64,000 nt of DNA from Pegea sp. RAD2-039 (Eukaryota > Chordata > Thaliacea > Salpida > Salpidae): contig JAQGEQ010000206.1 in the NCBI GenBank assembly GCA_034620365.1, forward strand, positions 248,001 to 312,000, read 5' to 3'. The position numbers and the translations under genes were made by a program. A model generated the notes under the pieces. That model did not search any database and was not told the DNA's origin. It saw only the letters and a list, made by a program, of their open reading frames with translations. This document shows, piece by piece, positions 1-64,000 of the stretch. Each line of letters opens with the position of its first letter. The stretch's first letter is position 1.

Positions 1-1466
1 TAAGGCTGTTTCAGGTGTTAGCTGGATAGCATACTTTTCTTATACATTCGCAATAGTACTTTATTATATTGAAAAGCATGTTGCGCTGAATAACTCTTTA
101 TATCTTATGTTCGAATAATACTAAACTTGAACAGTCTCTTCGAGTTCAACAGCTTCAACATATTTTGTCTGGGTTTACAATATGTATGCAGTTTCACTGT
201 TTACCAAAAAGTGGGAAGACATTAAGACTAGTGGAAATTATACTGACTTAGAGAGAATTCAGTAAAGATACCAAGCAAAACACAGCGAACAGAGCTTCCA
301 ATCTGATACTGTCAAAAATCTTAAGTCCCCAACAGTTAGATTGTAGATCTACACCATCACCCTTGCTTAAAAGATGACGAACGTTAATCGATTTCAAAAA
401 TCATTTTTACGTAGAAACTGTGCAAACCTTCATTGTATTTATCTAGTTTTAGTATATGTACTGCTGAAAAAGTAAGCAACTTGTCATTGATGTATGTGTT
501 TTAAAAGCCAAAGTTGCATCAGAGTCGTTTATTTTTGCAAATTTGGTGGTAGTTTTAACTTGTTCCAAATATTATTTTCATTTTAAAAAGAACTTGTTTG
601 CTTCAAGGAGACACTGTCGGTAAATCTAAGACTTGTTTTAATTTTCTGAATCAGCAAATTTTCTAAGCTTACCTAATTATTTTTAAATATTTGTTTAAAT
701 TTGAACTGTAATCTGGGGTCTTATCAAAATTATATGCTTCTTCTTTTTACTAAGAAAAATCTCAAATGGGATAGCTTCCGATTCCAATAAAATAATTTGT
801 TTATATATAAATCATTAGTTTACTTAAATTAAAAAAGTTTAATTTTTGTTTGGTAACACTACACTGTTTGTTTAATTTACGTTTCTTTTGACAACTAATT
901 CGATTTTGAATTTCGTTTGCGTTAAACATTGTAATCTTTTAAAGTTAATTTTTAATGAAATTTTTTGTATTAATTTAATTTATTTACTTTGATATATATA
1001 CTTTTATTAAAATTTTGATATCTTGAATATTGCTAAAATTACTATAAATAGTATTTAATTAATTAAAGGGTAAAACTAGTTAATAACTGAATTAAATCTT
1101 AGAAGAATATTTTCACATTTAAATAATATTTATTCAACTTTTAGCTGTAATTGTTGATTTGCTAAAATTTCATGCTGATCGCTACGAATGTTTATTAGAA
1201 ACTTAATTTTAACTTTTTGATTTTATATTGTCGTGAAAGTTATTAATTGTAGAACAAATTCATAAATAAGCATATTTTAAGCCTACTAAAACATTAAACG
1301 AAATTTTTTTTACATCATAATACTGATTATATAATTTTTACGTATTATTTGATTGATTTTTTTAAGTTTTGAGATAATTTGTTTATTGTTTAGAGATGAT
1401 TATTAAAATAGCTATTTTATAGTTTTATGTTTTAGTCTGCGTTTATTTAACTTACAGCATATAAAT
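1..1466. other. AT-rich non-coding stretch upstream of the PGAM5-like pair
   Basis: No open frame of convincing coding character was seen on either strand. The sequence is dominated by A/T runs. Near its right end, a pyrimidine-containing acceptor-like site (cttacag, ending at 1457) lies 9 bases before the start codon of the first PGAM5-like gene. It could be the 3' splice site of a 5' UTR intron or a trans-splice acceptor. Nothing else is supported. Confidence 0.6.
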
Positions 1467-2210
1467 ATGCTTAAATCAATTTTATGTACAACTACTGCGT
1501 TTGGCGCTATTGCTATAAAATCAGCCTTAGAAAAATATTCTTGTTATGCTCTGGGCGATTTAGGTACGGTTGATGCTCAACCTAAAACCGATTCCTGGAA
1601 TAAAGATTGGAGATGCCGACAAAATCACACTCATCACATATTATTGCTAAGGCATGGTCAGTATAAGCCGCCTAATAATGGTGATTCTCTCCTTAATAGT
1701 AATGGAAGAATACAAGCTGCAATTGCAGGAAGAACATTAAATGATATGTTAAAAGATTATTTGACTGATGAAAATTGGAAAGTACAAACTTTTGTGTCTA
1801 CTATGATAAGAGCAAATGATACATATGATATAGCATTAAAAAAACTTGTTGAGCCTTGTATTGAGCCAATTAAAACTTATAATTTGATGGAATGTTATCC
1901 TTGTACTTATTCTCCTTTACAAGGGAACTATGGTGTGGGTATGAACCCTGACTCTTCTGGTCTAGATAAAGCTTTTGATGATATTTTCTGTCGAAATATT
2001 GAAAAAGATACAATTTCTGTCATTGTTGCTCATGCTAATGTTAATAGATATCTCACTCTAAAAGCTTTGCAATTGCCAACAGATGCATTACTAAGACTTG
2101 AACCGGCACATTGCTCTTTAGTTTGGTTGACAATTATGCCAGATAGTAAAGTAATTTGCCAAAATTTTGCTGTTAGCAATCATATGGCACAAAGATATAT
2201 AAGCTATTAG
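1467..2210 (+). CDS. PGAM5-like mitochondrial Ser/Thr phosphatase (histidine-phosphatase fold), copy 1
   Basis: A single-exon gene of 247 residues. The N-terminus (about 5-22) is a hydrophobic stretch that could anchor it in a mitochondrial membrane, as in PGAM5. A WNKDW motif at about 44-48 corresponds to the WDPNWD multimerisation motif of PGAM5. The catalytic signature LLRHGQY (about 60-66) keeps the phosphate-accepting histidine. STMIRA near 111-116 keeps the second arginine, and a Glu near 142 fits the acid/base position. A late AHANVNRY motif (about 189-196) holds the second histidine, followed by LKALQLP as in PGAM5. The linker between the W motif and the RHG is about 28 residues shorter than in human PGAM5. 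PGAM5 is known to dephosphorylate Ser/Thr/His on mitochondrial partners. The absence of introns in an intron-rich region suggests retroposition or intron loss. It is followed 298 bases later by a diverged paralogue on the same strand. Confidence 0.87.
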   Translation: MLKSILCTTTAFGAIAIKSALEKYSCYALGDLGTVDAQPKTDSWNKDWRCRQNHTHHILLLRHGQYKPPNNGDSLLNSNGRIQAAIAGRTLNDMLKDYLTDENWKVQTFVSTMIRANDTYDIALKKLVEPCIEPIKTYNLMECYPCTYSPLQGNYGVGMNPDSSGLDKAFDDIFCRNIEKDTISVIVAHANVNRYLTLKALQLPTDALLRLEPAHCSLVWLTIMPDSKVICQNFAVSNHMAQRYISY

Positions 2211-2508
2211 AATTGAACTCTTTTATTTCTACATGTTTCTATTTGACAAAAGCACGGAATCGAATTATTGTTTGAATTTGATTAATAACTTCATTTTAAT
2301 TATAAAACAGATCCAAATTACTTTTATATTTTTTATATGACTGCTAAAATAAACTTATAAAATCTACTCAAAATTGAGCGATAGTTTTTTTTTTAAATTA
2401 GAGACTAATTTTTATTATGACTTTTAAGTAAGTAAATTTGAAACATAAAACTTGTATTTTGAATGAATTTTTAGACCTCACAATCTTCAATAATAATATT
2501 AAGTAAGT

Positions 2509-3246
2509 ATGTATAAACTTTTTCCTTGCTTGACGACAGCAGCAGGAATTTTGCTGTTGAAGAATATCAGAAGAAAAAATGCTTGTCATGCAAGTGTCTA
2601 CAGTACTTTACATCCTGTTGATGATATTGACGATTTTAAATGGAACGATTATTGGAGGCAAGGGGTACCAAATGGAAAGGTACATCATGTTATGTTGATT
2701 GCTAAGTCTGAAAAAAACGCGACTGATCCTAAAAAAGAAATTAAGCAAACAAGAGATTTGCTAGGGAAAGTTCTCAAATATTTTAAAGACAGAGATAAAT
2801 GGCATTTAGAGTTTTACTCTTGCCCTACAATAGATCAAAGATTACTGACTTTATTTGAACCTTCAGAAGACTTTGTTGTTGAGCAAGGTATAGTACAGTA
2901 CAGAGAAGCTCTTGATATTAGTTTTCCTTATGATATTTCTCCTAATGCCTATGATGAATTTAGTGACTATGGAAGTGATGATAGCTATAGTTATGAAGAT
3001 GAACCAGTAGATGTAGGCGATACTAATGCAGCAAATCATTTTATTAAAGAGCTTTTTGCTGTTAGTGACAAAAATAGATTAAGTATTATTATTGCACATA
3101 GAAATCTTATAAAATATTTGGTGTTTAAAACCTTACAGTTGCCTCTTGATGCTTACCGACGAACAAAGCTGGATGATTTTTCCGTTACTTGGCTCACAGT
3201 TGATAAAGAAGGAAAACCTTTTTGCTCTTTAATGAATCAGCTATAA
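2509..3246 (+). CDS. PGAM5-like protein, copy 2, catalytically degenerate (probable pseudophosphatase)
   Basis: A second single-exon gene of 245 residues, tandem to copy 1. Homology is visible at the W-motif (KWNDYWRQG, about 44-52), the strand leading into the active site (HHVMLIAKSEKN, about 59-70), and the distal AHRNLIKYLVFKTLQLP (about 189-205), which aligns with AHANVNRYLTLKALQLP of copy 1. The catalytic RHG is replaced by AKS, removing both the phosphate-accepting histidine and its arginine. The second conserved arginine (STMIRA in copy 1) is also not found. The frame is intact, so a maintained non-catalytic role such as hetero-oligomerisation with copy 1 is plausible; this is inference. 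An acidic/Tyr-Ser-rich insert (about 145-170, FSDYGSDDSYSYEDE) is specific to this copy. An acceptor-like tttttag ends at 2474, 34 bases before the ATG. Confidence 0.82.
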   Translation: MYKLFPCLTTAAGILLLKNIRRKNACHASVYSTLHPVDDIDDFKWNDYWRQGVPNGKVHHVMLIAKSEKNATDPKKEIKQTRDLLGKVLKYFKDRDKWHLEFYSCPTIDQRLLTLFEPSEDFVVEQGIVQYREALDISFPYDISPNAYDEFSDYGSDDSYSYEDEPVDVGDTNAANHFIKELFAVSDKNRLSIIIAHRNLIKYLVFKTLQLPLDAYRRTKLDDFSVTWLTVDKEGKPFCSLMNQL

Positions 3247-6211
3247 TGATTCTGTTAGAACAAAGTTTACACTTTTAAACTTTCTCTTTGATTAATTTGT
3301 TGTGAAAAGTTTAAAGCAAAACAAAAATAACTAAGTTCTTGCATTAATACAGTTATTATATGTGCTAAAAATATTTACTTTTCAATTCTTTTCTTATCAA
3401 TTATTCAATCCAATTAAATTATTTTTACCTCTTTTTTATAGTTTAAAAGATTTGATATTTTTTAAATATAGATTAATCATATTTAAAAATACCTAATTAA
3501 ATATAAACAAGTCTTTTTTATGCATTGTTTAAGATAATATATTTAATAATCAGATACGAGATCTGCAGGATCAGTGAATTAAAAGCCTCAAAATGCTCTT
3601 TAATACCATGTTACTGAGCTTAAAAGAAACTTTTATAGGCATCTATGATTGTCGTGATATATTGTACTTGTTTAGGAGTATATTGAAGCTACGATTTATT
3701 TTACACGCAACTTTTTCAAATTCATCTACGTTGAAAGTAAAAGCTTAATAAAAAATTTGAATTTATTTACAAGAATAACTTCAACCAGAAAAATTATTAT
3801 ATTAGCAAATTTTTTCGTTTAGAACCATTGTAGTTAAAAAGAGTTATTGCGGCTAAGCATAAAGCCTAAAATGATAGTTCATTTTTAAAAATTATATTAG
3901 TAATCTAAAGGTCTTCAGAAAAGTGTATACGACGTGTTTATCGTAATGAAAATTTATTAAAATATTCACACAATAGTTAACAAATTTCCAACGATTTCAT
4001 CAAAGTAAACATCTCAAGAAAACTTCTTTATCAGTTAGTGTAACCCCTTAAAAAAAGTAAAATCGATCTTTTAGTTTATTTATATTTCAATCTGAGTTTT
4101 GCTACCCAAGAAATTCATAAAGTTTCAAAAAATACCCAGAATGTCTACTTTTCAATAAAAATAACCATAAAAAAATTGTTTCCACAAAGTACCTGCTACT
4201 GACAGCATATAAGAAAGCATTTGTCACAGAAATTTGGACACACACCAAAAAACACCATCGTATCGATAATTATAGTGTTACAATCTATTTACTGTATTAT
4301 AAATAAACTTTTTATCCATAAAAGCTCAGCTACTGTAAAGGTAATTAACTTTTGACTCAAATCTTCTAAACTCACAGTTTTTAATAAAAAAATTCTTAAA
4401 TAAATTTAGAAATTTGCGAATATTTAGAAAATAAAGTTTATACATCAGCAAATTTTGATAATATTTCTAAATTCTTTCAGGTCTTAGATTTCGTGACTTA
4501 AAAAATGAATTGTACAAAACTAACCACTAAATATTCAACTTTTTACAAAATGCAAATCTGGTTTTATATCATATCGCTATAAGTACGAGTTGTTAGTTGC
4601 TCTTTTGATATTATACTACTTATTATGAGCAAAATACGTATTTATCAAAATTCTAAAATCTTAAAGTTTTATTACTGTCGCCAAAAAAATGCTGTAAAAA
4701 AAATTTAGTGAATAATAAAAAATTGTTTAGAAAATATAATGAACATTTCTTTACTTTAAACACAACATGTTGATCATAACTTATTTGTGCTGAAAATAAT
4801 AAAGTTTTAGTGTTAAAGAGTGGGTGGGTTATTTCCAAATGATAATTGGCATATTACAGAAGCTATTAGTTTTTTTTTTATCTTGGCGCGCTGAGGCTGC
4901 TTGATAAGAAAAATTGAAAAAAAACTATGAGAAAAGTAAATACTTTTATTATACGATTAAAGATGAATCAGATATTTCAGTTTAATTAGATAAAATTAGT
5001 TTTTTTGTCTCGCTAAAATATAAAAAGTTTATAAGAAGTATGTTAGTTTAGTTAAAATTTGTGCAAAAAGCTTTATATTTAATCTTGAACAATTTCTTTG
5101 TTATCAAAAGTAAGAATGAAAAGAAAGAGGTTTTCTCAAAAACATTTTAGTAAAAGTCGTTAGTGCTTACAAAGTATGCTCACAATTTAAAGATTTTAGT
5201 CAAAATCTCTATTAATATGTTTCTTTTATTAATAAAATTAAGTTGTTTAAAAATTTATTTTTATGAGGCTTTAGTTTTTATGTATAGATATTTGTTTTTA
5301 ACTATTTATAAGACATTTATCTTTGTAATAGTGGTAAAAAGCAAACAAGAGCTCATAAAACTAGGATTCAAGAATTTTAACTAATTATTCATCTAATTCA
5401 TATTGAAAAAGCTTTTACAGGAAACCACTCTTAACAAACGTACATCGATTTGAACTAATGTTATCGAAAAATATCTTATGCTTCTAAAATCAAAATTTTT
5501 TAAATAAATATGATATTGGTAGAGATAATGGGATTAAAACACGGAAAATAATTCGAGATCTTAATTAATATTTTGACAAAGAAATATTCTTATTATACTT
5601 GAAAAGTTGCTCAATTAAGGGATGTGCTTTTGATAAAACCACCAAAAATAACGGACTTTTTTGCAATTTTCAAACTTTCAGCTGATCAATCATTAAATAA
5701 CATTTTAAGCTTTTAACGATAGCTTAGATCTTATTGATTTAATGAAAGTTCAATAAAAAAAACGTGGTTTAATTGTTTGAAGGCAAATATATTAAATATC
5801 CCAAATTAATTATGATGTAAGTCAAACATATGCCTATAAAGATAAGCTGATATGTTGAGAAAATGCTGCTGGTATTTGAAACTTTATGGCGTAATCTGTA
5901 AAAAGCCTCTAACAAGAGCTGGCAACAATGAGTAAACTAATTAAAGCTAGTCAAATTTAGCAGGCAGACAATTACTTGCAACTTTTTTTTTGAAGTGAGA
6001 AAGTGTCCAGAGCTTGAAAGAAATTAGATTTCTACAGAATGTTTTCATAGTTTTTCATTCTGTTTATTTAGAATGACCATTTCTTGTTTTCACTGTTCCA
6101 TCGATTCTTTTGCTTTTTATAAGCTTATAGCATCTTTGAACCTACAAAAATAACTTATAAACTTTTGTTAAAATTATAGGTTAAAAGTTTATCAGTAATA
6201 ATTATACTTTG
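3247..6211. other. AT-rich intergenic region between PGAM5-like copy 2 and cPLA2 copy 1
   Basis: About 3 kb with no supported gene. Short open frames (for example 5163-5384 and 4653-4838 on the minus strand) have A/T-driven composition (Lys, Asn, Phe, Leu, Ile) and no recognisable motif, so I treat them as chance. At the right edge an acceptor-like aaattatag ends at 6179, 32 bases before the proposed cPLA2 start. Confidence 0.6.
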
Positions 6212-9200
6212 ATGATGGAAAAAGCTACAAAAAACATTTCCGAAACCACCCACGTGAACCAACCATCTAATGAGAAAAATAGAAATTCTTCGATAAGAAA
6301 ATCGAACAACGTATTAGCTATTGAAGTGAACGGTTTGTCAATTCAATCTGTTTCTCTTTTCAACTTTAAATTAACTTTTAAACTTATTGTGAAAATTATT
6401 CTTCATTTTTTTTGTAAAACGAAAAAAATCAAATTTCTTTGTAGATAATGAACAGGACCTTGACCCTTATTCTATGTTTGAGGTGATAAGATCTGTTGTC
6501 TTGAACAGTTTTTAACATTTTTCGTTTTCTTCTTCTAAAAATAGGTTGAAAATCAGATCTGTGACATTTTATACATCCGGATAATTGAAGGAAGAAACAT
6601 TACGAAAGGAAGTGTTTCAGACTTTCGTAAGTTCATAATAAATTTTCAATGATATCATCTTTTTCTAATAATCTTATGTCTTGAATATAAACAAACAGTT
6701 GACACTCCTGATCCGTTTGTGGAGGTGAAAATTAAAGAAGCTTCAGATGCTGTGAAAAGAACAACTTGTATTTCAAATGAAGTTAATCCTAAATGGAACG
6801 AAACTTTGAAGTTCTTTCTTCCCCATGCCAATAACAGTCCAACTATTGCTAAAGTAAACAACTTAAAGAGATAATTGACGAGCTGACATAATTTACTTTG
6901 TTACTCGATTGTTAGATAAATTATCTAATTATTTTACGTTGAATTAAATTTGATTTTATAACATCTAAGAATATATAGAAAATAATTTAATGATTAATTA
7001 AAATATTTTAAATTATTTCTTCAAACTTTAAGTTATTTAAAATTGGCATTCAAGCTAATAGAATGATGTTGAAAAAAACTATAAACTAAATCATTAAACT
7101 TCCCACTAAACTTGATTTGTTTGTCTTCAGTTACAACTAATGGACGCAAATTATACAATAGATGAAAAGATAGATATTGTAGAATTTGATTTGAATGAAG
7201 TTAGTGTTGGCGATACAATTGAAAAAACTTTTATTTTCAAAAATGTAAGTAAGAAAAGGTTAGCTTAATTTTTATATTTAATGATTATTAGAAATATTTT
7301 GTAAATTCTTATTTTAAAATAGTTTAACTTCGAGATTTTAAATCATTTTATTTCTAATATTTCTTTACTAATATCCAGAACGCAGAAGTCGTCATCGAAT
7401 TTAAAAGAGAAATAAAGTAAGTCTCTGAATTTGTTGCCTCCTAATTTTTTAAATGTCTTCATCTTTAACTCAGCCATGATTACAACCTGAGATACAGTCT
7501 AACTCTTTGCAACGACGAAAAAGAATTTCGCGCTAAACGTCGGCTTCAAGTTCATTCAAAGCTAAAAGACCTCCTTAAAGAAAATGCCCCAGTAAATCTT
7601 CGAGACACACCTACAATAGCAATAATGGGGTCTGGTGGAGGTTATCGAGCCCTTGTAGGGTTTTCTGGGGCGATTAAAGGTCTTGAAGAGATAGGAGTCT
7701 TTGATTGTGCAACTTATGCAGTCGGTTTATCTGGATCCACATGGTAAATAGACCTAAATATTTAATTGATGTAAATTTATTTACTTTTTAAGGTTTCTTT
7801 CATCTCTTTATTCTCATAAATCATTCCCAGAACAAGGTATGAATGAAGCAATCAAAGAAACAAGACACAATATGAGTCGGAATTTTCTTACGTTTTTGAA
7901 ACCTTCTAGTATTTACAGATACATGTAAACTGATTTAAGTCTTCATCAACACAAGCAGCTAACAATTTGTTTTTAAATCTAGAAAAAATATTAAAAATAA
8001 AAGACAATCAGGCCAACCAGTAACCTTCACTGACTTCTTCGGTTTACTTGTCGGAGAACATTTGTTAGGTTCAGAGGTAGGTGTGTCTCAATCAAACATC
8101 AGCGAGTCTCAGAGTTACTCTTTCAGCGAATGGATGAAGCTAGATTATCTGATTTTTCAGTGAAAGTAAAAGATGCAAGCATTCCACTGCCTATTATGAC
8201 ATGCTTGCATGTTCAACCTGATGTTTCTGCAATGGTTTATCACGGTTTGTATTTTTGTCATCTGTACCTTCTGAACATAAAATATTTGCACAAATTTTAG
8301 TTTGAAGCTGATCTAGCTGAATTAGAGCGGTTTTACTTAGCGATTAATTCTCCATTCTTATTATTTACAATAATCTTTTGTAGCTCTTTCCAGCAGTCTA
8401 AACATTGTTAGCATAGGAGACATATTTTTTGCATTCTTAAAAAGCAAACGATTTTATGAATCATTTTTCTTTTGTTGAATAATGACCGTCTGCTGAACTG
8501 TCTAGAGCTTCGAATTCGTAATAAAAGTAAATTTGATTTTATTACTCAGTAATAAAGCAACAAAATCAATCAGAAGTTTATCGGAGTTAATTTAGATCTT
8601 TATTTAAATCAACTTTTTAGCAAGAAGATCAATCTAAAAGTCACTAATCGTACATATAACTCTTCAGACTAAAAGTGATTAGAATTTGTACAGCTGTGTA
8701 CTTCGAAGAACTTATTATTCTTTTTGAACACAAACGAGCTTCGAACTTTTTGAAAGCTTTATTTTTAACGCCTGAAAAAAGCTATAAATAGTCAACTTTA
8801 TTATCCAAATATACAAATGTTGTTTTCGCTTGATGTACAAGTGTTTGCTTCTAGAGAGTTTTTGTGTTGAAACATGATGCTTGTTTACTAATTTAATCAC
8901 AAGTTAAACTGTAGAATGGATGGAGTTCACACCATATGAGATCGGTATGGCGAAATATGGGGTCTTTGTTCGAACCTCAGACTTTAACAACAAATTTTTT
9001 ATGGGAGTCATTTCAAAATATTACCCAGAAGCTCCGTTGCATTTCTTAATGGTAAATTTATTTCCTAGTTTCAGACCTTAACAGATGAAGTGTCCTAAGA
9101 TAAATTTAAGAAAACTAGAAATATTTTATCAGTAAAAACTAACCAGGGTAATCATTTAGGGTGTTTGGGGGTCTGCTTTTTCAATCTTATTCAATCGACT

Positions 9201-10596
9201 TGTCGTTAAAAATGACAAATCAGCTGAACAAGAAAACAAGAAAGATCTAGAAGCAAATTTCACGAAACTACGGAATAGTAACTTCACAGGTAACAACAAA
9301 CTACAAATTCATCGAATAATTTACTGAATTATAAACTTCCAGGCAACAAACCTGATGATGAAGAAAGTGATGAGGAAGATAACTTGACTGATCTAGACTT
9401 ATCAGAACATGAAAATGAGAAGAAAGCGATTGAGAAAGCTGAAAAGGAGTAAGGGCCTCTTGTGTCGTGTGACATATTTCCTTATATGGTCATTACAGAA
9501 AACCCAGCATCATTCAGAGCATCAAAAATTTTTTCGGATTTGGACCAAAGCCAGCGGAAGTGACAGAAGAAGACGAGAAATCGAATTCTTTCAGCAACTA
9601 CATCATCAACTCGCTCATGAAAACCAAATTTTTTGCGGTTGGTTTAAAATATTTTACTATTTCAATCAATGACGTCATAAATTGGTACAGAGTCGCGAAT
9701 ACAGGGCTGGAAAGATTTTGAATTTCATGCGCGGTCTAGAGACTTCTTGTGTCTATCCCATCTCACCTTTTACTGAAAATAAGTCACGTGAGTAGCTTCA
9801 GCTTCTCCTTCTATTTATAAAATATTTTTATCTTTTTAATAGATCCTGAAGAAAAAACTTTCAGTCAATTGAATAAAACCATATCAGGCAAGAAGAAAAA
9901 GGTCTTTATCGTGGACGCCGGACTCACTTTCAACTCTCCTTATCCGGCGATACTAAGACCTCAACGAGCAGTCAACCTCATCCTTTCATTTGACTTTAGT
10001 GCGAGAGAGGCTGATAATAGTAATCCTTTTGCGGTACGAGATCTCGATCTTTATCAGTAAATTGATCTTTGTGATCTTAGGAGTTGTTGCTGGCGGAGAA
10101 GTGGGCTCGGATACATCACATTCCTTTTCCTAAGATTAGAGAAGATATATTTGAGAAAGAAGGTCTTAAGGAGCTCTATGTTTTTAAGGATGAAGATGAC
10201 ATCAATTCTCCAATTATACTTCATTTTTGTCTTTGCAACGTTCAATTTCGCAAGTTTTCAGCTCCAGGTAAGTGTCTGCCTCATCTGGGACCTCATTTGC
10301 TGAAATTGGGATGCAGGGGTGAAAAGGGTGGACGATGACACCAGTGGTGATTTCGACATCTTTGAGGAAGAGACACCTTACTCAACATTTGACTTTCATT
10401 ACAAAGAAGAAGAGTTTACTAAATTACATGAACTGATCAAATTCAATACTCTTCTTAACAAACATGTGAGAAAAATCGTCCAATCAACAGTTTTTAATTC
10501 TATTTTTTCCAGGAAATTTTGGAAGCGATTAAGGATTGTGTAAGATTGAAAAAAAAGGAAAAAGTTTTTAATAGAATTAAAGCAAACGGCCATTAG
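6212..10596 (+). CDS. Cytosolic phospholipase A2 (PLA2G4A type), tandem copy 1
   Basis: Hand-spliced exons: 6212-6332, 6445-6482, 6545-6626, 6699-6853, 7131-7244, 7379-7416, 7474-7743, 7793-7924, 7983-8076, 8127-8244, 8915-9051, 9160-9289, 9343-9448, 9499-9637, 9691-9787, 9843-10033, 10081-10267, 10317-10465, 10513-10596. All junctions stay in frame, giving 793 residues. The enzyme releases arachidonate from membrane phospholipid sn-2 positions. Exons 2-5 encode a C2 domain with the Ca2+-ligand pattern (DTPDPF, NPKWNE, MDANY). The catalytic part has the oxyanion/Arg loop GSGGGYRA, the nucleophile motif GLSGSTW and the catalytic Asp in IVDAGLTFN. PISP in exon 15 matches the human Ser505 MAPK-site context. 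Exon 13 is an acidic linker. The C-terminus is about 30 residues shorter than in copy 2. Intron 10 (8245-8914) is the only long one. The exon 1/2 junction is the least certain. Confidence 0.93.
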
Positions 10597-12618
10597 TGAA
10601 GATCAGAAAGAGGTTTTTGGATGCTAGCTACCAGCACTAAATTAAATTCAGCATTTTGTTTCTATTCTTGAGTTTTGTTTGAGTTATAAATTTTTAACCA
10701 GAAGTTTGAATTAGATATGTTCGATATTTTTTTAATTGTTAAACTTTATTATTCTAAAAATTAAAAAAAAGTTATAAAAACGTAAAACTTTAAATAGTTA
10801 AAAACTGCTCATCTGGAACAGAGAAATTTTGTGCAAGGCTTTATCTTTTTCAGACTTCTTTGTTCGGTTATTTGGAGTGTTACATAAATATTTGCAGGAA
10901 CATTGTCAGAAATTTTTAGTATATGCAAATGTGTTTAATAAACTTAGTAAGTAAAATTTGTCAATAAATCAGAAAATATTATTTTATATTTGAACTCTGT
11001 TGCATTTTTAAACATTAATCCTAAACTAAAGATTTTTTGTATTAAGAATTTTTAGTAAAACTAGAACACAAAGTAAATTTGATATCTAGAACATTTTTAT
11101 TTGCAATTTAATAGGATAATTATTTTATATACATTATCTTAACAACCGTCTTTAATAAAAGTATTTACTTTTTATACCGTATATAGAAGATTACGGTAAA
11201 TTTATATTAACCTTAAAATTAAAAAAGTTAAAAGTCATAAGGAACTAAAATTTGTATGAGCCGATAAAAATTTTTAAAAACTTTCATTTAATTTATAGTG
11301 TTACTATTTAAGCATCAATCTTTATACTTTTTTGTAAGATTTAAAACTATTTTCAGTAAAATATTTACAGTTTTTTAAAAAAATTTTGACTATTTTTTTA
11401 AACAATTATGTTTAGATTTTTCAGTTTAAACTTTTAAGTAGCTCTAATAAGTTTTATATCATAACTTCTACATGTTTTCTTTATTTCAAAATATGCATAA
11501 TTAAAAGTTGGTAGAAAAGGTTTAATAACACTTTATCCAAGTCACTGTGAGAAGATATGATAAAACCTCAGTTAAAAATTGCTACAACGATTTAATAAAA
11601 TATCTAATCTTTTCTAATCAATTTGTTACATAAAGCTTCTAACAAAACAGTTATCTATGAAATCCATTCATAGAAATAAACATTATGTTTAGAGTAAAAG
11701 TAAGTTGCAAAATTTTCAAGAAACTTTGTTTTATAATATCATGTTCTTAATTTGCTACAATAAATGATTGATGTTTCAACAATATTAGTTTGAATGTACA
11801 AACATTAAAAAAATATTTTTATTGACGGGTAAACTCATCTTAGTCAATTTTAACAAAGTTTGCTCAATTAATAATAAAAGCTTGATGTAAAGAACTGTTA
11901 TTTTCAAACATATCTAGCTTGAACATCTATGTAGAAATTCGTAATTGCTTATAAAAGATAATAGTTTAAAAAAAATTGATTATTCAATAACACAAAGTTG
12001 ACATTATGAGATTTTACTTGACAAGAGAAAGTGATTAAAGATTTTCTTTCTTTTGCTAATTTTGCTATAAGCTGTTATATTAACTACAACAGACTACCAA
12101 CAGACAATTTATTTGTCATGTGAGATATCTAACTAAAATTAATTTCAAGACATTCACCACACTTGTACAGATACAGTTTGATAAGAAGTAACAACACCAT
12201 GAAAATCAGCTGACTTTAAATGGAACTTTTTCACTTATAAGAAATACAGCAAATGACGGCAAAATTTAAAAGTATCTTCTTATTAATGAATATTTTTCTA
12301 TCATTTTGGGTTTTTTAGATCTACAAATCTTTGAACATCATTTACAGCAGAAAGATTTTAAAATATAAAAGTATTTGAGTAGATTGAAAATCACTTTTCC
12401 ATATTCCCTATGTGATTTGCACTACACTACATTTCAAACCATTTTGCAGCAAACACTATTTAAAAAATTACTGGTTTTTTAAAGATTTTAACAATTTTGA
12501 TGTTATTAAAGTTATTGTCACTTTCCTAGCAAAGAAATACATCAAAAGATGTAAAAATTTAATCAGTTGTTGATTAGATTTAGTAAATTTATAAAAAGCT
12601 TACAATAATTATCACAAA

Positions 12619-12666
12619 TTTATTTTTGCTGAATAATTAAATGATTTATTTTTGCTGAATAATTAA
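12619..12666. repeat. Short tandem duplication, two 22-base copies with 26-base period
   Basis: The 22-base word from 12619 to 12640 (it begins TTTATTTTTGCTGAATAA) is repeated exactly at 12645-12666, with atga between. It looks like a local tandem duplication in non-coding DNA, with no evident function. Confidence 0.8.
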
Positions 12667-13547
12667 CATTTCATGAATTCGTTCAGTTGATAACGTCTTA
12701 GGTCAGTTTTCTAACAAACTAATGAATCCATCATGCAATGAAACTTGTGAAGCATGCCAGATTGTGCAGCACACAAAGTTAGATGCAAATTTATAATCAT
12801 TTTTAATCACTATAAATAGGTTAAAAGTTAAAATTTACATTATAAAAAGCTGCCAAAAGATAAACTGTTTCAATCAAAGTATACAAGCTTAATCTAACTG
12901 CTTTTTAACATGAATATAAATTCATATCAATTATGTTTGATCAGCTTCAGACAACACTTTAAACCAATTTAGTTTATTTTCCGCTGCCTATACTTTGCCC
13001 CAAGCAATTTCTTGTCAGTTTCATTTCAATTAAGGTGCTAGAAAGTTTGTTTGTTTTGGATTTATATTTAAAATATAATAAGAAATTTTTTTAAGTTTTT
13101 CAGAAAAGTGTAAGAATGTATTGATACTTTTTTAGTAAGATGAAACGTGTAAGATCAGTAAAGGCCACGAAATGAGATTTCTGTATAAAAAGAGCTTTTT
13201 AAAAAATGACTCAATTTTTAACGGATTTAATTAGTTTTATTAAATGCATATATAAAATCTTAAACTTTTTTTTCAAGTAAGCTCATGATTTTAGGCTTTC
13301 TAATTAGCTACTTAATAAAAAAAAGTTCAATTCGTGAAAATTTTAGTTTCGCTGTCATTTCCTGGTGATAGCAAGTAGCTCCACTAGAGGCAGCAAAGAG
13401 ATTTTAAAAGCCCAACGTAAATATTGTGTAAACATTAGATCATTTATTTTTAGGAAAGTTAACAAATTTTTATAGCCGAAATAACTATCTAAAATACTTC
13501 TGAGTTTTACCACCTGGTCTTCAGTGATTTTCTTTTTGATTTGATAG

Positions 13548-13628
13548 AATCAATATTCAAGCTGGGTTTCGAGGACAAACGATTCCGGTACGGTCCTTAC
13601 GGACTTGGCTACTATGGAAGACGTAAAG
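13548..13628 (+). other. Isolated exon-like island (Tyr/Gly/Arg-rich reading frame)
   Basis: An 81-base CpG-containing segment flanked by an acceptor-like gatttgatag and a donor-like AAAG|gttagc stands out from several kilobases of A/T-rich DNA. One frame is fully open across it, reading 26 codons that include FEDKRFRYGPYGLGYYGRRK. The peptide is basic and rich in Gly, Tyr and Arg. I do not recognise a family. It may be an internal exon of a gene whose other exons I could not find, or a decayed exon. No start or stop codon is available in the segment. Confidence 0.35.
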
Positions 13629-14386
13629 GTTAGCTGAGTTTACATTTTATTTCTAGATTTAATTTGATTCCATTTTTAATTTTTTAACAATTATTAGAAG
13701 TTTGAATTAAGTTCTATTAGTTTTTACTAACACAAAATCGTTAATTTAAATTTTTTCCCATAAAGTTTTTTTCAATAACATATTATATATTATTATATAT
13801 TATAATTGATTATTGAATTATTTAGATAATTAGCTGTTTTTTTTGTGATTTTTTCTTGTAACTTTTTAATTTTTTTACGCTAGCCATTTATTTTATTCCA
13901 ATCATCTTAAAATATTGAAACTTTGAAATTCTTTATTAAAATAAAAGTTTAAAAATACTTTTTATTTTATCTTAATATATATTTAGTTTCGTAGTTAATA
14001 ATATTTCAGACAACTTAAAACTAAAATATCGTTAATATTTCTTATTCAGAATAAAAAAAAAGTTTTAAGTTTATCAGGAATCGTTTAAATAAATATTTGT
14101 ACAATTAATTATGCTTAATTTAAGATACTAAGTCAAGCAAGTAATAAAATGTCAACTAAACAACTAAAAATTTCAACAGTACTGGCTTTATTACAAGTAA
14201 TAAAATTTAAAGTTATTAGTTCCAGTAATAAAATAGTTTTAATAAACATGAACAAAAACAATGTACATCTAAAAAATGTTAATAACTCTTAAAAAGAGCT
14301 TAATTTTATTGTACACATCTTAAAAGAATTCACCAGCAACCACTAAATAAGAACAAGCAATTATAATGATTCTTACTTTTTCTTAC

Positions 14387-14398
14387 TGCGCATGCGCA
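14387..14398. promoter_or_regulatory. Perfect NRF1-type palindrome TGCGCATGCGCA
   Basis: The 12-base palindrome matches the consensus of the NRF1/ewg family, which typically marks promoters. It is conspicuous because the surrounding kilobases are very A/T-rich and almost CpG-free. No gene start was identified next to it, so occupancy is unproven. A partial match (GCGCATGCGT) also occurs at about 46,299 in an ODAD1 intron. Confidence 0.45.
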
Positions 14399-16672
14399 CT
14401 AAATTTTTCTTAAATTTACAAATACCTCATGGAAGCATTATGTTATACAATTGAAATCTATAACACCTTTCATCAGCTGTTTTGTTATTGATTTCATTGT
14501 CAGAATTGAATGAATCAACCATGCTGTATGTTTTAGGTTTACTGATAATAATGATTTACTAACAGTGATACAGTTACGTTATTCCGTTAATACAATTACA
14601 AACACTAAATACGTCATTGAATTTTTCTATTGAGCAGATAAATGCATCCAAAAATTGTGTTTAATAAAGGGAACAACAATTCCTTTTAAGCTAATGAAGT
14701 TGGATTTAAGTTTTTATCTTTATTCTGAAAAACATAAAATGTTGAAATATAGAGGAAATATGACAACTAGTTGCTTTGTAAGAAAAAAGATTTTTTATTT
14801 CCTCAATAGCTACCTTTTCTTTTACTAATTGAAAGCATAATTCATAGTTTGTTTTACTTTTGAGGTATGTTCGTGCAAAGCAGTTTAAGTTTCAATCGAA
14901 TAATCAGAATAAATAGAATTTCAGAAAGTGTTTTAGTTTGCAATATGCACTTTGTCATAATTTTTCAATTCATGATTCAAAACTGTTAGAAATTTCTCAT
15001 TATATATTGCAGTTAGTTATAGGTGCCAAAAAATTTATCCAAATTAATTTGAGAAATTTCTTTCAGAATAATTAAGTAAAGTTATTAGCAAATGCTTTAC
15101 TGAATTCTAAAAGCTGTGAGATGTTGACTATAAAATGTTCATGAAGTAGAATAAACGTTTAAAAACAAGTTTTACAACATATATTTTCGATGCAAGTTTG
15201 AATGACTTTCTTTTAATTTTTGGCTGCAACCATGATTTTTTTGCAAAACTATTTTGGTTTAAAAACTTGAGAAAAAATATATTCTTTCCTATCTTACATT
15301 GACACCACGTGTTATTATATCATATTTTGTTAAATCATCATTTTAAGCTTAAATAAAAATTACATTTTAAACAAATCCTTAATATATCTCTTTAGATATT
15401 AAAAAAAATTTTTAGCCTTCATCTTTAGATTTGTGTTTAAATTTCGGGAATTAACAATTTTTATAGAGAATATCAAATAACATGTTTTCTAATAAATTGA
15501 AAATTTAAATTTTTCTTATAAGGTTATTAAAAAACTTTTATTTATTTAATATTTATCAATACTAAAACAAATTCATAGAACATATCAAAAGGCCCTAAAA
15601 AATTGTAAAAATAAATCATAGTCAAATTTCTTTTTTATGATTTACAATTTTTTGATACATTTTAATGAAATTGAAATTGATGGTTCAGTATTCAAAGTGT
15701 ACTTAAGCTGATGAACTTTATAAAATATCTTTCATCAAAATAATCTCTTTTTATATTATTGAGTTTGATAAATTTTCTGTCATTTTAAAGAATAAAAAAA
15801 TTATTTGGAAAAAATAATATATTGTTTTTTATAAAATTGAAATCAATAACAATAAATAAGATGAATTTTTGTTTGTTTAACTGATTTGTAAACTTTACAG
15901 TAATACCCTAAGGCGGGAAAATTTTAAGTGAATAATATAAAATCAGACTCCCATAAATATTTCCCAATTCTTTTAAACTTTTAATCAACATTTAGTCCTC
16001 AAAGAAACTCTTCAAAAAGGTAAATTTATTACTTAAACATCTAAATATTTTTTAATGTTCGTTTTCATCAAGTATTTTCTTTAAAAACGATTTTTTCGCC
16101 TTATAAGTGACTTTTGCTTGTCGCTTAAAAGACTATTTCAAAACTTTTAGCTCTTTTATGCTAGATAATAGGTTCATATGCCGTCACGCGCTGGTTACAC
16201 TGTACAATGTTTTGAGAAAATTGTTTTAAAAAAATAGTTTCAAGTAATTAGCTTAATATCTGTAAGAAATCTGTAGTTTATATTTTGTGAGTAACAGAAG
16301 ATTGTTTGTTTGTTTAAGTTTCTTTTTTAATGTAAAACTGAGTTGGGGTGGTTGGGAATATTGTAAAATATTTAGAGATAAAAGTAAAGATTTTAGAAGA
16401 AAAATCTTGTAAATATGGAACAGCTTGAAATAGATGTGAACGTAAGTCACCGAAAAAGCTCTTTGACTAGAGGTTTTGCAGTCAGAAAACGAAGTTGTTC
16501 CGAAAACAACTATGAGAATGAAGTAGAAATGACAAACCAGGAAATTTTTGAGGAAATTTTTAACATTCAACCTTCAACGACAGTCTTAAATGAACGACGT
16601 CAGATTTCGTTTCAATTTTTGAAAGTATTTAAAGATTTTCAAAATTAACAAAGAACTTTGTCAACAGGTACC

Positions 16673-19600
16673 ATGGATAATGACCCGTTTCAAATGTTTG
16701 AGGTAAGTTGAGGCCCACTTGTGTACAATCACTAATCAGCTTGGCCATAGGTGGACGTGGAGAAATGCCACCGACTGGTTGTCAAGGTGATCGAAGGCCG
16801 TGAAATCTCGAAAGGAACAATCAACGATTTAAGTAGGAAGAAGAAGATGAAAGAGTCCTGAATACTGAAACTGCTTTTTTAGTCGATGTCCCCGACCCAT
16901 ATGTAGTGGTCCACATTCGGGCTGCTCCTGATGGTAAGAAAAGGACTAGAAGTATTGACAACGAAAGGAATCCGAAATGGAGTGAAAATCTTGAGTATTT
17001 TCTACCTCCTGATGACCGTCGAGTCACTATTGCCAAGGTAACAACATCGCGACTCAACTTTTCGTCACTGATCCTGATTGATAGATCACATTGATGGATG
17101 CAAATTACGCTTTTGATGCTGCCATCGGCGAAGAAGTCGAGTATGATGTAGGACAAGTCGGTCTCAACTGTGTAGTGAAAAAGACTTTCCGCTTCACTGA
17201 CGTAAGCGATTCGCGCGCTTTCTCGAATCGATTTTCACCTTAAAAACTCTTTCAGACCTCTGAAGTCGATATCGAGTTTCGACGTACTATAAAGTGAGTG
17301 ATGACGTCATGAGATCGTTTGTTGATACGCATGATTGCGCAGTGAAAAATATCATCTTCGTTCGAGTCTTGCGTTGTGCAACAACGAGAAGCAGTTTCGA
17401 AAAGATCGTAAAAAGATCGTTCAGACCAACATCCGGAAAATTATGGAGATTGGAGGTCCGAGAAGTCTTCGAGAGACTCCTACAATCGCGATTATGGGAT
17501 CAGGTGGAGGTTATCGCGCTCTTGTTGGATATTCTGGAGCGGTTAGGGCACTGAAAGAAATGGGAGTCTTTGACTGCGCCACGTACCTAGTTGGACTTTC
17601 TGGGTCGACTTGGTGACCACTTCGAATCAATAATTGTCCTCATCTTACTCTGGTCTACTTTCAAGGTATATGTCAGGACTATATTCCCACCCTTCTTTCC
17701 CTGAAGAAGGGGTATGGCCTGCAACCAAGGACCTCAGGAAAAGTCTCAGCACTAATCTTATTCGATTGCTACAAATCAAAAGCCTTGCACGTTACGGGTG
17801 AGTGGTTATGACGTCATTTCCACGTGTTTCTATATCAGTTGAATTCAAACTAAATAGCGTTAAGAGATTGGTAGAAAGACGCGCGTTGCTATAGTAGCGA
17901 TGAATTTTCAGCGAAATGTCTTGCAGCAACCGTTTACGAACGAAAATGAAATCGGGTCAACCTGTCACTTTCACCGACTTTTTTGGTTTGCTCATCGGGG
18001 AACATCTGCTTGGTCCCGAAGTCAGATTAGAGCCTTGTACGATGCAGCTTAACTAAGCTAATCTTTTACAGAGGATGGAAACAGCCTGTCTATCAGACTT
18101 TGATAAGAAGATTAAAGGAGGGATTGCTCCGATGCCTTTGATGACTTGTTTACATGTGCGGTCCGACGTATCAGCGATGGTGTACCACGGTTTGTCCTAA
18201 ATGGTCCTTCTGTCCCGACTTAACTGTCCTCTTCTATAGAATGGATTGAATTCTCTCCATACGAGATCGGAATGGCCAAATATGGTACCTTTGTCAGGAC
18301 CATGGACTTTAACAACAAATTTTTTATGGGAGTCATCTCAAAGAACTACCATGAAGCCCCATTACACTTTTTGATGGTCAGTCAGGGACTGGTCCAATAT
18401 CTAGAATGCTTATTCAGGCAACTTTTAGGGCGTTTGGGGCAGCGCGTTCTCCATCCTCTTCAACCGCCTTGTGGCAAAAACGAAGCCAAATAATGATTGT
18501 GAGAAGAAGCAGGAAGGAGAAGTCATCAATGAACTGCGAACCAAAAAGATTTCGAGTAAGTTAAAGATAGTTAAAAGATCGAGATGAAGTTGAGTTTGTT
18601 TGTAGTTAATGATGAGGATGAGGATGAACAAAGTGAAGAAGAGTTTAATGATGATCAAGACGATGAAAGAGTGGAAGAAGAGTTCAAAGAGGAAGAAGAA
18701 GAAGGGAATACAAGCAGCACATCTGAGTAAGAATCTTAAAATATGAACATGAGAAGCTAAGAGTCGTTTTTAGGACCCCTGCTTCAACTTGGGGCGGATT
18801 TTTCAAAGGATTTTTCAATTTCCGCAAAAATGAAAAAGTTGAATCATCTCCAGAAAAAGATGATCAAAGCTCAGCTGGATTTTTAGATTCGTTAATTCAA
18901 AATGTTCTCAACGCTAAGTGTTTCCGAGTGAGTCTTCATCAGTTTGTTTCCAAAAAGATCGATAAACATCTGGAGTTGATATAAATATTTTATGTTTCTG
19001 CCTCCAATTTTGTTTGAAGTTGTGTAGCTGAAATTTTACTTCTTGTTTTACATGAAGAAATTTATGTAGAAAAGTTGAACAAATAACAATTGCTTTCGGC
19101 AAATAAAAAACCCGACAGAAAACCAGTCGTAAAAAAGCTATAAAATTTCAGTAAATCATTTCCTAAAGTTTTTTGTGAAACTTTTTAGGGTCGCGAGTAC
19201 AGAGCGGGAAAAATCTTGAACTACATGCGAGGTCTTTCACTTAATGTCAATTATCCTATTTCTCCATTCACACCAACAGAAAAAGACACTCAATTCTTCC
19301 AAAATCAAAGTAAGAATTTATCTTGTAAGATTATATGTCTACCTGTAGCAAATAAATCAAAATATTTTTTAGACTTAAACTCAGACGAGCCGTTTGAACA
19401 GTGCCATTTGCCAATCTCGGCTCAAAAAAAGAAAGTGTTTGTTGTAGATGCTGGATTAACATTTAATTCACCTTATCCAGCAGTATTGAGACCGCAAAGA
19501 ACAGTTGATTTAATTATTTCATTCGACTTTAGTGCTCGTCCAACAGACAATCATCAACCATTCAAAGTAAAATTGGAAAATGTTGATGTTAATCGATCTA

Positions 19601-20958
19601 ACTATCTTATTTATGATAGGAGTTGTTATTAGCCGAGAAATGGGCGAAAATGCATAATGTACCTTTCCCCAAAATAGACCCAACTGTGTTTGATCGTGAA
19701 GGTATGAAGGAATGTTATGTTTTTAAAGATGAAAACGATGAAAGATCTCCGCTTTTGTTGCATTTTGTCTTGTGTAATGTCAATTTCCGCAAATTCTCTG
19801 CACCAGGTACTAAAGTTTGATGGTATTGAGAAAAGTGAAAAGAAATTGTTTCATGAATGGCGAAAGAAGATGAAATTATTATGTGATTCGTTTTCAGGGG
19901 TCTTAAGAGATGCGGATGATAAAAGTGGGGACTTTGAAATCTTCTCAGAGGGCACACCTTACTCGACATTTAATTTTCATTATGAGAAAAAAAACTTTGA
20001 TCGTTTGCATAATCTTATCAGATTCAATACTCTGTTACACAAGGAGGTAGGTGTATTTGTAGAAAGTCAAGTTGGTATTCTTTATCTAAAACTTAAATTT
20101 TACATTTTATTACTGAAAAGAAATAATTTAATGATTTTTCAACTATTTGTCAAGCTAAATTCATCAACTTATGTAAAGAAAATTTTACAATTTTGTTTTA
20201 AACTACCCAAAAAATTAAGTAAATATTTATTTAATTAAATCCTAATCTGCTTTAGATTTTTTAACTGATGTCTTATTTTTCACAATCTAAATTAATATCT
20301 TTTATTTGTCTGTACCTTACTTTTGTAAATAAACAAATTTGTAGTTTACTGACTACAAAAATACCTTAAAGTGCCGTTAGCATTAGAAAAGTTTGATAAC
20401 AAAGTTCTTTCTTTACCAAAAAATTGAATATGATCTTCAATAAGTAATTTGAGTATTTTGAATGTTTTAAACCCAATTTTTATTAATCTCTGAAACTTTA
20501 CACTACCAATTTTGTTACATTATACCTAAAACCTTTATTAACGGTTCATTTCGTTTTTATTAGTGTTATTTTATGAGACTTTTTTTTAACAAAACATGTA
20601 CTTCAGATATAATTCGTATATTTCATCTTTTTATCATTTTAAAGATATTTAAATTTCGGCAAAAGATTTTTTATATCAGATAAATTTTTTTAATAAACAA
20701 TTTTTGAACAATTTAATTTAATTTTCGAAAATTAAGTTAAATGAACATTTTTCTTTAACTTTAACATTTTCTTGAATACCACAGACAATTTTGGAAAGCA
20801 TAGCAGAGTGCGTTCGACTACGACGTCATTGCCAAACTCGCTGTACTGTTTCTTTAAAAGAAATCAAAAATTCTGTTTACTTGAGTGAAGAAAAGAAAAA
20901 TGAACTTTCAGAAAGGTTGAAAAAGTCAGGAACGAAAACTATTTATCTGGACTCGTAA
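16673..20958 (+). CDS. Cytosolic phospholipase A2 (PLA2G4A type), tandem copy 2
   Basis: Hand-spliced exons: 16673-16702, 16751-16832, 16883-17037, 17085-17201, 17256-17293, 17343-17612, 17666-17797, 17927-18020, 18072-18189, 18240-18376, 18429-18555, 18606-18726, 18774-18927, 19189-19309, 19373-19566, 19620-19806, 19898-20046, 20785-20958; in frame for 799 residues. At least ten exon lengths equal those of copy 1 (82, 155, 38, 270, 132, 94, 118, 137, 187, 149), proving tandem duplication. Key motifs are intact: C2 Ca2+ ligands (DVPDPY, NPKWSE, MDANY), GSGGGYRA, GLSGSTW, VVDAGLTFN and PISP. The acidic linker is longer and Glu-rich. The start was chosen at the ATG five bases after a caacag acceptor. 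An upstream ATG at 16415 opens a 77-codon frame, but I could not join it in phase, so an alternative 5' exon remains possible. The first half is CpG-rich and the second half A/T-rich, the reverse of copy 1. Confidence 0.92.
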
Positions 20959-23900
20959 AGTAATTACAATACGTGCTTCAATTGTTGTTGGTGTTTAGCT
21001 GAAAAAAAGATTATCATCTTAGATAGTATTCATAACTAACCTCATTTATTAGTCTTTAACTATGAATACTGTTCATTAAAATTCTCTGTGTATATATAAA
21101 GTTATTCCAAATTTTATAATTATTTTATATCTGTTGGGTTCTCTGTATATATGAATTTAGATTTAACAACTTAGGCTTTCATATTTAAGCATAATATTTG
21201 ATGTAATCAAAAAAAATTAAATGAAAAAAATAAGTTATTAGATTTTTTCTTCTTTGAAGCACTATCTCAATTATTGTGATAAATTGTTATTTATAATTTT
21301 AAAATAATTTCAAATCAATCTTTTGTATTTCTTGTAGAGTTTCTATTATTTATTATTGATTAAACCTTCTTAAGGTTCTGATTTTGTGTCTGATATAAGC
21401 GAATGTGACTCTATAATTATTCTAAAAATAAAAGTCAAGGTATTAATGAATAAATAAATAAAATTTAAAGAATAAATGAAATTGGCTGTTATTACAAAAG
21501 TTGCAGAGTGATTTTGAAAAGGAAAACTAAAGTTAAATCATCTGAAATAAAAGAAAACTTTTAAAAAATATTTTGTAACAAATAATTGAAACTGTATTAA
21601 ACATTAAGCTGCTTACAACGTTGGTTTTTCCAATTTTAAAACCTGCATCTTATGAGTAAACGAAATAACATATATTTAGACCACAAGATTAAACCTAGGA
21701 CAAAAAAAGTGATCAAAAGCATAGGACACAAGTTTTACAAGTGGCGTATACACCACGTAAATTTAGTTTGATATTGACACAATATTGGCTCAAATCTTTT
21801 ATAAAACTTCAAAACATTTTCAAAATAATTGATGAAAAGTAATTAAGTTTCGCTTCTTCATTTGTAATTCTCCTTAGCCTAAATTTTTTGGCTAAAATAG
21901 TAAATGGAATGAATGACACCTCTGTTATTCTCATGCCTACGCATAGACTCTGATTATAGTACAGAGTTACGTGCCCTTATTTTATAATTTACTGTTCGCT
22001 GACGCGACTCAGTGACCTGAGACAGTGACCTTGAGGTCAACAGGCTATATCTGTCTTAGATGAGCCATCTACCAGGAACCATCTACGTCATTTTATTACT
22101 GTTGAATTCTTTGTCAAATAAGGATTTCGGCTTGGGTTTAATTTCATGACTTTTGAAATAGCTAAAAAGCTAAAATATATGTATAGAGCGATTTAAACGT
22201 TTACAGGGTGTTGCAGATCTTGAACGAAAGTTACAAACAAAACTCTGCGCTTGGTATTCAAGTTAAAAGATGCAAAATATAGCAGTTATCTTTATATCCT
22301 TCACGAAATTGGTTTTAAAATATTAATTTGCAAAATATGGTATCTTGCAAAAATTTTGCAAGATTAATTAATAATATTAATTATAATTAATCTTACAAAA
22401 TTGTTTCATTGAAAATTACCAGAAGCAGAAAACTTACAAGAAAACAAAAGTAGAAAACTATTTAATTTCCATTTGCTTAATGTTCATCATTTTGTCCTTT
22501 TATTTATTTAGATGACATTAAAGTAATGTAACTAAGTCAAGATTTAAATCAAGCCTGTCAAGTCAAGGCATCTGAAATAAATCTAAGAAAAGATCTATTG
22601 GTTTTCCCGATCATTCACATCTACTTGAGTAGAATTTTTATGTTTATAGAAGAGTAGAAATAAATATTTCAACAAGAAAATCTCCTTATAACCCGAAAAA
22701 CTGGAAAACTTTCATTAATCAGCTGTTGACAGCTTAGAAAATTTTCTAAAATTGATTATTTGATTTTGAAATCAAGTTGAAGTAATAAAATATTGTTTTT
22801 GATGTTAGAAGAAACATTTTATGCTATTAAACTTCTTCAAACAATTATTAATTACTTTGAAACTATATAATAAACTTTTAACGATGTAAAAATGAGATTT
22901 TGCCTAAAAACGTAAGTTTTAACTTTAAAAAACATTATACTTCTACACATATTATTACATTTCTATCATATTTTAAGAACTTGATTATTTCTTACACCAC
23001 AAAAATAGTTTTTTTCTCTTTTGACACATTGGTCTTTACTGTCGTAACATTTATAAGAATTAAGAAAATCATTTAAATACTACCTAGTAGCTTTTAGTAA
23101 AAACCACACAAAACAAATATGGTACTTTTAAAGTTTGAGGTTATCGGTTACTTTGAAAGTTTTTAACAATTTAATTCAATATCTATTTTTGATATTCATT
23201 TCAATATTTATTTAAAAGGAAAAATTAAGACTCAATTCTTAAAATTTTTCAACTTGAATGATAATGTACTTATTGCTTCTAGGAATTACTTCATTTATAT
23301 ATAAAAATTTCAAAAAATGTTTTTTTAGATATTGCACCTCACAAGTACTTAAGAATATCTTTAAATACAAATAACCAATGCTCTTTCTAGCCAACTGAGT
23401 TTCTTTTAAATAAGAAATTTGTTGGTTTCTCATAACCTGAATTTCTTCAATTTAAGTATAATGACTTTTAGCTAAAAAATTTACGGCCATAATAAATGGT
23501 TATTGAGAATTTAATATACTAAATGATTTATCCTTCTCTGTAAACAAACTTTAAAAAATATTTTCGAAAAATGTATTTCACTGTAAAATATTTAGTTGTA
23601 TGAATTAATTGCAATAAATTTTTTAGTTTACTAAACTAACCTGTATTGATTAGTATAAAAGCTTTTTTTTGGAATAAAAGCAAAACATTTACGAGGTTTT
23701 TTTACGAGGAATGTATATATAGGTTATTTTATAAATACAGAAAGAGTAGCAACAACAAACTTATTGATAAAGTTAAAAATATTATGAAATTGATTTCTGA
23801 GGAGTTGAAAGCCGAGATTTAATAACAAGTTTTAAAACTACTGTTTTAAATGTAAAAAAATTGATAAATGATAGCTAGCTACGATAGAGAAATATTTCGA

Positions 23901-26900
23901 AAAATAAATTGAAACTATTTATTTAAGCATAAAGCTTTAGAAAGCTATAAATCTTTTACTTCAATATAAAAATCTTCTAGAGAGAAAAAGTTACTATAAA
24001 ATTGTTGTAGAATTTTTTAGATTGTTTTTTAAAAAATTTATGTTTGTTCAATTTAAACTAAACTTGTTAATTTGATATTCCTTTAAAGAAATCAATTAAA
24101 TTAGAGTCATATATATTTTGTTGACTTTGTGTAACTTACAATAAAGAATTGTAATAACTTTATGTACAGTTGTGGAAAAACTTAGGTTTTTATCAGTTTT
24201 GATTTATGGTAATAAAAGACATTTTAATTTGAGAGACGTTTATAAAAATAATTGCGTTAACACTTTTAAACTATTTTAATAAAATATTATGAGCTCTCTA
24301 AATGAAATAGGTTTCTGATTTTTATTTGAATTAAATTGTTGGTAATTTGATAATGATATATCAACCTAAAGATTATTTTTTCAGTTTTTTTTATAGAATA
24401 GCGAGGTTAGGCATTTAAAAGATTGGAATCGAGCTGTAGAAAACCAAATATGAATCTTGAAACGAAAATTAATAGTTCAAGAATAACAAATTTGAACAAA
24501 ATAAATATCAATATAATCATTTACAAGATCTAATTGATATTTACTGACTTTAGTAAAATAGTAAATCCTTTTGCACTATCTAGCGGATGAAATATGTGTA
24601 CAGATTCTTCTTTAAAATTCTTTAGATTTAAAAGTTTGTAAAAAGCTCTTTTAACTTCACAATTTTCTCAATCAACTTATTTTTTCAAGAATGTAATAAA
24701 AAGCTAAAATATATTTGACTATAATTAGGCAATACTATCACTAACAATACTACTGACAAAATTATTCAATTTTTATTGTTAAAAATGAGTTTGTATTTTT
24801 GCTATTACTATGTTCGGTATTTTGCTGTTCTCATATTTATAAGTCAAAACAAATTTTAACTTTATTCATCTAAATTTAAAGTCTTTTAAGCAAAAGTACT
24901 GCGGCCTCATTACAGAAGGTTTAAAAAGAGTAAATAAAACAAGTAGCATAAAAGAGGATGGGACAAATTTTATAACTAAAAAAATTTAAACAAATTAAAA
25001 AGTTATAAAGTTCCAAAATAAAATCAGAAACATATATATAAGAAAAACAGGGATTTCCGGCACTAAGTAGAAATTATTACCTTAAACTGATGGTTTGACA
25101 TTTATAGTTTAATTTTTTACTAGTTAAATTAAAAGAGTTAAAAAAATTACTCGAAGATTTTAACTAAATTGTATAAAAATTCATCTTTGATTAGCTAACT
25201 CAATTAAACTTTTTAATTTCAGTTTTACTGATTGGAGATTAAGTTAATCATCACAGAGAAATAACATATATTAAAAAATTGATTAAGATTTCTACTTATA
25301 AGAATAAAGCAAGTTTTACTAATAAATGTTTTTATGTTTACTTTAACAGTTTAAATCATTAAAAATATATTTTTAATCTAAATATAATTAGTTCAAAGTT
25401 CGATTTTTCCTTACTAACGATAAAAGCTAAGTTTCTTGAAAACAATTTGTACTTTAGGATATTATCGAAGAATAGCTTAAAAAGCAAAAGACTTGAAATG
25501 AGTTCAAGAAATGTTTTCTTAAAAATAATCTAACTTACATAATTTAAGCGAAGAATTATTTTATTTATTGACCTACAAAACTTTATTACCAAGAGATTTG
25601 TTTTCTGAACAACAAAGATGACAGTTTTGAAAGAAAAATTTCGTAATTCTATTAAGAAACTAAAATTGAACATGAAAACTCTTTTAAAGATAACATCAAT
25701 TTATAAAGCAAGCAAAGGAATAAAGCTAGAAAGTTTGTAGATCAAATACAGTCCAATTGTAGAAGGAATGTGGTTTTAAAATTTACTTTTGTCTTTATTT
25801 TTCATATAAACAACCAATTTTCTGGATAAAAAGAAAACTTTTATGTTCTTTAAATGCTATGACATAAATGGTATCACTATTATTATTAGATAGATATCCT
25901 TTACTTTTTACATCTTATAATTTATTCAGACTAAAAGCAAAACAATTTATATGGAGTTCTTAGATTTTTTAAATATTATGTACGAGAGAAATTTGTTTTA
26001 TTAGCTAAACTATCAAGGCAATATATTTTTATGAGAGTATTATTTATTCACTTTTATTTCTCTATCGTCTAAACTTTATTATCTATCGTTTGCATATCAG
26101 TTGTAAACTTATTTTATTTTAACTTTTAATGAGCCAGTGTTTATAGCTTTTTTTACATTGTAACTGTTTTCATTTTGTATTTCTAAAGATAATAATTTTT
26201 AATAAAATATGGGTAGATGACTATTAGTCATCGTTTCAGATATAAATATTGGCCTGTTTAGTATTTCGACTAAAGATTTCATTATTTTGGTTAGAAATTA
26301 TTTAAGTTTTTACAAATAGCGTCCACAAGAATAATAAAATTCATCAAAAACACTTAAAGTTAATGACATCGCCAAATTTTAAGTATGTGTACATTGATCT
26401 TTAAAATTGGAAAGTTTGAAATGTTTTAATCTATAATTATGTTTAATGTCAATAGTTTCATCATATATGTTTTTAAAATAAAAGAATATTGTTGTATGTT
26501 CTTTAAATTATACGAATAAAAAGTATTTGATTTTATCATCATAGTAATACTTTTTGTAAAATTACTGTTTAAAGTTTTGAAATTTAAGATTTATAGATTT
26601 TATCATAAGTATTGATATAAATAGATAATAGTAGATAGTTTTATAGATTATTTTTATAAGACGAAACATCTGTAATATCAATATTTACATTTTAGTTATA
26701 AGACAAAGTGAAATTATTTTATAATATTTAAAACTTGATTTTATCTATTCCTAATTTTGTTATAGCCAAAAATATATTTTTTATGGTTTTAAAACTTTTA
26801 TCTTAATATACTTATATGATTATAATATATTAATTCTATTTTATTGAAAGTATGCCTATATATGCTTATGCTTAGATCAAATATAATAATAATATTTTAA

Positions 26901-27432
26901 ATTTTACTAGAATATATTATAACTTTTGTTATTTAAAAAATTTGTAATTATTTTTTAATTTTTTTTATATATTTGTAAATTAATTACAAGTTTTGAAGGC
27001 ATAGTTTTATGAATAATGTATCAATTAATTTAGTTTTTTAATGAATTTATTTTACATGTTTTATATATTATGCTTAAAATGTGTTTGTAATTAAGTATTG
27101 TTGTTTTATAAGTAAATCATTAATGAGATAATGTATTTAAGAATTTATATTTTCTAATCACACAATATTTGTTTGCATTCAAAGAACTAATTTGGTTTAG
27201 TTATAATTAAAAAGATGCTATTTTTATGTAGACTTTTTTTACTTTTAGCAAGTAAAATATGTATGTATAATCTTGATTAATTATGATTAAAGTTCTGATT
27301 AAAATCACTTAAAAGATGATATACATTTTTTAAAACTTGAAAAAGTGTTCTATTAATGTTTTTTATAAAAACTTTCAATTTTTCTCCAGTTTTATAATCT
27401 ATAGAATCTTTTAAAATAGCTGATTATCAAAG
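20959..27432. other. Long AT-rich intergenic region
   Basis: About 6.5 kb between cPLA2 copy 2 and Rheb with no supported gene on either strand. The minus-strand frame 23239-23433 has no motif. The one clear compositional exception is a GC-richer island at about 21,900-22,110, listed separately. Confidence 0.6.
22010..22045. promoter_or_regulatory. GC-richer island with clustered nuclear-receptor half-sites
   Basis: TGACCT occurs at 22013 and again at 22026, followed two bases later by AGGTCA at 22034. The second pair forms an everted repeat, and TGACCTTGA at 22026-22034 is the complement of TCAAGGTCA, the extended monomer site of the ERR/SF-1 type. The same stretch contains a 13-base direct repeat (CAGTGACCTGAGA / CAGTGACCT). 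It aligns with a second island at 37,114. A regulatory role is inference from motif content only. Confidence 0.35.
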
Positions 27433-28874
27433 ATGCCTGCCACAGTAATAAGAAAGTTAGCCATAATGGGATATAAGTCTGTTGGTAAGAATATTTGTTG
27501 ATTTGATGCTGCATCTAATGAATTTCATTTATAAATCTCTTAATAGCTATTATATGTTTAATTTATTATGTTAAAAATTATTCTGTTTCATTAATTTATA
27601 TTTTATTTTAAACTATATTTATTTTATAAGTTAATCTTTATTTATAAATCATTTATTCTAATATTTAGTATAATCATCTATAAATTATGTTTGTTGTTTG
27701 ATTATTTTTTTAGCTTGTTAATTTGACCATTTTTCATTTAGGCAAATCATCTATGGTGATTCAGTTTGTAGATAATCATTTTGTTGAAACATATGACCCT
27801 ACCATTGAGAATAGTAAGTTATACAAATTGTTTTATGAATTAACTTGTTAAATTTAATTAAATTCAATTTTGTACAGCATTTTCTACTAGCTTGAAGTTA
27901 AAAAATCAACAATTTGAACTTGAAATAATAGATACAGCTGGGCAGGTTAGTATTACATAAGAATCATGAATGCTGCAACTTAAGATAATATGTTGATGTT
28001 TATAGGATGAATACTCATTATTTCCTGATTCTTATGCACTAGATATACATGGTTATGTCCTTGTTTATTCTATCACTTCATCTAAAAGGTAAGTCAGTTT
28101 GAAGTCACTGTTTATTTTTTGCTTGATTAGATGACATTTTATTTATGATTTCAGTTTTGAAATAGTGAAAGTTATCTATGAAAAGATGAATGATATGCTT
28201 ATCAAGTTAGTTAAAGTTTTAATGTTTGGTTATTTATTTAAAACTTTAGATGCTTTTTTTAGCTAACTGTCTGTAGGGTTAATGTAAGAACCTTCTCTAA
28301 GTATGAAATGCTTTTTAAACGATATTTAGATTAAATTTTACAGTTTTCACAACTTTGTATAAAATCATTATTCACGATACTAATATTTTTATTTACTAAA
28401 AAACTTCTGAAAATAGACTTTGTATTTTTAAATAAAACAATTTATTATAAAGTTTCAACTTTCTACTTAAAAGTTTACAAATTAAATTTTTGATTTTTAT
28501 TAATCTAATAGTCTCAAAAAGCTGAGAAGTTAGATTTAAGATGTTAATGGCGTCTTATATTATCTGATTGTAAATAAACATCTCACAAATGATTTAATTT
28601 TTAGGGTTCCAATAATTTTAGTTGGCAACAAAAATGATTTGCATATGGAAAGAGAAGTTGCTTGTGAAGAGGGGAAGAAGTTAGCTCATTCTTGGGGAGC
28701 AAGTTTTATGGAAGTATCAGCCAAGCAGCATTCTGTAAGTAACTTATTTTTTATCATCACATCAACTATGAGATGATCTTTCAGGAAATCTCACTCGTCT
28801 TCAAAGGTCTCTTAACATCTATTGAAGAGAAAGAAGGACATGTTCAGAGTAATAAGTCCTGTTCTATTCAATAA
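27433..28874 (+). CDS. RHEB: Rheb, Ras-family small GTPase (mTORC1 activator)
   Basis: Exons 27433-27484, 27742-27813, 27878-27945, 28006-28088, 28155-28205, 28605-28734, 28785-28874; in frame for 181 residues against about 184 in human. Rheb-GTP activates mTORC1 on endomembranes. Visible motifs are P-loop [10 protein letters not shown], switch I YDPTIENT, G3 DTAGQDEYS, the Rheb-typical [12 protein letters not shown] helix, G4 [13 protein letters not shown]5 VSAKQ, and a C-terminal farnesylation box CSIQ. The Rheb-defining Arg15 (Ras Gly12 position) is Lys here. An acceptor-like tatag ends 28 bases before the ATG and a stronger tttttctccag ends at 27389. Acceptor and donor signals are canonical throughout. 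Confidence 0.95.
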
Positions 28875-31650
28875 ACTCATTCCCTGCGTACACATCATAC
28901 AAACCTCATATACTTAGCATTCTACCCAACTAGTCTGCTAACTTTTTGTTCTCGATGTAAAGACGGAGCCGTAACATGTTTTTTTTTGTTAATTTCTGTT
29001 TTGAGTGTTTATAGTGTTCACTTGTTTTTTATTACATTGTTGTTGAAATATTTTTTTGCATCCCAAATATAAAGTTTTACTTTTTGATTGTGAGTGCTTA
29101 CAGTGGTTTAATTCAACTTTTTTTTATTAGGGTATTGCTTGCAAAAGTATCAGATCAGTTTTATATTTAAGATTTTTTAGAAAAAGAACCTTTGTCACCT
29201 CCACTGTCAATTTTTTTCTCCAAAATTCTCTGTTAAATGTTAAAAAAATGATTACACTAAAAAGCTGACACAAAATTTACAAACCTGAAATTACTAAAGT
29301 TGTTTGTTGAGGTAGCTTTAATTTAAAAAGACTTTAAAAACTTTCTTCTGATTAAGTAGAAGGTTTATAATAAACTTTAAACTTATTTGTTTGTGATACA
29401 TAATTAAGAAATATGTATTTAGATGGTTTAAGTCCATCAAATTCCAAACTTGACTGTCATTTGTCACTAAAAAATGTTTGCAAGTAAAAACCTTTAATAC
29501 TCACTACATGATTAATCATTTTGATGACGCGAATCACTTTTGAAACAATATCTGCAACTTTGCAATTGCTTTAATGACGTTCTCAAAACTGCAAATGTTT
29601 GATGGCGAATAATAATTTTTCAACTATAAGGTGAAGAAATTCTTAAAGTTTAAATTATAACCTTTATCATTTATATAAAGGTTTAAAATAACATAAATGG
29701 ATTTCTATTAGTTTTATGTAAACAGATTTGGCCGTTCAAACTCTTATATCAGTTATTATTTTTATTCCAATTTACAATGAATTGCAATTAAATCTGTTTT
29801 AAAAGAGTTGTCAAAATACGCTGTACATTTTTAAAAATAAATTTTACACAAATTTCAGCAGCTTTTACAAAACTCTTTTAAGGTTTTTATATTTATTTAT
29901 CCTTGATTAAGCAAAAATGTTCAGCTAAAAATACAAATTTTGAAGTCATAAAAACTAGATGTTCTAAGAAAAACGCCCGATTAACTTTTGAAAGAAAAAA
30001 ACATCTTGAGAAAATGTTTTAGATACAACTTCATTTTAAACTTTATAAAAACTATCAAAGACTAATGTAGAACAAATTATAGATGTTTAAACTTTTGACA
30101 AAAAACTTTATTTAAGAATTGTTCTTATGAATAAATTCATCAGCTTGAAAGTAGAAAATGAGCGACCTTACATAATTTTCCCTCAAAATTTATCTATTTT
30201 TGTAAGTTCAAACTAAGTTCGATAGAAACTTAAGAATTTATAGAAGCTGATGCTTATAGTTGTAAACACTTATTCAAAGCTGCAACTGAAGATTATAATG
30301 CTGATGGCTAATCTTCCTAATTAAGATTGCGACTAAAAACTTTCACTACTTCCCGTATCTCAATGAAATAATCCTTTTGTTCGTTAAACTAAGGTTTAAA
30401 ATGTTTGTGGGCGTAAAATGGTATCAAGTATTTATTTTAAATCTCTTTCGAGTTTCATTTAGATAAATTCAGATTCATTTTGCAAAATTATTAATCTCTA
30501 GCGCCAAAGTGTTTATTTTTTAGTAACAATTGTAATTTTGCGAAATGGCTGGATCTGAATTAAAAAGAAAGTTTCATTAGAATTCTGAATTCTCTGCAAT
30601 TTGCCGCTAATAAATATCAGACTCGTTTCTCGGCTTTTTATGTATTTTTAATTTTAGTATTATAATTGATTTAATTATTTTTAATTATTTCTATATGTAA
30701 GGTCGTCTTGTTTGATCGATAATATTAAGTATGATGAATGTTGAAATAGTGATACACTTTTTTTTCTTACTTAAGCTATTTACTGATTTTATCTTTAAAT
30801 AATATTTTTGTTTTACAAAAAAAATTTTAGCCGAATTTTGTAGCTACATGTAACAAAATAAAATTTATAATTTAAATTAACCTTTATATATAAGATTAAT
30901 TTATTAATGTATCTACTATTTTATTAATTATATCTAAAATGATAATTAATTTTGCTTTATCAAAACTATCTACTAAAATAAAAATAAGTAAAATATATTT
31001 AGTAGATTTTATATCTACATATTTTATTTTGTGTCTTATTTTGGCATAATATATTGTTGTATTAATGAAATTGTTTTATGAATTTAGATTTAAATTATGA
31101 TAGCTTTAAATTTGTTTTTTAAGAACATTTTATTTACATTTATATGTTTATTTGGTTTCTTTAGTTGATATATAATGAAAGTTTTTATATATTAATACTT
31201 AAACACTTTGTTTAACATAACATGAATGTTATTCAATTTGTTATACTTTGTAAATTTAATTTTAGTTTTTAATATTCAAAATATTCTAATTTTTTATTAT
31301 TGTTGATTATATTTTGGCAAAAATGTGATAACATTCTTTTCAATTGCCAAAATTAGGACAAAAAAACAAGTTTATTAAGAAAGAATGTTATAACTTCAAA
31401 AATAGAAATTTGCATAACTTCCTAAATATTTTTTTAAATTTTATAAATATTTTTATGGCAATTTAGTTATTGAATATATTTATCAAAAAAATTTAAGTGG
31501 AATTTGTGATTGATTAATTAAATTATGTAGTTTTGAAAAGAATTTTATCTAAGAACTTATTAAATTTTTTAACAGAATATAATTTTTTTTCAGAAAATTA
31601 ATATATTCAGATACATTAGTTTTTGCAGAATATAATATTCTATAAAAACC
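28875..31650. other. AT-rich intergenic region downstream of Rheb
   Basis: The first part presumably holds the Rheb 3' UTR. The remaining 2.5 kb is A/T-rich with no gene that I can support. At the right edge an acceptor-like ttttgcag ends at 31628, 22 bases before the NCOA6 start codon. Confidence 0.6.
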
Positions 31651-34600
31651 ATGGAAGAAAACATTGTTGTAATTTATCAGGCTAATTATGAAGACAAGGA
31701 TATTATGAAAAAATTAGATAATTTGGGCAATAGTTTATCAACAGCAGTTAATTCAAGTAAATCTTTTTATTTATTTATTTACAAATATTTTTAGGTGAAT
31801 TTAGTTTTTTAAATTAAGCTCAAAAATTTGATTATTCTAATTTATTTAGATAATTAATCAGGTAATGTATGTAAATATCTACTTGAGTATTTATGAATCA
31901 TCTAAATTTAATACTTGTTGGATCTTATATAGATTCTTATCAAATTCTAAAAAAATGTTGTTTACTTTTTAGCGTTTGATAGAGTGAATTTTCAGAAGTG
32001 GAATAGCGTAAAAGTTACTTTTAAAACTAAAAAAGAAGCAGTTGAAAAGTTGAAAGCTCTGGTTTCAACTGATCAAAGTTCTTTAATTGAATTGGGAATT
32101 TTACAAATAAAAATTGGAAGTAAGTTTACTTAAAAGTTTATGAAATTATACAATTAATTTAATTAATCTTGGCATTTTAGTTGGTTGAAGAAATAAAGAT
32201 TCTTATATATTTAATTAAACAAATTTTTCTTTTAATATTTATTGATATTTTTATTCCTCAATTTTAGATGAAGTTATAGACTTGACTAATCCTGAATCTA
32301 ACTTCAGTATGCAAGGTAATTAGAGAAAACAATATTCCTAATTTATTATTATTATTCCAAATTATTTTTTATAATTACTAAAAACAAAAGTTGATTTGTG
32401 ACAAGTAACCATAGATTGAAATTTATTTTTCTTGCAGCACATAAATAATATCTAAAAATAATTTAAACTTCCTGTTCTAAATTTAGATTATATTTCAATT
32501 AAAGCTTGATAACTAAAACAGCAAATTTTTATTGACTTTTTAAAAGCAAATTTCTTCACATAACATCAACATCATATTTTTAGCTGGGAATCAAACCTCA
32601 TCAACTGGCTCGCCACAATCTCTTAATCAAAGAAAGCGAATAAGGAAAAGATCAAAAGATAAACCACCAGTTGATAGACAAGTAAAAGTTCCAAAAAAGC
32701 AAGAGAACGTTGTAGTCTCTCAGCAATATCACCAACAGCAACATGCTCCACCGCCAGACTTGAATATTAATATGAGAAGCAACAGCGGAGACCCCTGGTT
32801 TTCAGTTCCACAAACTCCCCAACCATCGACTCCTCTTTCTCCTGATGTAGATCAAATCATGTCAGAGATATGTACACCAGAAACTAACCAACAGCAGCAA
32901 CAGGGGAACCCTGAAGATGATTTAATGTCTGTGCAACTACAAAGCTTCCACAGTGGTCAGAATCTATCAACAAGCTCTGATACAATGATTGATCAGTTTT
33001 TTGGAGTTGATCAGTTTGATTTCGACATACAAACCAGCAACTCTTTGAAACAGCAGAACAATCTTCGAGAGGTTCCGAATCCGACCACCTTAGCCGACCC
33101 GAATCATGTGTTTCGAAGTCCTCAACAACCTGCTGCGTCTCATTTCATCACTGACAACTCAGGTGAGAGCAATATGAAGTTAATTGGAAATATTCGTTGA
33201 GAGGTTTTTGGTAAAGTTGATTTTTGCTGACTGTTCACAGAAATTTTCTGTTTCAAATTTAAACAGTGAAAAATAGTCTCATTAATCAACTAATTTATTG
33301 TCATTTGATATTTTCTTTTCAATCTTTATGCTTCAACCATCTAACAGAAAAATTGTTTTTTTAGCAGCTTTCAACCAGAATACTTTCAACTCTGTTCAAA
33401 ACTTCCAAATGAAAAAACCCATTCAACAACCACAATACATCACCCAGAACAGTGAACAGCTCCTACGACAAAACGATCCACAAATCAAACTGGCAACCAA
33501 TCAAAACGCTGCAGTGTTACGACAACAAGTAACAAATGGGACCTCATCTCATGAAGTCCAACGTATCAATTGGAATAATCAAGATATGAACAAGCAATTC
33601 CACAACATGCATCACACAGTAAACAACTCTAACGCTTCCTTTGTCCTCAACCAACAACAACAGCAACAGATTGTTGGAGGAGTTGACAGCTTAAACACAC
33701 TACAAAGAAATCACATCCAACAACAACAACTGTTCCAAGATAACAATAACAACCAACAAGCGTATAAACAACAACTACAAGCGATTGATAAACGATCTAA
33801 CCCACAACAACCACAACACGGAATGTCAGTAGTCAGTCCGTTACTCGTTGATCTGTTACGTAATGAGACTGATAACCCTAGTAACGTTCTACCTGCGATG
33901 CCTGTGCCGTCACCTGGTTCCAACCCAGCTAAACCTAAACGGAAGCGAACTCAACGTAAGAAGAAGGTAGTGAAAGGCTCGGCAACTCCTGTGCTAGCTG
34001 AGACGATACTGACTTCTCAAACACCTCAACAACAATCAGTTATGAAGAATTATCCGCAAAATATGCAACATAACTACCCACAACAACAACAACAACAGCA
34101 GTTTGTACATGCCGTGTACCAACCGTCCCAACAAATGTTAATTACTCAACAACCATCTCAAGTTGGTCCAAATCGAATGTTGGTTTCTCAGCAAGGTAGG
34201 AATCCAATTCAACAGAATACGATGGTTACTACAGATGACTTCAAACAAAATATGGATATGAAGCAAACAAATATGGTTATTACTTCAGATGTGGGTCAAC
34301 AATTTACAATCCCACAACAACAAGCTATTAATCAGAATGAAATGATGGCTAATCAGCCTGTCCAGCAACAAATTTGTGGTCCAACCACCCCTGGTACTTA
34401 CGACCCATACCGTCAACAACCACCAACTCCATTACCAACAGCAGATGGTCAGCAACAACAGTTTCAAAACAATTATTTCGCAAATCAACAACAGTTGTTG
34501 AATGTCAATAAAACAAAGCAAGGTTTTATCAACAACCAAATGGTCCCAAATATCAACAACAACAACAGTAGCTTACTGCCGCCACCTAGTGTTGGAGGTG

Positions 34601-36255
34601 ATGACATAAAAAATCATCAAATCTACAGCTCACTAGGAGCTGCTAAAAAGAGTCATATGATTCCTAGCATTAGTTGGAAGCCTACAGGCGCCGTAAAACC
34701 ATCGGAGTTTTCCACTGGAAAGTGTAGTATCACACGGAAGGAAAAATGTAAACCTTCAACAAAGGTGTACGATATAAAAATCTGTCTTAACCAACAGCTG
34801 GATAGTATAAGAAGCCAGCTCCAGCTTCGTTCTAATCAGCATAAGAAGTTAAAAAATATACAAACTAAAAACAACCAACAAAATAAAGCCAAGTCAAAAG
34901 CTGCTTCTATCAATCAGAAGAAACAACAACATTTATATCAACAAGTTACTTCTAAAGAACCTCAGCAAGCTATTTATCAACAAAATCAAGCTCACAATCT
35001 ACAACAACGACAAATACTTCAACTACCTGCTATGCAACAACATGGTATACATCAACAAAGAGTTCTACAACAACCTAGTATGTCAACTCAACAACAACTA
35101 GTTCATTCAATCCCACCTACTCCTCATCAAATGAAACAACATCTACAACCTCAATTAGCTCAACAGAACGCTCAACATTATTCAAAATCGATACAACAGA
35201 AGCAACAAACGTATATACCTCGTCACCAAATGCATATACAACGTCAGTTGATGATGAAACAACAAATGATTCAACAACAACAACAGCAACAAACTTGTGT
35301 TCAACAAGCAGTTCAACAACAACAACAACGACCCAATAGTCGTCAACCATATATAACATCTCTTTCTCCAATGCAAGATCGTATGTCGGCCACTCCAAGC
35401 CCAAACTTATCTATCCATCAAGGACCTCAGTTAATCCATTCCTACTCACAGTCAAGATCTCCAATGCCACATCACAACCAGAAATCGAATCTAAATGTAG
35501 GCCCTCAAGTGGTTCAAATGCGCCAACAGCAGAATCTACTCCGTCAACCTCTAACTAATGAAATAAAGCAACGAACGATAGTTGGAACCAAGATACCTAC
35601 CAATATCAATTCGTTCCCTGGTAACAACCAGCAAGCAAACGTACCATTTAATCATCCAGCTGGTGTTAGTATGCAGCCTCAGCAGCAGTGGAACTCTTTG
35701 TATGGAGTTAGTCATTACCATAGAAACCAACAGCAACAAGCACAACAGCAATTAAAAACCTTTTCAACTAATCAAACACAATACTTTAATAAACCACAAA
35801 CTCCAGTTCACCAGCAACCAGTTCACCAACAGCAGCAACCAGTTCACCAACAACAACCAGTTCACCAACAGCAGCAACCAGTTCACCAACAGCAGCAAGC
35901 AGTTCACCAACAACAGCAACCAGTTCACCAACAACAACAACAACCAGTTCACCAACAGCAGCAACCAGTTCACCAACAACAGCAACCAGTTCACCAACAG
36001 CAACAACCAGTTCAACAGCAACAACCTGTGCATCAACAGCAACAAGTACAACAGCAACAACAACCAGTTCAACAGCAACAACAGCCAGGTCACCAACAAC
36101 AACAACCAGTACAACAGCAAGCAACACAACAGCAGATATCAGTCATGAACACCCAATTTACAGAAGTCACCTCAACAACCAACCCAGCAGTCTCATCACC
36201 ATTTCCTTCAACCATATCAACAACTGGTTCCAGTATCAACCAGACAACAGGCTAA
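31651..36255 (+). CDS. NCOA6: NCOA6-type nuclear receptor coactivator (glutamine-rich)
   Basis: Exons 31651-31756, 31973-32119, 32268-32315, 32584-33162, 33368-36255; in frame for 1255 residues (human NCOA6 is about 2060). NCOA6 is the scaffold of the ASCOM (MLL3/4) H3K4 methyltransferase complex and binds nuclear receptors. Two blocks support the call. Exon 2 reads WNSVKVTFKTKKEA then LGILQIKI, matching the conserved N-terminal domain of NCOA6. In the last exon, VVSPLLVDLLRNE followed about 30 residues later by KRKRTQRKKKV mirrors the human LxxLL nuclear-receptor box (SPLLVNLLQ) and its basic tail. The rest is low-complexity Gln/Asn/Pro/Ser sequence ending in VHQQQQP repeats. The terminal human Ser-rich half is not recognised, so the gene is shorter or has unseen downstream exons. 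Antisense poly-Leu/Val frames are artefacts of the CAA/CAG repeats. Confidence 0.85.
35806..36120 (+). repeat. Coding minisatellite encoding about 16 V(H/Q)QQQQP units in NCOA6
   Basis: Units of about 18-24 bases (gttcaccaacagcagcaacca type) run in tandem and encode Val-His-Gln(2-5)-Pro heptads; later units change His to Gln. CAA and CAG are mixed, so it is not a pure trinucleotide tract. Units differ in the number of Gln codons, implying recurrent unequal exchange or slippage. It lies in the last NCOA6 exon, 135 bases before the stop. Confidence 0.9.
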
Positions 36256-37108
36256 CTTTCATTAGTGACTTGTATCGAATCTACAATGTGTATTTGAAGT
36301 GTTGATATCATCATCATCTTCTTCTTCATTTCCTCTTTTCAAAACACCCACCCAAACTCGAAAGTATTTTCAATCTCATTTGGTTAGTTCAGGTGTGACT
36401 TTTGTATATACATTTTTAGGTATTTTTCAACTCTTTCTTCGTTTTCTTGTATACATTTTCTCTACTCTTTGGCGTTCTCTCCTAGTTCTATATTGGATGA
36501 GCTTCTATCAGATACGCTTACTGGTTTACTGAGGATTTTTTCGATTGGTTTTCTTGATGATTTCTTCACGATCTTGAATGTCAATTTTTAAATTTAATTT
36601 CTGATAGATAACTTTCAATCTTTTTTATCAGAATTTCTGTAATCTTATTAAACCATCAAAACTCTTTGATCAAGAAAACAGAATTTGTTTGAAGAAATAG
36701 AAAACAAGAAAACCAATTATTTTTTAATCTATAAATGATGTTGAAGACTCCTTCAAACTTTTCTTCTCAGATTTTCATCAACATCTCTTACATATATTCC
36801 GAAACTTTTCTGAATATTTATGTTTAAAATTTCAACTACATCTTTTGTTTGAATCATTTAATAGATTAAGGAGTTAAACATGGTTTGCTAATTCAATATC
36901 CGGTGATTCAAAATCGAATCAGAAGCAAAGCACAACAGAAATCGTATCATTGTTTAACGAAGAATAAAAAAATTAAAACATAAACTTTGATTTTTTATAA
37001 GAAATTGCACTAATAGAAGTTATCAAATCAAAATCTAGATGAAATTAGTTAGTTGAAGTTAGATAGAAGGAATCCAGTGAGTGTTTAAGAACTCTCTGTT
37101 TGGTGGCA
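36256..37108. other. NCOA6 3' flank
   Basis: Probably the NCOA6 3' UTR followed by non-coding sequence. A 77-codon frame at 36299-36532 begins with a Ser run from a tcatcatcttcttc tract and shows no domain, so I consider it chance. No clear polyadenylation site can be singled out among several A-rich candidates. Confidence 0.5.
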
Positions 37109-37150
37109 TGTCCCAGTGACATGGGACAGTGACATTAAAGTCCATGGACT
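37109..37150. repeat. GC-richer dispersed element, second copy of the 22.01-kb island motif
   Basis: CAGTGACATGGGACAGTGAC at 37114-37133 aligns with CAGTGACCTGAGACAGTGAC at 22010-22029. Similarity continues through TTRARGTC, giving about 24 of 29 bases identical by hand. The first part also forms an inverted repeat (TGTCCC at 37109 with GGGACA at 37123). This suggests a dispersed element or shared regulatory module; its nature is unknown. Confidence 0.5.
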
Positions 37151-37154
37151 ATAG

Positions 37155-37363
37155 GTTTTCTATCTAAGTTTAATCCAATAGCATTTACTTCTGAAGCGAC
37201 CACAAGGGTAGTCTTATTTCGAAAATATGCTTTTCGCGATCGAAGTATGACGTCATCTAGCGCGATGTCTCGTACCTTTGAAGATGAGATGGAATTCAAA
37301 CCACCTGGTGCAGAGCGCAATAGATTAGAAACCAAATCTTCAAACCACTTGACTATCTTTTAA
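37155..37363 (+). other. Candidate terminal exon, unknown gene
   Basis: After an acceptor-like ggactatag, an open frame of 68 codons runs to a TAA at 37361. It contains TSEATTRVVLFRKYAFRDRS, and later RTFEDEMEFKPPG and ERNRLETKSS. The composition is mixed and hydrophilic, CpG-bearing and unlike the A/T-driven chance frames around it. It also contains a TGACGTCA octamer at 37248, read as Met-Thr-Ser. It could be an alternative last exon of the NCOA6 transcription unit or part of another gene. I could not identify the upstream donor or the family. The opposite strand is also open over part of the region (37135-37335), which weakens the call. Confidence 0.35.
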
Positions 37364-39163
37364 AGTCTACTTCAGTAGTTTGCCACTAAATTAATCAATT
37401 TTTTTTCTACTATGAACTTGAAACAACGATTCTTGTAGCTTTTAATTGAACAGTTTCATGAAATCATCAAAATAGAAATTTATTAATTCAATTATGAGTT
37501 TCAAATGAACGTCACTACAAACGAGCGTTACGTGATGGCTTATGTGCTAAAATAATAAACAAAACAAACTTTGCTGCATTTTAGTTTTAATATTTTTATT
37601 ATTTGATTTAAGTTCTTAAAGATCTTTCTTCTAAGATTAAATTCTCATCAAATAACTTTATAAAAAGAAAATTTGGTGATAACAGCTTGAAATATTTGTA
37701 GAACTGTAAGAAATTATATGAAAACTAACTTATAAAGTTTAGGAAATACAATAGACAAATAAATTGTTGTGACTTTCATTCAAAAGTTTTAAATTAAAAT
37801 AATATTTATTCAATACATGAATGCGAGTGACAAATTGTACATCTTTGCTAACAAACCAATATGAGCAGAAAGATAATGAAAAGGTCTCAGTAGAAACACT
37901 GCAGAGGCATAAGTAAAATATAAATTGTAAATCAAAAATCTAATATAACAAAATAAATGAGAAAACTGAGAGTTTAAGGAAATTACTTAAATCATAACTT
38001 TCCAAAAGAAACTTTACATCTTTTTCAATTTAAAAGCTAAACTAATTTTTTTTGTACGACTCATTATAAAAATTGGTAAAATTTTCGACTATTTTTAGTA
38101 AATAATTTTTGAATTTAATTATAGAGTTACATAACATTAAATATTTGAAGAAAATATGAAAAAAAAAACATTACTTCACTAAATAATCGTAAATATAATA
38201 AAGTATAAGGTTAAAATGAGTTTATATAAGATTTTATGTATTATTTAATTATATATTTTGTACTAACGTGATATCAGTATTAAGTCAAAATATTATTTGA
38301 TTAGTTAAAAAAAAAGTTATCTTAAAAAATACAACCTTGTCAATGTGAAGAGTAACTTTTTTTGTTACTAAAAGTTATTCGACCCAGCTGCTTTTCAACT
38401 GCCCCGGTTATATGTTATAAACAAAAAAATATTACTTTTAACTAAATTAAAAATCATCTTAATCAATGTAGTTGACTTGAAAAGTAACTAAAATATTTCA
38501 GCTTTAAGACTAAACCTAAGCAACAACTGTTTCTACTACCTTACAAATAGTACTAATTCTGAAAACCAAGTATAATAATTGAGAAGAAGTATAGTTAGAG
38601 AGGTTGTCGTAAACTGAGAATAAATCTTAAGTGCGTTTATCATCACAAATTTACAATAAATCATTAAATTGCCCATGCAGCTTAAGTTAGTTTTTCGAAA
38701 TTTGTCAATCTAAATTGGTATACAAATTTAAAAAGCTTAGATTTTTCAATATATTTTATAGTTTAAAGATTGATTAAGAATGTCTCAATTATAATTTACT
38801 ATCTAATTCATTACTTGGTGATAGTTTTCTAGGATTTCAAATAACAATTTTCTATAAATAAAATTAGCTGTAAACCAATCATTTGCATATTTATTCAGAT
38901 GTTCATGACATCTATTTTATCTTTGTTCAAAACATAATTTTCTATTTCCTTTTCACAAAATAAAATCAACTTCAAAAAATAATTGAATTCTTTCCCATTC
39001 AACCTACAGTATTTGTTAGAATTCTTCAAGTTACAAAATACTTGAATAAATCTCTCAACAATTTTTGATAGCAAATTGAGAAACACACTTAAAAAATAAA
39101 ATATTTTATAGAATAAAAAACTTGGCATTTTCAGTATGAGTTTAAAAAGTGCAAATAAAAAAT
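37364..39163. other. AT-rich intergenic region at the 3' end of NPHP3
   Basis: About 1.8 kb between the convergent NCOA6-side exon candidate and the NPHP3 stop codon. Part of it is presumably NPHP3 3' UTR. The minus-strand frame 38895-39128 is low-complexity Phe/Leu/Asn/Lys and lies downstream of the NPHP3 stop. Nothing else is seen. Confidence 0.6.
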
Positions 39164-42100
39164 CTAAGAAATCGAAAAAGTTGACTTTGTGGCAACTGAT
39201 ACTCCATTCATACTTTCTTTATAGGCTTCTGCTGCTTTTTCATGGTCTCCTTTTTGATAGCTACAATTAAATGAAGTCAATCAACTATCAAAATATGTTT
39301 GATAACTAACAGCAAAAGTGCAATGTTGCGAAGAGTCTGAACAACTTGATGACTTGCATCACCATAAAACCTCCGATAAATCTTTAATGCTCTTCGATAA
39401 AGAGGTAATGCAACATCTAAACTCCCATTCTCACTTTCACATACGGCTTGATTCAACTGAAACAACTTTTATCAACATCTATATCTACATCCTGAGATTA
39501 ACGGCACCAGGGCATTGGCTAACTCTGGTGTCTCCTCTTCACTCTTCTGATGTTGTATCTTGACAACCTCTGAGTACAGTTCCGAAGCTCTGACCAAGTC
39601 CTTGTTCTTCTTACACAACAGGGCCAGGCTCTTCAACGCTGCTAATACTGTGACGTCACTACCTCCTAAAGTTTGCCTAAGTAAAAATCAAGTCTTAAGA
39701 GCTTAAGATGAAGAGAGAAGACAAGGACACCTAATAGAGAGCGCACGTTCCATGTAGAGGACAGCAGAAGCAAGTTTGTTCTGTTCGGCGTGAACTAGTG
39801 ATAAATTGTAGTAACTTTGTGATAATTCAAAATCTTTTTCATCTAAAAGTTCTTCTCTCATCTTTAAAGAGCGAAGAAAAAAGTCTTCGGCTGTTCTGGA
39901 AAGATGACGTCACAGAAATTCGAAATGATTTTGAAACTTACTTAAAGTTGTTTTGTAAATGATTAACAACTCCCAAATCATTGAGGACTTTTGCAACTTC
40001 CAACGAGTCTTCATCTAGAGTGAGACCTTCCAAACTAAAAGTCTTTCTTCTCAATCGTTCAAAACTCCTCTGAAATTATCCACAACATCCACAAAGAACC
40101 TCCGAGATCAGATCTCTTACCGCATTTAACGAAGGACTTCTTCTGTAAATCTTCATCATTCTTGAATGCAAACTTCCCAGATCTTTGCCACTTTTTCGAT
40201 TGATCCTAATGATTGAAGAGATCTCTTGGGCCACACGATAGTGGTACTGACCGGCAACTCCTTCCACTAACTCCAAAGCTTGTCTGTTGGTCATCAACCA
40301 CTGGTCACTAACCACTGACAACTATTAGGTGTACCTGAACAAGGGCTGGGCGGTGCTAGGTTTGCCCCATTGAACATAAACACACGCAAGGTGATGTAGA
40401 GAGTCTGCAACATCCGGATGATCTGGATCTAAATGAGTCTCGCTGATCTCTAAGGACTTCTGCATCGATGAAACTGCCTGTAACGTCAAAATCAAGATTA
40501 GCGCGCATTGAGAGGTATTTAATCAAGGGCACCTCTTCAATAAGACCCAGTTCAGATTGGAACCTCCCAAGTGATAAGAACATGTTGGAAACCTTCCTCA
40601 TCCCCACATCATCTTCTTCTTTACTCACGATCTTCGATTCTAATTTCTTTAGTTCGTCATGGTAACGGCTTCCACTGGTCAGTTTGTCCTCATTCAAATA
40701 GTCCAACAGGGCCACAAGTTCACTCACTCTGCCTCTAAAGTCACCATTTTAAGGTTGAGGATCATGGTCAAGCCCTGGTACCTAGTGTGCATGTGATGGA
40801 GTAATTTTGGCGAATAAATAATTTCGAATAATCCGTCGCGGTCGTCTAGTTGATGTAGTAACCATGGTAACGTATGGATGTTGCGCGGAGTAAAGATGTT
40901 ACAACTGGATCTTATTTGAGAGATCATTTTCAGATGACATCTTCGTTTGTGAGTCTCGTTGCTGACGTAGAATTCATAGATGACGTCAGAGACCTACAAC
41001 GATCCAATCAAGGAAGAACAAATTGATGATGTGATCATTTACCTGGGAGTTATGTGCTTTATAAAATCCTGCATCTTCTTTCAGAACGAACAAGTGAAGC
41101 AACTTGTTCAGATGACTAAACCATCGTGCGTTTGTCAGTTGTGACGTCAAAAACAAGAATAGTTCCTTCTCTGACAAACCGTCACGTGAGCAAGCAACAA
41201 ACTGATGAAGAAATTGATGAAGAGTTGATGACGTCACTTCAGTGCTTACCTGTAAGATGGATTTCAATTGGTTTCGATGTTCTCGATTTTCAGATCGCGC
41301 TTCGATTTCGCGTAGCGTCACTCGATACAATTCGATGACGTCACGAGTTTTGAGTGCTGCAGACCAAACAGCCTCAGAAACCTGGTTGGTGGACACACTG
41401 TCGAAAGAAGAAGATAACCAGAAGTTATAAGAAGAACGGGAACCAACCAGAGCGCGAGACGAGAAAGAAGTTTGCTATAAAGTGGATCATAAGTGGAAGC
41501 GTCGCGACACTGCGCTGTGACGTCATCACGCTACAACAATAACAACTATGAAAATTAAGTGGTACTGGGACATGCATACCATTTGTGGTGGTAATTGTTG
41601 GACCAGTTGTCGGACAGAAGCAGCTGAAAAAGGTTCTAAATGGAGAGTGGGCCAATGTTGCCAGACTTCTGGACAGTTGTCACTGGTCACTGAAATCACG
41701 ACCCTTACACCAACATGAAGGGGGTCTAGTAACCACTGAAAGTGGATAGGTGCGTCCTATAGGACAACACTAGTCAAGTGACATCATTGATGACGTCATC
41801 AGAAGTGACCTTGACGAGATGCAAGGAGTCGATGACCATGACAACGCGATTATTCAATCTCGCTGACAACTGCTCCAACCACCTCGGGAAGTTCTCGCGT
41901 AATCTTGTGACGTCATAGCTAGCATATGAGCGAAGAGGTGGAAGCGATCCTAGAGGTAGACGATCAACTAGTTGTGAGAGGAGACGTCTGAAGATCAAAA
42001 AGTGAAAGATCAAAAGATGTAGTAAGATCAAATCTCACCGGAAGATGATTACGGGTTGAACATCGAGAGATCCTGTTCCTGTCACGTGATGCTGAAGCAC

Positions 42101-44486
42101 TATGACGTCAGAGCGGTTTTCTCGAAGCTTGTGTACCCAGCTGTAACCAATTTGCATGATGACGTCATCAGTGGTTACGTCATAAGTGACCTCGATAGCA
42201 GCAGTGTCTTCCCGGATGCGTTTCCTCCGGACACTAGGAGCGGAGGAACAGGTCCTGGTGACGTCACTATCTCATCGAGACGATCGTAGCACTACAGAAA
42301 GTAGGTTGAAGTAGTGACGTCACGTGTTGATGACGTCACCTTCTCGAATCCGAGAGGCGGTGAAGAGCGGAACTGAAACGCGATCTTCTCTTGCTGCATC
42401 TCAAGAGTTTCATCAATTGGGATCTCCTGGATACATCGGATCACTTCTTCTTCTTCTTTCTTGATTTTGTTCTTCTCTATTGAAATGCGGAATGCAAATT
42501 TCTACAGATGAGAGGATTGGTAATAAGATGAGGAAGAAGTCAGGGAGTCAGGACTCACGAGTCGGATGGATTTGATGATCTGAGAGATGAGAAAGTGATC
42601 CGGAGGTAGATCAGAGGAGAAGTCAAAATACTGCTTGACTTGACTCTTCATCTCAACCTGCATCTTTTTTGCTCCAGAGTTAATCTGTGAAGGCTGAGCA
42701 GAAGAAGATCAGAAGAAGATCAGAAGAAAGGAGTCAGTTATCTGATGTAAGGACCTGTTTGCAGCATAAGAAGCTTGAGATGTTGTTGGAAGGTTCTGTG
42801 ATTCCCTGATTACATTCAGCAGCTGTGAAGCTGAAAAAAGATATTGGGAGTTAATTAAAGATGCAAGGAGTGAAAGAGCCACCTTCCAAATTTGGTGCCC
42901 AGAAAGCAGATGAAGATGTCGGATATAGAAATAGAAAATCTGATGTCTCTTTCAGTATTCTTCAGTTTTAAGTCGCTGACATCTTTTGTACGAATACGAT
43001 CATAGGAAGTTGATCCTTTAGAAGATCTCAGTTTGAAGCAAATAAAAGAAGATGAAAAGAAGTACCAATAAAATGAGAGATGATTAAAAAACGATCTTCC
43101 ATTTCACACAGATCTTCAAGATCTTTAATCATTGGATTGCTTAAGAAGCTCTTTGCATCATTGATACAATCAGGAGATGAAGAAATATAAATCCTAAAAA
43201 CTCTTTCAGTAACAATGATAACAACAAAGAGTGCTTCACCTCAATAAGTTGCTCTCTTCTATTTCAAAGACATTAGAAGCAGGTAATATCTCAGACAAGT
43301 TGTTCGATGACGTCATCCACTTCTCACTAGATAGTGACGTTGTATCAGCGATGTCTTTGGAGGTTTTCTACAGAAGAGTTTGAGTAGATGAAGATAATTG
43401 TAATAAAATCACTGACTTGTGAACTATCATTAAAATGTATCATCGATGACTCGAAAAGAGATGCTGCTTCACTTTCAGGAGCAGCCCACCATTCAGCTAG
43501 AGGAGACGTTGATCCAACTATAAGTGGATTAAAAAGATGATAAGAGATGAGATGAGTTAAAGCCACTCACAGTTAAGGAGTGAATTATCGACATTTTGAA
43601 AGTTATGGTCATCCACCATCACTATTCCCTGAGCTTCAAGGCGATGAAAGTTACTCTCTAGCTGTCTCTTAGTCTAAAGAAGATGTTTTGAATAAAAAAG
43701 AGAGATTATGTAGCATCACCTGTAGTATAGCTTGAATTTCACTTTCTTTAGTTTCCCGGAATATTTTAAATTGTCTTTGTATTTTCTCTCTGTTCTAAAA
43801 ACAAATTTATATAAATTTGTCTCAAAAACTTTTTTGTTAAATCAAACTAACTTGTTCTAAGGCAAAAGCTCTTTCAGCAGCTTCGTGGCTGTTAGCAAGA
43901 GCGAGGTCTCTCTCACTACGAAGTCTTTGGCACTGTTTGTTGAGAGCTTGTAGTTCTGCACGTAATCTTTGGTTTTCTGTTTCTAATTTTTCTTCCTAAT
44001 AAAAGAAGAATTAAGAGGAAGCTAATAGAAAGATGAAATCACTTTTCTTTTCAGATTTTGTATCTCTTGTTCCAAAGTGACTTTTTGTGTTTTAAAATCT
44101 TGACGTAAATTTTGATCATTTAAATTACCACCGTTTATTGAAGGTGATAAAATGTTAGGATCAAAAGACCCTGATGATCTTAAACTGGCAGATTTTTTCA
44201 CACTTCCCTCTAGATGCTAAAAAATTGATATTTTCACTGAATTTCATGAAAGTTTTATAATATTCTTAAATGAACTTTTTAATAAAATAGATTAAGTATA
44301 AAAATTAGTTTATTAGGATATAAATAGACATTTCAAAACCTTTGGACGAAGCTTTAATTGGTTAAATATTGATGGTTGGCTGATATTTCTTTTCATTGAG
44401 CGTTGATTAGCTGAAGGAGCTTCATCAGCAATATTCATTTCAATATTATCATCTTTATTTCTAGCTACAGAGCCTGTTGTTCCCAT
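39164..44486 (-). CDS. NPHP3: Nephrocystin-3 (ciliary inversin-compartment protein)
   Basis: I spliced 28 exons from 44486 down to 39164; all 27 junctions are in frame, giving 1280 residues (human about 1330). Order: N-myristoylation start MGTTGSV (human MGTASS); coiled coil with [12 protein letters not shown] and [15 protein letters not shown]; a divergent middle region; a P-loop NTPase with [14 protein letters not shown] (about 515-528) and Walker B-like VVMVIDS after [12 protein letters not shown]; the WLLDPL[13 protein letters not shown] segment; then C-terminal TPRs from about residue 945, including [20 protein letters not shown] and [12 protein letters not shown]. Sample exons: 44340-44486, 43852-43995, 42191-42291, 41810-41987, 40335-40477, 39311-39456, 39164-39260. 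NPHP3 is known to be targeted to the proximal cilium through myristate and UNC119. ODAD1 lies directly upstream on the same strand. Introns are 40-75 bases. Confidence 0.95.
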
Positions 44487-45507
44487 TTTTTTTATAATTT
44501 AAAATATAATTTCTACACCTGAAAGAAGAAAATACATTTGTTATGCAGAATTTGGTTTTGATTATAAACATTTTTTATCGCGAGGTAAACAGTATGAATA
44601 AACAGATTTTTTTGAATCCTATATTCTTTAATATTTTCTAAAAATGTGACAAAGGAAAACAAACACAATTTGGCGTTATGCAAATATGTTTTGGTTTAAA
44701 ATTTGATTTGACCTTATTTGAATCTGTATCAAGCATTTAATTGTAAAAATAACTATATTTACAATTATTTGACAATAAATTTTCATTCAAAGAAGTAAAT
44801 TTTACCTTTTTAAAGCAAATGTTTAGTTACGTTTTGTTTAAAGTATTTCTTATTTAGAATAAATCTGTAAATAAAGCTGTTAGTATAAATTTTCTAATAC
44901 TTAAGCAGGTGTCAAAATAATAAAGAAGTTCAAATAAAAATACTCAGACTTATGTAGTATCTAATTATTTCGATTTTATAAACTAAAATTCGTTGAAATA
45001 AAATCGCTTAAGGTTGAAGTTGATGCTTTCTAAACTTCTATATTTCATACAAAAATTTCTAGTTTTGTAATTTTCTAATTCCTATCGTTTCTAGTAGAAT
45101 AATTTTTGTTCTTTATGTTTAGAAACTTTAAAAAGCCTTATAAATGTGAAACTTTTACCACTTTTAAATCTAAAAATATTCCTTGTGCCAGAGTAAACTA
45201 CACTAATTAAATATAACAGCTATTGAAGAATAGTTTTAAGTTTTTGCAAGTTTTATATGCGCCAGCAGTATATTTTGAATGCTTATAAACATCATTAACA
45301 GTAATTACAATTAAACTTTGACATATTTAAATCTTTGAGTAAATTTTAACAGCGGTTTATTAAGATATTTGATTTTTGAAAAAAGTTTTATTGATAAAAA
45401 TATTTCAGATGTTCAATGGCGATAAACGATTTTATAAAGATTGATTTGAAAGTAGTTTACAAAATATACATCTTAATCAATTTCTTTCAAATAAAGATGA
45501 TCGATTT
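44487..45507. other. Intergenic region between NPHP3 start and ODAD1 stop
   Basis: About 1 kb, A/T-rich. On the minus strand an acceptor-like ctttcag ends 32 bases before the NPHP3 ATG, so a 5' UTR intron or trans-splice site is possible. No gene or clear promoter motif is visible. Confidence 0.6.
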
Positions 45508-47740
45508 TTATCGTCGTTTTATTTGAGTGGTAGCTGTGACGTCATATCGACTTTGACCATGACTTTTCGAGGCTTCTGCTTCTTTCTTCTCGACCTGAAA
45601 GTCAAAAAAGTTGACAAATCGTTCACTAAGAGACATCTTAAACATACAGAAGCAAGGACTTTCATTTTAAGCTCTTCAGAAGTCAGTGGATGAAGTTGCT
45701 CATGCTCTTCATCATCATCTAAATCAGGATCTCTATCAGATGGATCAAATCCCGTTGATGGAGGATCCACAGTCAAACGACCAACAACCTCCTCCTCGGG
45801 AACCTTACCCACCATTTTCCGAGCAGTTTCATACGGATCGTAAGACTCAAAGTTTTGCTGAAAGATACATGTCAGTGATGACGTCACTGATATATGACGT
45901 CATCATCACCTGTGAATCGACGTAAGCGCTCGATAGAATCAGTTGATTGGCTCTTTGCTCTATTAACCCGAGAAACATCATGACGTTGTCATCATCAACT
46001 TGAACACCTTCACCAAGCTGTTGCTTCTGATGACGTGATATCAACTCATCCTGATCCGCGCTGCTCCCTATAATCTTATGGAAGAGTGATCCAGCAGCAA
46101 GTTGTAATTGACCAAGGATCTTCCCGACTCTCATCAAGACCTTCTCACTTGCTTCTACATCCTTTTCCACTTGCTCTAACTCTTCCTCCATTTCTTTTAC
46201 AAGCTTCAACCGACTCTCTTGCATCTTCACATCTTCATCTTTGTACTCTTTGATATTTGCATGTATCTGTAATCAGATCATTTGATGACGTCACATCCGC
46301 GCATGCGTCGCGCACCAACCACTCGAATTTCTTCGCCGAGCTGTTCAATGGAGTTGTTCTGTTCATTGACGAGATTGAAGAGCGCGAAGTTTAGATCTTC
46401 GACGCGAATGAAATTGGTCACGACTTCGTTGACGTCATCTTTTCCGCTACAATCGACGATGGCGCTAAAGGCGCGTTCAAAATCGTCAATTTTCTCGTCT
46501 CCTTCTCGCTGTGTTTCCTTCTCTGTCATGACAACGACAATACTGATGACATCATCGCTATGATGACGTCACTAACCCTTCTTTGTTGCGTGATAGGTGA
46601 TAGTTCGGGTGACTTCTTTCGCTCTCATAAACTCGCGGCGTTTTTTGTCGTCATCAATAATCCGCTGCAGCTCCTATATATATAATCTTGTTCGATGATG
46701 ACATCACGTGATGACGTCATTGACTGACTCGAATATCGCCGTTAAAGAGCTGAATATCTTTTTCGCATTTATCTTTCAGTAAAAACATTTTGTTATGAGA
46801 CTCATCACGTGCTTCATACGCAGCGGTCGATGCTTCGGTGACGCGCGCTACTTCTTTTTTCAAATCTTTCAATGCCTGTTTCGACAAGTTGCAAATTATC
46901 GCGACGCGTCACTATGACGTCACCTTTTCGTTTCGTCGAAATTTGGACAAGTAGTTTGATTTATCGATGCGTAAGTTTTCGATGACGTCACGCTTCTTGT
47001 TGTTTTCAGCACAGATTTTGTTGAACTTTTCAGTAGCCTGATTATTATGAATATTAAATCACGTGATGATGACATCATAGCAACCAGTTACCAAGTGAAG
47101 CCGATTGTCAAGCGTTTTACGCAGCTTATCGGTATCTTTGATGAAATTAGAAATCTTTTCTTCACCTCCAATTTTCTTCTTCTCCGAATGAATTTTTTCG
47201 AGAAGATATTTAATCTCTGATTCGATCCTCATCTTCTTCTGCATCTCTTCATCAATTTGATCCGACAGCAGCTCTGTTACACCAACCACGGCATCAACTA
47301 GCAAGACCAGGGACACTTAGTGGACACACTTGCCTCTTTCATCGATTAAATCTTCAATCTTCTTCTGATGACACTCATCTCTTTTTTGATTCTGATCACT
47401 TTCAGCTAGAAACAATTCTTTTTCCATTTCAACTCTTTCAGACTTCAACAGATCAATTTCTCGTCTAAAGTGAAAAGATGAAGATGTTACAACTGATTTA
47501 TGAAATGAATAGCAACAGACAGCTGTCTTCTTATCTGTTCCTGTGATTCAACAGTGTAATCATGTCTATCGACTTCCATAATCCGATATTTCTCTTTAAG
47601 ATTTTTCAGTTCCAAAGCTGTAAAAGTGCAAAATGTAGGACTGAGAATCCAGAAGTTGAAATCTTACTTGAAGTCTCCATATCTGCATCACTCGCATCCG
47701 AGCGAATAGAATTCAAGTTACGAAAAGAATTTCTTCTCAT
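45508..47740 (-). CDS. ODAD1: Outer dynein arm docking complex protein, ODAD1/CCDC114-CCDC63 family
   Basis: Exons (minus): 47668-47740, 47521-47617, 47334-47464, 47092-47273, 46924-47037, 46729-46875, 46577-46673, 46323-46522, 45910-46266, 45648-45857, 45508-45594; in frame for 564 residues. The family anchors outer dynein arms to doublet microtubules of motile cilia. The protein is almost entirely coiled coil. Diagnostic segments are KYRIMEVDRHDYTVESQEQI near the N-terminus, FIRVEDLNFALFNLVNEQNN in the middle, DDDNVMMFLGLIEQRANQL, and an acidic tail with HPLTSEELK followed by KEAEASKSH. ODAD1 and CCDC63 are close paralogues in vertebrates, so ODAD1 is used for the family as a whole. Intron 3 must use a GC donor (AGAG|gcaagt) to keep frame. 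Its neighbour NPHP3 is also a cilium gene. Confidence 0.9.
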
Positions 47741-49120
47741 TTTGATAAAACTACTCAAAGTATCTCAATCCTAAAAAATTTTCTTAATTTTAAAATGAAG
47801 TTTATTTTTTGCAAAAATTTAATTAAAGTTGGGAAGATACTTTCAAAGATTATTTCATTAAGATAAACAAATCTCAATGTTTGTTGATATAACTTTACTA
47901 TTTGTCTATTTTTTTCCAAGTAATTTATATAAACTTAATCAAGTAAGATATCAGCAACTTATGAATTAATCTCAGAGTCCAAAGATTTTCTTGATATTCC
48001 TAAAATAATTAAACTTGCTTATAAAGTTTTTAAATAAATCTAAACATCAGATTCTAATTAAATATGAAAATTCGAGTTATATTGATATCATTCTAGTTTA
48101 GACATATCTAAAAGTAAATTTAAGTATTATATTTTGCTTATCAATTATATCTCATCAAAAACTTATTTCAGATTAAATTTCAAAATTTTCATTTTTTTAC
48201 ATAATTATTCACAAAATATATTTCTGGAGCTAGATAAAACAACATTTTCATTTACAAAGTAAAATTTTTATTATTCTAATGATTTAATGAAAACCATAAA
48301 AAGAAATCGAAAAATACTAAAAAGTTTAGTGAAATCGCGTTTAAGTGTAAGTACACATATTCCATGACAACAAAAAGATATTTAAATCTAGCTGTTATAC
48401 AATTTTTGATTTGCTGTTTGCTGGATCGTCTTATTTCAAATTTTGTTTTAAAAACTTTTGATTTATGCCAACATTTAAACTAAAAAGTGTAAAAAAAAAT
48501 TAACTGCAAAGAGCTTCGAGACAAACGTTTTTAAACCACTAAGGTAAGCTCAGAAACAAATGATCGATATATAAGTTTGTTGCAATTAAAAGTAATTAGA
48601 AATTTTTAATAAATAGAACTGAATATGATAAAATCGTCTCAATGAATATTTAAATCTTCAAATTTTTCCCTTGCAAAATTATCAGCATGAAAACTATATT
48701 TTCACTAATAGATCTTTTCAAAGTGATGTTCTAATTAGCTAATTATCAAGAGTAAAAGATTATAAGTTTTGTTGAAAGATATACGGAAACAGACTGCCAA
48801 CTAATTTTCTATTTAAGACTTAAATGTTGGCTCAGTTTTGACAACTGGCTCGACTATCAACTTATTACGTTGTCAAGGAAACAATGACTTTATCACGAGC
48901 TCAATTGTTTCAAATTTAAGTTTCTTTACAAACGACAAATTTTTTATTAGATTTTATTTAACAAGTTTCTCACGATTTAGTGACGTCATAAGAAGATCAT
49001 TGAGACCAAAGAACAATTGATAAGCGCAAACTTGATTATACAAAACTATGACGTCACCAGCGCAAGAAACACCCGAAGTTTTTACAAGAACTGGTTGAGT
49101 ATGACGTCATAGAATGAAGA
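47741..49120. other. Intergenic region between ODAD1 start and ELMO stop
   Basis: About 1.4 kb. The ODAD1-proximal half is A/T-rich, with an acceptor-like ttttttag 30 bases before the ODAD1 ATG. The ELMO-proximal 150 bases carry three TGACGTCA octamers (48981, 49049, 49102) and probably include ELMO 3' UTR. The plus-strand 60-codon frame at 48838-49020 has no recognisable motif. Confidence 0.6.
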
Positions 49121-51397
49121 TCAAAAAGCAGCGAGAGCAAAGTTGTAGTCAGTGGGAAGAGGAGGAAGACGAGGAGGTGATTCTGGAATGGGAATATTTT
49201 CGAGTTCTAAGAGTTGAAGTTTCATCTCCAAGTTAGTGATTCGGTCAATATCCAGTTGAAATTGACGGCTGTTGAAAGTGCGGCCCATCAAGGCATTAAT
49301 ACCATCTGTCCACATATTCCAGACCAATTCAGTTGGCGCCACAAAATGTAAGACTTCATCTGGGTCGTAGGATAAGCTGAAGATCAGATGATGGGGCGCT
49401 TTTTGATTGGATCTCGCGTTTTTGAAGTGTTGATTGTTTTTACCAGTGGCCATTTCTTTGATGTTTGCAACTGCAAGGGTGTGAGGAAGGACTGTTGTTT
49501 GGGATGGTTCTATGTTGTCCTCAATATCACCATACTGTAAATATTTACCATCGGGAGACAAACGACAAAGCCAAGGGGTCTTATCTCGTCTCTTGCTACC
49601 CAATTTGTGGAAAACAGACCCATGTTTGAGATAATTCAATCTTTGTTGCTTGATGAGATTAGTGATTGATGGAAGCAGGCGATCACGAAGCTCGATTACT
49701 GGTTTAGCTTTCAAATAAATATCATCTTGATCTACTAATTGTTGCTCGCGTTTTTTCAAGATAGCGTTGTATTTAGGCAGCTTCTGTCGAAAAGTATCCA
49801 TATTCTGAGGGTTCATGTTTAAACTACTTTTTATCTGATCGCAAACCACTCCGAGCACTTTGTCAAAGTCTTCACGAATTGCGTTCATTTCTTTCCATGT
49901 CTTGTTGAAGAGAATGATGCAGATACAAAAGAGCTCTTCGACAGCGCGATCGTGAGCGAAGAGCAGCGGGAAGAATTGTTGCCCAGCCTCATCAGGAGGT
50001 TCTCCAATGCGCAAGACATCACAGATAGCGTTAGTGACGTAGATAGCGGATTTGACAAACGGGCAGTTGTGTTTTGTCTCACGTGAGTTGTTCTCGAGAA
50101 CTAACTTGTTAAAGTTGTCTTGTTGGGTTCGAGCAAAATACAACATAAAACTCAAACCCAAATGTCCGTTCGGATTAAAGTCCTGAATAGGATCAGCTAG
50201 ATTTGTGAATCCTAATTTATCTAAATCCACGGCAGTTAGATTTCCTCCTTTTTTGTGGTCTTGATTCAAAGGTTCTTCAGCAAGTGAACAAAACTCTGAT
50301 AGATCTTTGAGCTCCGAAGCTCCAGCTTGCTTGATTTCTTTCCCATCAGCTAATAAGTTAAGTGAAAGAACTTGAAGTACATAAAGTTGATGGGCCATCT
50401 CATCGCTTACATGATTGCTACCTCTAATTACATTATTCATAATTAAATTCCGAAACTGCTTCTGGGTCATTGCATCTGAAATCTGACGGCGTCCAGATAG
50501 CTTCGCGCGATTTGAAGGGGCTTTCATGAACAAGCTGTTAATTAATGCCATTGTGCTTACTTGTACTTCCATTTCTGGGGTCTGAATATGCGTCATCACG
50601 TTACCAACCACAATGACGTCACTAATAATAGTGTATAAGTGGTCGCTATTGACAACAGCAAGCTCAAGAATTCCAAGTGCGCATTGAAGTGTCATCTGGC
50701 TACTGCTTGATTTAATTTCTGTTTGTTGACAAACATAACGAATAAAACCATCAGTTAGCACAGGTGATAAATCATGTGGATGATGATAAATCAACTCGAG
50801 CACCGCCTTTAACATAAACCCCACATCTTTCTGGGGCAACTTTTTACTCTCAACTTGTGCGACTAAAAATTTCAATCCATTTTTTGAAATGAAAATATCA
50901 GCAAAAGTTGGATCTGATGATTCTTTAATAAGTTCTTGAATAGCTAAGTCTCTTTTGTTGCTGGGTTGGTCGGGTTTTAAACTTTTGATGATGTCAGTGG
51001 CCACTTTTAGAGGTGCTATGACAAGACGAAGCATGTTCCCATCTTTCATTTTAGTTCGATTGGCTTCGGTGATGTATAAGCACTCTTTAGTATCTAAATT
51101 TTTTAACGCATACTGCCCTACAGGCACTTTCATTCGCAAGCAGAAATCATCTATATTTTTTTGAAGAGTCCAATCCTGATTAAAGACATACAGAGTCTTA
51201 TGAGCTTGATTAGGGATCTCAATTCCAACTTTCAGGACATTTTTAGGATTTGAAGTTGACTGATTATCAATTGTATTGATTTGAATACCTCCAAACTTTT
51301 CATCGGAAAATGAGAGGCGATTTACACTTCCAGCAGTCAACTGGTCAATATATGGACCCACAGCTGACATACTAGCCGATGATGTGACACGGCTCAT
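49121..51397 (-). CDS. ELMO family engulfment and cell motility protein, intronless
   Basis: A single uninterrupted frame of 758 residues (human ELMO1 is 727). ELMO binds DOCK-family exchange factors to activate Rac in engulfment and migration, and is autoinhibited until bound by RhoG/Arl4. An N-terminal extension of about 50 residues, unlike human ELMO, precedes the Ras-binding-like/armadillo region (KECLYITEANRTKMKDG). The central block EMAHQLYVLQVLSLNLL, then the ELMO domain with VLENNSRETKHNCPF and FCICIILFNKTWKEM, is followed by a PH domain (WLCRLSPDGKYLQYGD to VWNMWTDGINALMGR). It ends in a Pro-rich SH3 ligand (IPESPPRLPPLP), the DOCK contact. I place the start at the ATG of MSRVT (51397); the preceding TTG is not a start. 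An acceptor-like cctaag ends 13 bases upstream. One TGACGTCA lies inside the frame. ELMO1/2/3 identity cannot be assigned. Confidence 0.95.
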   Translation of the reverse strand: MSRVTSSASMSAVGPYIDQLTAGSVNRLSFSDEKFGGIQINTIDNQSTSNPKNVLKVGIEIPNQAHKTLYVFNQDWTLQKNIDDFCLRMKVPVGQYALKNLDTKECLYITEANRTKMKDGNMLRLVIAPLKVATDIIKSLKPDQPSNKRDLAIQELIKESSDPTFADIFISKNGLKFLVAQVESKKLPQKDVGFMLKAVLELIYHHPHDLSPVLTDGFIRYVCQQTEIKSSSSQMTLQCALGILELAVVNSDHLYTIISDVIVVGNVMTHIQTPEMEVQVSTMALINSLFMKAPSNRAKLSGRRQISDAMTQKQFRNLIMNNVIRGSNHVSDEMAHQLYVLQVLSLNLLADGKEIKQAGASELKDLSEFCSLAEEPLNQDHKKGGNLTAVDLDKLGFTNLADPIQDFNPNGHLGLSFMLYFARTQQDNFNKLVLENNSRETKHNCPFVKSAIYVTNAICDVLRIGEPPDEAGQQFFPLLFAHDRAVEELFCICIILFNKTWKEMNAIREDFDKVLGVVCDQIKSSLNMNPQNMDTFRQKLPKYNAILKKREQQLVDQDDIYLKAKPVIELRDRLLPSITNLIKQQRLNYLKHGSVFHKLGSKRRDKTPWLCRLSPDGKYLQYGDIEDNIEPSQTTVLPHTLAVANIKEMATGKNNQHFKNARSNQKAPHHLIFSLSYDPDEVLHFVAPTELVWNMWTDGINALMGRTFNSRQFQLDIDRITNLEMKLQLLELENIPIPESPPRLPPLPTDYNFALAAF

Positions 51398-52835
51398 CAA
51401 GAGGAAGGTCCTTAGGTTATTTTGATGATAAAAAAGTTGACAAAAATCTCTTTAGATAGGAAAGGTAGATAAAAATCTGAGAGATTAAATAAATTAAAAA
51501 TGATTAGTTTAAATCTTTCTGAATTTATTTTAAACTAAATAAAATAATCTTTATTTATTATATTTACTATCGTAATAATTTTTCTATAAAGTTTGTATAA
51601 TAAATTCTGTATGAAATAATTTAAATAAAAGGAAAATAAATTATTTATCTTTAGATAAAAATTTATTTATCTATTTGAATAAAATATCACTAAAAGTATT
51701 TATGAAATACAAAAAAATTAATATAAAAAGATAAAAATTTATACAATGAATAAAAATTTATTTAAAGAAGTATTTATCAAGTTAGATAAAAAAACTACCA
51801 ATTATAAATATTTATTTATAAACTAAATGATATAAAAATAATACTTAAAATCAAAATATTAACTTCAAATAAAAATTTCAAACTAAGTTAAATCTTTAAC
51901 AAGGCTGTTTAGAAATATAGAAAATACAAAAAACTTTTGAATAATATTTGGACAAACAAAATTTGTCTACTTCCTTTTCTGAGGTCATTTCTTAAACAAT
52001 TTTTAGATTAAATCATTTCTCATTTCAGTTAATCAAAGAAAGCAAAGTGTAAATAGAATAAAATGGGTTTTCTACAAGTTCACGTCAACTATAATTTTTA
52101 TAATTGAAATCGGAATTTGCCATGAAATAGTTAATTTTTTAATGACCTTCTCCTTTGGAAGAATGAAAAATGAAAATTTCCACTAGTAACTAAAATTTTA
52201 AGAAAATAAAATATTTCTCATAAAAAAGTGTTATATAAAAATTCGTAACATTATTCCAAAAGTTTCGTGAAACAAAACATTTCTGTTAGAGCTTGAAAAA
52301 TTAATTTTAAACTTTTTATGATTTATTACTCTCTTAGAATTAGGAAAGTGTTTCTTTGAGAAGCACCATTAAAAGTATTTCAGATTTTCATAACTTTTTA
52401 CCTGAATTTTACAAGTCAAGATGATAAATTAACAGAAACTAGTTTTGCTATTTAATGGCGTTCTAGTGTTTAACCTTAAGTTACACTATAATATCATCTA
52501 CCTTCAAAAACAATTTTTTGTCAGCATATACACCGCCGAAGATATTTTAGACACCATAGCTTATTTACAACCTAAGTTGTTAAGTTTCTGAATGGTCTTT
52601 GGGAACATAAAATAAGTTCCTCGCCATACTAATATTAAAATAGTTAATGGGTCTTATTTTATATTCTGTAAACTTTTAAGCTAAGAATGAAAAAGCCATT
52701 TATTAATTCAGTTATTGTTAAAATAGCAAAACCAACACAACTGACTTTTGATCGTTTTTATAATCTTGTGAGGCAACAAACAAAAATACAAAATAAGTAT
52801 TAAACATATTAAAAGTTTTCTTAAAAATTTAGAAG
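51398..52835. other. AT-rich intergenic region upstream of ELMO
   Basis: About 1.4 kb, very A/T-rich. It presumably contains the ELMO promoter and the 3' flank of the small zinc-finger frame. No specific element can be supported. Confidence 0.6.
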
Positions 52836-53030
52836 TTATCGATTTTTCTGATGAGATTTCATATGAGCCATTAAAAGCGAGCCAGATCTAAACTTTTGCA
52901 GAGGCCTGCAGATGCTACATCGAAAAGGTTTAACACCGCGGTGTACTCGATAGTGTTTTCGCAAAAATGATTTTGTCCAAAAACTTTTTTCACACAATTC
53001 ACATTTAGTTCGAGCTGCTGGTGGGACCAT
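52836..53030 (-). CDS. Small C2H2 zinc-finger protein or zinc-finger gene remnant
   Basis: A 64-codon frame with two C2H2-type fingers. Finger 1 ([21 protein letters not shown]) has canonical spacing and is followed by a TGEKP-like linker (RGVKPF). Finger 2 ([20 protein letters not shown] then KSH) has two extra residues between the last Cys and first His, where a canonical finger would read CGKRF-like sequence, so zinc binding may be altered. The irregular part coincides with a palindromic stretch TGCAGGCCTCTGCA. The frame ends five residues after finger 2. An acceptor-like attacag lies 29 bases upstream of the ATG, so it may be a short complete gene, the last exon of a longer one, or a fragment. 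Confidence 0.5.
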
Positions 53031-54192
53031 GATTATTAAAATTGATAAAATTTGGCTTTCTGTAATAAAAACATAAAGTAAAGACAGTTAAAAACATAAA
53101 TTATGTTAAAAGAAGGTGTATAAAAGTGAAGCAAGCAAAACTATTCAAAAAATACCCACACAATGCCTAGAATAATCTTTTCACACTTACTTGTAGCATA
53201 AAATAACGACAGATAAAACTAGGGAAATATTCGAGCCTTTTATATCTATTTTTTTATATTTGTTGGCATTTCATAATATAAAAAAAGCAAAAAGTTAAAA
53301 GTATTTTACAATATTTTAATTTATGATTTCGAGGACATTTGCTTCACTCTGTTTAGCAATGATAAGCTTTGCTATCTCAATATATTTGTTTGAAGTAAAG
53401 AGCTTACTTTCAAACTAAAGATTTCTGACTGTCTTCTGAGTAAGACTATTCAAGATTTGATCTTTATAAACATTATAAGCCTAGAGGATTGATACTAATG
53501 ATGCTAACTTACTAAGCTAATATTCAATTAGCTGAATTTTTAGGGCAGACCATTATTTAAAAAAAATCTTCTGTAGTTCATTTACTTTATGATTGTTTTT
53601 AAATGTTAAAATTTAATGTTTTTTAACAGCATAAATACAAATTTGATATTAATAGAAACGTAAAATAAGACTATTGGATATCATCTATGATTAACGACTA
53701 AAATATCTAAAATATAAAAAAACGTTTATTCAACATGCTACAACTTAAGAGGTTAATTGGCAGCTACAGCTGTAATAGGACCACAAATTATTTGTTGAAA
53801 CCACATCACTCTAATCTTTTGACCTTCAAAACTAACTGCTTCTTCACGTGCAACCGAAGAACGTTTTTGAGGTTAATTAAATGTCATACTAATTGGTAAA
53901 ATGATTTTAAATAATTTAATTTGGTCACTTACTGTACAAAATAGATAATAAGTTACAAGCAAAGCTTAGTTTTGTAAAAAGATACCAACCAAAATCTTAT
54001 TGTCACAAACGATTTTTTTAACAAATTATAAATGAGTTCAGATTGAAGTGATGACTAATCTGTCAGCTGCTGATGACGAATCGATTTGTGATAAACTTCT
54101 TTCCGTCGCTTACTCGAAAACGGTTTCTACGGATTTGATAATTTAAAACTGCAATCAGTTTGGAAGCAAATTAGTTTCTATTTGGAACAAAT
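53031..54192. other. Intergenic region between divergent zinc-finger and IQ-Ig genes
   Basis: About 1.2 kb separating divergently oriented genes, so it could hold promoters for both. A slightly GC-richer, CpG-bearing stretch at about 54,050-54,135 (gatgacgaatcgatt, ccgtcgcttactcg) lies just upstream of the IQ-Ig start. No element can be named with confidence. Confidence 0.5.
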
Positions 54193-55245
54193 ATGCCGAG
54201 GCCAGCAAATTGTAATGTAGATATCAACTCTTCGGAGATACAAGATGCTGTCAAGATAATTCAAAGCTCTTATAGAGGACACTCTATTCGGAAAGAGATA
54301 AAGAACAAGGGTCGACCCAAGTATGAAACCAAGTTGTTTTTTGTTTTCAAAATTGTTCTTTTTAAGATTTCCAACTATTGTTTATTTTGAGTCATACTAG
54401 ATAACAATTTTGAAGAATAATTTGTGAGATAAGAAGCTTGTTGAAACGTCTGATAAAATCTTTAAAGGTTTTTAGAAGAGCTTAGTGACTTAACAATTGT
54501 TGAAGGAAGTGCGGCTAGAATTGATGCCAAGATATCGGGTTTCCCTGACCCTTCTGTGAAGTAATTTATCTATATTTCTACTTTACCAATACAACTTAAG
54601 TTCAAACCGCTAACAGATGGTATAAAGATGGAAAGGAAATAATTGAAGATAACAAATACAAAGTAGAGTTTGAAGAAAATCATATTTGCGCTTTAATCAT
54701 TTCAAGCGTTGGAGAAGAAGAAGTTGGAAGCTACTCCTGCCGGGCTTTTAATGTATTTGGAGAAACTTTTGATTGCGCAAAAGTCTTCTTACAAGGTCTG
54801 TATCTGTTTTTAAAAGTTGATTTTTAACATTTTAAAGTCAATTTAGTTTCGGCCAAAATTGTAAAAGGACCAGAAAGTGTCAAGTTACAAAGAGGTGCGA
54901 CTCTTATATTAGAAGCAACTGTTTCTGGAGATCCAGACCCTGAGGTTTGTTTTTAAGATGGGTTGATGATAATTTTTGCGAAGTTTTTAATTGATTAATT
55001 TGATACATGCAAATGTTCTTGCCGAAAAGTGTAATTAGTAGTAAGTTGTAATTGCCTAAAAGGTTGGTTGGGCAAAAAATGATGAAGATCTTGAAGAAGA
55101 CGATCGTATAACTTATGAGATTGAAAAAGATATTACAATGCTCACAATCAAGGACTTCAAGAAGAAAGATGTAGGAAGATATGAAGTGTATGCTGAAAAT
55201 AGTGCTGGGTCAGATCATGCTTTTTGTGATGTTGAAATGGAATAA
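54193..55245 (+). CDS. IQ-motif plus two I-set immunoglobulin domain protein (cytoskeletal type)
   Basis: Exons 54193-54320, 54468-54560, 54617-54795, 54847-54944, 55063-55245; in frame for 226 residues. The N-terminus has no signal peptide and carries an IQ-type calmodulin/light-chain motif (IIQSSYRGHSIRKEI, about 22-36). Two I-set Ig domains follow. The first contains SGFPDPSVKWYKDGKEI and GSYSCRAFNVFGE; the first canonical Cys is Ala. The second contains SGDPDPEVGWAKNDEDL and GRYEVYAENSAGS and lacks both Cys. Cysteine-poor intracellular I-set domains are typical of titin, obscurin, MYLK and SPEG-type muscle or actin-associated proteins. I cannot assign an orthologue. A polyadenylation hexamer AATAAA at 55318 follows the stop by 73 bases. 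Cytoskeletal function is inferred from domain content. Confidence 0.85.
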
Positions 55246-56703
55246 TCATTTGTTTGATGTCACTAATGGACACTGAACTTTTTGATTATTTAAAAAAAGC
55301 TTTGTTTTGAATAATTGAATAAAATTTTCCTTAATGTGTAGTTGTTGTCAGTTTTTTTGTTGTAAAAATCCTTTTTAGTCTTTTAATAATTAGTTTTTAA
55401 TCAAAAAACTTTTTGGCAATCTATTTTAAAAGGAATGAAACGTAGTTGGCATTAAATTGCAAGTATTTTAAAAAGCTTTTGTCAAATTTACATTTATAAA
55501 CAAAATTTACAAAAGTTTAAGAGTTAATTAGAAAGAAACCTAGCATTTAAATAAGTTAATTTACTTCTTAAAGTAGTTTGACCTTTACATGCTAACAGGT
55601 ATATAAAGACTGACAAAAAGCTTAGATATAATTCTTATTCAGTTTCGTTTGTACAAACCTTTTTACGTTTTATATTACTGAATTTTCAAGTTTGATTTAT
55701 TTTGATATATTACAAAGTGTTATAGCAAACTTATACTACTAACCATGGATTTTGCAAGCTAAAAAAATGCTTCATAAACATTAAAAATCAAAGATCTTTA
55801 AATAGACAAGTTAGTTACCTGCATGAAGGTCTTATAAACTGTCCCTAATGAATTGTAAAGATTTATAAAGGTTAAATAATCTTCAATTACATCATCGTAA
55901 TTTTAGCAATATACGCAAATTATCTAAAGTTAAACTATGCGATTTAAATGATAAAAACTGCAGAAGACAAATTTTACATATTTAATATTTAACTCGTCTA
56001 AAAGAAGACTACTTTTCAGCTGATTTGTTGACTATCCAAATATTTATAAAAACAGTTTAAACAAGATTATTTAAAGTATCTCCAATAAACATTTCTTTAA
56101 AACGATTTAATTGAATAAGTATTTTTATAGAACAAATTAATATTTGAAAAAGTGACATTTCATAATATAACGATAAGTAAAATAGAATTCATTAAAGTTA
56201 ATGATTAGTTACAATATTAAAAATCTGTCAATAATTATCTTGTGATGTCAACTAAAATTAAATACTAATAAACATAATTATACATTTCAACCTAATTGCA
56301 ATTATTATGAACTTCATTAAGATTATAAAATTACAACCAGTTAATCATGTAATTAAAGATAGAAATATCAAATAGAAACTATAAAACTGTAAATTTTATT
56401 TTAATTGGATAATTCAAAAATGCTTTTTCAAAGATATTTGTGATTTGGAATTTTATACAAAATTTTGAGAGTTAAATGAATAATAAAATTAAATTGAGGT
56501 AATAGATCATACGGTGCTTTCCATTATAAATAGCAAACTATTTATAAACAGACTGACAAAAAATATTTTATGGAATATGATGCTTCGTTGGAAGATGATA
56601 TTGGTTGTGTAAACAATTTAAAAAAAGAATATTTTCTAGAAAATAAAAAAATCACTTTTATTGAGGAATTGATAAACAACAAATGATACAAAAAAAACTC
56701 AAG
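55246..56703. other. Intergenic region between convergent IQ-Ig and SEFIR genes
   Basis: About 1.5 kb of A/T-rich sequence holding the 3' ends of two convergent genes. No coding or RNA feature is visible. Confidence 0.6.
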
Positions 56704-58989
56704 TCAGCTGATAAAAACTTTCTTTCTTTCGCGAACCCTTTTCATTTTATATAAAACTTGGTCTAACAAGTCAAAGTCCGAAGAGTTTAAAATGTTGTAA
56801 CATTGAGCAGATTTACAAGTTTGAAAATCGTTATGAACATGTTTATCTACGTCATTGTCTACATCTGAGGCATATACTACAATTATTTTGGTTCTTTTTT
56901 GAAAAGGAATATACGTTTGATTTAAGAGAGTGTAAGCTCCAATAACAAATGTATCTCTCCATGTTGACAAGTCTTTTCTATCTAACAACTCTGAATAACT
57001 GTTTTTACCGAAAGGAGAAGAAAACAAAATCGCAACTGTACACTTTAAAATTTCTTCTCTAACGCGTATAATATTTTGTTCATTTGACTCCAAAAACCAG
57101 TCATTGAAGAAAACATCTTCATAATTTTTACTTTCTTTCAATTCTGAAGCAATTTGATTAGCATAGTCACGATATTTTGAATCTGTATCTCCAGTTGAAA
57201 CTAAAACTAAAGCTCGATGTAATTTGATTGCTCGTTTTCTTGTAATCAAAACAACAGTGCCTGAATAAAACGGAATAAATTTGATGAAAAGATAGTTTTG
57301 TTTTAATGTTACAACAAATTAAAACTTACCAATAATAATTAAAACTGTCAATAAACTGCATCCACAAATGATAACGATTTTTTGTTTTTTGAAGTTTGTC
57401 AATGTCGTGTCTTTAACTAAAATAATAATTGAGATGCCTCCTAAAACTGATTTAACAATTAAAATAGGACTCACCGAAAGGCTCAGTCAATCCAGCACTT
57501 GTAGTCACATTTTTTGAAGAATGTTTTGCTTTAAGAAAGTTTGAAAAAACTTATTCAACGAAACTAATAAATCTTAGAAACTTACGACATGAAAAATATC
57601 TGCAAACAGCCAGCTGCTTCTTAGGATTTCTTAAGCAACATCCTACAAAAATAAAAAGGACCACATTTAGTGAATGTAGAAGGTCTTTTTGTGTATAGTT
57701 GTAGATTTTAATCACAAAATTTGAATAAAAAGTTTACTAAGAATATTTATCACTGTAAACAAAATTGACGTTTATTTGAACAAGTTTAAGTCAAGAATCA
57801 ATTTTTATTTTATTTATTAAGGTTACCAGGAGATACTTTTCTTTTGATGCAAGATGGTTTCCTTCTAGTATTAGCATGAGGAATCGCTAGAACTTCGATC
57901 ATATGACCTTCAGCGCTACTAACTTTTCTACAGTCTCGGAGGACAAACTTTGCCTAAAATATTCAATTGTTTTAATAAATTTCTGTTTAAATGTAGAATT
58001 AAACCGATACTCACATCTTCTTCCCAATATTTATAATTTACAGGTAAATGTACTTTGTAGTAGTGGCCTACGCCATCGAAGGTACGAATCAAACGAAAAT
58101 ATTTGGGTTCCATCAATTTTGGTGATTCTAAAATAATTGATCAAACTCAAAATGTTTTTATTGTTTTTGAACTTTTGATCTTATAAGATTTTTATTTTTA
58201 TTTTTCGTTGTATTATAATTATTTGCTATAAAATATCAGCTGTTTCCAAGTTTACAGTCAGAAATGTTTTGTGAGCTAACTGCTAGTTTAGATACAGTAT
58301 TTTGTTCATTCTTTTTTTTACAACAATTTATAAGAATTCTTCGATTTTTATAAGTCGTTGAAGCCTCCAGAATTTTCTTTTTATTCACACACTTTGGTTT
58401 AAAAATGTTTATTTAAATGATTTTATTTGTTTGTTAGCTCGTGCTATTACTTTACGCTACTAAAAACATATAATCTATTAAATTCATTGTTAATATTTTA
58501 CTTACTTGAGTAAACAAAACTGTAGACAGCAAAAACATCCTTTAAATCTGGATGCTTTGGCGATGGTTTTAATTTAAAAGATATAGAACAGCCACTCGGC
58601 TTTGGAGGGATCGTTCGACTCTTATTCGTGGTTTCAACAGTATTAGAAGAATCTAAAAAATTGAAATTTAAAGATTTTAAAGTTATTTTCTTCATCAGAA
58701 ACTTGTCAAAGTTATTATATATAAATAGATGTTCAACAAGAAAATTATTTGTTAGTTTAATGTTTTACTAAGTATTTTACATTATTTGTCAACCGATGTG
58801 AATAATCAATTTTAAAGAAGTTGTTACAAAATGGGGAATTCCCAACTTACATTCTGTGTAGCAAGTTGTCTCATTGACCTTGCTATTGCATAGTGAACAT
58901 CTAAAGACTTTCAGGGGAGTTGAAAGCTGTGAAAAAACCACTAAAATAATAACAATTAAAATTATCAAATATCCATTTGAGTTTTTCAT
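56704..58989 (-). CDS. Single-pass receptor with cytoplasmic SEFIR domain (IL-17 receptor-like)
   Basis: Exons (minus): 58851-58989, 58506-58652, 58015-58127, 57827-57953, 57586-57642, 57475-57528, 57330-57416, 56704-57260; in frame for 426 residues. A signal peptide (YLIILIVIILVVFSQL) is followed by a Cys-containing ectodomain of about 200 residues with CSLC and N-glycosylation sequons. A transmembrane helix (IVIICGCSLLTVLIIIGTVV, about 224-243) is split by the last intron. A stop-transfer ITRKR follows, then the SEFIR domain: ALVLVSTGD, DYANQIASELKES, VFFNDWF and VAILFSSPFGKNSYSELL. SEFIR domains bind Act1/CIKS-like adaptors in IL-17 signalling. The ectodomain is shorter than in vertebrate IL-17RA and I do not see clear paired fibronectin folds, so subtype is unassigned. 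An acceptor-like gaacag lies 8 bases before the ATG. Confidence 0.85.
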
Positions 58990-61900
58990 TTCAAAACCTG
59001 TTCAAAAATTTAAGAATCTCATTTTTAAAATCATAACTTGTTATTATTAAATGCTTTTAAAAAGATGACTAAATGACCTAAGCTTTTATCTGGAGTAATG
59101 ATGCGCTAAGCAAATACTCACTACTGTTTTAATAATTTAAACTGATTAGATCGGTTACTCTCATGAGCTTTTCAGTAAAAGCATTCAAGCTTTTTCTAAT
59201 TTGTCAAAGTTATTGTACCAATCTTTTAAAAACTTGTATGACATAAACGCTGACTGGAAAAGATAAACCTGCTATCTCACACAACTTGCCAAAATATGTT
59301 TGTATGAGCTAAACAACTTGACTTTCTCACAAATACAAATAACAATTTTAAAACTGTTTTTGTTTATAAACAGTCTAACGGAGTTTCTTAGTACATTTTC
59401 AAAATTTATTTTTGTCTAATGCTATTAAATTTATTTTTGTTTCTAAGAAAAATATTGGCTTGCCATCTGTAAACAAAAAGCTCTTTTACTTAATTTTTCA
59501 TTTTAGAATTTTTAGTCTAAAACAACTTTACCAGCCCGTTTCTTAACCCACAAACAACGTTTAAAAAAACTTGCAAAAATAAACTTTACTTCAAGGTTAA
59601 TATGGATTTATATATAATATTCAAGGTTTATATATTAGTAAAATTATTATGTTTGCAAAAAAACATTTGTCAAATCAAATTCTATTGATTTTCAATGCTG
59701 ATAAATTAATTTAATTTTATTGTAGATTTTTCTTGACTGTTCAAAGATTAATGATTTGTCTTTAATGCTTCAGTTTGTTTTGAAAAATATTTTTTTCCTC
59801 AAATCAATTTTTGAAATTTTTGAAATAATTTTAGTTTCAAGCTTTGCATAACTAAAAAGTTTTTTTTTCTGCTAAAGTTTAGCTTATTTAATTTGAAAAC
59901 TATTTAAGTAATCACCATTAATTAAAAAAGCTTATTTCCTATTACCTTTTACATCAAATCTGATAAGCTTCCATCCCACTCAAAATTGAGATAATAATAA
60001 TTGATAAATAACATCTAAAAATAAAATAATTTTACAAACTCCAAATTTAATTTAAAACAAAAAGTATTCTTATCTACTAAAGCTGACAAACATCACAACA
60101 ATTTTCAGTTGTTTTTAAAAAGCAGATGCTTTCTTTAGCGTTATTCTGCTTATTAGATATTGAATTATTATAAGATCGACAAAAAAAATTGAAATGTTAT
60201 GTAAATAATTTACAAATCTAAAATTGAACTTCTACAAACTAGCACTAGTAAAAAATAGTATTTAAGATGTCATGTAAGATTTATAGGTACATATGTTTCA
60301 TCCAAAACAAAAAGAGAAAATGCATAACATAGATTTACTGTGACATAAATAATATGACAGTTACATATCTAAGAATAAATCGAAAAAATATGTATAGTTA
60401 CTTAAACGTAGATACTTGTTACGTTTGTTGTCATAATCTTTTGTTACGGGTAGAAACATCTCAAAATCATGATGTAATTGAGCTTATATATTTCAGATGA
60501 AAACAAAATCATCAATGCAATCTGTAATCACCTTGCTAACTGAAACCGCTTGATTAATAACTGGATGTCTTAGTAATTGAACTTTACTTGAAAAACCACT
60601 CAAACTTACAACTGAAATTTTTATGAATTAAAACTTTTCTACAAATACAGAGAAAAAATTAAATCACAAATCAATAAAAGAGATATAGTGATCAAAATGG
60701 TTCAAAACTTGTTTTTATGCCAATTCAAAAAGAAACCTTCAATATAAAACACTATTTTTCCATTAACATTATTTTTAAGCTCAAACATTTGAACTGATGT
60801 CAGAGAAAAAGCAGTTAAGAGACTTCAAATAATGAAAAAAATTAAAATATTAAAAAAATAATTTAAACTCGAACTAAATGAAAAAGTTTAAGTAGATAAA
60901 AGAATTTTATCATTTTTTTAAAAATGTCACTTTTAACCTAAAAGTAAAAATATTTTATCTCGATACAAAATTGCTGCAAAGTTTTACGGTTACTCTTTCT
61001 TCAAAAATAAATTCTCTCATTTGTAAATATTACAAATTAGTAAAAAAATGTTCCAAAAGCTAATTGTTACTCTGCAAGGTTTTATAAAACGAAAAGAGCT
61101 GAAAAATCGATTTAATTTGACTTAGATCAAATTTATTGACGTCAATTTTGTCCATGTTATTTGAGCTTATTACTTCGTCGAATAAAACAATTATGTTAAG
61201 TATAAAAACATTTTAATTAGATTTTAGCAAAAATTTAAATCAGTTTTTTAACCTAAAATTCAAGCAAAGCACCTAAAAACTATTTAAATGAAACCTTGAG
61301 TTTAAACAAACGAAAGATCTGATTTAAAACATAATTTTAGAAGGTTTCCTCTGTTACTTTATCAATAACTCAGCTGAAAATATAATCAAATGGAAACTTT
61401 ACAGATTATATTACAAAAGAAGGTTTGAAAATCAAATTATTAATCCAACTCGACTTGATTTGAAATACTAATAACTAAATTCAATAATTCTTTGGGTAAA
61501 TGCTGCATGTAATACTTATATAAGTAATAATCAGCAAGTTTTTTAACCTTAGATTAAGTAAAAAGATTGAGTTACAAACTAGTGTAAAAGCTTTTTGTTA
61601 CTTTGATAAATAATTAGCATTTCTTTTCCAGGTGTTTCAATAAAATTCGAATTTAGACAATATTCACAAATCTGCTATAATTTGTAACAATTTTATTTCT
61701 TTAAAACATAAAAATAATCTTCCCAAAGTTGTTAGTTTGCTATTTTTTGTTAAATTTATCTAACTTCAGTTGAGCAGGAAGCTATTAAAAAAGCCATTAA
61801 AATCTTTCATGTGATAAATTCTGGTTGACGTCATTTTCTTTTTTATTTACTAAAAATTAAATTTAAAATCGATAGCGTGTGCTAATTTTAACTTTTCATA

Positions 61901-64000
61901 TTAAATCTAATATATCAATGTTAATTAAATTTAGATATGTTATCTGTTTAAAACGCAGTTTTAGTTAGTTTTTTCCACTAAACAACTTTTTAGAAATTAA
62001 TCTAATGTAAATGATAAAAAATATTTTTTGTGTCAAACATAAACATTCAAATTACTTGAATGAGAATATTTTTTCAGTTAAATAATTAATAAATTATATA
62101 AACGTACTTATCTATTTTACAAACTTTATAAAGTCTGTAAAAGTTTATTTCAAAAAACTGATTGGAAGTTATGAAATATCTCTAACTTGTAAGACGATAT
62201 TTTTTAAGTATGCTGCTACAAACAGTTCTTCTTTTACTTTTACTTTTTTTTGATGATCTTTTTTTGCTACGTTTTTTAACTGCTTCCAGCAATACAGATT
62301 TTGTTTACTATCTGAAAAAGGCAACAATAAAACAAAAAAAGCTGTTTAATGCAAAGCTGTCAGACTGTTCAGACTAAAGAGAAAAGTCGGATATAAAGTC
62401 GAAGTTGAAATCAGAAACTGTAAAACAGTTTATAAGCCCATCTATAGGCTAGCAAAAAAATCAAAATAGATTGCGATGGTTTATATACTTCATTAAATTT
62501 TTCAAGTATTTTAAAAAAGAGTTGTTTTTTTTCTCATTAATTTGTCACAGTACACGATGCCATTAAAATATTCATAAGCAATCTTTTACAACAATAATAC
62601 TTTTTTAATCTTTTTAAGCTTCATAAACTACGGCTGAAAATCACTGATAAATATTTTATAAATTCAACTTTTTAATTCAGTTTAAAGTAAATAATATAAA
62701 TTGATTTTTTTGAGGTATACCTTAAACTACTAAAGTTATATACCAAATCTTTCAGAAATTTCTATAGTAATTCTCATTTTACTCTCTCTTACATATTAAC
62801 CATTCAATAAGCTGGCCTTTGTCTGCTTTGTTGCTAATTAAATAAAAAAATGTTTCAAACTATTTATCTAAATCTAATTTAATTACAAATCATTACTGAG
62901 CAGCTTCATCTCAATTTCTTTTTATTAATTTGTAAAACTTGTAAGACCATTCTAATTTGAAACATGTTACATAACAATTAAACATTTTACTAGTTGTCAA
63001 AAGCTTAGAAAAAAAGTTACTTTTCTTGAAGTCGTCGCTTATTTACAAGAGCACTTGATATATATTTTTGCTTAAGTCATCAACTCTGTTATGCTAAAAT
63101 CAATCTATACTTTTTTAAGTATGTTATAATTGAAATCTTTTATTTTTTTCAATTTGGAGCAATTCATTTTCAAGAAATATATCTATAAATTTATCTTATT
63201 TAACGCATGGTTGCAGATGACAACTTCAACTGTTTCTATAGCAAACAAAAACAAAATAATATAAGTAGAAAAATAATGAAAAGGTCTTAAGTATTAAAAT
63301 TTGGAATAATTTATATAGAAAGAATTAGAACGCAGAAGAAGTTTGGGAAAATCACATTCTATTTTTTAAACACAATTTTAAAAGAGGTTATAGAAAGCGT
63401 TAGGGTTCGAGAAAAACATTTCAAATTGTGGTTACCCTATTGAAAAATATATTAAAGAAAAGATTAAATTTAAATGATTATCCCCGTGTATTAAAAATTG
63501 CAATATTCAAAGAAATCATTAAAGTAAAGATGAGAGAAATCATTATAAAATTGTGAATAACAGAACAAGATTGGAGAAAAGGTAGGAGTAAGAATTTTAT
63601 ATTGAGCTTATTTACAGTTTCAACATTAAAAGAAGGGCTACTTCTAAGAAAAACTATTAAATTTCGTTTTTACGATGATAGCAACTTTTAAATTTTTAAT
63701 AATCTTTATATACGATAAAATGCTTTTGAATAACTACTATTTTTTTTTATGAAATCGAGATTAATTTAAAAATTGATATTATCTATTTTCTAAACTGTAG
63801 CTATAATTTTTCATAAAATTTTAAAAGAAGAATCAAGCTGCTCATTTCTTGAAATACTACTCAATAAAATACTGTTAAAATCTAATATTTTATGCTTATA
63901 AGTACTTTTCACACTACAAATAAGTAAAAAGTGATTTAAAAAGATTTAGTTTTAAGCAAAGAGTTTGATAATCTTGCTTTGTAGGAAATTGGAAGACATT
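58990..64000. other. AT-rich non-coding region to the window end
   Basis: About 5 kb with no open frame of coding character, no tRNA-like structure that I could recognise and no repeat array. Two isolated TGACGTCA octamers occur at 61137 and 61826. The SEFIR gene promoter presumably lies at its left edge. Confidence 0.6.

Follow-up and report, generated by a model that had tools for sequence, protein, structure and literature searches.

The window analysed here, 64,000 nucleotides of a contig from the salp Pegea sp. RAD2-039, contains NPHP3-type and ODAD1 frames and an ELMO gene, all on the reverse strand, and across them lies an island of the palindromic octamer TGACGTCA (39651..50621). An earlier note on this DNA had counted 28 exact copies in the island and 34 in the window, and both counts were reproduced. 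The island comprises 10,971 bases, for which 2.9 copies are expected at the genome-wide rate, and exact word counting places the outlying copies at 37248..37255 and at 9670, 17302, 17809, 61137, and 61826. In 100 dinucleotide shuffles of the window the octamer occurred 0.43 times on average and at most four times.

An NPHP3-type exon encoding the helical domain (40989..41474; NPHP3_hel, E 8e-7) holds the octamers at 41142, 41229, and 41336. Candidate NPHP3-type TPR frames are found at 40356..40993 (TPR_NPHP3, below the curated cut-off), one of them with the octamer 40981 at its edge, and an open frame without a family match at 41777..42034, perhaps the next NPHP3 exon upstream, contains octamers 41791 and 41908. 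Five more were located by exact word count at 42103..42338 (42103, 42160, 42259, 42315, and 42331). The ODAD1 frame at 45850..46272 (ODAD1_CC, E 2e-6) carries octamers 45879 and 45895 beyond the domain match; in a second ODAD1 frame, assigned by homology (46281..46568), octamer 46430 is coding, and 46286 and 46564 fall outside the match. The ELMO gene, likewise assigned by homology (49124..51451), is a single open frame of 776 amino acids with an octamer at 50614. Five of the 28 island octamers are coding by homology (41142, 41229, and 41336 in NPHP3, 46430 in ODAD1, and 50614 in ELMO), and these represent the part that was checked of an earlier division into 13 exonic, 12 intronic, and three intergenic copies. 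A second palindrome, TCACGTGA, is found in the same island (41182..41189, 42082, 46704, 47059, and 50079) and once outside it (9784), which makes six copies in the window against 0.43 expected.

Abundance of the octamer and its ten-base unit

With observed/(expected + 0.5) from a dinucleotide model as the ranking score, TGACGTCA comes first among the 256 palindromic octamers of the window and also among all octamers there, and it is the top palindrome in a regularly placed 200-kb genome sample as well. The sample contains 60 copies, while 1.33 are expected from dinucleotides, 1.25 at order 2, 3.45 at order 3, and 11.0 at order 4. The whole genome (105.7 Mb) has 27,792 copies, or about 0.26 per kb, against 969 of the reversed-word control. 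With expectations derived from the 200-kb sample, this is a 39.5-fold excess over about 700 (dinucleotide) and a 15-fold excess over about 1,820 (order 3). Models of order 5 and 6 predict 27 and 33 of the 34 copies in the window, because they are trained on pieces of TGACGTCA itself. The exact palindrome stands far above low-order Markov expectation throughout the genome, and the genome-wide comparison that the earlier note had proposed thus upholds its description of a highly iterated palindrome.

The repeated unit is ten bases long, RTGACGTCAY. Genome-wide, GTGACGTCAC is found 1,438 times and CTGACGTCAG, of equal composition, 93 times. At the 94 sites of window and sample a purine precedes the octamer in 91% of the flanks, read in both directions; the preference is symmetric, as for a palindrome, and slight beyond three bases. 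The sites accordingly display the core of a CRE together with preferred flanks. Words with a single mismatch are 0.9- to 3.2-fold enriched in 264 kb, and in the genome these neighbours amount to 37,125 against about 23,400 expected. The CpG-transition neighbours TGACATCA/TGATGTCA are enriched and not depleted, with 11,070 copies against about 4,490.

The second palindrome TCACGTGA occurs 4,614 times in the genome, its reversed control 237 times. Sixteen of 19 sampled copies lie within 1 kb of an octamer, in zones that make up 25% of the sample, but G+C alone may attract both words. The hybrid TGACGTGA is not clearly enriched (six against 3.2 expected), AP-1 sites are at 0.65-fold, and central-CpG palindromes of equal composition, the E-box apart, have 0-5 copies and reach at most about 5-fold. 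These counts speak for TGACGTCA and TCACGTGA as distinct dimer-type sites and against a common ACGT core, and we think that TCACGTGA is a bHLH-ZIP-type E-box that accompanies the octamer in the same islands.

Islands, repeats, and recombination

The octamers cluster in GC-rich islands that retain CpG (variance/mean 2.75 per kb). The seven 2-kb bins touched by the island of the window have a G+C content of 0.29-0.44; of the remaining 25 bins, 18 are at or below 0.29 and the rest reach up to 0.39. Beside octamers G+C falls from 0.43 at 8-30 bp to 0.31 at 1.5-3 kb, while the corresponding values for control words are 0.36 and 0.30. Isolated octamers (n = 14) display no significant rise in G+C at 30-400 bp (p 0.15), and the hump therefore belongs to the islands. 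These extend into internal exons, with up to about 20 copies of TGACGTCA per few kilobases and as many as 17 in a single 2.2-kb reading frame.

It is very improbable that the count results from a family of repeats, dispersed or tandem, or from simple base composition. A minority of the octamers belongs to local duplications, tandem or inverted (L032, L021, L029/L030), but homologous flanks among the copies were not found, the flank preference being slight past three bases. Searched against the genome, the entire island yielded 203 matches, and those listed all fall on one 34-base stretch, which is an 11-bp AGAAGAAGATC repeat; the octamers of the island are not one amplified repeat, the outcome that the earlier note had named as refuting its view. 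A link between the window and an GTTGCTAGG array was dropped, since the stretch in common is this 11-bp repeat. Spacers were equal or complementary in five doublet pairs; one of these pairs is an inverted duplicate, and the DNA around the other four has no detectable similarity. As for base composition, the excess of TGACGTCA is seen in all four G+C strata and ranges from 17- to 60-fold. The inverted duplicate L029/L030 has retained all of its 12 octamers, but with just four substitutions between the copies outside the tandem array it was discarded as a test of conservation. In the tandem units of L021, TGACATCA is found in one of five copies.

Recombination offers another route by which a single word might multiply. 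Octamers bound by bZIP proteins would open meiotic chromatin and attract breaks around the site, as in ade6-M26, and conversion would favour GC and, unusually, the octamer-bearing allele, making the word a selfish-like element. We regard this drive as unlikely, although it deserves to be taken seriously, and give similar limited credence to the view that RTGACGTCAY is a self-promoting bZIP site that biases its own transmission via conversion or repair, has spread by substitution, and rewrites proteins. The GC and CpG hump at octamers agrees with recombination, as does the finding that 47 of the 60 sampled octamers lie in the seven of 20 loci with an array (period at least 10, over 100 bp); with these two observations the recombination signal that had been proposed from the window is still a possible reading. 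Plain GC bias, however, cannot select one word while other central-CpG palindromes of equal composition remain as rare as described above, and ordinary hotspot conversion eliminates the hot allele. On the 14 contigs whose length is known, 25 doublets are closer to contig ends than chance predicts (KS p 0.008; p 0.020 after thinning to 23 doublets). However, two of four contig tips run into tandem arrays, the other two do not, and the contig-end effect is therefore confounded. None of the four tips contains a run of three TTAGGG, the one telomere repeat looked for. The contigs C21 and C37 have an identical 150-base stretch in common.

In fission yeast, the ATGACGT of ade6-M26 is the target of the Atf1-Pcr1 bZIP dimer; it is a CRE-like heptamer, breaks are absent from about 70 bp over the site, and other transcription-factor sites put into ade6 also make hotspots (PMC9775316). 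The M26 word is active inside coding sequence and tied to gene conversion, as the present word would be under the drive. In ade6 one point mutation gives one hotspot, and the text consulted describes no spread of the word across that genome (PMC9775316), whereas here the word is in excess genome-wide. Against the drive, a TGACGTCA in ade6 is reported not to act as a hotspot (PMC9775316). In its favour, recombination in species that lack PRDM9 takes place at CpG islands and features resembling promoters (PMC5519329).

Coding copies and candidate readers of the word

At the octamers, residues have changed relative to solved homologues of ELMO1, ODAD1/DC2, ATG8, and AP-3 mu. Octamer 46430 encodes Asp-Asp-Val-Asn where the DC2/ODA1 homologue has Glu-Asp-Ile-Asp, and octamer 50614 encodes Ser-Asp-Val-Ile where ELMO1 has Ala-Gln-Glu-Ile. 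All four proteins align without gaps at the octamer, and a fifth, the L012 glycosyltransferase, has one residue fewer there, not more. Since inserted residues were found in none of these five alignable coding copies, the coding octamers probably arose through point substitution in pre-existing sequence. A tendency for octamers to be excluded from protein domains was set aside as weak (the first 270 residues of L026 hold two of 17; binomial p 0.024).

Every coding copy reads as Asp-Val-x or x-Thr-Ser, the third frame being a stop, just as described earlier from the window, and selection for such protein motifs might be thought to have produced the word. This is hardly credible. In 11 frames, selected for holding octamers, 28 of 40 Asp-Val pairs are encoded by the octamer (20 of 30 in the seven frames with a family match), and the 12 pairs without an octamer are close to the 10.4 expected from the Asp and Val content, even though these frames use GAT more often for Asp. 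Furthermore, half of the octamers, 47 of 94, fall outside every six-frame open frame of at least 80 amino acids, and the flank preference is symmetric for the palindrome. In the frames examined, the pressure acts at the DNA level.

The exact palindromic octamer, the most over-represented palindrome of the genome sample, resembles HIP1 (GCGATCGC) of cyanobacteria, which occurs in coding and non-coding sequence alike; for TGACGTCA, coding copies are shown by homology. Unlike HIP1 copies, the octamers here are strongly clustered in GC-rich islands. The HIP family comes from the cyanobacterial lineage, and the present genome is of animal type (its genes include CREB- and JUN-like genes, ELMO, and AP-3 mu), and the word is a different one, with a CpG/ACGT core in a ten-base RY-flanked unit; the octamer is therefore said to work like a HIP and is not called one. 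A HIP1-like process, in which a methyltransferase and a mismatch-repair activity recognise the word (or GACGTC) and direct repair in its favour, so that copies arise and persist without function, appears improbable. C5-methylases gave 11 matches in the genome, several of them in long frames free of interruption, and BAH domains like those of DNMT1 are present in the two frames that were scanned. DNMT1-type enzymes recognise CpG, however, and not an octamer, and we know of no methyltransferase that matches the octamer specificity. Repair of deaminated CpG should also deplete TGACATCA/TGATGTCA, which are in excess, and the clustering of the copies and the presence of TCACGTGA in the same islands argue further against it. 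Within the HIP family, palindromic sister words exist, to which TCACGTGA may be compared; HIP sites have been linked with methyltransferases, and mismatch repair that depends on methylation has been put forward as a model (PMC4390886).

Of the mechanisms put forward in the earlier note, a CREB/ATF-linked role gains most, from the RY flanks, the bZIP genes, and the separate TCACGTGA. Twelve bZIP_1 matches, two of them identical, are found in the genome, with basic regions that we take to be CREB-, JUN-, FOS/ATF3-, XBP1-, ATF6-, CNC-, C/EBP- and PAR-like; the match read as CREB provides a cognate gene. Our preference, held with somewhat less than even confidence, is that the TGACGTCA copies are ATF/CREB-type bZIP sites fixed by a bias towards this one word, for which selection to keep open-chromatin islands occupied is the likeliest candidate. 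We infer a bZIP protein as the reader, open chromatin in the islands, and occupancy selection as what fixes the sites. The octamer would be the core of RTGACGTCAY, a ten-base site such as ATF/CREB-family dimers bind, multiplied about forty-fold genome-wide by point substitutions in coding and other sequence alike, under a bias that would read the DNA word and tolerate modest protein change. The likeliest force would be selection, spread over numerous weak sites, that keeps open, CpG-retaining kilobase islands inside genes occupied by bZIP proteins; in these islands a bHLH-ZIP E-box may accompany the bZIP site and the rise in G+C might come from low methylation, perhaps with GC-biased conversion in open chromatin. 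Among the points against occupancy selection, up to 17 octamers in one 2.2-kb frame lie far beyond ordinary regulatory design, and in the stratum below 25% G+C TCAGCTGA (seven against 0.4 expected) outranks TGACGTCA (five against 0.2); the lack of a significant G+C rise at isolated octamers belongs here as well.

The core word, the flank preference, and the presence of CREB-like and other bZIP genes are those of the CRE, but CRE sites elsewhere are mainly found at promoters, whereas here there are copies throughout the genome, many of them within coding frames. Vertebrate CpG-island promoters carry CRE and E-box words, and the islands described here are similarly GC-rich, CpG-retaining, kilobase-sized, and furnished with a CpG-containing CRE and TCACGTGA; they differ in extending to internal exons and in holding up to about 20 copies of one word in a few kilobases. 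A preference for ciliary genes, prompted by the first dense loci (NPHP3, ODAD1, and a CFAP65/ASH-type-domain gene), received no support in a small test, which is no disproof as it used one domain per long gene and doublets only. The dynein heavy-chain domain is found at 16 places (28 matches), and none of the 13 on contigs covered by the listed doublets (50 of 72, up to C107) lies within 10 kb of one of these. HYDIN-type places on C39 are about 50 kb from a listed doublet, and among the octamers listed one lies within 10 kb of a dynein gene located at about 478 kb on C1.

A literature search, with most subscription papers outside its reach, found no report of a comparable animal palindrome among the papers listed. 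If the word is self-promoting, then, as far as the searches reach, no highly iterated palindrome would have been known from an animal nuclear genome before it. When proteins of this lineage are compared, the excess of Asp-Val and Thr-Ser would in part reflect pressure on the DNA. A site at forty times chance, coding exons included, would mean either that occupancy selection can reshape a genome and its proteins or that a binding site can drive its own spread, and either reading would allow the old puzzle of HIP1 to be studied in an animal.

Abundance and exactness of the octamer

The octamer TGACGTCA, the CRE palindrome bound by CREB, is found 34 times in the window, and 28 of these copies lie in the island at 39651-50621, which runs across the NPHP3, ODAD1 and ELMO genes; both totals given in the earlier note were exact on recount. 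The dinucleotide expectation for the window is 0.4, and under this model the octamer ranks first by observed/(expected + 0.5) among all octamers of the window, palindromic or not. The enrichment reaches beyond one locus. The assembly (105.7 Mb, 387 contigs) contains 27,792 copies, which is about 40-fold above the dinucleotide and 15-fold above the order-3 expectation, and 969 copies of the word read backwards. A regular sample of 20 stretches of 10 kb, placed at fixed positions on seven contigs and not random, holds 60 octamers against 1.33 (dinucleotides), 3.45 (order 3) and 11.0 (order 4) expected, a density matching that of the whole genome. Chains of order 5-6 nearly reach the observed number, because they are trained on fragments of the word itself. 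The island, with 28 octamers against 2.9 at the genome average, is one of many such islands; the sampled stretch L011 has 20 octamers per 10 kb, and L026, a locus chosen for its doublet (two neighbouring octamers), has 20 in 4 kb. The DNA sampled beyond the window totals 284 kb of one genome, with partial gene models. Extra loci selected for doublets serve anatomy and not rates, except that they enter the near-octamer word table and the Asp-Val count.

The window and the regular sample together (264 kb) contain 94 octamers against 1.75 expected, and the single-mismatch classes reach 0.9- to 3.2-fold. Genome-wide, the 24 single-mismatch neighbours number 37,125 against about 23,400 expected. 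Nearly half of this excess belongs to the CpG-transition pair TGACATCA/TGATGTCA (11,070 against about 4,490), as expected if copies of the octamer decay by CpG mutation. A purine directly precedes the octamer in 91% of the flanks in the 264 kb, and GTGACGTCAC has 1,438 copies against 93 for CTGACGTCAG, which is of equal composition; these two observations indicate that the unit is the ten-base RTGACGTCAY, outside which a weaker TGA/TCA preference is seen.

Eleven C5-methylase matches are found in the genome. The two frames scanned, L039 and L041, are intronless and display BAH domains as in DNMT1, which suggests that CpG methylation is likely. Intronless C5-methylase frames of about 830-870 aa are present in L039, L040 and L041 (contigs C57 and C249) and also on C32 and C52. 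Two long frames on C57 have opposite orientation, and in L039 an RT-like fragment, recognized by eye, adjoins a methylase frame. Methylation-linked repair towards the site after deamination would deplete the CpG-transition neighbours, while enrichment is what is seen; this explanation is ranked third and considered improbable.

Origin of the copies and their place in genes

None of five alignments to solved homologues has inserted residues at the octamer. ATG8 has Asp-Asp-Val-Ile where its homologue has Asp-Asn-Val-Leu, and AP-3 mu has Phe-Asp-Val-Thr where its homologue has Phe-Asp-Val-Val, in both cases with no gap. The ODAD1 and ELMO alignments are ungapped across the octamer, and the glycosyltransferase of L012 is one residue shorter than its homologue there. 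Judged from sequence comparison, it seems that the copies arose by substitution. A single amplified repeat does not account for them: searching the genome with the island gave, among the matches listed, one short simple repeat only. Five doublet pairs share equal or complementary spacers; four are in unrelated DNA and one is an inverted duplicate.

An 11-bp repeat, AGAAGAAGATC, forms a short run at window 42700-42729 and builds long arrays at numerous sites across the genome. Tandem duplications bearing octamers are found at L021:3721-10000 and in L032, where the units measure about 1.3 kb and 1.74 kb; one of five units in L021 shows TGACATCA in the octamer's stead. On contig C22 an inverted duplicate (L029 and L030, about 32 kb apart) has 12 of 12 octamers in common and differs by 4 substitutions over about 2.4 kb, array excluded.

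In 11 frames picked for carrying octamers, 28 of the 40 Asp-Val pairs are encoded by GACGTC inside an octamer, and the remaining 12 are close to the 10.4 that the Asp and Val content would predict; for the seven family-matched frames the fraction is 20 of 30. The octamer pressure acts on the DNA and not on the protein, as observed in frames chosen for their octamers. The densest coding case seen is a 737-codon frame with CFAP65/ASH-type Ig domains (L026:810-3023), which carries 17 octamers. Of the 94 copies in window and sample, 47 fall in no frame of at least 80 aa.

Base composition, tandem arrays and recombination

The G+C content of the seven 2-kb bins of the island is 0.29-0.44. In the window and sample, kilobases with at least four octamers (n=7) have a mean G+C of 0.395 and a CpG o/e of 1.03, against 0.282 and 0.63 for those without octamers (n=218). 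G+C is 0.43 at 8-30 bp from octamers and declines to 0.31 at 1.5-3 kb, compared to 0.36 and 0.30 for control words of equal composition; isolated octamers (n=14) display no significant rise at 30-400 bp. Composition is not the cause of the excess, since every one of four G+C strata shows it, at 17- to 60-fold. In the stratum below 25% G+C the palindrome TCAGCTGA outranks the octamer.

Long tandem arrays are found in or beside octamer-rich loci at L011:8539-9077, L017:5266-7029 and 7710-9830, L012:6444-7932 and L029:2589-4022. Their units are 20-109 bp, a 20-bp one being common to contigs C1 and C3. The array-holding loci of the sample (7 of 20) contain 47 of its 60 octamers. Gln/Asn-rich open frames (218 and 989 aa) that include a 21-bp tandem repeat and have no Pfam match lie at window 32544-36255, which is G+C rich, yet has zero octamers.

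A recombination drive would account for the G+C hump and the tandem arrays. It has a precedent in the ade6-M26 hotspot of fission yeast where Atf1-Pcr1 reads a CRE-like heptamer inside coding sequence, and breaks surround the site with none within it (PMC9775316). The same review, however, describes TGACGTCA as present in ade6 without hotspot activity (PMC9775316). Conversion normally eliminates hot alleles, and general GC-biased conversion is unable to single out one word. Such a drive is ranked second, and is rather unlikely.

Candidate readers and relation to known systems

When 24 central-CpG palindromes of the same composition were compared, with tandem arrays masked and L021 left out, two were far out: TGACGTCA with 89 copies and the bHLH-ZIP-type E-box TCACGTGA with 19, each against 1.6 expected. 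The remaining 22 have 0-5 copies each (at most about 5-fold). With the same masking, the octamer/E-box hybrid TGACGTGA has 6 copies against 3.2 expected, and no enrichment of the AP-1 site was found (0.65-fold). Genome-wide TCACGTGA has 4,614 copies and its reversal 237; 16 of 19 sampled copies are within 1 kb of an octamer, to which common G+C may contribute. As both are homodimer-type sites and the hybrid lacks clear enrichment, we infer that two dimeric readers, bZIP and bHLH-ZIP, would be favoured over a single ACGT-reading enzyme.

Twelve bZIP matches were found in the genome, including two that are identical; from short stretches, we take their basic regions to be CREB-, JUN-, FOS/ATF3-, CREB3-, ATF6-, XBP1-, CNC-, C/EBP- and PAR-like. 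C21:1488155 (L052) and C37:190728 (L053), the latter near the contig end, share 150 identical bases that include an ATF6-like basic region, which reflects either an assembly overlap or a recent duplication.

What has to be explained is an excess that is forty-fold, specific to ten bases, exerted at the DNA level and apparently born of substitution, in islands reaching into exons. We propose that selection for bZIP occupancy might fix octamers, and this explanation is ranked first, if tentatively. It would account for the word's specificity and its flank, for the E-box that accompanies it, and for CpG not being depleted. It is weakest on the very large number of copies, up to 17 per coding frame.

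The earlier note compared the octamer to HIP1, the highly iterated palindrome of cyanobacteria. The likeness holds in that both are exact, over-represented palindromic octamers, while the host and the word differ, and HIP1 is clustered differently from the octamers here. HIP1 is the nearest formal relative; the present octamer works like a HIP, but is not assigned as a member. HIP1 is described as an exact, over-represented palindromic octamer with an unsettled mechanism (PMC4390886). No earlier report of a palindrome like the present one was found among the papers listed in the literature searches, which lay mostly outside subscription papers. As a binding site the octamer is an ordinary CRE; the novelty lies in how many copies there are and where they sit.
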